The translations under genes were made by a program, and so were the position numbers. From Agarophyton chilense (taxonomy: Eukaryota; Rhodophyta; Florideophyceae; Gracilariales; Gracilariaceae): DNA of 49,449 nt. The notes under the pieces are model-generated. The model saw only the letters and a program-made list of their open reading frames with translations, searched no databases and was not told the DNA's origin. The stretch's first letter is position 1. Every line of letters begins with the position of its first letter. Shown piece after piece: positions 1 to 49,449 of the stretch. The DNA lies in NCBI GenBank assembly GCA_030374765.1, contig JARGXX010000042.1, positions 1 to 49,449 of the forward strand, given 5' to 3'.

Positions 1-600
1 CGTAGAGATCATCTATCATGGACTTAGATTGGAGCAGCCGCTAAGAAGTCATCGATGGTCACTTATATTATGATGGAGCCGCCCGATGTGAGCGGGGAGA
101 AGAGGCAGGGATCGCTGTTAGTTTGAATGTAGCCTTTGCTTTTCAGGAATGATGCTAATGCCTCGGAGTATATGTGGGAGGCAGGAGGGATACCGCACAG
201 GTTTCCTTTGAGTATCCCAGCTCGGCCCTTGTGTTTGTAGGAACCATCGAAGCGAGGGATTTGTCGCACGAATACAGGTGTGGAGTGTTCATATCGTTCG
301 TGGGGAATGCAGATGATATATGTCAAACTGTTCTGGTTAAAGATGGAAAGCGGCAGCTAGACACATAATGGATCTGGTTGAGGTGCATTCAGCGGTGTAA
401 GTTGTGACGCGGTCTGGATCAAAGTGTACATGTTGGGAGCATGCGGTCGCCTCGCACGTTGCATCCTGCTTTGTGTCTTGTTGTAGAGCCATCATCCAAT
501 CGTTTATAGCGGTAGGTCATTTTCAGTGGAATGGTCTTGGTTTGTGGTGGTAGTTCAGAGTTTGGAATCCATTCAGTTGTTTCGTGTTTTGTCTAGTGTT
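1..600 (-). pseudogene. Copia A reverse transcriptase, partial at window edge
   Basis: The minus strand encodes RFDGSYKHKGRAGILKGNLCG, equivalent to the copia LYGLKQSPR neighbourhood, then SHIYSEALASFLKSKGY and NSDPCLF. The same stretch in the right-hand copy (48022-48462) continues into ISVTIDDFLAA, the catalytic YVDD-like motif. Here the reading frame breaks at about 63 and the window ends. Small indels relative to the right copy lie near 65-105 and 320. Confidence 0.75.
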
Positions 601-601
601 T

Positions 602-1991
602 CTAGTTCGCCATCATGCGCTGCAGCCCAGGTGGTTTGCGTCGGTGTATCGCTTGGCTTGGTCGGTGGTTTTGGGGAGGTGGAGTGTTGGGTGTGATGGT
701 AAGAGGAATCGGTTGCGGGATGGGTGATACTGACATGAAGGCCTGTTTATTCCCTTGGTGGCCGTGGTGGTAAAGGGCGTCGAGATGGTGGAAGTAGAGG
801 CGGAAGTCGATAGAGCGGAGGTGCGTATATTGGTTGGTGTGGAGGTAGGTGATAGCCAATATACGGGTCTGTGAGATGTTGTACATGAAACGAGCAGGAT
901 CTGTGCGGGCTTCAAAATTTGGTTTTCTGTTGATGGTAGTTGGGTAGGTGTTGGTCCAAATTGTCCAAATGAAAACATGCGTGTGAGTTCGGGTGTGCTT
1001 TTGGTGCCAGATTTGGAAAGGTGTCTTTCCTGTGGCGTCATGGAGGGTAATGTTGTATTTATAGACCACATCTTTCTTGGCATCCTCCCAGAATGTCTCG
1101 TTGAGTTGGGGGAGTGGTGGAGTTTCTGCTTGGGTTGCTGTCACGATGGTTTGGTTTACTCTTTCAGAGAGCGAATTCTCTTGTGGTTTATGGGAGAGTG
1201 GTGGAGCTGTATTGTATGCCGTGTTGGTTGTACAATGCGTTCATTTCGTTGCTCTGAAATTCTCCGGCGTTGTCCGAGCGGTAGATGGATGGTGGTTGGC
1301 CCTGTTGAGCACTGATATAGGCGATGGCTATAGGGGGTTGTTTGTTTGGCGTTGCTGCGCTCTGGTATGAAGAATATGATGAGAAATTTACTTGCGATGT
1401 CCAGGTAGCTTACGTAGTGTGGGTTTCCGTGGCGGGAGCGTGTGTTTTAAAGGGGCCACATGTATCGCTGCTTATGTATAAACCTAATGTGTAGTTGTGG
1501 TGTTTGTTGGTTTTTGTGTACAAGGGGTTTCTGTTTCGCAGTTGGACAGGTGGAGCACGTAATAGGAGAGGAGCGTATTTCGGAAGGTTGTGGGTAGTAG
1601 GGGGACCGTTTTCGAATTGGCCATACGATGGATCTTGTTGAGGCTCATGTGGTTGAGTGTGACCTGCCAGTGGTAATATGAATGTGCTGTTGGATTGAGG
1701 TCGGGAGCGGGATATGTTGGTGGTATTTAGTTCAGTCAGACGGGGTGGTAGTTGGTCTTGGGTGTTTCTTGGATCGAAACGCTGGGGTTTGGCCCTAATA
1801 TGAGCGGGTTTTTGGGGCCGGAATATGGTATGGTTTTTGGGTTGTGCGGGGCGCTTGCGCCGTGTGATTGTTTCGGGCGCCAGAGGCATTGGGGGATTTA
1901 ATGGTATGCAGAGTATAGGAGTGGTTGTTTCTATGGAACGGTGGCGACTATGAGGGGCAACTGTGGTTTTTGTAAGTTTAGGATAAAACAT
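602..1991 (-). pseudogene. Copia A integrase (broken)
   Basis: Around 1290 the minus strand encodes RSDNAGEF, the second catalytic Asp motif of copia integrases. Around 1160 it encodes SERVNQTIV with the catalytic Glu, and at about 1100 FWEDA followed by YNITLHDATGKTPFQIW, the conserved C-terminal part of the core. The first Asp falls in a different frame within 1410-1991, after LGLYISSDTCGPF. The domain is spread over several frames, so it is inactive as written. Weak RT-linker sequence follows below 1000. Confidence 0.7.
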
Positions 1992-2149
1992 TGGCGTGGA
2001 GTGAAGAGCACTGCGCCGGACTTACGTGCGGTGTCATGAACGGAGAGAGGGTTGGTATGGAGCGCATTGTTGTGCAACGCACGTGACTTGCAGTGGGTCA
2101 TGTTTGTTGCTCAGGCGGATCTGAATTGGACCAGCATGGGTGCATGGGG

Positions 2150-3282
2150 TTAAGTGGTTAGCGGCGGTGCGTGTGGAAAACGTTTGATATTGGTGATAAT
2201 GATTGAGGGGGGGGTGTGGATGTGTGTGGGGTGGGCAGCGAAGTCTAATGCGAACATACCTTCGATATCATTTTGTTCGTCGTTGCGTTGAATTGGTTGA
2301 AGGTCCGGTTCGTGGGGTGCAGGGTTGGCTAGGTAAGCCGCGTATGCCCAGTTTGGAGGCAGAGCGGGGGGGAACGGGTTCAGGTTCGGGTGGATGTAGG
2401 GGACTTGGACGGGGTGTGGCATCGCTACGACTTGGTTGGCTTGCGGGGCACGTGGCAGGGCTTCGTTCTTGAGAGGTTGTCCTGGCTGGTTGAATTTTGG
2501 ATGGCGTATATCCCTGCACTGTTCATCAGTGTGGTTAGGCGGTACTCGCATGAACTGTTGGTGGAATGTACAGGGCCAGAATGCTGGCTGAGGTGGCTGG
2601 CAACGTGGAGGCATTCGGGGCTGTTAGTATGGTTTAGGTGCAGCTCGGGGTTGTTGGGGAAATTGCACGTTTGTGTAAAGCGTAGATGACAGGGGGGGCG
2701 ATACGGGCGTGCTATACGACCTGAGGGCGGTGGAAATGATGCAGGAAATCTTTCACGGTTGGGGGGTTGATAGCAAGGTGTTGTCGTCCGACGTCAACGG
2801 TGCTGGGGTTGTACCAGAGACTGTCTATGAGTAATTCCATGGTAGTGGTTTCGTCCGTGATGTTGGGGAACTTTGAGGCGATCATTCGGGCTCTTATAGA
2901 GTTGTGATTGGATACCTAGTCATCCATAGAAATGTCCGGAGTAAGGTGCAGAGATTCTGCCTCCGATTTCAAGTACTTCTGATCTGCGGCAGTTTTTGTC
3001 TGCAGATGTTGTATTATTGAATCGACTAGGTTGTTTGGGGTGGGGTCACTTCCTATGCTCAGGAGGTTTAGGGATGTCTGGTGGAACGGTTAATAGGATG
3101 GGTGCCCTTAGTGTGTGCTTTCTTTTGTTGTGTGTCTCTAACTGTGCAGGGTCAACGGGAGGGACTGGATTTTGGCGGATGTTATCAGCGGCATCAATAG
3201 TTGTTGCAGTAGATTTTAGCGCCATTTTCCAGTAGACAGGGTTGTTGCCGTCAAGTTTGGGGACATGATGTTTTGTTTCCAT
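2150..3282 (-). pseudogene. gag: Copia A Gag and start of protease (broken)
   Basis: The ATG at 3282 opens a Gag whose first residues include KLDGNNPVYWK, the usual copia Gag start motif (L-x-G-x-N-Y-x-x-W). Capsid-like sequence continues in other frames to about 2750. The piece at 2150-2614 is proline-rich and has a possible zinc-binding C/H cluster (residues about 15-40). It ends with LDFAAHPTHI, which corresponds to the copia protease LDS(A/G)A active site with Ser replaced by Phe. At least two frame changes interrupt the gene. It would form the particle shell and cleave the polyprotein if intact. Confidence 0.7.
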
Positions 3283-3594
3283 GGCTGAGTTATGAAATTT
3301 TGTTGTGCGATCTGTAGGGATGTGTCTGTCACTATCGGTGATCAGAGCGTTTTTGTAGAGTTCAAGTATATGACCGTTGTTTGCTTTGAGAAGCTCACGG
3401 CGTTTGAGTCTGTTCGATCGAGCGGTTGAGAATTCCGTTTTAAAAGACTGTTGTGTGGCGCCGTGCTGATTTGGGGAATAGAGAAAAGTGCGTGGTGACG
3501 GTAAATAGTCGCAGGACGTGTTAAGTAAAGGAGGAAGATCGAGAGAAGAAAGGGTGTGATGACGAGAAGAGAAGAAATTGGAGTGGAGTCAGCG

Positions 3595-3609
3595 TATCGT
3601 GGGTTCCAT
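3595..3609 (-). other. Primer-binding site of copia A
   Basis: On the minus strand, four bases beyond the LTR end, the sequence reads TGGAACCCACGATAC. It begins with TGG, as expected for pairing to a tRNA 3' CCA end. The pairing tRNA is not identified; it does not look like the common initiator-methionine type. Confidence 0.5.
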
Positions 3610-3613
3610 AATC

Positions 3614-3719
3614 TGTGACGGACAACGGTGGTCGTTCTCGTTACTCTCGGGTGCGACGCCGGTCGGGACAATGTCTAGTGCAGTGTTGTATGTGTGTGTC
3701 GTGTGTGTGCAGTCAAGCA
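3614..3719 (-). repeat. 5' LTR of copia A
   Basis: The left edge TGTGACGGACAACGG is shared exactly with 47118 onward, where the second family member has its 3' LTR. The right edge is taken at CAGTCAAGCA. The copy at 47118-47269 is about 46 bp longer because of an extra segment ending in a second CAGTCTAGCA, so the right boundary here is uncertain: this LTR may be a shorter variant or truncated. Confidence 0.65.
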
Positions 3720-4193
3720 CTGAAACAGTAAATTTCTGGTTCTCTGCTATGATATATTTTATATAGTCTATATAAGGAGAATTGTCTTCCCAACTTTTAC
3801 ATTTCTCTCATCACGTTCACAACCAAGAAAACTACCTTTACTTTTGATCAACATTGTTTAACATCTCTACGCTCATCTTTGACATCTGGACGCCGGTCGC
3901 CGAATCAACACAACAGCAAACAAGATCAAAACAGTTTAATACGCGTCTGTAAGACTTTTTGGGTCCCTCGACCTCTGGAGCTCCCAATATTCACAGAACT
4001 ACGAATTACATATGCTAAACCTGTCGTAGAACTATAGATTACAACTCATGCAGAAGTTTACCTATTCGATGATCCAATTCAGCACAAAGTAGATACACGA
4101 TACCATGTCTCAGGTAACACGGCAACAAATCCCATGCATATTGTCCGCCTCAAGCAGGAAGACACGGCCTTCACACTCACCTCTTTTCGTAAC
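3720..4193. other. Stretch without a gene; TATA-like sequence
   Basis: AT-rich sequence between copia A and the next copia relic. CTATATAAGG lies at about 3769, with a pyrimidine-rich, CAAC-rich leader after it. It could be a promoter or the LTR of the neighbouring relic, but no repeat partner is visible in the window. No ORF here has recognisable content. Confidence 0.35.
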
Positions 4194-6141
4194 TTATTTA
4201 TCCTGTCCACTTGTTTGAATGATTTGAAACAAGCAATCAAATTCAACGGAAATATTACCGGTTGGCAGCACGAGCTGGATTGCTTCAGTCATAGGGCGGT
4301 CTGCCTTAATGGAAGGATCAGTATAGTTACACCTGTACGGAATCCATATCATGGGGGAAATTTCCTCGGTTTTGAAGTCTTATCGGATGATTTTGACACC
4401 TCCACGACTGGATCGATCAGTCGTATTCCTGCATGTAGAAAGCGTTATGCATACATCTTCGAATTCTACTACAATCCAAAAATCCTTCTTGATACCACAA
4501 AGAACTTGCATTGCTTTGGTGAAAACCTTCTCTTCGTCTATAGTTTCGCCTGTGGCAAGGGTTTCAGCAGATCCGACGGACTTAACTGGGTGTTGAGATT
4601 TATGACAGGACCAGCTGAGTGTGTGGAAAACTTGATGGATAGACAAGCTCCCAAACAGTACACTTACCAAGAGTCCAGGTTTTCCATTATTAATACTTTT
4701 ACTGGCATCAGAGAACACAACCAGTGACATTTCATACTACTTGTCATCTGAAAGCTTACTGTACCTAATCAATGATCCACGTCTATTGAGGTTTTCAAGC
4801 ACCTTGTTTTTTGACAAAATGTCTCTCACTAGTGGCCTAAGATTTTTTGCTGAAGCGAAAAAGAAGCATAAGCACAAAATGGCGAAGCAGAAATCCCTAA
4901 CCACCCAATCTAACAGATGATTGAGTGAGAAGCAGATGCCTAAATCCTATTGAGAAGCTTTTCAAAATTTTTGCGTCTTGGTCTGCTGACCTTATACTTT
5001 TTGTAGCTTAGCAACTTTTCCTCACCATCTACAGTGATAGTACCGTCATCGTACTGCTGAACAAGAAGTCCATGAAAGTTCAGTTGTGCTGGTCTGTTGA
5101 CAACAGTGCCGAGTTGGTGCTCTTCAGATATTTTCCTGACCACTGCTGACATTTTCTGCCCTGACGATGCATAAAGAATGTCATCGACCCGCTTGACAGT
5201 CTAGAAACATGTTCGGCTGTTGCTGATTCGATAGAACAGCTGTTAAACGTAGAATAATTGCTGAAACCCTAATCCACGAAGTACGTTGTGGCTAAGATGC
5301 TGCCACTTCGCTGCTGCACATGCAAGTCCGTGTGCGGCGGACAGAAGTAACCAGTAATGGTAATACTTTGTGTTGCATTCTCTCGCTGTGATCAGGTAGA
5401 CGTCTCTCTGAGCCTCAGTCTGCAAAACGGCGCTCTTCTTATCGATTCTTGCTGGTGTCCAATTGAAGATCACTGCAGGGAAAAGCAACATTCGAATTCC
5501 AACCGGGGCGCATTTGGCAGAGTCCGTATTAAGCATTTCTCTGTCTCTGTCTTTGCTCTCATGCGAGGCCATGCGGGCTTTCAGTGTAAAACGATCATCC
5601 TCATACCTTTTCACCTTGTAGATTACATGACGAGACACATTGTTTACATTCGAAGGAACGTTTGAGACAGGGATATCTTTGACAATCCTCTATAACGACT
5701 TATCTTCTTTGGCGGACGCATTTTCGGTTGCGTGAGAAGGGGGTCCCTGAGTCTGGTGAATCATGAACTACGTTGCCCTGAAAGCCTCGTAGTGATTACG
5801 AGTGACTTCCTTCAGTACTGCGAAGTTCCTGTCCCGGGAAAAGTTGCACTTCTGCTCCGTTTAGTACCTCCTTCTGCGTTAAATATCCCTGTAATACTGC
5901 TTTTGATCTCACCAATGCACCCTAATCTCGTCTCCAACACTTGAAAATTGCTGTCCGATGGAGCAATTTTTTCTTCTGGAAACTGATGTACTGAAGTGTG
6001 GGTATGTACGGTTTCAGTGTCAAAGTATTCGTCTAGATTGTGCTCCGTCTCCATAATTTCATATACACGGGTTCTGCCCATGCCGTAGATGGTATCCTGC
6101 ACAGCGGAAGCTATGTTGCTGACGGGGCTTAAGACCCGCAC
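4194..6141 (-). pseudogene. GalEa-like copia RT-RNase H remnant (element B)
   Basis: Reading leftward from 6141, the minus strand gives a linker, then an RT start (PVSNVPS..., SRHVIYKVK, LKARMASHES, GIRMLLF, VLQTEAQRDVYLI, AAHGLACAAAKWQ at 5243-5700). Next comes an RT piece with YDDGTITVDGEEKL (4940-5152), then RNase H with VVFSDAS, SCHKSQHPVKSVGSAETLA and a C-terminal tail ending at the stop at 4194. These match the copia lineage with HVIYKVK...LKAR start motifs. Lesions include TAG shortly before VVFSDAS and TAA at 4380-4382. Gag, integrase and LTRs are missing; the solo LTR at 6211 lies just beyond the 5' end. Confidence 0.75.
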
Positions 6142-6210
6142 AGCAGAGTGTAGGGAAAAGGGAAAAACGTCAGGTAAAGATCGTACTGATTCGTAGTCTC
6201 GACAGCAAAT

Positions 6211-6656
6211 TGTAACGCAATGACGGGTGGGTCAGCGTACAGGTATCGACCGGTGGTAGCGTGGTAGAGCGGGTCCTAAGGTTCGAATTCTTGACGGCGG
6301 CACTCCCAGTGTACTTGGTGCAATGGGCTGGCGTTTACTGCGTAGTCTTACAGGTTGGAGCTACGGAAACGATGGCTTGAAGACCAATTGGTGGACCGAA
6401 TATACCAAAGGGGGTTACTTAGTATCCTAACGGTGCCTATTTTACTCTAAGGGAGAAGCGTCGCTCGAGCCAAGTAAATAGTACTGGCGAGGCGCTGGGA
6501 TCTCCCTGATACTGGAATGCTAATCTATAACAATAATTAAAATTAATTAATAATCTCCCTGAGTCGAGCTGAGGTCGGCCAGTCGACGTGGCGTCTGTAA
6601 GATTCCTCAGGGCCCGGCGGTTTACAGAGCTCAACCGTTATCGTCGCTCCTTAACA
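6211..6656 (-). repeat. Solo LTR, 446 bp, with imperfect target duplication
   Basis: This 446-bp unit begins TGTAACGCAATGAC and ends in ACA. It matches 12977-13422 base for base over most of its length and has exactly the same length. The flanks are CAAAT (6206-6210) and CAAAG (6657-6661), a 4-of-5 match fitting a decayed 5-bp target duplication. No polypurine tract adjoins it, so it reads as a solo LTR left by LTR-LTR recombination. Confidence 0.65.
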
Positions 6657-7212
6657 CAAAGAGCACAATATAAGGCAAACCTCAGATGCAAATTCATTGC
6701 AATGCCCTTTAGGGTTGCTTTCAGCGTGGCTGCTGAAAGCATTTATTAATAGTGCTTGAAGAGGTACTAATGATAGTTCTAGCAAGAGCAATTACTAACG
6801 AGAGGCAACCGAAAAAACTGCTGATGCCTACCATCGAATTCAAGACAGAAAAGCAGAAATAAAGTCTCATGACCAGTATCGAGAACAGAATGCATATTCA
6901 TGCCTTTGTATAATATGCACATGACAAAGCAGCACGCACTCCGTTAGCGCTGAAAGAATTTGAATACGTCGGTCATCATAGTGCGCGATGTCGTGGAGTC
7001 GGTCGATACAACAGGGCCCTATGAGTTGTGACGTGCAAGCGTACGGAGGTCACTTCGATATAGACGAAACAATAGAGCGGTTACGTTGAGTTTCCGTCTT
7101 CTCCAATTCATCCATGTATCCGGAAACCAGAATAGGGACATCCCCGCGTAGACTGTTCAAAGTTATCCAGTCCGTTTCCTCGTCAGAGAATCAGCGTCAT
7201 TTTTGAAGTAAC
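6657..7212. other. Stretch without a recognised gene
   Basis: Short ORFs only and no match to elements elsewhere in the window. Probably decayed 3' sequence of the chromovirus relic that follows. Confidence 0.3.
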
Positions 7213-8140
7213 TCAATATTCTCTTATCGGCATTTGATATTTTAGAAAACGGTCAATAACCAACAGTTCATTTTCTTGAGAGGCAAGATAGTGTCTAACT
7301 TCTTCAGTGACTTCGAAACTTTTGTTTCGAGAGAATTTCAACCTGCGACCGTGTAACTCTTCCTTATGACCGTCATGTGAAGACTCGAAAAGGATGATAT
7401 ACTCGTTTCGACATTCGAGTACGCAATATGGTCCAACCCACTTGAGTGATTGTTTTTTAGTCCGCTCACGCTGCAGTACACCCCGAAGAATGGAGTAACC
7501 CTTGGTAAATATGATTCCGTCCAAGGCGAATTGCAGCTGTCTAATGCGGTATAGTTGAGCCTTTTTTAATGTCTTTGAGTTCAAGAACTCCCACTTTCTC
7601 ACCAACTTTCCGGTGAATAGCAGTAAGCGGCGAGTCCTGGTTATGATCAGTAAACACCGTCAAAGACAACGGTTATCGAGTCGGTAAATATCGGATTGTT
7701 CAAAGCATATTGTACAACTGGCAAAATACTGGGGCAACAGCTTTTCGGGAGCTGGTACTCAGAAAGAAGAGCACGAGATACGCTTAGGAGCTCTGGGCAG
7801 ACTACTTCAACACTTCCATTTGACCAAGTGCAACACGCCAACGTGGAATGATGAGATGGCTTGGTCCTTTTCTTCAGAACACGAACGACTTCGTTCTTGA
7901 AACGAGAGCCGCGTTTACAGACCCCCTTGTTAGACAGACCAAACGCTGCAAACCTGTTTATCAAAAAATTTTGCTGCGACTTCAGCTGTGATTTCGGTCG
8001 TGGTTGTGAGCCAAAACTAACCGCTGTGATCATTTTTGACTACCAGAACATACAAAAAGCCATCCTCTCCACGTGACATGTAGCAAAAGTCGAAGTAAAA
8101 CAATTCATTAGGTTGTAGACATGCAGTTTGTGAAATTAAA
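7213..8140 (-). pseudogene. Chromovirus integrase remnant
   Basis: From about 8125 the minus strand encodes FYFDFCYM and LYVLVVKND, the integrase beta-strands with the first Asp. Then come TEITAEVAAKF, SRFKNEVVRVL (second Asp region, Asp not visible), NGSVEVVCPELL (catalytic Glu region) and LLSEYQLP. The 7213-7605 piece holds LKWVGPYCVLE and LHGRRLKFSRN, then ENELLVIDRF where a chromodomain should start but frame is lost. Stops and frameshifts are numerous. It aligns domain for domain with 10406-11649 and at DNA level with 48809-49449. Confidence 0.75.
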
Positions 8141-10405
8141 GCTACAAACTGGGAAAAGTGATTGATTCGAATCCACATTAAATACGGTTTTCTACATGTG
8201 CATTACGAAAATGCCGAGAAGTTTTTAAATGCTCACCGCATGAAATCTAGGCTTAACTAGAATTCCGAAAACACGGAAACATTGTTCAGCAGGGCATTGC
8301 ATTCCCTCATATGAACTATCCGGGTTTAGTAGAGAAACACAACCGTTTCTCAGCTGCCTCAACTCTGAGCACATTCGGAAGCAGCATATTCTAAGCTGTA
8401 ATCGGGTGCGAGTCTTCTTTCTCTCTCACCATTTGTGGATTGCACTTGTACCCAGAAGTTCAAATATGTACTTTGAACTTTGTCTTATGCACGGGGCCCT
8501 CTCTTTCTGTAGCTTTCGAAAGAACATATCATCTTTAACCGCTGCACCTTTTGAACAGTCGAGATTGAAATTCTGGCAACAAAAAACCTGTTTCGCTTGG
8601 TGATACTTGTTTTCCTTTCCTAGCAAACCCCAACATCCTTTTTATCGGTACTCTCAACGCATATTCGAAGGCTAGCGTGAAGACAAAGAAGCGGAGGAGG
8701 CGAATCATGTCTCAGAGCCAAGATCTTTCGAAAGCTCAATACGTGATCGAAGTGAAGTTCCATGCCTATTCTTTCCGTTTCAATCTACGCACCTGATGAC
8801 CTGCTACCCCGTACAGAGAGGCTATTAGTTGTTCAGAAAAGTCCAACATATAGACATCTTTTGTTTTAGTGGAAAGGATGGAATGTCGTGCGTATCAAAT
8901 ACGTAATTCAGTAGGGCGTACTCTTTTCCGTGCACCCGCCATCAGCATTACACAGAACGTGACATAGAAAATCGATCCATCACTACGAATTCACGCCATT
9001 TGGTTGAATCACTGGACTATGGAATGATACTTTCTAGAGATTCCCATTTCGGAACAAAACTCTGCGGCACGAATTCATTGGAATTCCATACCACAGGAAA
9101 AAAAGTTGCAACTAAAATTGGAGACGAGAGCAATCAAAGACTGCACTATCAGCCTACAGGAACAAACGACCCGGAACAATTCACGACACCAAAGCCCCGT
9201 ATAACAGCAGAATTAACATCTCAGATAAATTCCAGACACTCTGAGAAGGCCAGTGAACTTTAATCTGGCGCGAAGTAGTTCGAAATAGAGTAAATCAACA
9301 AGTTCGACACTTTCTTGAAGTCATCAATGATGAGATGGTATTAATTTTGACATGTGACTTTGTCTATTTCGAAACTTCTTGCATACTCCTTAAAAATGTC
9401 TATCTGTTTCATGACAGCAGGTGATAATTAATTCGCTTTCTTGATGAATCGTGTCTATGTTTAAATTAATGAAAATCCGTAGGAAATGTAATATTAAACT
9501 TCCCAAACGGAGCTGAAAGGACACCATGGTACAAAACAGTTGCTGCTACGCCCACGCTTTGTACTACTCGTCGGTAAACCTCAGACTTGCGCCTGCAAAA
9601 CTGTCAACGTCTGTCAGAATGAAGTGGGCTTTGGGAGTTGATGACAACAGAGCTCTAAACAGTAGAAGTCATAATATCAGAACTCAAATGCTAGGTCTTC
9701 TCCTTCCGAACAGGAGTTCAAACTGCTCTTCAATCAAAGTTTTCCTACTTTGAGTTGGGGCGCTTTCGAGCACTTCATATATGTCTATCAAGCACTAGAT
9801 TCCGTCTTCCGCCCACTCGGTTCAATGCAGGAAGCGCAATTCCATTTTGGACATATACGACTTCAGCTTGTTCAACAATTTCTGTCTCGTGTGAAAGATC
9901 GTCAGGACAGTGATCAATAACTTCGTTGGCGATGAAATGGCTATAAAATTGCGTATGAGATCTTGAGGCATGCTATGAAGAACTTTGGTGTTGTTGACAT
10001 GTCGCGATTCGCGCTCGTCGCACCTGACGCAAAAGTATGGGCACCAAGAGAGGTTCCACGCTGTGTCTGATGCCCCCAGACTCTTTGACAAATTCTGGTA
10101 TTCTTTACTATATAGTAGTCTCTGGTGCTCTAAGACCAGCTCGTAGGTTGCGTTTCTAGATTTTCTATGATGCGTGCGCTGCGTAGGTTTCGCTGTCGTC
10201 CAGCAGCTGTCTACTTCGAGGTCCTATGCAGTCCAAGCGCCCGCATCTCACTCCCGACTGCAGTCCACTCTGGGCTGAAGTTGCGCTATTTCATCCCAGT
10301 TTCGCAGCACTCTGCTTTGGGGTGCACCTACGCATCCCAGATGTGCTCGTGGGTGGTCAACAGTCCCCCTATGACCAATTTTTCGAAAGGAATATGGAAG
10401 ATTGG
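8141..10405. other. Decayed element sequence, no confident gene
   Basis: The minus strand at 8141-8475 continues the chromovirus relic upstream of the integrase core, and the same DNA recurs at 49110-49449. Beyond that, ORFs at 8426-8626 (-), 9000-9263 (+), 9526-9753 (+) and 9822-10091 (-) have no features I recognise. The last contains a CPYFCVRC cysteine cluster, but nothing else supports a domain. I read the stretch as eroded transposon DNA. Confidence 0.4.
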
Positions 10406-11689
10406 TCATAAAAAGTTGACCGGTCTCTTTTGTCGTGTTGTACCGTCCTTCCTTACTTGTTCCAGATATTCTTCTACCAAGTCTGGTACATCGCGCTGTA
10501 GCCTTTCCAATGGGACCCAGTATGTTTCGCTGTCTTCCAAGCCTTTCCATTTGACCAAGATGTCCAATATGCCGTCTTCCTTTATGATATTCTGGAAATC
10601 TTCGAACACTAGTAGCTCGTTTTCTTGATAATAGAGGTGATTTAGAAGTTCTTTGGTGATTTGAAAATTCTTGTTCCGGTAAAACTTTAACCACCGGCCG
10701 TGCACTAGTTCCTTCTTTCCTGAAAGCAACTGTTCAACTTCGAATATGTATTCAACATTGCAGCTTGTCACTCGATATGGACCTGTCCAGTGTAGCGAGA
10801 GTTTCCTTTTAACTTTCTTCTGTAGCAATTCTTTCAACACAAAGTCGCTCTCAGAAAATTTCACGTTCCGTACTCCCGTTTTCCTCTTGGGTGATTCTAC
10901 CGCTGCTTTTCGTTTCCCGTTAGAATCTGTGGCGACTTCCCGGTGCATGAGCTTTATTGCTTCTCTACGCCGGTTGAATTATCGCAATTGCCTAATCTGT
11001 GCCTCGGTGATGGACAAAATTTCCGACTCTCTTTTGCCTTCAGTGAGTCCGGCGAACGGGCTGTCCTGCTTCAGCCCGGTAAATACTTCGAGTGGATATC
11101 GATTCTTCAATCGCTTCAACGGGGAGTTATTCAGTGCTGACTGCACCAGTGACACCACACTGGGCCATGAGGCGAATGGAAGCTGAAACTCTGACAGTAG
11201 TTCTTTTGCCGCTCTTGCTAGCTCTCTGCACACTACCTCAACTATGCCGTTGCTTCACGATGCGTAGGACAGGGTGTAGTATGCTGAATGTGCAAATGAT
11301 CCTTGAGACTACGTGTCACTGTGTTCTTAAAATGACTGGCTTGATAGGAGACCCATATCCTCGAAGTTCCGAAGGCGGCCAACCATTTTATAAGAAGTTC
11401 AGCGGTTACTTCAGCCGTTGCTTCGGTTGTAGGTACGAGCCATAGATAGCCAGAGAAGTCGTTTTTGATCACCAGAACGTAGATGTGATGTTTTTCTCCT
11501 TTTCCAATGTAGCAGTAGTCGAAATGGATTACTTCGTTGGGTTTCGTAGAGTGAATTGCAAACCATACAGGCCTTGGCACGGTAAATCTTGGTCGAATAG
11601 CGAGGCAGTGGATACAGGATGCCACGGAGTCGTTCACATCTTTGTCCATACAGTCCCACCAGAAGTGTGTCTCGATGTCTGCCTTTCAC
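10406..11689 (-). pseudogene. Chromovirus integrase with chromodomain (broken)
   Basis: Integrase signs, in order: SCIHCLA (zinc-binding CxxC), VIHFDYCYIGKGEKH with the first Asp, YVLVIKNDFSGYLWLVP, then WVSYQASHFKN where the second catalytic Asp (usually WVSDQGSHFKN) is Tyr, codon TAT. NGIVEVVCREL follows with the Glu in another frame (11030-11233). The 10406-10948 piece has LHWTGPYRV (GPY/F-like), LVHGRWLKFYRN and a clear chromodomain: ENELLVFEDF, ILDILVKWKGLEDSETYWVP, RLQRDVPDLVEEYLEQ. Chromodomains steer integration to modified chromatin. There are at least two frame breaks and one catalytic loss. Confidence 0.85.
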
Positions 11690-11784
11690 ACTTCCTTTGC
11701 TCGGTGTCCTGTGGATCCGGTGTGTGCTGCGATTAAAACTATTAGCTTAAAAAGTGTGCCTAACTTCCGAACCCATATAAGCCC

Positions 11785-12992
11785 TCAACTGTTTCGCCAA
11801 ATGCCTTGATTCTGCTTTAAACTGCCGGGTGGCTTCTCTGGACTGCTACGTTGTGTGTTCTCCAGGTCTTTGAGTTTTGGCCAGTCGAGTTTCGGTTTCA
11901 GTTCGGGGCTTATTGGCGCCATGAGAACAGTCTCGCATGCCCTCAGAGTGGCTACTTTGACTTTGTCAGGACTTTTTGAGGCCCAACGTGTCATAATATC
12001 ACCCCAAACATTCCGTTTCTCCGGTAGATGCTGTATGATATACCTGAAACGTTTGAGCTTCATTGCCCATCTCATTAGCTTGCTAGCCGTGTGGCGTGAT
12101 GTGCCGGGGGTGCAATTGTGTCTTCTTTTGTGTCTCTGTAGGATACACCACTGCAGTTACCCTTCTCAGTAGGTACACTGAGGCGGCTGATACGCATACC
12201 ATTGATCGCCGGGCCGACCTTCTCGAGGTGGTCGTCTAAGTTGAATTCTATTTCATTGAGTAGGGGGCGTCCAAGAATCACCCCTTTCATACTCTGATCC
12301 GTAATGAAGAACTCTACTCCATGCGGAAGTATAAGTATCTTGGTCCTGAGCAGGGTTATAAATAGGGGCACCGCCACCCTTTGCTTTGATGTGAACACCA
12401 TGAGGGCTTCTTCATTGCTCTCAAAAGCAGTCTCGAGTTCGATGGACTCAGGGAGATTGATGACTTCCAAGTTGCTTCCTGCAATGACTTGCTTCATCAA
12501 GTCTTTTGAGATAGCACTGTAGTCGGCAAAAGAGTCTCTAATTGTGACTGCAGCGCCTCTTTCGTCGATTAAAATGTTTTACCTTTCATTGCTGCTCGGA
12601 TGGCTTGACAAACGGGCGACTTTGATGCTTCTCTTCCCCTGCTTCTCTGCGAATAAATCGTCCAGGAGCTGCTTCCGTTCATCAGCAAAGGTAATACTAC
12701 AGTCTTGGATACGGTGCTTTTTGTCGCAGTTCCTGTTCAGGCAAGGCCTCGTCCACACAGTACCGTCTGCGGCGGTTTTCTGTGCTCCTGAGTTCGAAGA
12801 ATCTCGTTTCGAACGTTTTCGACTGCGCTCTATATCTTCGGGTTCACTCTTCTTCGAAACGTTTCCTCCGTCGCGCTCGTGTCTCCGCTTTATCTGCACT
12901 CGTGCAGTTTCGCCGTTATGCACTTCGACGAAAAGAGCGCTGGCGCGTTTCATAAAATAGGATATGCTTTCCTTCTTGTAATGCAATGACAT
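11785..12992 (-). pseudogene. Chromovirus Gag end, protease and RNase H tail with RT deleted
   Basis: 12579-12992 is the C-terminal part of Gag: basic, with a zinc-knuckle-like C-x4-C-x4-H-x4-C near residues 90-106. The protease follows (12075-12545), with RDSFADYSAIS at the D-S/T-G position and GVILGRPLL as the usual second strand. At 12075 the next frame begins TASKLMRWAMKLKRFRYIIQ and NVWGDIMTRW, the last part of a gypsy RNase H. The entire RT and the catalytic RNase H are missing between the two, so one deletion joined protease to the RNase H tail. Gag has no N-terminus: the LTR at 12977 abuts it. Confidence 0.8.
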
Positions 12993-13422
12993 GTGGGTCA
13001 GCGTACGGGTCTCGACTGGTGGTAGCGTGGTAGACCGGGTCCTAAGGTTCGAATTCTTGATGGCGGCACTCCCAGAGTACTTGGTGCAATGGGCTGGCGT
13101 TTACTGCTTATTGCTACAAGTTGGAGCAACAATAACGATGGCTTGAAGACTAATTAATAGAACTAATATACCAAAGGGGGTTCTTTAGTATCCTAACTGT
13201 GCCCACCTTCATCTAAGGGAGAAGTGTCGCTCGAGCCAAGAGAATAGTACTGGCGAGGCGCTGGGATCTCCCTGGCACTGTAATGATAATGTATGACACT
13301 AATTAAAATAAAATAATAATCTGCCTGAGTCCAGCTGAGGTCGGCCAGTCGACGTGGCGTCTGTAAGATCCCTCAGGGCCCGGCAGCTTACAGGGCTCAA
13401 CCGTTATCGTCGCTTCTTCACA
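12977..13422 (-). repeat. 446-bp LTR, partner of the solo LTR at 6211
   Basis: Same unit as 6211-6656, equal length, roughly 88-90% identical by eye. On the minus strand it starts TGTGAAGAAGCG and ends GCATTACA. The purine tract immediately before its minus-strand start suggests the 3' LTR of an element whose body lay to the right, now cut by element G. It also contains GGTTCGAATTC (about 13048), which resembles a pol III B-box; see findings. Confidence 0.65.
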
Positions 13423-13438
13423 TATCTCCCTCCTTAGG
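13423..13438 (-). other. Polypurine tract next to the 446-bp LTR
   Basis: The minus strand reads CCTAAGGAGGGAGATA directly before TGTGAAG. A purine run abutting a TG LTR start is the expected plus-strand primer of a retrotransposon, and it sets the orientation of the interrupted element. Confidence 0.55.
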
Positions 13439-14478
13439 ATTCGGCCATTACGGCGAAGTCAAGATGGCCTCATCATTGACCGAGGGGACGCGATCTCTTT
13501 GTCGCTCCCAGTACCATTGGGCGCGACGGGACGTCGCGTGGTCATCGCATGCGGGGATGCGACGAAGCGTGAGCTGACCATTGGCGCCGAAGGAAAATTA
13601 ATTTGCTTAAGGACTGAAACTCCCGCGCGCCGTAGACACTGGCCATAGGTACATCGCCGGCGTATTCCTCGTGGTGCGGTATCCCGGTCGTCCCTTGGCT
13701 TATTCTCCCCTGACCGTCATTGGGGCCTTCCTTAGTCTTTGCTCTTCCTTTGGCGACCCAATGCGCTTCGTCTACTGTGGTTTACGCCTGTCAGTACTTT
13801 CAGGTCAATTCCATTCGTCTTCTCATCGCGGTAATTTTTCATTAGTCGCGCGCGATGCCAAACTCGCCTTATAAGCCCGTCAGATACGCTATTCTCCCTC
13901 CGGAATATGTCGCTTCCGTCGGCTCTCCTATCCATTTCCCGGCTGACCAGCCTGTGGGGAGCGGCATTATAGCTTCGAAAAACCAAACGGGGAGCTTCTC
14001 GGGATACCAAGTGGCTTACGAACGTCACGGGGACTGCTACGACCATACAGTCGGACGGAATCCGCAAGTAATGCGTCATATCATTCTTCCGTACTCAGTA
14101 GAAGAATCCTAAAGGTTCGGTCATATGTATCTCGGTGCCCGAAGGTTTTCCAAAATACCCGATTTTTGGAAGGGCAGCATGAATGCGCCCAGCGTCTCGT
14201 AATATAACCGATGGTTTCATTGTCCTGTGGATCTACGTTCGGCGACGCTATATTGCACCTTAATCCAAGCGGACATGCCGTACGTCCGCTGCGAGGAGGA
14301 AGCCCAATACCAGTTCAGGGTGACCAAACTCCTTTCGGACCTATACAAGGAGTTCATCCCGCCTCATGTGCGATTTCCTCCGGCGGGTCACAACCTTTTG
14401 GCGCTTATATGCTTCCGGCCGCTGTATGACCGCCTGTTTTTGGATGTCTAATAGGGTCTATCGGAACGAGATAAACGA
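13439..14478. other. Stub of the element interrupted by G; no intact gene
   Basis: Internal sequence of whatever element owned the LTR at 12977. Minus-strand ORF 13732-14079 and plus-strand ORFs 13855-14112 and 14227-14451 overlap one another and match nothing I know. Minus-strand fragments such as WYPEKLPVWFFEAIMPLPTG appear in broken frames around 13920-14010. The stretch ends at element G's target duplication and should resume after 23599, but only about 60 bp lie there before element C. Confidence 0.4.
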
Positions 14479-14483
14479 GCCCG
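14479..14483. repeat. Target-site duplication, left (GCCCG)
   Basis: GCCCG directly precedes the LTR; the same five bases follow the other LTR at 23595-23599. Five bp is the usual Ty3/gypsy duplication length. Confidence 0.85.
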
Positions 14484-15065
14484 TGTCGTACAATCACCTC
14501 TGGGGTCTGCTACTGTCTTGTCTCAGGAGCATGTTGACGCTCAACCTCAGAAGGTAGACATGATAAAGCTTGATGGTAACAGGTCACCGTGAAAACCCGC
14601 AGGGGCAAACGGCGGGGCAACTAGCCTACACCGTGTAGGTGAACGATGGTAGGCGTCGACGCGCGGTAAAACCTATGTGTTAGTTGAGAAACAATGAACC
14701 AAAAGATATAGTTGTGACCCAAGTGGGGTCTGTCTTTATCAGACTAGGGTGGAGGAGGTGCAGTTCCCTATATGCAGTGGACTGCACCCTCCAGATCACC
14801 CGGAAGGTGCCAGCAAGGCACGGTCTCTGACCTAGTTTCAGAGACCTGGCCAGCACTGGCTACAGTGCCAGGTGGCCACTCCACTACTGAATTACTAACA
14901 ATCACTCAACCAGAAGGTACATGTCAACACTACACGTGGCTAACAACACCTAGATGGTAACTCGCCCGGAGCTGCGTGGCCGATGATCCCTCGCATCCAT
15001 CACCTACAAGGTCAGTGTAGTATATCGACAACCTCAAAGGTCAAACCTTCTGCCACTATACGACA
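14484..15065 (-). repeat. 3' LTR of element G (582 bp)
   Basis: Matches 23221-23594 at both ends, but holds about 210 extra bases (roughly 14675-14885) missing from the other LTR. The extra part is rich in inverted repeats, for example GGTCTCTGA (14822-14830) with TCAGAGACC (14838-14846), and GCACTG (14853-14858) with CAGTGC (14863-14868). Confidence 0.85.
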
Positions 15066-15080
15066 GACCCCCTTCCTACC
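15066..15080 (-). other. Polypurine tract of element G
   Basis: The minus strand reads GGTAGGAAGGGGGTC immediately before the 3' LTR start TGTCGTA. Confidence 0.65.
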
Positions 15081-15821
15081 CGTGAGACACGCCCCGTGTC
15101 TCCTTCCACCAAACCATAAAGGTATAGAGAGCGACAGCAGCCCGGGCATCGGAGTGGTATCCGCCAGCGGTTGCTCACGGTGCGCGACGCGCGATCCCTT
15201 GTGGTTCAAAAATCGGTGCCAGTGTCGGTTGGGGAGTGCGAGTGATGACGGCGGCGGACGAATTGAGCGACAACCATCCAGGTAGGGACTGTCATGAGGA
15301 CGATGCAGTGTCAATAGCGCGCTCGCGGACACCTTTTCGGCTGTTGGACCCTGCGTTCTTGCAATTCTGCTTCTGCATAGCCCATCGTTCAACCAAGTTG
15401 GTATCGCACCTTTTTCGGTTGCTCAAACTTAATATTCCTCCTAGGTACCTGCGCGTGCCGTGCCCTCTGGGTGTTCCCACGGCTTGGCAACCCTTCAGGT
15501 ATTGCTGTCCTTAATTGGCGGCATCGCGACCTTAACCGTGCTGTGCAGCTTTCCTTGAAGGTTCACTGGCTTCTCGACCTTTAAGGTTTCGTGTACCTTT
15601 TAAGGATTGATTCTTGGCGCCTGTTGGGCCTGAGCCTGCGTCGATACAACCATTGAGGTATTGACCTGGGTCCGTGGCGGAAGCTTCCGGTTGTGAGACC
15701 TTATTGGTGTTGAGCGCCCCCGTTGGTAATCGCGCGACCTTTCTCGGGTTTTTCATTCCGGTTTACCTTTAAGTCTATCACAGGATCGCGACGCCTCCAC
15801 GCTCGCGTTTGAACCCATTCG
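15081..15821. other. Element G 3' untranslated stretch
   Basis: No convincing gene on either strand; overlapping short ORFs (15236-15514 +, 15012-15392 -, 15532-15756 -) look like chance. AGGT and ACCT tetramers are unusually common here: I count 17 in 15061-15780. Confidence 0.4.
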
Positions 15822-15987
15822 GTGCCACGGCGACGCACCTTGCGCCGCATCGTGGATTCGCTACCGAAAACTCGAAGGGGTGGGTCGTCCCCATACGCAG
15901 CACCAGCGCTCGAGAGACGTGAGGTGCCGGTTACCATTGAGGTTGAAGAATTAGGCGATTCCGAGGGGATTGATACCCCTGAAGTTA

Positions 15988-16349
15988 TGCCTTTAAGGTC
16001 GGATTGGTCGCGCTCCACGATACCTCAAAGATCAGGAACCCCTCGCGCCCGTACGATGGCAACTGTTGCACCTGAAAGATCGATGTCGGGACTACCGGAA
16101 AGGTTGGATACGTTTGCCGTCTCTTCGGAACGTACTGAGGAGGCCTCACCTCAGAAGGGTAAATACCCGCTGGAGGATACTCGCCGATTTGGTTACAAGA
16201 ACATCGTTCAGGGGACCGATTATACCGTGAAGGATTTGGACTCGTATCTCGAGCAGAGCGAGAATTACCATTGGGATTCCCATCAAGGTTGGGAGGTTTT
16301 CGATCGTGCGACTTGGACACGACTAGACACCTGTTGGTCGATATGCTGA
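15988..16349 (+). CDS. Antisense ORF 1 in element G 3' region, unknown
   Basis: Open on the plus strand, opposite to gag-pol, between the end of pol and the 3' LTR. The frame is open from 15822 (GTG); the first ATG is at 15988, giving about 120 residues. Content is Arg/Ser/Glu-rich at first (PLRSDWSRSTIPQRSGTPRA), then YKNIVQGTDYTVKDLDSYLE and an aromatic-rich end. I recognise no domain. The match to the next ORF's orientation and the element position suggest an accessory antisense gene, a feature known from some plant gypsy elements. It could also be chance. Confidence 0.4.
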
Positions 16350-16400
16350 TCCCTTCCCGTCCGAGCCGTTACCTCAAGGTCGTAAGTCGCCTCTAAGGGT

Positions 16401-17039
16401 ATGACTCCTACTCAACCGAGCTCCTCGCGGGTTGCTGGTCCAGTTCGACCTCTTTTGGAGGGTATTGCTAATCCTCCGCCCCACCCTATGATGGATTCTC
16501 CGGCCGTGGTTGGTTTGTTAGCTCGAATTCGCCAGGCTTGCGTCACCAACTTTCAAAGGGCTGGGCGTACCTCCGTGGTTGCTGCATTAACACTCCTTGA
16601 AGGTTTGCCGCCGTGCCATACGAAATACATGAAGACGCTGAACCAACTTGGTGAGTTACGGAATCAGTTTCAGTTGGACATGTACCAATTGGCCACCAGT
16701 CAGGTTGCCATTCTGGCCAGCGTCTCTGCTGCTGCGCCATCTGATCCTTTGACGGATCCCCTTCTAGGTGCTAACTTGAACCCTGCGGTTTTGCAACCCG
16801 CTCTGGCGGGTCCTTCCGTTCAACCTATGTTGGTTTCAACTCCTCTCCCCAGTAGCGGGGCTACCGCTCCTTCGCTACCTTCTATGTCGATGGCTCCTAG
16901 CATTCCTGCCAGTTCTCCTTCGCGGGTAGCCAATAAAACGGGTCCTCCGAGGTTCGATCGCGTAGAGCTACAGCTCTGGGCTTTCGGGCTGAGGTGCCTA
17001 CCTCGATGCGATGTTGACCCGTTTCAGGTGCTACCGTAA
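16401..17039 (+). CDS. Antisense ORF 2 in element G 3' region, unknown
   Basis: ATG at 16401, 212 residues, 51 bases after antisense ORF 1 and in a different frame. The N-terminus is Pro/Ser-rich. The middle (about residues 30-115) looks helical, with VVGLLARIRQACVTNFQRAG, SVVAALTLLEGLPPCHTKYM and LNQLGELRNQFQLDMYQLAT. A Pro/Ser/Ala-rich tail follows. It runs 143 bases into the antisense of the integrase C-terminus. The amino-acid make-up looks like a real protein (helical core, disordered arms), but no family was recognised. Confidence 0.45.
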   Translation: MTPTQPSSSRVAGPVRPLLEGIANPPPHPMMDSPAVVGLLARIRQACVTNFQRAGRTSVVAALTLLEGLPPCHTKYMKTLNQLGELRNQFQLDMYQLATSQVAILASVSAAAPSDPLTDPLLGANLNPAVLQPALAGPSVQPMLVSTPLPSSGATAPSLPSMSMAPSIPASSPSRVANKTGPPRFDRVELQLWAFGLRCLPRCDVDPFQVLP

Positions 17040-19679
17040 TACGGTCAATTGACATCGTATTCGGTATTCCATCTTGTTCAACGGTAACGGTGTGGTCTGA
17101 TGCCTTCAATACCTTATAAGGTCCCACTGATTTGGGTAGAAGCTTCGAATTGATATCTCTATCAATAGCTTCATCGCCCGCTTCATCACCCGGTCGTGGT
17201 CTTTTACCTGAAGGTGGGTTGTCTATATAGACATATTGTCCCGAAGATGCAGAGACCCCTTTGGTTACCCTACGGTCGTAGTCGGCCTTACACCGCTTCT
17301 GGGCTGCAGTGAGGCGGCTCTCTGCATTTTTGAGAGCCCTCCTCAACCTCACAAGGGTATTTCGCTTGACCTGGGCAGGGGTCAGTGCGCCAGCTGCAGT
17401 GCTGGTGGTATGATCTCCCTGCACTACAATACCTGGGTGGTGTCGCGAAAGAACTAAACCAAATGGAGTGGTCTGCGTTGACCGGTGTACCTGAAGATTA
17501 TAGGAGTAGGTGAGCGGTTGCACCAGCTCATCCCAACCAGTTTGGTGCTCTTCCGTATAGTGTCGTAGCCTTGATACCAATATGTGGTTAAAGCGCTCGA
17601 CCTGTCCGTTCGTCTGCGGGTGGTAGGCAGTAGTGAAATAGTGCTTGATACCCAAGTAACCAAGAGGTTACAGACTGCTTCGAAGAACTTTAATGCCAGG
17701 TTTGAACCATTATCGGTAAGGAAGTACAGTTTTGCACCATACGGGTAGACCCAATTGTTGAGGAACGCGATCGCCGGCGTTGTTAACTTCGTATCCTTTA
17801 AAGTAATCGCTCCCGTGAGCTTCGAGATCCTGTCGGTGATCACTAGAATGTGCTGATACCCATTCTTGGTCTTGGGAAGTGGTCCTAGAAGGCCTTTCGC
17901 AACAAACTCCAGCCGACCCGCTGCTGGAAACAGCTTGAGGTATTTTCGATGCTTTTGAATACCACCGCGGGTACGAACATAGGATTCGCATTGACCTACA
18001 AAGGTATAGATATCATGGGCCATATGAGGCCAGTAGAACTGTTGCCTCAAGGTGTAATATATACTGGTGGCACCGGGGTGTCCCGATAGTCGCAGGGAGT
18101 GCGCGAGATACAAGACTTTCGGGCGAAGCGCTTTCGGAACCACATTTTGAAGGCCACCATCCAAGGTTGACCTTCTCACGATGTACCCATTGTGGTCCGC
18201 ATCGAATTGTGATCCTTTGAAACCAATTTGGTCATCCATTTTTCTGCAGTACGCATCCTGGACCTGTTCTCGTAGGAATTCCTCGCGGGTTACGGGCATG
18301 AAGTTCGTTTCCTCTAGGGTCGGTATCTTAGTTGCGATGTCGTTGTTCCGCAAAGCACCACTTTCAGGTAAGTACCAACATCCTTCTAGGTGTTCGCCGG
18401 TACCATTTTGGTTTGATGATACCCAAAAGCAAGGGATATCATCGTCCACAGGTTCTGTCTCTAACCCTGAGGAGTTTAAGCGTGACATAGCATCAGCTAT
18501 GTTGTGCTTGATACCTGGACGGTATTGTCCGTCGTATTCAAACTCCGTCAGTCTCAACCTCCAACGGGCAAGTCTACCAGAGGCCTCTGCGAGTCCGAGG
18601 ATCCACCTTAAGGCGTTGTGGTCCGTGTGCAACGTAAAGCGCTCACCATACAGGTATGGACGGAGCATCAACATGCTCCACACTACTGCGAGACATTTCT
18701 TCTCGGTTACCGTGTAGTTCTGCTCCGCCTCATTAATAGCGTGGCTGCAGTCCCCTATAAGTAATTTGTCTCCGTTGTGCTGCTCCTGCATGAGACAACA
18801 TCCAATTTGGGCATGGGATGCATCCGTATCCAGCGTGTACGGTAGACCTGTTTTCGGTAACGCTAAGATTGGCGGGGACAAAGGCGCTCGTTTCAATTCC
18901 TCAAAGGTATCCATTTCGTTGTTCGATAGATTCTCAAACCGTTCAGGTTCACCTTTCTGGAGCTTCTTGTTGAGGGGAACCGCTATTTTCGCGAATCCCT
19001 TCACGAAGCGACGATAGACGTTGCATAAACCTATAATGGATCGTACGTCTGTCTGGTATCGTGGCACTTTGACCTTCTGTACGGCTCTAGTATTACTCGG
19101 CGCAATCTCTAGGGTACCAGGGCTTATGATGTGGCCCAGGTATTCAACCGTTCTGGTAAAGAAGACGCATTTTCGTAGCTTCAGCGTCACCCCCGCCTCA
19201 GCTAGGAGGTTTAGTACGGTGCGCACGTGAGCAAAATGCTCTTCTACCGATCTGGAGTAGATGATTACATCATCGATGTATACCAAGGCGGTTGTCCACT
19301 TACCCTTCGAAAGGATGATGTCCAGCGCCCTTTGAAAGGTGGCTGGAGCATTGCGCAACCCGAATGGCATCCGCGTGAAGCGAAACAAACCTGAATGCCA
19401 CATGAAGGTCGTTTTTTCTCGATCTGTTTCACCTACAGGTACCTGCCAATAACCACAATTGGCATCCAACATGGTAAATATCTGCACATCTCCCATGGAT
19501 TCGATGCACTCATCCATTCTAGGTATCTGGTACGAATCCCTGACGGTCACGCTATTGAGCCCCCTGTAGTCCACACAGAACCTCATACTGTTATCCCCTT
19601 TCTTCTGAACCAGAACCACGGGACTAGCCCAATCTGCGTTGGCTAGTTCAATTACACCCTCTTGGAGCATTCGCTCCAT
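16897..19679 (-). pseudogene. pol: Element G reverse transcriptase, RNase H and integrase
   Basis: A 741-residue open frame (17454-19679) holds RT with FCVDYRGLNSVT, MPFGLRNAPATFQ and catalytic YIDD at residues 134-137. RNase H follows with YTLDTDASHAQIG, TEKKCLAVVW and HTDHNALRW. Integrase has H-x3-4-H then C-x2-Y (CESY, second Cys lost) and FVAKGLLGPLPKT, where the first catalytic Asp (usually MDILGPL) is Gly. LTDNGSN has the second Asp. A frameshift near 17650 moves the last part to 16897-17655: YHPQTNGQVERFNH (catalytic Glu) and SVGPYKVL (GPY/F-like C-terminal module). The RT core looks intact; integrase does not. There is no chromodomain. Confidence 0.88.
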
Positions 19680-19950
19680 TTCTTTGAGTTCTACTTCTCT
19701 CGCCTTCGGACCTGCGCGGTATGGTTGCTGATAAATAGGCTTCGAGTCCGGGAGGAGCTCGATGCGATGCTGTGTGGCCTTTATTTGGCCCAGATGGCCT
19801 GACCACGTCGTTTTGAACTCCTCCAGAAGGTCGATAATACGGCCCCGCAGTTCGCCGTTTTCTTCACCGATCTGGATTGCATCTTCCCATTGCTGCTCAG
19901 GGTCAGGTTCATCTTACTTGTCTACCGATTCCTTATCGGTTAGCTCTGGT

Positions 19951-20864
19951 TTAAAGTTGGTGTTTATCGATACCTTTGCAGTTGTGGACGCATTTGCGCA
20001 CCCCCCCTTCCTTATCGAAGGCGACCTCGCCGAGATCAGTGTGAGCTACGGTGAAGTCCCCTTGTGATGCCGGTAGTGCGATGCCAACATTGGTATTCTT
20101 CGGCAACTTCACGTTGTGACTGCTGAAGTTGCTGAGACACACCTTAAAGGGTTGATTTGGGATGCTGTAGACAATCCCGTTGGCCATCAAGGTGAGGTAT
20201 CGATGTGCTAACCTCGGATGGTTTTCTAGTATGACCAGCCCTGGGGTCGCACACGACACCGGTACCAATATTTGGTGCAATGGCGGGATAACAACCTGTT
20301 TGGTAAGGCGCACTTTGTTGGAGACCGTTTCGGTGGATATCGTCTTCTTCGGTTTAAAGAACCATCCCCGTTTGGTTTACGTATTACCTACAATGGCAAT
20401 TCGTCCCCCGTGACGTAGGGTGACGGTACGGGAACCAGGAAGAATTGCTTTGACATGTCTGTCAATGAAGTTCGTACCTAGTAGGCAGTCTGTTGGTAAA
20501 CGGTAGACAAAAAAGAATTGCAGTCTTACCTTGAGGTGTCCGAGCTGCACCAAGTGGTGAGCATACCTCGAAGGTTTAATGGGCACTCATTTGCATCCAC
20601 CAGCGGGTTTTTGTCGGAAGGTCAGCTCAAGTTCCGAAGTACCGCCTCAGGTATGACGCGGGAGTTCAGGACGTTTGGGCCGGCCACAGTATTCCACACG
20701 CAGGTGACCGGGACCGCAAGGCGATCGGATAAACACATTGAAGCACGTACTTTATAGTTGTTGTACTTCATAAGACAAACCGGAACTGGTTGTGACGTGT
20801 TGTCTTCCACCTTCAAGGTTCTGGGTATCGATTGGCCTTCCAATTGAAGGTTGCGTTCGGCCAT
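19951..20864 (-). pseudogene. Element G protease and pol N-terminal spacer
   Basis: The protease start is at 20622-20864 with CVWNTVAGPNVLNSRVIP. The family motif here is DTGAGPN, so the catalytic Asp is Asn and the Gly is Val. The second half, in another frame (20377-20586), has LPTDCLLGTNFIDRHVKAIL and RTVTLRHGG. 19951-20313 then encodes VIPPLHQILVPV, GLVILENHPRLAHR, LMANGI and PNQPFKVCLSNFSSHNVKLP, the conserved spacer ahead of RT in this gypsy group. This protease could not be active as read. Confidence 0.8.
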
Positions 20865-21097
20865 TACGCCAACCGTTCGGTGTTTTCCTCCTGTACGGGA
20901 GGGGTTGAGTCCAAGTTTGGTGTTTCCTCGATGGTATTGACCTGTACCGGTGTACGGGGTTGGAACCTATTTGGTGCTTGCGTTGAAGACTTATAGAGGC
21001 GTTGGTGATTCTGCATGCGAGTCTGAGTCAACTGGTCACTCATCGCTGGGGGTAAATTAGCGCAATTGCTTGCCAAAGGGTCTGTCGCAATACAGAA

Positions 21098-23172
21098 CTA
21101 GCAAACGAGGCCTCCAGTTTGGGGGTCTCGCGTTACCATTGAGGGGGGCTTCGAAACCTGGTTGGTAGGAGAAGTGGCGTAGGATGTGGGTGGCGAGTTA
21201 TGGGAGCTTGTTCCCTGCATCCTCTGCAAGCTCATTGCACTTGGCGGCGATTGTACCGAGTTTGGTGTACGCGTTGACGACCAATTCCCTACCGTCGAAA
21301 GTTTCGAGAACCGCCCCTGGGTCGCTACCAAGTGGATAGCGGTCCCTGTAGGTACTTCGATGTGCCAGCTGCACTCTGAGGTTGTGGTCTCTTCAATTTC
21401 CAAGAAGGACCTTTTCGATTTTTCCTTCGAGGTTTGAGGAATGGCTGGTCTCTTTCCCAGCCGAAGAGTATCTCCAAGGCCCTGGGAGTATCGAGCCAGC
21501 CCATTGTATTCTACCTTTCGGTTAATGGCCAAGTAGTTGCGTACCTGGCAACGGATCGCTTTGTCGACATTGTCAGCCAATAGCGACCTTAACCTAGAGG
21601 TAGTGAACACATTACCACAGCGGGTTGCCAGATTCCACAGCGCGAGCGAAAACTTCGATTCGGTTTTCCCAGACCTTTGATGGTAAGCGAGGACTTCCGA
21701 ATAAGTCTCTTGGATAACCTCATCGGTGGCGTATGTTTCCAAAAGGAAATTGACCACCTCTGGGTATGACTCCAACATCTCTGTGCCATCCTAATCCATC
21801 GCTAAGGTATTGCCGCGGAGCCTTCCCTGCAGCAAGTAGTATGCTTGTCATTTCAGGTAAAACTGAAATAGCCACATAGCAGCGCCCTCGGAAAAACCAT
21901 TTTGGTCACATGCAAGCTTGAACTTCTGTAGAAACTCAATCACCGCAATAGGATCCGTAATTGTGAAGGTTGTGTCACCCATTTGGAAGCTGAGCTTCTT
22001 GTGGTGCTTAGTAATCTTCTGAGCAACCTCTTGGGTGTATTCAGACGACTTGTTGATCAACCGATAGTTCCTGTAGTCAACCGCTTTGGTGAACATATCG
22101 TTCAAGGGTTGGTGCACCTCCAGGTCTATTTCGGTGTCCGACTCAGAGTCGGACGACTCATTGTATCGCTTCTTACCTTTTCGGTTCTTTTTCGACGACT
22201 TCTTCGTCGACCTGTTCGGTTTCTTCTTCTTCTTACCTTTACGGTCATCATCCGACGATGAACTCGTATCGGAACTGGAGTCCGACGAGTCCGGGTCTGA
22301 ATCATCCCCTCGATTATTTCCCGTCTTCGTCCTCCGCTTCTTACCCTTTCGGTTTCTTCGTCGCTCATCCAACGAGTCAGACGAATCTTCCTTGGGATCA
22401 CCTCCGTGGGTATCTTTAGAACGAAACCAGTAATTGGTGGCAGATAAATGTCTTGAGGATCTACATTCCCCGGGACCTCTTGACTCTGCTTCGGACCTTG
22501 TAGGTACTCACTTTCAGTCGGTAAGTGTTTGGAATGGGTGTAATGACCCATTTAGAACCCTTGTTGTATGCGCTTTGCAATGTTCACCTGTGTAGGTCGG
22601 GATTCTGCGAATCCCTCGGAAACCCCAAGGTCTTGCACCGCGCGGTAAACATGCTCCCTAACATCTGTAAAGAGGTACTGTTTCACCATTTCTGGTATCC
22701 TGTCCGATAGCTCTTGAGCTGCTCGGTCAACCACAATACGGGTAAATGCATCGGCGTCCATTGAGGTCGGAACCATCCGGGTATCCGACTTCTCCTTTAA
22801 GGTTAATGCATCCTCGACCGCGAGGGTAACGAGCGCTTTCGCTTGCTCTTCGAGCTAAGGCCATAGCTCCTCGGCTGCAACCTAAATTGGTAATTCCCTT
22901 TGAGGTTCTGTTGCCATAGGCGGCGGACCATGTACCTTTACGGTTTTGTCCCGAGTGTGCTGGAGCAGCTCCTCGGGGTTCTCTAGAATCGGGTGAGCCG
23001 ATGGGGCTCCTTTAATAGCTTTATGGCTTGGCGGGGCGCTCGCACCACGCGTATTCCGTTTAGGTTGTTCCATTTTTGACCAATAGTGGTATCCTGTATT
23101 GCTTTGCTGGATTTCCTGAAACAAAATAGGTGTACAAGCGTCCAATCCTTCTCGGAATCTCGTTTGAACCAT
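21098..23172 (-). pseudogene. gag: Element G Gag (stops and frameshift)
   Basis: The ATG at 23172 sits 29 bases past the primer-binding site. The N-terminal part (22552-23172) contains FTRIVVDRAAQELSDRIPEM. Near 22420 the frame changes into a long Lys/Ser/Asp-rich hinge (DSSDSSSDTSSSSDDD, then KKKKKPNRSTKKSSKKN), followed by a capsid-like region from about 22130 to 21440: DTTFTITDPIAVIEFLQKFK, GAAMWLFQFYL, then YPEVVNFLLETYATDEV and KFSLALWNLATRCG. In-frame TGA and TAG near 21846 and 21792 cut the capsid in two. The role would be particle assembly. No clear zinc knuckle survives. Confidence 0.75.
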
Positions 23173-23201
23173 GAAGATACGAGGAAACCTAAAAAAACTT
23201 T

Positions 23202-23217
23202 CTAAATCGGGAGACCA
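23202..23217 (-). other. Primer-binding site of element G
   Basis: Three bases after the 5' LTR the minus strand reads TGGTCTCCCGATTTAG, starting with TGG as required for a tRNA CCA end. The Gag ATG follows 29 bases later. The matching tRNA was not identified. Confidence 0.6.
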
Positions 23218-23220
23218 AAA

Positions 23221-23594
23221 TGTCGTACAATCACCTCTGGGGTTTGCTACTGTCTTGTCTCGGGAGCGTGTTGACGCTCAACCTTAAAAGTTAGACGTGA
23301 TAAACCTCGATGGTAACAGGGCACCGTGAAAACCCGCAGGGACAAACGGCGGGGCAACTAGCCTACACCGTGTAGGTGAACGATGATAGGCGTTGACGCG
23401 CGGTACAACCTAAATTACAATTACTAAAAATCACTCAACCAGAAGGTACATTTCAACACTACACGTGGCTGACAACACCTAGATGGTAACTCGCCCGGAG
23501 CTGCGTGGCCGATGATCCCTCGCATTCATCACCGACAAGGTCAGTGTAGTATATCGACAACCTCAAAGGTCAAACCTTCTGCCACTATAAGACA
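23221..23594 (-). repeat. 5' LTR of element G (374 bp, shortened)
   Basis: Same ends as the 3' LTR. Outside the missing segment it differs by scattered substitutions (about 92-95% identical by eye). As the 5' LTR it would drive transcription, so the lost segment may matter for activity. Confidence 0.85.
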
Positions 23595-23599
23595 GCCCG
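23595..23599. repeat. Target-site duplication, right (GCCCG)
   Basis: Partner of 14479-14483. Confidence 0.85.
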
Positions 23600-23661
23600 A
23601 TGATCGTTTGCGTCAATCCCTGAGGGTTCTTCTTTTGTTGGCATCAGGTGGAGCTTCACTA

Positions 23662-23821
23662 ACACACAAATACAACATGTAAGCGTACGAAATACATTTC
23701 AAAAACTTTTGCCACGACATAATGTCAACGATTCATGATACAGCCACTAAAAATACAAATACAAAAACATTGGGCATTTGCAACAAGAGAAGGTGAATCG
23801 CATCAACAAGAACATTCTAAT
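23662..23821 (-). repeat. 3' LTR of element C
   Basis: Aligns without net gaps to 27476-27635. The minus-strand start is TATTAGAATG, probably a decayed TG. The outer end may extend some bases left; the terminal CA is not clear. Confidence 0.65.
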
Positions 23822-23833
23822 ACTCTTGCGTCT

Positions 23834-24635
23834 TCAACCAAAATGTTTCTCGGATCTTTTAGTTTCCGAAATATCCTGAGGGTTGAAGTTGAGTTTGTCA
23901 GTAAATAGCGTAAGCTGAAGAGCGTCTATCTTCTTTGTGAGTAGATCTGCAAGGTTGGAGTTTCCAGGAACCCAAGATATTTTGTCCACTGCACCAGTCT
24001 GAAATTCATATTGGACGCAGCTAACGTCTCCGCGAATAGACTTGTCAATAGAGTTTTTCTGCATCAAGAGTGGTGTGAATAAATCCTTTGATTCAACTGC
24101 AATTCTCAGTTTAACATCCAAATCTGACAGCTCCGGGTATGCCTTCTTTGCTTAAGACGGTTCTTAAGTCATCTTCGCTACCATGAGGTGCTATTCGTTC
24201 TTTTAGCTTCAAAGAGCCATGGTCATTAGTCTTGATTTTGTAAAGTGTGTGACTATTGATTATATTTGAGTTCGGAGGAACTTCGTCGTGTGTGACAGGG
24301 CGCACAGTCTTGATGAAGGTTTCCTCTTCTAACTTGTATGCATTGACTAGAGGGTATTGGTGGAACCCTTGTGCGTGGTGCTTGAGGAATGGCTTATTCC
24401 CGAAATGCTTTACCATTGACGACTGAACAGCTTTCTCAGTGCTAGTGACTTGTAAATCAGGCAGTGTTGAACTAGAGCTAGAGCTAGCTGTAAGTGCATT
24501 GTTGTAGTTCCAAACTTCCTTTATCATATCTAGGAGTTCTTTGTCGCCGTCCTCATAATAGTTGTTTAGACGACCATCTTCGTCTGCTGAATGCACAGTT
24601 CCTGGATAAAAATGCGCAGCCATGGGCCAGAGCAC
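23834..24635 (-). pseudogene. Element C RT start fused to RNase H end by deletion
   Basis: 24111-24635 holds the linker and the beginning of RT: TVRPVTHDEVPPNSNIINSH, LYKIKTNDHGSLKLKERIAP. At about 24120-24150 the sequence jumps, in a different frame, to PELSDLDVKLRIAVESKDLF, IDKSIRGDV and ISWVPGNSNLADLLTKK, the last part of a copia RNase H. The whole catalytic RT and most of RNase H are absent. The junction lies between GIP and AYPELSD. Confidence 0.8.
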
Positions 24636-24741
24636 TGAAACAATGTGTCCAACTGACGGTTTATCATACGGAGAGTCCGTCGATAGTACATCATCAGCAG
24701 CTGCATTCTCATGATACGATGTAGCCTGGGAGTCAAAACAT

Positions 24742-25933
24742 CTACTTGGTACTATATTCCGGACTTGCTTCGGCAGTCGTTACAGGCAACGTGCCTGCAG
24801 AACTACGCTGTTCAATAGAGAGTTCATCTATCGAGCCCATTCCTTCCTGTACTAGTTGGGCGAAGCTCTCTTTAGAAAGTGCTGGCCAGGTATCTTCAAA
24901 GGCGGCAATAATTTCCCGACCCTTGCGTCCTGGAACGGTCACTGAGCGAGCAGCTCTGTTGACTAAGAGGATTGGTTTGGGATCCGTCCACTTTCCTCTC
25001 TTTTCATAGTCTTTCTTTTGGTAGACTTCAACAAAGTCACCAACTGCGATTGGTGGTTCAGTCACAGAATTTGAGCGAAGAATTAGCGCTAGTTTGCGGC
25101 GTTCTTGTAGCTGGTCACGAGCAATGCGAACATCGTCAGGTATAGCAGTTTTGTTAGGCTCGGCGGCAATAGGATTTGAGAAGCCTTTCGCTAGTTCAAA
25201 TGAAGACAAGTTGTTGTTACCGTAAAGATCGTTAGAAATACACAGAGGCTTGTATGCAGCTACTTTGGGGTCAAACTCGGAACCAGCATCCTCTTTTAGG
25301 TTAATAAAGATGCTGCGAAAGATGTTATGCTTAGACACTATCGCATTTTTCGAGTGCCTGGCAATAGGCACTCGATGAATCGGTATTCCAAGCTTCTTGG
25401 CGTAGCGCTTGAACGATCCGACTTGGAAGGCTTTGTCTGCACGAATAGAGTCAGGGTACCAGAACTGGGATAACCAGGAGGCTTCAAAGGCAAAAATAGC
25501 CTCTGTAAGACTTGTTGAAGTTACTACAAGAGCACTTGAATATCTTGTAATTAGATCCATCAAGTGCATTTGCAGCATCTCATCAAAAAAAAAGATCCAC
25601 ACATAAAACCTCGTTGTAGTTCTTAGAAAGGGAACTAATGGAAACCTTGAGACTGGGCTGCGGCACCGCTGCGGAGCGACAAGCAGTGCAGCGATTGATC
25701 ATTTCCGTGAGCTACGACTTTACGGTCTCAATCCAGATTCCATTCCTCTCTAGCAAGAGCTTGTAGTCACTATAGCTTGCATGGCCACATACGTGTTTGT
25801 AGGCCTTGTCTATAATCTTCTTTACATCACACCATGGTGTGGTGTCAAGAGTTACTGCAGAGGCTCGAAAGAGTAGAGCCGTCATTGCAGTGAGATGTAA
25901 AGATTCCCAATGCCGAGTAGCTAAGGAAGCCAT
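24742..25933 (-). pseudogene. Element C integrase, catalytic Glu changed
   Basis: The zinc-binding part begins VCGHASYSDYKLLLER. A frame break in a run of eight T near 25582 follows, at the first Asp strand (CVDLFF), then MDLITRYSSALVVTSTSLTE and SIRADKAFQ (second Asp). The helix expected to carry the Glu reads ARHSKNAIVSKHNIFR, with GTG (Val) where Glu is expected. The rest continues through NDLYGNNNLSSFELAKGF and a C-terminal domain with PPIAVGDFVEVYQKK and ARSVTVPGRKGREII. The 287-codon frame is otherwise open. Confidence 0.78.
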
Positions 25934-26012
25934 TATTGATTATGGAAAGGTGGTCTCGGTGTCCGTGAGAGACGAACATAAGTGCATTTCTGCCTATGTG
26001 CTCGGTATTAGC

Positions 26013-27312
26013 TTATCGAGTCACGTTTCTTCCAATGACCCAGTGGGGTGATCCGTCTAGAACAAGGTGCTTGATCCGAACTGAATTACCGTGGTCAGAT
26101 GTCGCAGTGAGGGCAATTGATCCTAGTATGTGACGTGCTGAACTGGTGTGCCGGCCAGTTCCGTACTGCCAGTGCGTGTGTCCGTTGAGTGCCAGGGGTA
26201 TGGCATCTAGCTTCGGGTTAGCTGGCAATCCGATGTGATCGGCTAGTAAGTTCAGTTCTATTTATCCAATTGCGGAGAACGATGCTTCGTCGTCAAGCAG
26301 TGGTCCGAGTTCGACCAGAGATGTATCGGTACTGGCGGATGAGCTAGTCAGAGTTGCCATATTAAATGAGACAGTCTTCCTCTTAGACTTGTCTCTGCTG
26401 TGCTGATCATGGTAAGGTGTGTTTCCAGTGCAATTAGAGTGACGACCGTTTTCTTTTGACCCAGATGGGGCATCAAATGACTTCATATGCGATGGGAATG
26501 AGCTGTCGGGATAGTGGTTGCGCCTCCAGTGTCCATATTTTCTGCATTCATCACAGGGATACTTTAAAATGGAAGATTGTCCCTTGTAACGGCTTCTGTG
26601 ACTGCGAAGATGTTCTCGAGTATGGCTTGTTCTAGCAGAGCTGGCAACAAGCGATCCAATTTCGCTGTTTGGGGAGGTCTTATCGCAGTGCTTAATGACC
26701 GAGGCTACTGATTGATCCGTGATAGAGTTGATAAACTCTTCATTCGACGACTGCAAAATGAGGTTCTCATCAGATGATTCGCCTGCTGCCATAACGGAAA
26801 CCCGTTTGGAGTCATCAATGGCGGAATTAGATAGTAGCATTAAAGCAGTAATGCACTCGGGTAGCCTGATAGTAGAAGATATGGAGTTGAACTTTGGAAC
26901 TTGTGTCGAGAATCGAGACTCGAAGTTCTTCATGGTCTCGGTGCTGCAACGGCGAGTATTCCATAGCATATTGAGCGCGGGAAGCTTCACTTACTATCGA
27001 GAGGGCATCCTTCTGATATATATTGCCCACGAAGAAGTCTACTTCCCAATCTTCAATCAGCTCAGTCTGTGACATTCCAGTGCGAAGATCTTTTGCACGG
27101 CCATAAAATTGAGATTTGATACAAACAGCCTGCATTGCTGTCGGCATCTTGCTGCTATTAGAGTCTGGGAGAGTTTTGTGAAACGTCTGCCAGAGCTTGA
27201 CTGCATCTTGATATTCTTCCTGGTCACCTCTCCCATCAGTCCATGGAGGGGATCTCACATCCCAGGAGAACTTGGTCCTAGACGAAAAGTTGGCTTAGAA
27301 TGCTGGGCCCAT
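26013..27312 (-). pseudogene. Element C Gag and protease (broken)
   Basis: The ATG at 27312 gives MGPAF then a stop. Downstream are WTDGRGDQEEYQDAVKLWQT, KSQFYGRAKDLRTG and YQKDALSIVSE, which match element D's Gag. A frameshift near 26990 leads to LPECITALMLLSNSAID and a CxxC-x4-H-x4-H motif (CDECRKYGHWRRNH). Protease follows as LGPLLDDEASFSAIG, a stop (TAA, about 26262), then HTHWQYGTGRHT and LDGSPHWVIGRNVT. In this lineage PLLDDGAPYSAIG is the active-site segment; here Gly is Glu. Confidence 0.75.
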
Positions 27313-27475
27313 CACTAAAAAAAATTAGACTGCGCCTTCGTGCTTGGTCGAGCTAGTCGACTGAGAACGACAAATTCAAGTGCTTTCTGTCAGTGTAAAA
27401 CAAATTCCACATTGAGAGAGAGGTCTCTACCTCTTCCCGCTGGTTTACCAACTACAAACATGGTGATTTGTAAGG

Positions 27476-27635
27476 ACACACAATTACAACATATAAGCGT
27501 GCGCAATACATTACAAAAACTGTTGCCACGAAATAATATCAACGAGTCACGGTACAGCCATGAAGAATACAAATACGAAAAGATGGGGCGGTTGCATCAA
27601 GAGAAGGTCAGTTTCATCAACCTACCATTCTAATA
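27476..27635 (-). repeat. 5' LTR of element C
   Basis: Partner of 23662-23821. The inner edge may reach 27469, where the plus strand reads TGTAAGGAC. The Gag start at 27312 lies about 160 bases inside. Confidence 0.65.
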
Positions 27636-28963
27636 GAAGCATTCACGTTAGTCGGTTATCACAGTTTTTATGAATATAATCCGTTCATTGTAACAATTCC
27701 TATCATTGTCGATGACAGTACACATTCATCTTTAGTGCTCAGTCTGCTTTTTCCCTTAATAAGATTTCTACACCAATCGTGCATTTGACTAACTTTACTT
27801 CTTCAATCAACACTTTTCTTTGAAAAACAAAGTATTGAGAGTGCTACCAAATAAAAGAAGAAGCTTATTTATCTTCGTAATCATCTTCGAGAACTCATAC
27901 AAGTGCGTACGTTAAGTTTTTTTCAAACTCTTTGTAAGATTTTAAGTTGTGGTCGAGATCTGTTTGGCTACGTTTCCCCTTTCCAAAACAGTTTTAACAC
28001 TACAGTCAAAGAACGTGGTATTTCTTTGTCATCGCAGATATTTCGAAATATTTACAGTGCTTCCTTCCAGTTATCAGTAGTTGTTTCGTTATGAATATTT
28101 AAAGGAGCCTGCCAATTTGGGCAAACTGTATATCAGATGAGACGTTCAGTCTAACCAGAGCTAGGGCTGCCCGCACATGGGAAGAGAGGCGGCCTGAGCC
28201 GGAAGCAGCCACTAGTATTGCGTGCTTTTTCTCAGCCGTTCCACTGGCTTTGGCTCAGCCGTGCCATCGTCTCATAACTCGCTTCGGCACGAGAACTCTC
28301 AGTAAAAATAATAGAGAAAGCTGGCCGCTGCTTCCAACTGCGAACAGATCCAGCACTGTTTGTGCAGCCAATGAGAAAGGAGCCACTGACGTCTTTTCAT
28401 TGGCTGCCGGCCGTAGTAGGAACGGTCAGGTGGTCGCCGGCGCCTCCACTTAATGAGCCCGAGAATCGCGACGCTCCCGTACTTAATCCCGGACTCTGTT
28501 CACATCCTCGTATGGTGCGACTCACACATCTTCAGTCGTAGCTTCAGTCTCAGCTTCACTCACAGCTTCAGCCGCAGCTTCAACAGCACCTCGAGCAAAT
28601 AGCTTCAGCGGGTTTTTTCAGTGTTCCCAAGCGCGACTCAAACAACTATCTCAGTCGCAGCTTTAACAGCAGCTTCAGCTCCAGTGTCAGATTCTTCAGC
28701 CAAGGAAATGTTTGAGCTTTTGCCTTCGTATCGTCTTTCGGACGAAATACCCATGAAAGCACCCAGAGACCAATAGCCCATTTTACAAGCCGAGGGGATG
28801 CTTCGGCTATGAGATGCTCGCTTGAGCTTTACCATCTTGTGAATCTCAGAACTGCCCTCGGTTGTAATCGGATATGTACATTTCTACGGAGCGCTACAAC
28901 TATCTACTGCACCAAACTCACCTTCAGACCTCCATGTCGTCCCCATCGGCACCTTGCGACACA
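27636..28963. other. Stretch without a recognised gene
   Basis: AT-rich up to about 28100, then more balanced. Short ORFs (27903-28094 +, 28250-28453 +, 28638-28835 -) show nothing recognisable. A simple repeat occupies 28528-28690. The retinoblastoma-related gene ends on the minus strand at 29011, so this is its 3' side. Confidence 0.4.
28528..28690. repeat. AGCTTCAG-type imperfect simple repeat
   Basis: The unit CAGYCNCAGCTTCA recurs irregularly (TAGCTTCAGTCTCAGCTTCA, ACAGCTTCAGCCGCAGCTTC, CAGCAGCTTCAGCTCCAG). It is degenerate, with a period of about 6-18 bases. Confidence 0.6.
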
Positions 28964-29010
28964 TTACCATCTTCCGCATCTCCTGAATCGGTCTCTGTAC
29001 TGCTCACAAC

Positions 29011-29960
29011 TCAACTTGATCTTCCGATGACTTCTTGTACCTCCGGCCGCACTGCGGTACATCTTGCGTCGGCAACCGGCCCGTCGAAACTCAGTGGTCG
29101 ATACTGTCTTCTCTCCCGGCTTCTGTGACTCACTGCAACATTTCCGATAGGACTTTCCCCAAAGGCGAATGGTGACCGAGTACCCGGTGTCATTGAACCC
29201 AGATCGTTGCCTTGACTTCTCCGCACGCTGTGCTGTCAACTCAGAGCCATATTCCTCGTGGACGGTGACATGGGAGAAACAAAAATCGATCCGATTTGTT
29301 TTGGGGATCTTTGTGTCTTCATGATGCCCATAGCACTCTGCAATAATTTACGATCAATATCCCCAAACATTTTCTTTTGTTCCCTTCCCTGACGGCGGCT
29401 TGCCCGTCTGGAAAGGTCATTCAAACCTTCTGAAGCTTGGTCGTCTGCCTTACTTGCTCGCAATGCTTCCGCTAATCTCTTTGCATCTCGGCCTTCAATA
29501 TCTTCGCCCGTCAGTACGATGAAGTTGCTCATGTAAGGCACAAACACTTCGTTATAGAAGCGAATGATATCGCCTGTCTCTTCAGTCGTCGATTCCGGTC
29601 GTGGCCCACTATCATCTGCAGCATCTTCCGCCAACAAATGCCCGAAATCTCCGAGAAAAATGTTATGGGACACTGGTGGAGAATTGCTCCGAAATGTGGG
29701 ATCACTTGTGTGCTCCAATTGATTGTAGTGCCACACGATATGGCGGAACTGCAGTTGGATATGTTGGATCTGGGCCACGCCATCTATCACAAACAGGATG
29801 ATCAAGTCAATATGTCTGTTGACTGTCAAATTCCATCTGCACCACAGAGCATACTGCACGCTTTTCCACACTGCCGAACGAAGGTTGGTTTGGGTGTCCA
29901 AATCAGGGGATCGCAGGCAAGAGAGAGAGAGCATTGCTAAGCAACGAGTGCGCGCGGTTG
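29011..29960 (-). pseudogene. RBR: Retinoblastoma-related gene, 3' part: pocket B and C-terminal domain
   Basis: 29236-29934 encodes pocket B: SAVWKSVQYALW, NLTVNRHIDLIILFVIDGVA (the NRHIDQ signature), FRHIVWHY, then DIIRFYNEVFVPYMSNFIV, the hallmark retinoblastoma (I/V)I-FYN-VF motif. After a linker come SPKQIGSIFVSPMSPS and, one frame over (29011-29226), SMTPGTRSPFAFGESP and YRPLSFDG, matching the C-terminal domain that binds E2F-DP. The stop is at 29011. A frameshift near 29230 separates the last two parts. The 5' part of the gene lies at 32606-34609. Retinoblastoma proteins repress E2F targets and hold cells in G1. Confidence 0.85.
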
Positions 29961-30274
29961 GCAGCGTGCCGGGGCATTATGCGGGCGTACTGCTCGTCGC
30001 GCAAGACCGTGAGAAGGGTTTCGAGTGCATGGTTGGGTTTGTTGAGCAAAGAGACGGCGTCCATGACGGCGCACATGAGCGTGGTGTGATGAGCGGTGAA
30101 GTTGGGCTGATCGGATGCGCGCAGGGACGAGAGCAAGTCGAAAAGTAGGGTGGCGACTACTTCAAAGTGATTTTCGTGAGGGTGATGGAGCACGGCAAGA
30201 AGCGCGGAAAGGATGGCGTGCGTATGAATGTCGACAGCTAGTGACAGGATGCCATGTAATGCGCACGCGAGCAC
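29903..30274 (-). CDS. Orphan helical (HEAT/ARM-like) ORF fragment
   Basis: A 123-residue frame on the same strand as the retinoblastoma gene but in another frame, overlapping its pocket B start by about 30 bases. Content is almost entirely helical and leucine/alanine-rich: LACALHGILSLAVDIHTHAI, FEVVATLLFDLLSSLRASD, MDAVSLLNKPNHALETLLTV. That looks like helical-repeat protein, not like a pocket domain. There is no ATG near its left end and no matching continuation. It is probably a piece of another host gene; no family was assigned. Confidence 0.45.
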   Translation of the reverse strand: MLACALHGILSLAVDIHTHAILSALLAVLHHPHENHFEVVATLLFDLLSSLRASDQPNFTAHHTTLMCAVMDAVSLLNKPNHALETLLTVLRDEQYARIMPRHAANRAHSLLSNALSLLPAIP

Positions 30275-30455
30275 TTACGTGCTCTGACGCCCGTTCCAAC
30301 TTGCATTCGTAGTTAGTGCCTTTACATGAGCAATTAATATTGTCTACATAAACACAGCAAGATGAATCTGCAGGTCATCTGACTACACGGACGCCGGGGC
30401 ACCCAAGTTGTCTAAGAAACATAGCTACAGTTGTTACCCCGCTCAATACTTAGTT

Positions 30456-31790
30456 ATGGGCCCAGCACCAGCCTCATCCTCCGGCACGCGCAGCCGTCCA
30501 CGTTTTTCTTAGGACCTGAAAAACGTCCTGTGGACTAACGGCAAAGGCAACCAGGAAGATTATGCAAAGTCAGTGGCACTATAAGACTTCATTTCACGAG
30601 AAATTGCCCGACTCAAAATCGAGCAAGATAGCGTTACCGCTTCGCAGAACAATTCTGAAGAGCCAGCTGTATGGAAGGTCTCGAGATCTGCGTTCTACGA
30701 TCAGTGACGAAGATGTTGCTTCAGATGAAGAAGCCGACAAGATCGTCAAAACCATCTATAAGTGAGATTCGCTGTCTGTTGTCAGTGAGGTTTATGGGAA
30801 CTTTATCACGCTTCTGAATATGAAGCGCTCCGGCAATCAAACGTTCCCCAATTTCGAACTTAGGTTAGATGCTTCGGCGTCTAAGTTTCACGCTCAATCT
30901 GAATCCGCCAAGTTGCCAGAGTCGCTGACAGCCTTCATGCTTTTGAAAAACTCAGCTGTCGACAATGGGCAGCGTGTCTCGGTGCTTGCGGCGACATCAA
31001 CGAACAGCACTTTGACTGCTACTGCGACGACGACGGATTACCTCAACACTATGTCGTATGAGAAAATGGCGTCTGTCTTTCGCCAGTGTGATGAAGTCCC
31101 TCATGCACACTCTATCGGCTCCCCACAGCCGCTTTCAATCGCTGCCAATGCAGCACAGCTCCTGCCGCGCAACTAGAACCGCCCCGACCGTCGCAACAAG
31201 GGTAGACTCTTTTCCATGCGCTATCCTTGTGACATTTTCAAGAAGTTTGGTCAACGGAAAAAGAACCACAACCCGGATGGTTCCTTACCCTCCCATGTGC
31301 GCTGCCTCGACTCCCCAGCTCCATCGCTGAACACATCGCCGCCGAACAAGTATGGACAGCAGAATGATGCCCCGAAGAAGGTTGTTTCTTTTAACTGTGC
31401 CACCATGACCAGTTCAACGGCAGCTGTCTCCGCAAATCCCGCGCCTGCCCGTCTCGGTCCTCTCCTAGATGACGGCGCACCGTACAGTGCCAGCGGACAA
31501 GTCGAGCTGCATCTCCTGTCTATCGAACTCGGATTGGCTCCCGACACTCCACATGAAACGATTCCTGCATCGCTCAACGGCCACACCAGGTAGCAATATG
31601 ACGTGGGTGCTCATGCAAGCCTCCAGCGCAGCATTCTTGGCTAGATAGTCCTGCGCGCCAAGTCTGACCTCGGAAATGACATCAACATCACCCACTTAGT
31701 GCTCGAAGGATCATCGCAGTGGGTGATCGGGAGAAATGTCACCCCCAAGGCGAACATTGTTCATTTTGGTATGAACGCTCTGTGCTTCGA
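30456..31790 (+). pseudogene. Element D Gag and protease (broken)
   Basis: NVLWTNGKGNQEDYAKSVAL, then after a frameshift FHEKLPDSKSSK, LKSQLYGRSRDLRSTISDED (30562-30765) and, past a stop, DSLSVVSEVYGNF. 30820-31176 gives LPESLTAFMLLKNSAVDNGQ and YEKMASVFRQCDE. The Cys/His motif survives only as YPCDIFKKFG. Protease (31440-31740) reads LGPLLDDGAPYSASGQVEL, closer to the functional form than in element C, and LEGSSQWVIGRNVT. At least one stop and two frame breaks. Confidence 0.75.
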
Positions 31791-32560
31791 TGCCAACGGC
31801 GCGAACGATTCTTTGAAAATCGTTGATGACGGCTTCCTATCCTATATCTCTGTAGAACGCTTCGCATCATCCAAAGGATACCTTGTATTTACTCTCTACT
31901 GTCTGTCCGCTGTTGCGCTCGAGAAGTCGCCGTGGGGCGATGTGGAGGCTATCATTGACAATGTGCACGCGCATGTTTGCGGCCACGCCTGCTTTTCGGA
32001 CTTCAAACTCTTGCTAAAGCGCAACAAGCTGTGAAACCGCACTGTCGCCCAGTACGTGGCAGACATGGTGTAAGATTGCACATCCTGTCGGTCTGCTGCC
32101 GTTCCACCTCCAACAAAGAAGGTGTCGATCAGCTCGTTGAACTCGACATTCAACGACCTCTTATGCAATTGATCAATTGTTTCTGGATCGATTTTGCGTG
32201 CTACATTCAATGGACAATGTCTCCCGGCACTCCACTGCCCACGTGGTCAAGTCCACGTCTATGCAGGAGGCAGTTACCGGGTTCAAGGCAAATAGGGTGG
32301 CTCACTTCTGGCACCCACAAGCCACCAGAGGGGACAAGCGTTTCTCCTTGGAGCATTTCGAGATCATTGCAAGCAGCTTCACATCCCGCTCCATGCCGTG
32401 CCGCCCCGTCGCCATGCTAAAAACGCAACTAATTGAAAGAATAACATCATTCGCAATGTTTTCTTGAGGCTCAAGTCGGCAGCCAGCGCAGACATCAACG
32501 CTGATCGCTCTGCAGAGAGGGTAAGTCGGCGACGGCACTTGGCGGCGGTCTCCGACAACG
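31791..32560 (+). pseudogene. Element D integrase (broken)
   Basis: 31900-32034 has the zinc-binding start VEAIIDNVHAHVCGHACFSD. After frame changes, 32177-32467 gives MDNVSRHSTAHVVKSTSMQE, FKANRVAHFWHP and RGDKRFSLEHFE (second Asp). The Glu helix region (about 32418-32450) is altered, with a stop codon where the family has ESKH. FLRLKSAASADINADRSA then follows in another frame and the element sequence fades near 32560. Confidence 0.72.
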
Positions 32561-32605
32561 CCAGCAGAGAGCGGCGCTTCTTCTCGTCGGGGCAACGGAG
32601 TGGGG

Positions 32606-34609
32606 CCAAGTCTTCCTAACAACTTTCCTATTCTAGTGCTTGCCAGGGTACACATCTTTTCAAAAAAGAACTCAAGAACTCTTGCTCTGGCTTCAACATC
32701 TCCGTACAGTCGTTCCGGACGCCCCATTTCTTTCAACCTTAGTGTGATCATCGCCTTTGTTTCTATACGTTGTCCTTCTTCGATCTTCTGCTTTTGCGGC
32801 GTAATCGGGGATTTTTCTACACTTTCTGGCTGTTCATTATGTTCTGGTGACTGATCGGACATCTGTGTGTTCACCAACACTCGCTTTGTCAAATTTCTCT
32901 TTTGGTTAGAACGGGTTCTTCTCATCTTGCGTACAAAGGAAATCTCGACTACATGCTTGAAGAACTCGTACCAGAGGCGAGTCATGTCTCCATGCCATCC
33001 ATTCTAGAATACGAGCGTCACAGCTATTCGAATGATTAACCAAGCGATGTGGCATCTGTGGTACAAGGGTATAGAATGTTTACAGCGCCTCGTAAGCTCA
33101 AAGGGTGATACATTGAACGCACGATAGGCAACTGTGAAAACGTGAAGATCCCTTCTACCCTAGGCATAGACAGCGGTATCCCACGCGAAAGTGAGAAAGC
33201 TTTTGTGTAGGATGTAGTTGTGAAGTACATTGCTATTAAACTTTTCAGGCTGTTCGCGTAACCGACGACGTTCCTTCTCGAGAATACCTTCGATGGTTGA
33301 GAAACAGATAGCCAGAGCTTCACGTTTGTACCGGGAATTATTCAGATCCGTAATCACGTCACAAGGCATCAGAGTACCGTCTGCCAACATCAATGATAGC
33401 GTATAATGGGCGACCACCCCCAGTGACCCTTCTCAGATCGTGCGATATAGCCACACTTTCTGGCGGGCATGTGAGACACGTTTCGCTTCGAGTTTCTGGT
33501 CGTTTCTGCTTCAGCTCACTGATCCATGTTGCAGATCGATTGTTGTCAGTGCCGGGAGTGAGAGCAATGTTTGATGATGGAGGTATAGGAGGCACGATAG
33601 TCGTACAGTGCGGCGTAACGACAGCTACTGTGGCCAGTGCCTCCAATGCATCAGGGTGAGTGGACAGATAGCGTGAGAAGCGAACCGGGAATGACAGTGA
33701 CGAATGCATGGCAGATTGAGTGCGCGTGCGACACGGCGTAGGCGGGCGGGCTTATGATGGGGTGACGGCAAAGTCGGAAGCCTTCCGAAGATTTCGGGGG
33801 CGTGGGGTAGGTGCTGCAGACTGGTTTTCGCCGTCCATACGACGTTTGCGATTGAGAGGTGTGGAAGGCTGTGATGAGGCTTTAGGCGTTGATGGTGCTG
33901 CGTGGGTAGTGGGCTGGGCCGGAGATCGTACGGGCACAGACGGGTCCTTGTTGCGTTTGAACAGTGCAGCGACGGATGGTTGTACTGGGCGGAGGCTTTG
34001 CCACGAATTTGATGTTCCAGCGCATGAAGACTGACGTGGTAAGGGGACCGAGAGTGGTAAAGCGGCAACGGCAGTAAGCTGTGGCGCATGAAGAAAGATA
34101 CGTTCGTCGCTTACAATACGGTCATCGACAGCGGTGAGTTGTTGTGCATACACTTCATCTATTGACTTGCCATGGGCATCGATATCATCTTCAGTAGCCT
34201 GAAAGAACGATAACCGAGTGAGGATAGCGGGGGGTAGGAGAGTTACAACTGTGCGTTGGTATTGGTGCAACTCGCTCGACACGGCGCATGTGATACGAAA
34301 TACGGCGTTCTCAGGATTGTATGCTGCAATGAGACCGGACTGCGTGAGGCAGGCGAGCAGCAAATGGTAGGTTTAAAAATGGTGGTACCAGGACCCGGAC
34401 GGAGATGAGAGCGAGGCCTTTGCAATGATGAACAAGAGCCATGCGAGGGTCGTGAAACAGAGGGGTGATTGTGAAGCAAACGGCGACCAATGAGAAAGCG
34501 TAGCTTTCTCCAAACGTTTGCTGCAACCATGAAGGCGGTGTGCGATGCACGACCGTATGGTGTTGCTTTTTTGTAGCTCTTGAGACCGCTACCATCAAAG
34601 CTCGGCCGG
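32606..34609 (-). pseudogene. RBR: Retinoblastoma-related gene, 5' part: N-terminal domain and pocket A
   Basis: N-terminal cyclin-like domain (34,600 to about 33,950): SWLQQTFGESYAFSLVAVCF, LALISVRVLVPPFL, YHLLLACLTQSGLIAAYNPE, IVSDERIFL. A Pro/Ser-rich linker ends in a TAA at 33752; the frame then continues to TPGTDNNRSATWISELKQ, the start of pocket A. Next come REALAICFSTIEGILEKERR, LHNYILHKSFLTFAW, FNVSPFELT, then CDARILEWMAWRHDSPLV, a near-textbook pocket A end. The spacer leads into LEFFFEKMCTLASTRIGKL, the first helix of pocket B, where the gene is cut. Lesions: frameshifts near 34368, 33418, 33045 and 32915, and stops at 33752 and 33160. Confidence 0.83.
34563..34609 (-). repeat. 47-bp repeat, partner of 38041-38087
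   Basis: At the 5' edge of the retinoblastoma-like reading frame. See 38041-38087. Confidence 0.85.
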
Positions 34610-34692
34610 AGTTTCACATCTGATCACTCGTGTGTTCATAGCTACAAAAGATACTTTTCGAGCAACGTTATAGTAGTATGTATCGTTTTTGA

Positions 34693-35184
34693 ATGGCAAC
34701 GGAACAAGTGAGGGCTTTCCAACATGTACCTCTACCCCACTACAGAAGACAAGTCAGTGACCACCACAATCACTTACTGTCAAACTGTGTTGATATCTCG
34801 AATCACTTTGTTTCCTTCGACGACACCAACTGCGGCAACTGCACCCAGAGCAACGCCGAGCGCATTTCGTTCTGCTTGTTCGTGTCATCTGCACCAGCTT
34901 CTGATTTGCATACGCATGTGCGTCTCTTGGAACCCAACGAATGCTGTCGTATGACAGACACCGGCGCCTTGCCATGCGGTCGACATCCATGCTGCCATGC
35001 GCTTCCCTCCGTTTTGGAACGAATATCAAATGCTGTTCAGTCCGCGATTTTGTTGGAGAGCAAAGCTCCTGAATTCTTTCTGTTCTGGTTTATTGCGACA
35101 AAACTGGTCCAAGATGATTCACATCGCGTTCAAATTTTGGTTTTCACAGAGGATGGAAACCAGTGTGCTTTTCGGCTGCGATGA
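34693..35184 (+). CDS. Unrecognised ORF, 163 residues
   Basis: ATG at 34693, open to 35184, in the 0.85-kb gap between the retinoblastoma fragment and the zinc-finger gene. It has a cluster of Cys/His (CGNCTQ, NECC, CGRHPCCHALP) in the middle and LFWFIATKL near the end. The spacing of the cysteines does not fit a finger type I know, and competing ORFs cover the same DNA on both strands. It may be chance; the rest of 34621-35460 shows nothing else. Confidence 0.25.
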   Translation: MATEQVRAFQHVPLPHYRRQVSDHHNHLLSNCVDISNHFVSFDDTNCGNCTQSNAERISFCLFVSSAPASDLHTHVRLLEPNECCRMTDTGALPCGRHPCCHALPSVLERISNAVQSAILLESKAPEFFLFWFIATKLVQDDSHRVQILVFTEDGNQCAFRLR

Positions 35185-35460
35185 GAGATGATGCTCCGTG
35201 ACGAAAAACTTCGAGTACTTTCGGACACTAGATCGAATTGAAACAGATCACACTTTTCAGTACTTGGACGCTGGTGTCGCCGGCGAACACCGAGCTACCT
35301 TGCGTCTTTGCCATCAACGTTGGTCGAGAAATATCGCCCTCTGTGTGTTGAAGCGTTTCTCTCACCGTTCGTTCTGTGTACTTTACATGCGTTTCAATCC
35401 TTGGGTCTTCCCTCGAAATAAGCAAGGCATCTCACACAACAAATAACCCAATCATTTAAT

Positions 35461-36597
35461 ATGGACAATGAACTTGTTGCACACCAGTTTTCGGGGTTTC
35501 TCAAGAGAAGGCGATTGCACTACACAAATCGCAGCAACCAAAACAGAAGAAGCTTAGATGAGTTTCCCCGCGCTCTCCGACTACCGCCGCTTGGAAACCC
35601 TCAAGCAGGGAGTCTTCCAAGCTTTCAATCTCTATTCGGCCGCTCGGAAGATTCAAGACTTCCATCCGGCCATCGATTTATTTCTCAACGACTACCGCCG
35701 CTTGGAATATCTCAACCGGGAAGTCTTCCGGGTTTCGAATCTTCATTTGGCCGCCCAGGCGATTCCAGACTTCCATCTGGCCATCAATTTAGATCTCTTC
35801 GACTACCGCCGCTTGGAAACCCGCAACCACAAAGTCTTTCGAGTTTCCAATCTCTATTCGGCCGCCCATTCGGCCGCCCGGAAGATTCAAGACTTGGATT
35901 CGGTCATCAACCCACTTCTTGCGATGTCCGTCGGAGTGGAAGTGGAACCGCTCGTCCCGTGTCTCTCGAACGGTTTCAGGAAGCAAGGGGCACTCACCCC
36001 ATTCCTGCACTCCAGTCCCACGGAAATGAACACTACACGGAAATCCCACACCAACACCGCCATGGGGAAACAGCGTGGCGAAGAAAAAGTGTTCTGAAAC
36101 TACCTCAGGAGCGCAAGAGTCGGGATGAAGGCGCCCCAGAGATTGCACAGAGATTTTGTTCAGATAGCATTCGCCAATCTCCAGTTCATGTGCCTTATCC
36201 TGCCCCGGAAGCGTCGTGTCTCGTTCAAGAAGTTTCCCACCGGTCTCCTGAGCACAACCTCCGTGAAGACTCGTTTTTGCCGGAGAGTAAAGCTCCTGCT
36301 GATTGCTCGGCTTTCCCAAATCATCGACCAGGACTCGAAAAACTTGGCATCACAGGCTCCCGTACCAAACGTCCCCAGATTTTCCAGTGTGAGTGGTGTA
36401 CGAAGTCGTTTGGTCGCAAGCATCATAAGGTGCGACACATCCAAGCCATTCATCGAAAAGTGAGTTACTTCAGCTTTCACTGCGGATCTCAATCACGTCG
36501 GTCTTTTCTAACATTTCTCTTTGCAATTGCTTTTGAAACCATCTTCTTTGACATATTCATATTGGATCGGGTAGCCAGGTTTTGCAAAGAGCACTGA
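35461..36597 (+). CDS. Repeat-rich C2H2 zinc-finger protein, copy 1
   Basis: ATG at 35461. N-terminal basic segment (FLKRRRLHYTNRSNQNRR), then three 37-residue tandem repeats built on LPPLGNPQ-x-GSLPSFQSLFG and RPEDSRLPSGH (about residues 40-155), then a Ser/Arg-rich middle. A C2H2 finger near residues 308-326 reads CEWCTKSFGRKHHKVRHIQA before IH (C-x2-C-x12-H-x4-H). Directly after HRK the DNA reads AAAAGTGAGT (gt at 36460), a good splice donor, so the last 45 residues are probably intron and further fingers may follow. A nuclear DNA-binding role is inferred from the finger only. Copy 2 lies convergently at 36798. Confidence 0.6.
   Translation: MDNELVAHQFSGFLKRRRLHYTNRSNQNRRSLDEFPRALRLPPLGNPQAGSLPSFQSLFGRSEDSRLPSGHRFISQRLPPLGISQPGSLPGFESSFGRPGDSRLPSGHQFRSLRLPPLGNPQPQSLSSFQSLFGRPFGRPEDSRLGFGHQPTSCDVRRSGSGTARPVSLERFQEARGTHPIPALQSHGNEHYTEIPHQHRHGETAWRRKSVLKLPQERKSRDEGAPEIAQRFCSDSIRQSPVHVPYPAPEASCLVQEVSHRSPEHNLREDSFLPESKAPADCSAFPNHRPGLEKLGITGSRTKRPQIFQCEWCTKSFGRKHHKVRHIQAIHRKVSYFSFHCGSQSRRSFLTFLFAIAFETIFFDIFILDRVARFCKEH
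35579..35923 (+). repeat. 111-bp tandem repeat in zinc-finger gene, three units
   Basis: Units start GACTACCGCCGCTTGGAA at 35579, 35690 and 35801, exactly 111 bp (37 codons) apart. The third carries a 12-bp internal duplication (CATTCGGCCGCC), giving FGRPFGRPEDSR. Copy 2 has two such units on the other strand (about 37180-37370). Confidence 0.85.
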
Positions 36598-36797
36598 TCG
36601 AATTCCACATGAAAACTGCTCATTAAGCTTTCGAGCATTTGCAATTTAGGCTGTACAAGATCTACTTTACGGAGATGGAGGATAATTTGAGCCATGTATG
36701 CGCAGAGCACCCCAATCGTCACAGTTTACCAACGGGTGTGAGGAAAGTATAGCTTGCGACTCTAGCCGTAATGGAGTAAGTTATCTACAAGCTTCTA

Positions 36798-37601
36798 TCA
36801 GTGTTCTATCGCCTGAAGGTTATGCTCAGGAGAACTGCTTGGAAACTTCTTGCGTGGAATACAACGCTTGCGGGGCAGAACAAGGCACGGGAACTGCATA
36901 TTGGTGAATGTTTTCTGAAGAAACCCCCTGTGAAATCTCTGGCGCTCCTTCTTCCAGACTATTATGTTCCTGAAGTACTTCCAGAACGTTGCCTCTTCGC
37001 CACACTTTTTCCTCATGGTGGCTGTTGTGTGGCATTTCCGTGGGACTGGAATGAAGTCTTGGTTGGGGTAAGCGCAACTTGCTTCCTGAGACAAATTGAG
37101 AGACACCGGACGGAAGGTCCCACTTCTACTCCGTTGGACATCACAAGAAATGGATTTATGGCCAAATCCAAGTCTTGAATCTTCCGGGCGGCCAAATGAA
37201 GATTCCAAACTTGGGAGAGTTCTCGGTTGAGATGTTCTAAGCGGGTGTTCTCGGAGAGAGCTGGTTTGATACACGGATGGAAGTCTTGAATCTTCCGGGC
37301 GGCCGGAGATGGATTCTAAGCGTGGAAGACTGCCCGTCTGAGGGTTTCCAAGCGGCGGTAGTTTAGTTGGAGAGCGGGGGGGAAACCCATCTGGGAGTCT
37401 TCTGTTTTCGTTGCTGCGATTTGGGTCGTGCAGCCCACATGCCGAAAGGCCTTGTGAGTAATTAGTATACCTATCTTGATACCGCTGGCAATCGTAAACT
37501 GAGAGAAATTCTCTAGTACGCGAAATAACAAGACACGCATTATAAGCTGTCTTCTTTTCCACACTTTTCTCGCGTTCTATCAGGAAGCAAAACCGGATCA
37601 T
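36798..37601 (-). pseudogene. Zinc-finger gene copy 2, inverted, finger lost
   Basis: Minus-strand frame of 267 codons (ATG at 37601). From about residue 55 it matches copy 1: NRSNENRRLPDGFPPRSPTK, LPPLGNPQTGSLPRLESISG, RPEDSRLPSVY, SLESSFGRPEDSRLGFGHKS, SCDVQRSRSGTFRPVSL. Past that point the homology to copy 1 moves to another frame (36826-37077: EEKVWRRGNVLEVLQEHNSL, EEGAPEISQG), so one frameshift has occurred. The frame stops at 36798 before any zinc finger. There are only two 37-residue units. The first 50 residues do not resemble copy 1, so the true start is unsure. Confidence 0.6.
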
Positions 37602-38040
37602 GTCCTCAAAAGACGGAGAAAGAAACCTCGGTCACGAAATCACAGGAAAGGGTGATGTAGTCCACACCACACGATAACAAAGAAGAAGCGAGCTGTCCTA
37701 AACATAGTAGCGTTGTTATATTTTTGTTACGTTGTGAATGGCAATTATTTCTTGGAAAGATTTTGCTCCGAGTGGCGGACGCATGTTGAGTGGTTCGAAA
37801 CTCTGTCAGAATGGCGGGAGTCCACGCCGGCAACAGAATTGTTCACCTTACCCACCCCACTTGAAGGTGAACAATTGAAGCGGCAACCCCTGCATCTGCA
37901 GGCCGTTGTTGTTCGAATATTTTCTCTCTCAGGACACGGAATGACGCGCCCAGAGGGCACCAGAAATCCTTCAAATAAAAGGCCCATGTACCTCGCGCCC
38001 AGCTTGCAGTGGCATCATCTTCATCTAGCACGTGAATACC
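37602..38040. other. Upstream side of zinc-finger copy 2, no recognised gene
   Basis: A plus-strand frame (37713-38090) and two minus-strand frames overlap; none is recognisable. An inverted pair, GTTCACCTTACCCACCCCAC and GTGAACAATT nearby, is too loose to name. Confidence 0.3.
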
Positions 38041-38087
38041 CCGGCCGAGCTTTGATGGTAACGGTCTCAAGAGCGACAAAAAAGCAA
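38041..38087 (+). repeat. 47-bp inverted copy of the retinoblastoma 5' end
   Basis: Starts CCGGCCGAGCTTTGATGGTA. The reverse complement of 34563-34609 is the same sequence with two mismatches. It lies outside zinc-finger copy 2 just as 34563-34609 lies outside copy 1, in mirror orientation. Confidence 0.85.
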
Positions 38088-38565
38088 TAGCTGTGGTCCA
38101 AATTCGTTTCGGAGCCGACATTCACATTCGACTTGACAAATCCTGTGCTCATGCCCAACGCTGTCTTCCTGTTGGAGCAGCCGCCGCATTCCTGTGCAAG
38201 CGCTCACGATGCAAGATAGTAGCCTAGCATCGCATTACCTGCCAACCACTACAATGTATTAGCATTTCATCCAACCGTTTAGAACCAGCACCCAGCCCAC
38301 TGGTGCTCACCCCGACGCAGTAACGCTACTGAAGCTATTCTCTTCTCTCCACTGCACTACAGAGTGCCCCGATCTGGTACGTTTTGAAGAATTGAGTTGA
38401 GTACCTGTACAATTTTAAACAATATCGCAATGCCCATGTCTATCTATGCCACAGGCACCAGCGATACGCTGTACCGCTGTGAAACACGTACAACATCCAT
38501 CAGTGACGTACAGATTGACATAACCAGTACGTCACCTTAAGTGTCCGGAAGGTCGCATAGTATCC

Positions 38566-38611
38566 CTATATAAATCCGGCACGTTATCCTCGGAGCTCTT
38601 CCGAGAGCTCC
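38566..38611 (+). promoter_or_regulatory. TATA box with downstream 8-bp hairpin
   Basis: CTATATAAAT at 38566-38575. The perfect inverted pair GGAGCTCT (38592-38599) and AGAGCTCC (38604-38611) with loop TCCG follows where transcription would begin. Upstream are CGTCA/TGACG half-sites (GTGACGTAC about 38503, TACGTCACC about 38528). The first ATG (38671) opens only about 20 codons, so the gene it served is missing or broken, or the site belongs to an LTR. Confidence 0.45.
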
Positions 38612-38740
38612 AGGCAGACCCTTTGTGCCGACTATTTCTTGTGTTGAGATCGCTCCCCACACTGCACACGTATGAACTTCAACAACATGTCCGAAGCTCA
38701 ACTTACAACCGCATCCTTGCACAAAGGCCTTGTATCATTG

Positions 38741-40233
38741 TGTGATGCATGAAGACCAAGCCAAGTTCTATCAGAGTGCAGTGAAAGAAACAGAAGACTT
38801 TTGAATACACCATGTCAATGATGATCGCGTAGAAACAGTCGGCCTTGGGTTGGGAAACAAAAGAGCACGGCGTTGAGCGTGCAAGAATGAAGCGACGAAA
38901 CAAGAATCCGTGCTGGGCAAGTGCTACCGCGGGAGCCTCTCGGCATTTCAGAGCTTAAGATGTCTTATTACACTGCATTTTGGTTGTTAGTCTTAATCTC
39001 GGGTCTATATTCAACCATTTATTGAAGCTTTCTTACAAGTACCTTTCAACAACGAACAACTCTTCTACTCTTAAAATTTCTGTTGCCACGAAAACTTAGT
39101 GCAAAATAAATATCTACTTATGATAAGCTGCTACGCAACCATAGCAGCTAATGCAGTTTGCAATTCATATTAGTACAGAGATTCTGGGCACAATTCAGAC
39201 TTTTTTGGGGCACAAGCTTCAGTATACAATCTGGCCCTTCATGCTGCGCGTGGGTGCTGCTGGAGCTTACGGTGTCGCCACCGTGTGGAGAAAGGAACTT
39301 GTGCGCACTTGATGCAGAAGACGAAAGCCACAGTTTGAATAATAAGTCAATACTCAAACGGCGGCATTGGTGGTATTTTCATTCCCCAGAACTCTCACAT
39401 CTGTATCAAGGGTCCCATCCGTATTGCACTCGGTTCACGTTTTGGAACGTAGAGCCGTCCCGAGCAGTCTACTCCCAGTGAATCAGTCACGTTCTTTAAC
39501 GCTGTGCAGACATTGTGCATCCTTCCAGCCAATCACTCAAAAAAAGTATGAAGTTTCTTGTATGGAAGAGTGCCTATTCCGAGAACATTGCTTTCTAGCG
39601 ATAAGAGAATCGGCAGTGTGCGCGTACTGATTGTATTAAAAGCGGTGTGACGATGAATCGAAGATCTGAATGAACTGGTCTGTCCGATCAATTTCAAAGA
39701 CAACGTAAACAGGACCGGTCGCGAAGAGTGATCAAAGAACATGAAAAAAATATCGTTGCATGTGTAACAAATAGAGCCCTTGACGTCGAGCACGGTTTTC
39801 GCCCAGCTCCTGTCAGTCCTGTGTGCCATCAGACTGGACGGTGATCCGAATCCAAGCTGTCCGCTGTCGGCAGCGATGCTGTGTCGGAGCAACTGCGAAA
39901 TATGCTGCAACGAACTGCAGTTTGTGCGAACCAAAGCACTCTTTAAGCAGCCACCGAGTCTGCTGCTCTCATTTCTACGAGGTTGAGATAACTGGGCCTT
40001 TTCCCGCCACAATGACGGAATTCTGTCTACTGGCTTTTAGCGATTTGAAAATGGGGGGGAGGAAAACAATTTCGTAGATGAAAAATGCGCCACACAGCTG
40101 TAACAAAATCTTGCGCACAATCGCAGGCCTTTCCTAGCGACATAAGTAGGAGATATTCTTGAGTTAGGCGCAAACGGCACTCATAAAGCGCTTCAGACTG
40201 ACGGCTCATAGACCTCACGCAAAGCATGCCACA
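38741..40233. other. 1.5-kb stretch with no recognised gene
   Basis: The longest frames (39533-40012 minus, 159 codons; 39158-39481 plus, 107 codons) have no recognisable motifs and overlap each other. It is the target region into which element F inserted. I see no repeat shared with other parts of the window. Confidence 0.4.
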
Positions 40234-40238
40234 GTAAC
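40234..40238. repeat. Target-site duplication GTAAC, left
   Basis: GTAAC precedes the 5' LTR and follows the 3' LTR (46941-46945). Confidence 0.9.
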
Positions 40239-40418
40239 TGTCGGGCACGTGTAGCGCGCATGCGCCACACGTGTCGACGTAGTGCATAACGAGCTCGCCG
40301 CCGCTCGCGCCCGATATTTTAGAGGCGCGAGAGCGGCGGCGGCTCTTAAGGAAAAAGGTAGGCAACAGTGGGAAGAAAAGAAAAGGATACGCTTGCCCCT
40401 ACAGACAAGCGCTTTTCA
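40239..40418 (+). repeat. 5' LTR of element F (180 bp)
   Basis: Contains two strong inverted repeats: CACGTGT (40246-40252) with ACACGTG (40267-40273) enclosing the palindrome GCGCATGCGC, and GCCGCCGCTCGCGCC (40297-40311) with its complement at about 40324-40340 bearing a two-base bulge. Short for a gypsy LTR. Confidence 0.93.
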
Positions 40419-40431
40419 TGGTACCGCATCC
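40419..40431 (+). other. Primer-binding site of element F
   Basis: TGGTACCGCATCC begins immediately after the LTR with no spacer. The complementary tRNA 3' end would be GGATGCGGTACCA; the tRNA is not identified. Confidence 0.6.
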
Positions 40432-40960
40432 AAGGTCTGACATCGAGAGAAAAATGGCAGTCCTCACAGGTACATGTTGTGTTCGATGGCGCGGCAACTT
40501 CAGATGTTGCGCGCTTTTTCTTTGCGTACGAAAACTTTGTCACCCTAGGCAAGTCCGACGAGGATCGGGCAGTGCAGCTGTTATGCCACCTTGAGGGTGA
40601 CGCGTTTGACTTCTACTACCGCAATTTCGCTGTTGATGGCAGTCTCACTAGCGCAGCGAGCAATTACGGTTTCGTAAAGGCTAGGATGAATACGGATTTC
40701 AAACGGACTCCAAAGCCGGAAGATGAAGTTCATGAGGCCGCTTTCGGACGACTCGACCCTGCCGATATTCAGAGGTCGCTCTTGCAGTTAGAAGCTCTCT
40801 ACAAGAGATTTGGGTTCAACGAAACCGCGTCGTTTGGACTTTTTTGCAACGCAGTCGCCGCCGTTCCACACATGGCGCAGTTCGTGATGTTCGGGCTCCG
40901 GATGACTATCAGTCGTTGAAAAAGGCTATAAGAGATTACGAAAGCGGCCGAAGGCATTTT
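40419..40960 (+). pseudogene. gag: Element F Gag (two frame changes, no in-frame ATG at start)
   Basis: Capsid-type sequence: VARFFFAYENFVTLGKSDED, AVQLLCHLEGDAFDFYYRNF, FVKARMNTDFKRTPKPEDEV, LEALYKRFGFNETASFGLF. The frame is open from inside the LTR (GTG at 40368), but the first in-frame ATG comes only at the ARMNTDF position, far inside the domain. Near 40890 the homology passes to the -1 frame (APDDYQSLKKAIRDYESGR) and near 40940 to the -1 frame again, entering the long Pol frame. The frame changes may be indels or sequence errors, since the LTRs look young. It would form the particle shell. Confidence 0.7.
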
Positions 40961-43900
40961 TGTCTCCGCCTGATCTTAGTGTCTCACCTCAGGTGCCAAC
41001 GAGGAAGATACTCCGCCGTGCCGATGCTCCGTCCAGAACTGCACAGCAGTTGGAGAGCAAGGTGGACCAGTTGGCGGGAGAGTTCGAAGAGCTGACAATG
41101 CTCGTGAAGAAAAAGTTCGAGGGTCCATCGGGATTATCTGACAAGGACTGGACTTGCAGTTACTGCAACCAGCCCGGTCATGGAGCGAACCGCTGCCCAT
41201 CTAACCCTCACTGTAATACGAGGTGTAGACGATGCGGCAAGTTTGGCCATCAGAAAGAGACCTGTTGGTCTAAATCGAAGCAGGAAGAGAAGCGAGCAGT
41301 TGGGTTCAGTGGAGTGAAGTCGGAATCCGCAGAAGGACTGAAGATCAAGAAGAATGAAGAAGAAGATCATGTGGCCGTGGTACAGGAAGCTCCGGCCGTG
41401 AAGGATGTGGTCGCCGCAGCGAAGAGGAACGCAGACGGTGAGGCCCTACCGAAGCAGCCCCGGACTGGAATCATGGACATTGATGCCTTGGTTAACAAGA
41501 GCCGTGGAGCCTTTCGCAAGGTTGCTGCCCTGAAGGGCAAGAAGAAATCGAGGAAACCGAAGAAGGGCAAAGGGACAGCACAAGGCCTCCAGGACCAGGT
41601 GGGCAAGTATAATGTGATGGCCGAGTTGGCCTATGCCTCGTCTGGCCTAAGCTTTGGCCAGTTGTTGCGTGGGGATGCCGATGAGGCAAGGAAGCTGTTG
41701 AAGCACCTATTGTCGGGGAAAGTTCCGATAAGGCACGCTTCCGTCCTCCATGCCACTAGCCTACCACTTCGCCTGAAGGTAGTGGCCATCAAGCTGTACG
41801 GCACTGACGCCAATGCCCTCTTGGATTCGGGGGCAGTTCCGAACCTCCTGTCCTGGGAGATGTGTGACCATTTGACCCTGACGCCCTCGCCGACGAGCAG
41901 GAGGGTGACGGTGGCCGATGGGAGTGCCGCAGACGTTCTGGGTTGCGTGAAAGGAGTTTCAGTTTCATTTGGGAAGATGGGAGTCCCCTTGGACTTCTTG
42001 GTGGTGAAGAATACGCCGTTCGATGTGATAATTGGATGCCCGACCCTCGAGGCCCTGCAAGCTCAGCTAGACTTTAGCAGACGGCAGGTGAGCCTCATGA
42101 TCGGGGCGGAACAAGTCCTGTTGCAGTTGTACAATGAGCCACCGGTGGTGGACGGAGCTCGCACCGATTGCGAGGACTTTGTGTCGCCGGACGACTCGGA
42201 ACCGGATGTGTTTCCCGCTGAGTCTGGATCTTCCAGTTCCGGCTCAGCGGGCGAGTCAGAGAGCGAGTCGGAGTTGGTACTAGCAGTACTCGACAGGGAG
42301 CCTCATGAGCCTGACCTGGCGGGCGTCGATTCAGACGTCCAATCGTCAGGGGAAGACGAAGAGAGTGCACGGTCGGCGTTGTTGTCCTCGAAGATGGCGC
42401 ACCTGCGCCCAGACGTTCAGAAGCAGATGACGGACTCCCTGAAGGAGACCGACATTATTGCCTGGAGTAGTGGCGATCTCAGTCCAGCGGATGTGCCCGT
42501 TAAGCACAGTTTTGAGCTGACGGACGAGAAGCCGCTCTACTCAAAGGTGCGAAGGATGCCCCCGAGGCACAACGCCGTGATCAGGAAAGAAGTGAATGAG
42601 CTATTGAAGACGGGAATCATTACCCCGTCCAGCTCTGCTTGGTCCTTTCCAGTGGTCATAGCGACCAAGAAGGATGGCAATCCGAGGTTCTGCGTTGATT
42701 ACCGACAGCTGAACCGGGTGATGAAGCCAGACCGCTGGCCTCTCCCGAAGATTGAAGAGATCTTCGACGACCTCGTTGGGTCGAAGGTCTTCACGACGTT
42801 AGACCTTTTCACAGGTTACTGGCAGGTCTGCATGTCGGAGGCCTGCAAAGAAAAGACGACGTTCGTCTGTCGTTACGGCACCTACAAGTTTGAGGTGATG
42901 CCGTTCGGGCTGATGAATGCCCCCTCTACATTTCAGAGAATGATGGATGAGGTGTTGCGGGACCTGCCCTTCGTTATGGTGTACGTTGACGACGTCGTCA
43001 TCTTCTCCAAGACGATGGATGAGCACCTGGCCCATTGTCGGGAGGTGTTCCGCAGGATTGGTCTCGCTAGTTTGAAGGTGAAGGTGACGAAGTGTAGCTT
43101 CGCACAATCTGAGATCAAACTCCTTGGCCATGTGATTGATGGGAACGGCATCCGGGTGGACGTTGATAAGATCGCCGACATTGTGGAGGCCCCCGTCCCG
43201 AGAAACAAGACAGAGCTCAGGAGCTTCCTTGGTCTGGCGGGGTACTATCGAAGATTCATCAGAGACTTCGCCAAGAGTTCGGCGGTGCTGCATGCCGCCA
43301 CTTCGGCGAAGAAGAAGTTCGAGTGGAACCCCGAGATGCAGGTCGCGTTTGAGGATCTCAAAAAGAAAATGACGACGCCGCCGGTGCTAACCTTTCCCGA
43401 CTTCGACTCTCCTTTCATTGTCGAGACTGATGCTTCGGGTGTGGCATTGGGGGCTGTCCTCAGCCAAAAGAAAGAGGATGGGAAAGTGCACCCCATCCAG
43501 TACGCGTCTAGGTCTATGACGCCTGCGGAGAGGAACTATGCTACCTGTGAGAGGGAGGCATTGGCAGTTGTGTTCGCCCTGAAGAAGTTTCGGGTGTACC
43601 TGCTGTCGTCAGTCCCCTTCACGGTTCTTACCGATCACCAGGCCCTTCAGTATGCCTTCCGGAAGAAGGATGTGCATGGAAGGTTGGCAAGGTGGCTGGA
43701 CCTATTTGCGGAGTACGAGTTTGAAATCAAATACCGCCCGGGAGTCGCCAATGGGGCCCCCGATTACTTGTCGCGGATCCAGGCCGAGGAGAAGGGACCT
43801 GGACGTGATGAAACCGGACGAGAACAAGGGTTAGTCGCGACCATTACTTGGTCGGACCCGCGTTTGGACGGACTGGAAGAAGGGCTGCTAAACGTCGCGA

Positions 43901-45144
43901 GGTTTCTCTCCGGGGCCCTCGTGCACGAAGAAGATGCGGACGCAAGGAGAGCCGTCCGTAGAAGGGCGAAGTCGTTCATGTTGTGGAACAACACTTTGTT
44001 TCACAGGGAGGCCGGAGGTCTCCGCGCCGTCCCACCGATGGGGGAGCGTGGAAAAGTGATTCAGATGTTCCATGATGACATTGGTCACTGTGATGTCGCT
44101 GCGACACGGAGATTCATCCGGGAAAGGTTCTGGTGGCCGGGCGTCCTCAAGGACGTGACCTCGTACGTGCGTGGATGTTACCAGTGTCAGAGGGCGGCAA
44201 GGCTGCCCACCTATCGCACTAACCTCCGCGCCCCTGTCAGCGGACTCTTCGAGACGGTCTCCCTGGACTTCGCAGGTCCGTTTCCAGCGTCAAAGGGGAA
44301 GAAGAAGTTCCTCATCATCGCGGTGGAGCACTTGACTGGGTGGCCCATAGCACGGGTCACCAAAACCTCGGTCGCAGACACGGTGGTCGAGTTTGTGAAG
44401 GAATAAATAGTTCGTCCATTTGGCCCTCCTCGCACGGTTGTCTCTGATAACGCGAATGCGTTCACGGCGGGTGTTGTCGAGGCGTTCAATAAGAAGCACG
44501 GGATATCTTGGAGGACAGTGCTCCCCTATGCCCCGATGGCAAACGGTAGGGCGGAGAGGATGGTCGGGACGATCAAAGGCGCGGTGAAGAAGATCGTATT
44601 ACAAGGAACGCTGGACTGGGAAAAGGCCCTGCCCAGCGTCTTGTACGGGTATCGTAGGAGAGACCGAGGGGTGGTGCCGTCTCCTTTCGAGCTATTGTAC
44701 GGGGTTCGCCCCCGCATGATGGCGACGGATGCCGTGGCACTGTTGCCCTGCGCCACTCCGAGCCAAAGAGCACTGGAGGTCTTGGGCATGAGCGGAGAGC
44801 GGTCAATGATGGTTGCGAGATCCAGCAACCCCCCGCTGACGAAGGGGAAGATCGAGAAGTACGTGGTGGGAGAAGAAGTGCTGGTAGCGCACGGTCCGGC
44901 GTTCAACAAGGCCAAGGAGTGGCCCGCTTTCGACTCCTACTACTATGGCCGATGCAGGGTTGTGAAAGCTGCTCATCCGCGCTACGAGCTGCAGTCCTCG
45001 ACCGGGCGGGTCACTCGCAGTGCCATACACGCGAGGAGGCTGAAGACGTACAGATGTCAGCCTCCGCACCTGCAGAGACCAGTGTCGCCCGTCTCGTGCT
45101 GCTGCAGCGCGAAGCACGGACCGGTTCACTGTGGAAGTCAGTAG
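40960..45144 (+). pseudogene. pol: Element F Gag-end/Pol polyprotein with one stop in integrase
   Basis: Residue numbers count from 40960. Two zinc knuckles of type C-x2-C-x4-H-x4-C (Cys66-79 and Cys89-102), protease ALLDSGA with Asp289, RT with FCVDYRQLN, MPFGLMNAPSTFQ and YVDD at 675-678. RNase H has FIVETDASGVALG and TDHQALQYAF. Integrase has the HHCC zinc site (GHCDVAATRRFI, YVRGCYQCQ) and LDFAGPFP (first Asp). A TAA at 44404-44406 ends the 1148-codon frame; the same frame then goes on with VRPFGPPRTVVSDNANAF (second Asp), MANGRAERMVG (Glu) and a C-terminal module to the TAG at 45142. All catalytic residues I looked for are present. No chromodomain. Confidence 0.92.
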
Positions 45145-45180
45145 CACCGGTAGGAAGAGAAGTGGTCGAAGGTCTTTGTT

Positions 45181-45520
45181 CCGAACCTAAGTGAAGGCGG
45201 ACAAGCCACGAAGCGCGAAAGAAGAAGAAGCTTGGATCTGAACCTAAGTAATGATGGACAAGCCATAAAGCGCGGAAGAAGAAGAAGCTTGGATCCGAAC
45301 CTAAGTGATGGTGGACAAGCCATAAAGCGCGGAAGAAGAAGAAGCTTGGATCCGAACCTAAGTGATGGTGGACAAGCCATAAAGCGCGGAAGAAGAAGAA
45401 CCTGGAATCCGAACCTAAGTAAATGTGGACAAGCCATGAAGCGCAGGCGAAGATGACGCTTGGATCCGAAACTCAGTGAAGGTGGACAAGCCCAGCGTGC
45501 AGCGAAGAAAGAAGCTCAAA
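45181..45520 (+). repeat. 57-bp minisatellite after pol
   Basis: The marker CCGAACCTAAGTG (or variants) recurs at 45181, 45238, 45295, 45352, 45409 and 45466, exactly 57 bp apart. A further decayed match is at 45572. The period is 19 codons, so frames stay open: the plus strand repeats LDPNLSDGGQAIKRGRRRS and the minus strand MACPPSLRFGSKLLLLPRF. Confidence 0.9.
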
Positions 45521-45794
45521 CCCGAGAGAACATTAACGAGCCGAAACAGCAGAAGAAGAAAGAAGTTGGGTCCGAACCTAAGTGAAGGTGGAAAAGCCAT
45601 GGAACGTTAGAGAAGAAGAATCTTTAGGACGCATAAGGCTGAGCTAAAGCCGAAGAAAATTTGAGACTAGATTCAAGCTGAAGAAAGGCGGACTAGTGAT
45701 GACAGGGTGTGTAAAGTTCTCTTATCTCGGTCACGTAGGGATGCTCCCCTCCGCAGAGTCGAAAGAACTCCTTGCAGAGGCTAGAAGATACCGC

Positions 45795-46445
45795 TCAGTG
45801 CCGTAGAAGATTAAGCGGTTGACGGGTCGGAGAAGAAATAGACTCTGATATTTCTACAGGTGACGGAGGTGGCGGGTGGAGCTGCGTCATTGGAACTACA
45901 GGAAGAGAAGAGGTGTCGCAAGTACTGGCACGGACAGAGATTATGTTCAGGTGATGACTGGCCGTTGCCACCCGTTTCACATTGGGCGAAGGGTAACCCC
46001 GCGTCGATGAGGCTGACGCACGAGAATTCTTTGCGCTCCGCGTTGGTCCAGCGGCCGTCATTTGGGCAGTAGTAGACCGCCGCTGCGCGGGTGAATGACC
46101 ACTGTGGTCAGCATGCGGTTCTTCACGACCTTGTGCAGAGGAAGCTGAAGATCGAGCTGTCGGTTGGAATGCTCGAGATTCAGAGAGTTGCGAGGTACCT
46201 TTGCACCTATGCCCTTCTCGAAGATGCTTTTGGTTGCAAGCACGCGGATGCTGATGCACGGTCAAAAAAAGGAGTTTGGTAGGCTGCGTGGAGGACGATG
46301 TAGTCCTCGGACTTACCGGATTGAAGGAAGGAGAGACAGGAGTCGAGGTGTCTTGCTCACTGCTCCTAGACCTCTCTTCCTGGCGCGAGGCCTTGCGGCG
46401 CGCTCTGTAGGCAGCCCGCAGTCGACCCTTGTCGCCCTGCGCCAC
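45795..46445 (-). CDS. Antisense ORF between pol and 3' LTR of element F
   Basis: 216 codons, Ser/Arg/Thr-rich throughout, with no motif I recognise. On the plus strand the same DNA has a nearly open frame (45860-46282) interrupted by two adjacent TAG codons at 46070-46075, with SLRSALVQRPS before and KLKIELSVGMLEIQRVARYL and TYALLEDAFGC after. That plus-strand frame looks more protein-like to me. Which, if either, is real is undecided; the remainder of 45620-46740 shows nothing else. Confidence 0.3.
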   Translation of the reverse strand: MAQGDKGRLRAAYRARRKASRQEERSRSSEQDTSTPVSPSFNPVSPRTTSSSTQPTKLLFLTVHQHPRACNQKHLREGHRCKGTSQLSESRAFQPTARSSASSAQGREEPHADHSGHSPAQRRSTTAQMTAAGPTRSAKNSRASASSTRGYPSPNVKRVATASHHLNIISVRASTCDTSSLPVVPMTQLHPPPPSPVEISESISSPTRQPLNLLRH

Positions 46446-46746
46446 CCCGTTCGGAAGCTTAAGAGTTACCGGAGCTATCTCTCATTCCGGCGGCGCTGGG
46501 GCATGGGGACTACGGGCGTTCATCGCGCGTCGCGGCATCGTGGGGAGGAAGGAGTAAGGAAGCTGTGGGGGCCGCCGTAAAGGACGGGAGAAGGTGGAGC
46601 AGTCGTGGGTTGCGCGGTGGTTGAGCTTAGAGGAAAGTGGGGAGCGACGACGCGCGCAAGATACTAGTGCGCGGTTGCTCCAGCAGACAGTGCGGGCTGG
46701 AGGTTGGCGGTTCCTTCCACTTGTCCTGTGCCACGGTGGCGCAGGC

Positions 46747-46760
46747 TTTGGGGGGGACCG
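46747..46760 (+). other. Polypurine tract of element F
   Basis: TTTGGGGGGGACCG directly before the 3' LTR, with seven G at 46750-46756. Confidence 0.55.
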
Positions 46761-46940
46761 TGTCGGGCACGTGTAGCGCGCATGCGCCACACGTGTCGAC
46801 GTAGTGCATAACGAGCTCGCCGCCGCTCGCGCCCGATATTTTAGAGGCGTGAGAGCGGCGGCGGCTCTTAAGGAAAAAGGTAGGCAACAGTGGGAAGGAA
46901 AGAAAAGGGTACGCTTGCCCCTACAGACAAGCGCTTTTCA
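46761..46940 (+). repeat. 3' LTR of element F (180 bp)
   Basis: Same length as the 5' LTR. Differences by eye: C/T in GGCGYGAGAGC, and two A/G in the GAARGAAAGAAAAGGR run. Confidence 0.93.
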
Positions 46941-46945
46941 GTAAC
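46941..46945. repeat. Target-site duplication GTAAC, right
   Basis: Partner of 40234-40238. Confidence 0.9.
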
Positions 46946-47117
46946 TATGAAAATTACGGTTTGCAAATGTTATGGAACCTTCATCGCTACGGTTAGGCTG
47001 GCGCCTTGCTGTAAATATATCCATATAGAAATAGCAGGGATTTACTAATGTGTCAGCCTAATGCGTTGTTGGAAATTGTATGTGACCAATCAGGTACACC
47101 TACATATACTTCCTGAC

Positions 47118-47269
47118 TGTGACGGACAACGGTGGTCGTTCTCTTTACTCTTGGGTGCGACGCCGGTCGAGACTATGTCTAGTGCAGTGTGGCACGTGTG
47201 TGTCGTGTGTGTGCAGTCTAGCTGCGCTGAAAAACTGCCATCAGCGTGGGTTGTTTGTGCAGTCTAGCA
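47118..47269 (-). repeat. 3' LTR of the right-hand copia element (152 bp)
   Basis: Plus-strand edges TGTGACGGAC and CAGTCTAGCA. On the minus strand the purine-rich GCAGGGAAA lies directly before the start TGCTAGACTG. The left part matches 3614-3719. Confidence 0.75.
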
Positions 47270-48808
47270 TTTCCCTGCACGATGATGGTAGTTTGGGGGT
47301 GGCGGCACGATGTTGAGGGCGTTTCGAAGTCGAGTGAACGTCTGTTTCTTGAGCGCTTTCGTCAGAATGTCTGCGAGCATGGATATGGTGGGGGTGTGCT
47401 GGATAAGGATGCGCTTGCTTTTGATGAGGTCATGGAGGTAATGTCTGCGGAGGTGGCAATACTTCCGGTGCTTGGTGGGGGCCGTTTGGTATGCTACCAA
47501 GATTGGGGCATTATTGTCCATGTGTAGTAGAGTCGCGGACTTCTGGGAGTAGCCGATGTAACACAGCAGTCGGGGCAGCCACATTGTTTGCTGAGAGGCC
47601 GCTGACGCCGCATGATACTCTGCTTCGCATATCGATAGAGCGATCGACTTCTGCTTTGTCGACTGCCACATTACTGGGCTTTTTGTTAAGAGGTGTACTA
47701 TCCCAGAGTATGACTTTCGATCTGACTCATTTGCGAAACCGCGTCTGCTTATGATACTAGAGTGGAAGGGGCGGCCTGCTTGTAGAGAATTACGTGGCTT
47801 ATTGTGCCTTTGAGGTATTTCAGAGAGTAGCGGAGTTGTTCTCAATTCTTTTGTGTTGGAGCTTTCATGTTCGTAGCCAGGCGGCTTATAATGTGGGCTA
47901 TGTCCGGTCTTGTGGAATCAGCTACATAGCGAAGCTCTCCAATTCTTTGGCGGTATGCGAATTCTTTCTCCGGTGGCAGTGCTGCAGATTGGTTGGGTGG
48001 ATTTTTGGGGTTTGGTTCGATTTATGGGGTTGGCTTGGGACTACAGTGGAGAAGGTTGTGTTTTTCGAGGATTGCACGGATGGTATGAGGTTGGGAGATG
48101 TGGATGGCACGGTTTGGGAATCTTTCAATGCGCCAATTGAGAAACAGTTTTGGTGGGCCTAGTCGTCGTATCTTGTATCTGGACCGGATAGTGTCGTAGA
48201 GATCATCTATCATGGACTTGAGTGGAGCAGCCGCTAAGAAGTCATCGATGGTCACGCTTATTATGATGGAGCCGTCCGATGTGAGGCGGATGAAGAGGCA
48301 GGGATCGCTGTTAGTTTGAATGTAGCCTTTGCTTTTCAGGAATGATGCTAATGCCTCGGAGTATATGTGGGAGGCAGGAGGGATACCGCACAGGTTTCCT
48401 TTGAGTATCCCAGCTCGGCCCTTGTGTTTGTAGGAACCATCGAAGCGAGGGATTTGTCGCACGAATACAGGTGTGGAGTGTTCATATCGTTCGTGGAGGA
48501 ATGCAGATGATATGTCAAACTGTTCTGGTTAAAGATGGAAAGCGGCAGCTAGACACATAATGGATCTGGTTGAGGTGCATTCAGCGGTGTAAGTTGTGAC
48601 GCGGTCTGGATCAAAGTGTACATGTGGGGAAGCATGCGGTCGCCTCGCACGTTGCATCCTGCTTTGTGTCTTGTTGTAGAGCCATCATCCAATCGTTTGT
48701 AGCGGTAGGTCATTTTCAGTGGAATGGTCTTGGTTTGTGGTGGTAGTTCAGAGTTTGGAATCCATTCAATTGTTTCGTGTTTGTCTAGTGTTTCTAGTTC
48801 ACCATCAT
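47270..48808 (-). pseudogene. Right-hand copia RT and RNase H (one main frameshift)
   Basis: 48022-48462: SYKHKGRAGILKGNLCGIPP, NSDPCLFIRL, then SVTIDDFLAA, the catalytic YVDD-like motif, and IRRLGPPKLFLNWRIER. Near 48,000 the frame changes (EFAYRQRIGELRYVADSTRP, end of RT). 47264-47845 gives RNase H: SYSGIVHLLTKSPVMWQSTK, SIALSICEAEYHAA (catalytic Glu), HMDNNAPI (Asp), HTPTISMLADILTKAL. The first catalytic Asp (usually in a YSDADFA motif) is not visible; RRGFANESDRKS stands in its place. This is the best preserved copia polymerase in the window. Confidence 0.83.
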
Positions 48809-49449
48809 GCCAACGTGGAATGATGAGATGGATTGGTCTTTTTCTTTAGAACATGAACGACTTCGTTCTTGAAACGAGAGCAGCGTTTACAGACCCACTG
48901 GTTAGACAGACCAAACGCTGCAAACCAGTTTATCAGAAACTTTTGCTGCTACTTCAGCTGTGATCTCGGTCGTGATTGTGAGCCAAAACTAACCGCTGTG
49001 ATCATCTTTTACTACCAGAACATACAAAAAGCCATCCCCGCCACGTGACATGTAGCAAAAAGTCGAAGTGAAACAATTCATTAGGTTGTAGACATGCAGT
49101 TTGTTAGATTAAAGCTACAAAATAGAAAAATTGAGTGATGCGAATCCACATTGAATACATTTTTCTAAATGTGCATTACAAAAATGCCGAGAAGTGTTTG
49201 AATGCTCACCGTATGAAATCTAGGCCTAAATAGAATTCTGAAAACACGGGAGCAGTGTTCAGCAGGGCATTACATTCCTAATATGAACTATCCGGGTTTA
49301 GTAGAGAACCATAACCTTTTCTCAGCTGCCTCAACTCTAAGCACACTCGGAAGCAGCATATTCTAAGCTGTAATAGCGTACGATTTTTCTTTTCTTTCCT
49401 CACCATTGTATGAATTGCACTTGTACCCAGAAAGTCAAATATGTACTTT
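48809..49449 (-). pseudogene. Chromovirus integrase fragment, duplicate of 7841-8475
   Basis: From AACGTGGAATGATGAGATGG onward it aligns with 7841-8475 at about 90% by eye, including the integrase beta-strand region and the upstream zinc-binding area. It is cut by the window end. It shares several of the same stop positions, so the two copies probably decayed in part before duplication. Confidence 0.8.

Follow-up and report, generated by a model that had tools for sequence, protein, structure and literature searches.

A decayed retinoblastoma-related gene copy in a large tandem array of the red alga Agarophyton chilense

An interrupted copy and its intact parent gene

The 49,449-bp contig JARGXX010000042.1 of Agarophyton chilense (here the window) carries pocket A and both pocket B halves of a retinoblastoma-related (RBR) gene on its minus strand, and the two pocket B halves are separated by 2,710 bp (29,890-32,599), which raises the question of whether a cell-cycle repressor has been lost in this alga, has only decayed in one copy, or is still made by splicing across the insert. 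The RBR motifs quoted in the initial annotation were all present in minus-strand frames at the positions claimed. The Pfam search agreed in part: RB_B positions 23-143 were matched above the cut-off at 29,239-29,976 (E=5.1e-17), but RB_A was matched by a single fragment below it (positions 75-128 at 33,163-33,432, E=5.4e-4, 20.3 bits against a cut-off of 25), the first helix of RB_B (positions 2-26) was also below cut-off at 32,305-33,003 (E=0.053), and DUF3452 was not found in the N-terminal pieces.

An uninterrupted copy was sought in the same genome, which by its rbcL lies nearest to Gracilaria (97%), and was found on contig C4 as a single open frame of 1,212 aa without introns. Its product showed RB_A and then RB_B, both above the cut-off (RB_A 8e-23), with a sub-threshold match to DUF3452, and it matched PDB chains of RB1 and of retinoblastoma-like protein 1. 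Both window parts (Table 1) aligned to one contiguous stretch of this parent gene, so they are halves of the same gene and not of two separate genes, and the proposed split within pocket B was confirmed; the coding portion of the 3' part (28924-29889, 966 bases) was gap-free against positions 2674-3639 of the parent ORF. The suggested loss or decay of a repressor therefore holds for the window copy, which is decayed, but not for the gene, because the intact RBR on C4 rules out its loss from the genome. Unlike RBR pocket proteins, the window copy cannot be read in one continuous frame, and an insert breaks its pocket B.

Table 1 Features of the window around the RBR copy and at the repeat ends
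Feature	Position	Strand	Remark
Start of tandem unit	1..618	+	Recurs at 48195-48810 (97%); continues as next unit in C40
RBR pseudogene, 3' part: most of pocket B, C-terminal region, about 0.65 kb of parent 3' flank	28270..29889	-	85% to C4 gene
246-aa open frame, C77-derived stretch in frame into the remainder of pocket B	29236..29976	-	
Captured C77 fragment, 3' piece	29890..30222	-	311/329 aligned bases identical to C77; 88% aa
Retroelement fragment nested in C77 fragment	30223..32513	+	Same edges in several dispersed copies
Captured C77 fragment, 5' piece	32514..32599	-	79/86 bases identical to C77
RBR pseudogene, 5' part: N-terminal region, pocket A, first helix of pocket B	32600..34545	-	90% to C4 gene
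Truncated copy of C2H2 zinc-finger ORF	35422..36580	+	Fuller copies, e.g. L024: 442 aa, three fingers
Diverged inverted relative of zinc-finger ORF	36817..37432	-	73-78% DNA
Second copy of unit start	48195..48810	+	Window (whole contig) is about one unit

Outside the insert, the window copy has stops at parent codons 299, 506, 704, 731, 789, 1109, and 1184 and frameshifts at ORF positions 822, 1906, 2180, and 2401, and the 5' part holds the first five stops and all four frameshifts, so no coding frame continues over both pockets even before the insert is considered. A working gene, whose transcript would lose the 2.7-kb insert by splicing and give an RBR protein, would agree with the collinear halves and with the 23-29% of intron-bearing genes given for four Gracilaria assemblies in Table 1 of PMC10388701, but the seven stops and four frameshifts refute a full-length spliced protein and the parent is a single open frame, which leaves this reading almost no probability. 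The 246-aa open frame was read as a by-product.

Composition and origin of the insert

A fragment of a second host gene, C77 (92-94% identity), forms both flanks of the insert and encloses part of a dispersed retroelement. An element in the gap, as initially annotated, was thus found as a retroelement piece, but the gap also consists of the captured host-gene fragment around it. Its naming as GalEa-like was not confirmed, since the insert pieces tested gave no Pfam match of note, including to copia-type integrase or reverse transcriptase; at the amino-acid level, four of six pieces were 35-43% identical to regions of the element at 24,111-27,294, in the same order, and two showed no such similarity. 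Copies of the retroelement fragment (85-89%) were found on C16, C11, C123, C28, C80, C135, C75, C23, and C109. The C77 frame matched INTS1_R4 below the cut-off (E=0.025), and on this weak match C77 is perhaps Integrator-like. With the C77 piece and part of a C2H2 zinc-finger ORF present, the window holds more host genes than RBR, which the initial annotation took for its only clear host gene family.

At the junction of the 5' C77 piece, RBR and C77 share a 7-bp microhomology, and none was found on the other side; a one-sided microhomology of this length can arise by chance. The C77 junctions showed no transposon ends. In templated insertions, a fragment of a distant gene is copied into a break by microhomology-mediated template switching, and the insert resembles these in its distant gene fragment, short microhomology, and lack of a long target-site duplication, but differs in that the C77 piece was later split by a retroelement and amplified with an array.

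Tandem amplification and shared lesions

Genome-wide, 51 RB_B matches were found, one of them on C4 and the other 50 on array contigs, which sets a lower bound of at least 50 RBR copies in the array. They lie on 17 contigs and near the ends of two long contigs, all with large tandem repeats, and the matches have the same orientation in each multi-copy contig except C26. Units were mapped in the window and in C40 1-190,000; tandem units of C40 were 41 and 75 kb, and the copies varied in structure, comprising uninterrupted copies (A), insert-interrupted copies (B), and inserts of several lengths. With head-to-tail units far above 1 kb, homogenised to 0-3% divergence, the array is a macrosatellite, and the copies close to the C26 and C121 ends are compatible with a single locus. 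A telomere pattern search returned a chromosome-end repeat among the matches listed, the telomere word was absent from the window and from 19 pieces of C40, and the window gave no hits in tRNA or Rfam scans. The notable fact is this approximately 50-fold tandem amplification, which is invisible from the window alone.

Fewer true copies, repeated in overlapping or erroneous contigs, might explain why the matches are scattered over so many contigs and contig ends and why copies close to contig ends, those of C54 (66 kb) and C122 (99 kb), have private indels. But copies are up to 3% apart and structurally different, and 11 matches fall within the single 302-kb contig C40, so we consider inflation by the assembly unlikely. 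Multiplication by transposition, with RBR as cargo of a transposable element, is very improbable: the tandem unit is rich in retroelements and holds sequence of two unlinked host genes, as this reading would have it, but each of the 50 copies shares its contig with other array sequence, the surroundings of RBR copies on C40 repeat large blocks of the window in co-linear order, and the C77 junctions lack visible transposon ends.

The lesion reading covered 30 of the 50 copies, with 21 of 22 A copies and 9 of 28 B copies, the latter including the window copy, and disabling changes were present in all 30. Stop 1184 was found in 30/30 copies and stop 789 in 21/21 A copies; stops 704 and 731 and frameshift 2180 were found in all 20 A copies that reach those sites, and frameshift 2401 in 20 of 21, the C121 copy lacking it yet having the others. 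The upstream half of the window copy bears the same lesion set as the A copies. So the insert, although it does contain a retroelement piece, cannot alone account for the decay, because the same stops and frameshifts occur in insert-free copies, and since lesions outside the insert are common to the copies, the RBR copy most likely lost its frame before amplification. Alternatively, shared lesions could have spread by homogenisation after amplification, and an open copy may exist among the 20 of 50 outside the lesion reading. As for signs of a processed pseudogene, the parent frame has no intron to lose, and no poly(A) tract was found near 28,270, where parent homology ends.

In the C half, copies differed among themselves by 0-3%, against 9.1-9.9% from the parent, and no fixed difference between A and B was found there in the 30 copies read. 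When amino-acid changes of the copy at 184 kb on C40 were polarised with P0001, 93 fell on the copy branch and 8 on the parent branch (46 were assigned to neither), and its dN/dS to the parent was 0.44, near the half expected with only the parent constrained. From the parent to the array majority there were 118 synonymous changes against 81.5 expected under full neutrality, a surplus that we attribute to constraint on the parent branch. Within the array, neutrality was not rejected after spectrum correction (P=0.06 for the C half in 30 copies, 0.24 for A alone, and 0.42 upstream of the break). The C-half synonymous excess (21 observed against 15.3 expected, P=0.06) was borderline and occurred in the true frame only, with shifted control frames giving 11 and 13 against 15.5 and 15.2 expected; without spectrum correction it looks stronger (20 changes at 198 synonymous and 30 at 675 nonsynonymous sites). 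Selection on the array RBR frames was therefore rejected, though the C half is borderline, and the disabling changes in the 30 copies read, with the relaxed constraint of the one copy polarised, are those of a pseudogene.

The zinc-finger ORF beside the RBR copy had dN/dS of 0.59, 1.09, 0.91, 0.88, and 0.65 against five relatives and 2.19 against a sixth (16 changes), and the ratio was undefined against a seventh (one change). Clear selection was rejected from these seven comparisons, so the openness of the ORF in many copies may reflect no more than recent homogenisation.

Possible silencing role, proposed history, and meaning

An inverted repeat of a host-gene fragment, as in hairpin loci, was present on C40 outside the window, where 400-bp C77 arms (95.75%) surround the RBR C half at 26,780-28,550. 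From such arms, hairpins might form and silence C77-like or RBR transcripts, and a source of small RNAs would suit several observations: 18 of 47 C77-piece matches are oppositely oriented as in the arms (the geometry was checked on C40 only), 513 21-mers over 3,619 RBR positions have a perfect match in one array copy, 175 of 541 C77 21-mers match the hairpin locus, and 4 Piwi-domain frames, together with 2 long frames that each encode two RNase III domains, were found in the genome. But rearrangement commonly yields inverted repeats, the identity of the arms to C77 is only about 94%, and no inverted repeat of the C77 piece was listed within the window, so such a source has a small probability. 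In Drosophila testis, hairpin-RNA loci are built from gene fragments; the array is similar in having a host-gene fragment as inverted repeats in several copies and differs in being known from DNA sequence alone. A broader proposal makes the array a silencing locus or selfish amplicon, in which about 18 inverted repeats of C77 and RBR C half would be kept, their small RNAs would damp C77 or the cell-cycle repressor, and the protein of the neighbouring multi-copy zinc-finger ORF would drive amplification; we regard this as a very long shot.

We favour instead, at a probability of about 85%, a dead RBR duplicate that received a template-switch insertion and was passively amplified in tandem, with cell-cycle control left to the C4 gene. 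The intact parent, the shared lesions, the repeats, the C77 origin, and the microhomology are what was observed, and the order of events, the mechanisms of switching and amplification, and the absence of function are proposed from them. The duplicated segment of the intronless RBR gene would have run from 56 nt ahead of the ATG to about 0.7 kb beyond the stop, and the duplicate would then have lost its reading frame. Pocket B of one copy probably received about 555-561 bp of C77 later, by a template switch at the 7-bp microhomology, and the C77 piece would have come to enclose a retroelement fragment. Unequal exchange or break-induced replication could then have produced the array of large, transposable-element-rich units, with exchange between interrupted and uninterrupted copies presumably ongoing and the RBR copies probably without function and carried as passengers.

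Macrosatellites can bear gene copies, as D4Z4 does with the DUX4 retrogene. The array is like D4Z4 in its large, homogenised head-to-tail units with gene-derived sequence, but its units are tens of kb long, rich in transposable elements, and irregular, and its gene copy is dead. Among the matches listed, no literature on retinoblastoma pseudogenes in macrosatellites fitted, and that on tandem repeats and pseudogenes in Gracilaria was plastid-genome papers only. Small, repeat-rich V regions are described for Gracilaria in PMC12502185, which prompted the idea of a possible link between the array and the sex-determining region; the main text of that paper gave no match for retinoblastoma, tandem, or C2H2.

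In this locus, a tumour-suppressor homologue of a red alga has been caught up in a tandem array that is large and recently homogenised, and a probable order of duplication, death, template-switch insertion, and amplification is readable from it, which makes it a natural case for large tandem amplification in red algae. It is also a warning that automatic annotation could score dozens of false RBR genes here, while RBR itself is intact in this alga.

Split RBR copy and its intact parent

The genome searched comprised 79.76 Mb in 135 contigs, the window being all of contig C42; a passage of PMC10388701 gives 76.07 Mb in 138 contigs for Gracilaria chilensis and 78 Mb for G. domingensis. The single rbcL match, on C39, was 97% identical to proteins of Gracilaria, its best named matches, with Gelidium and Pterocladiaceae next at 95-96%; the highest-scoring row was a longer protein without a name, at 84%. 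The host is accordingly a red alga, most likely Gracilaria or a near relative. The initial annotation had described a minus-strand retinoblastoma-related (RBR) gene split within pocket B, and alignment bore this out: two parts separated by 2,710 bp abut one point of a gene on contig C4, where they overlap by 2 bp (parent ORF positions 2674-2675). Because they match this intact relative on either side of a single point, both parts belong to one gene and not to two separate ones. In the 3' part, Pfam placed RB_B positions 23-143 above the cut-off; the 5' part gave RB_A (positions 75-128) and the first RB_B helix, each below its cut-off.

The uninterrupted copy on C4 is a single stop-to-stop frame of 1,212 aa with RB_A (8e-23), RB_B (1.8e-25) and sub-threshold DUF3452. 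Its pocket matched PDB chains of RB1 and retinoblastoma-like protein 1, and a EukProt protein was 60% identical to it across 90% of the searched part. These matches indicate that, judged by sequence, RBR is present and intact in this genome.

Positions of the RBR copies, the insert and neighboring repeats
Feature	Position	Strand	Remarks
RBR copy, 5' part	34,545-32,600	minus	matches C4 gene
RBR copy, 3' part	29,889-28,270	minus	matches C4 gene
Insert middle, repeat	30,223-32,513		copies at 85-89% on at least nine further contigs (scored: 40 of 185 candidates)
Insert flank, C77-derived	29,890-30,222		311/329 bases identical to C77
Insert flank, C77-derived	32,514-32,599		79/86 bases identical to C77
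RBR copies (50)	C40, C42-C48, C50-C52, C54, C55, C59, C122, C125, C126, parts of C121 and C26		
RBR copies on C121	756-810 kb		858-kb contig
RBR copies on C26	593-608 kb		617-kb contig
Zinc-finger ORF	window 35422-36580; L024; L054 (genome pieces)		many copies
Zinc-finger 2,518-bp tandem runs	C122:38884-60185, C44:16907-25618, C45:33230-44459		
Retroelement, presumably gypsy-like order	window 40500-46700; C49:321-26090; C44:86833-106080		domains by Pfam search

Insert in pocket B

Both insert flanks derive from a host gene on contig C77 (530-aa frame) and represent the opposite ends of a single stretch of it; about 135-139 bp of C77 are absent where the element sits. RBR and C77 have GCCCCAC in common at the 5' junction and no base in common at the 3' junction; depending on how these common bases are assigned, the join amounts either to a 2-bp duplication or to the removal of up to 5 bp from RBR. 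The junction comparison gave no longer target-site duplication, which together with the microhomology favors arrival of the C77 piece by template switching rather than transposition.

A GalEa-like element had been proposed for the gap. Four of the six pieces of the insert middle do resemble, in the same order, portions of another window element (24.1-27.3 kb), but the GalEa identity remains unproven, since the other two have no such resemblance and Pfam named none of the insert pieces submitted. The complete insert was found in 9 of 46 matches including the window, and it was shorter in the remaining matches on array contigs (40 of 185 candidates scored).

Array layout, lesions and probable order of events

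Genome-wide, there were 51 RB_B matches (52 candidates, all scored), namely C4 and 50 others: 22 uninterrupted (A) copies including the first helix, among which C48:52962 matched solely over RB_B 2-92, and 28 interrupted (B) copies, starting at position 16, 22 or 23. The matches were co-oriented within every multi-copy contig but C26. C49 holds other parts of the tandem unit, and 18 contigs (C49 included, C121 and C26 excluded) total 1.43 Mb, with the array share measured on C40 only. There, window sequence at 85% or more covers 78.5% of positions 1-190,000, and window base 1 recurs at 37,119, 112,050 and 153,053, at intervals of 75 and 41 kb. The window end repeats the window start. A and B copies lie 9,688 bp apart in pairs starting at C40 18,170, 215,990 and 280,859, and the same spacing is seen on C125.

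Lesions were read in 30 of the 50 copies (21 of 22 A; 9 of 28 B, including the window), with stops numbered by parent codon and frameshifts by parent ORF position. Stop 1184 was in all 30, stop 789 in all 21 A copies, stops 704 and 731 and frameshift 2180 in all 20 A copies reaching them, stop 506 in all 10 A copies reaching that codon, and frameshift 2401 in 20 of 21 A copies, the exception lying at 756 kb on C121. The upstream half of the window copy has the same lesion set. In the C half (3' of the break), these 30 copies diverged by 9.1-9.9% from the parent and by 0-3% among themselves, and A and B had no fixed difference, as expected if they exchange sequence. The RBR copy was likely dead before amplification; this is not proven, as lesions could also have passed from copy to copy through such exchange.

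With P0001 as outgroup, 93 amino-acid changes of one copy were assigned to the branch of the copy and 8 to that of the parent, with 46 assignable to neither; the corresponding counts were 13 vs 2 within pocket A and 17 vs 0 within pocket B. The dN/dS of this copy against the parent was 0.44, and that of the other pieces compared was 0.43-0.51. Within the array, the C half of the 30 copies carried 21 synonymous, 31 nonsynonymous and 2 stop-changing variants; the spectrum predicted 15.3 synonymous ones (P=0.06), and shifted control frames gave no synonymous excess (11 and 13 vs 15.5 and 15.2). Synonymous counts were 12 vs 9.7 expected in the C half of A copies alone (P=0.24) and 5 vs 4.2 upstream of the break (P=0.42). 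These counts leave a slim chance that the array C half is under weak constraint.

Ordered by divergence, an RBR duplicate would have come first (9-10% from the parent), capture of C77 second (6-8%), and amplification with homogenization third (0-3%). Duplicate and parent are homologous between a point 56 nt ahead of the ATG and one about 0.7 kb beyond the stop. There is no poly(A) tract after the 3' end of this homology, and the parent frame contains no intron that the duplicate could have lost. The best explanation, with a probability of about 0.85, is a dead RBR duplicate that acquired its insert by template switching and was amplified passively in the array; our confidence is slightly reduced because the lesions held in common may have been spread by homogenization, and because the synonymous excess in the C half is frame-specific. 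The observation itself is correct, and its cause is for the most part ordinary: the window RBR is a single member of an amplified set of pseudogene copies.

Neighboring repeats and scales of expansion

At C40:26780-28550 (L012), an RBR C half is flanked by an inverted repeat of the C77-RBR junction, whose 400-bp arms are 95.75% identical. Oppositely oriented C77 matches number 18 (this one and 17 others, arm geometry being checked on C40 only), and the genome encodes Piwi and dicer-like frames; hairpin silencing from inverted C77 arms is conceivable but unlikely. Separately, the chromosome-end repeat of TTTAGGGG type lies at C1:1-12527 and C2:1796566-1801948 among the matches listed, with 664 and 797 exact 24-mers genome-wide on the two strands.

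Beside the amplified pseudogene, the adjoining zinc-finger ORF (C2H2 type with three fingers and probably a single intron, GTGAGT) had at least 111 matches, fragments and inverted relatives counted (106 of 270 candidates scored), and at least 24 of them hold a 442-aa frame without a stop. Among the matches listed, the sole one outside array contigs was on C115 (47% aa, with a stop), and a large protein database gave one weak match, a beetle protein. A diverged, inverted relative of the zinc-finger ORF lies at window 36817-37432, inside a 277-aa open frame (36798-37631, minus strand). A retroelement whose domain order we take to be gypsy-like forms head-to-tail runs with a 6,523-bp period, four on C49 and three on C44. 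Since these runs and the 2,518-bp zinc-finger runs occur beside the large units, expansion works at several scales in the array, and the array is more interesting than the single window copy.
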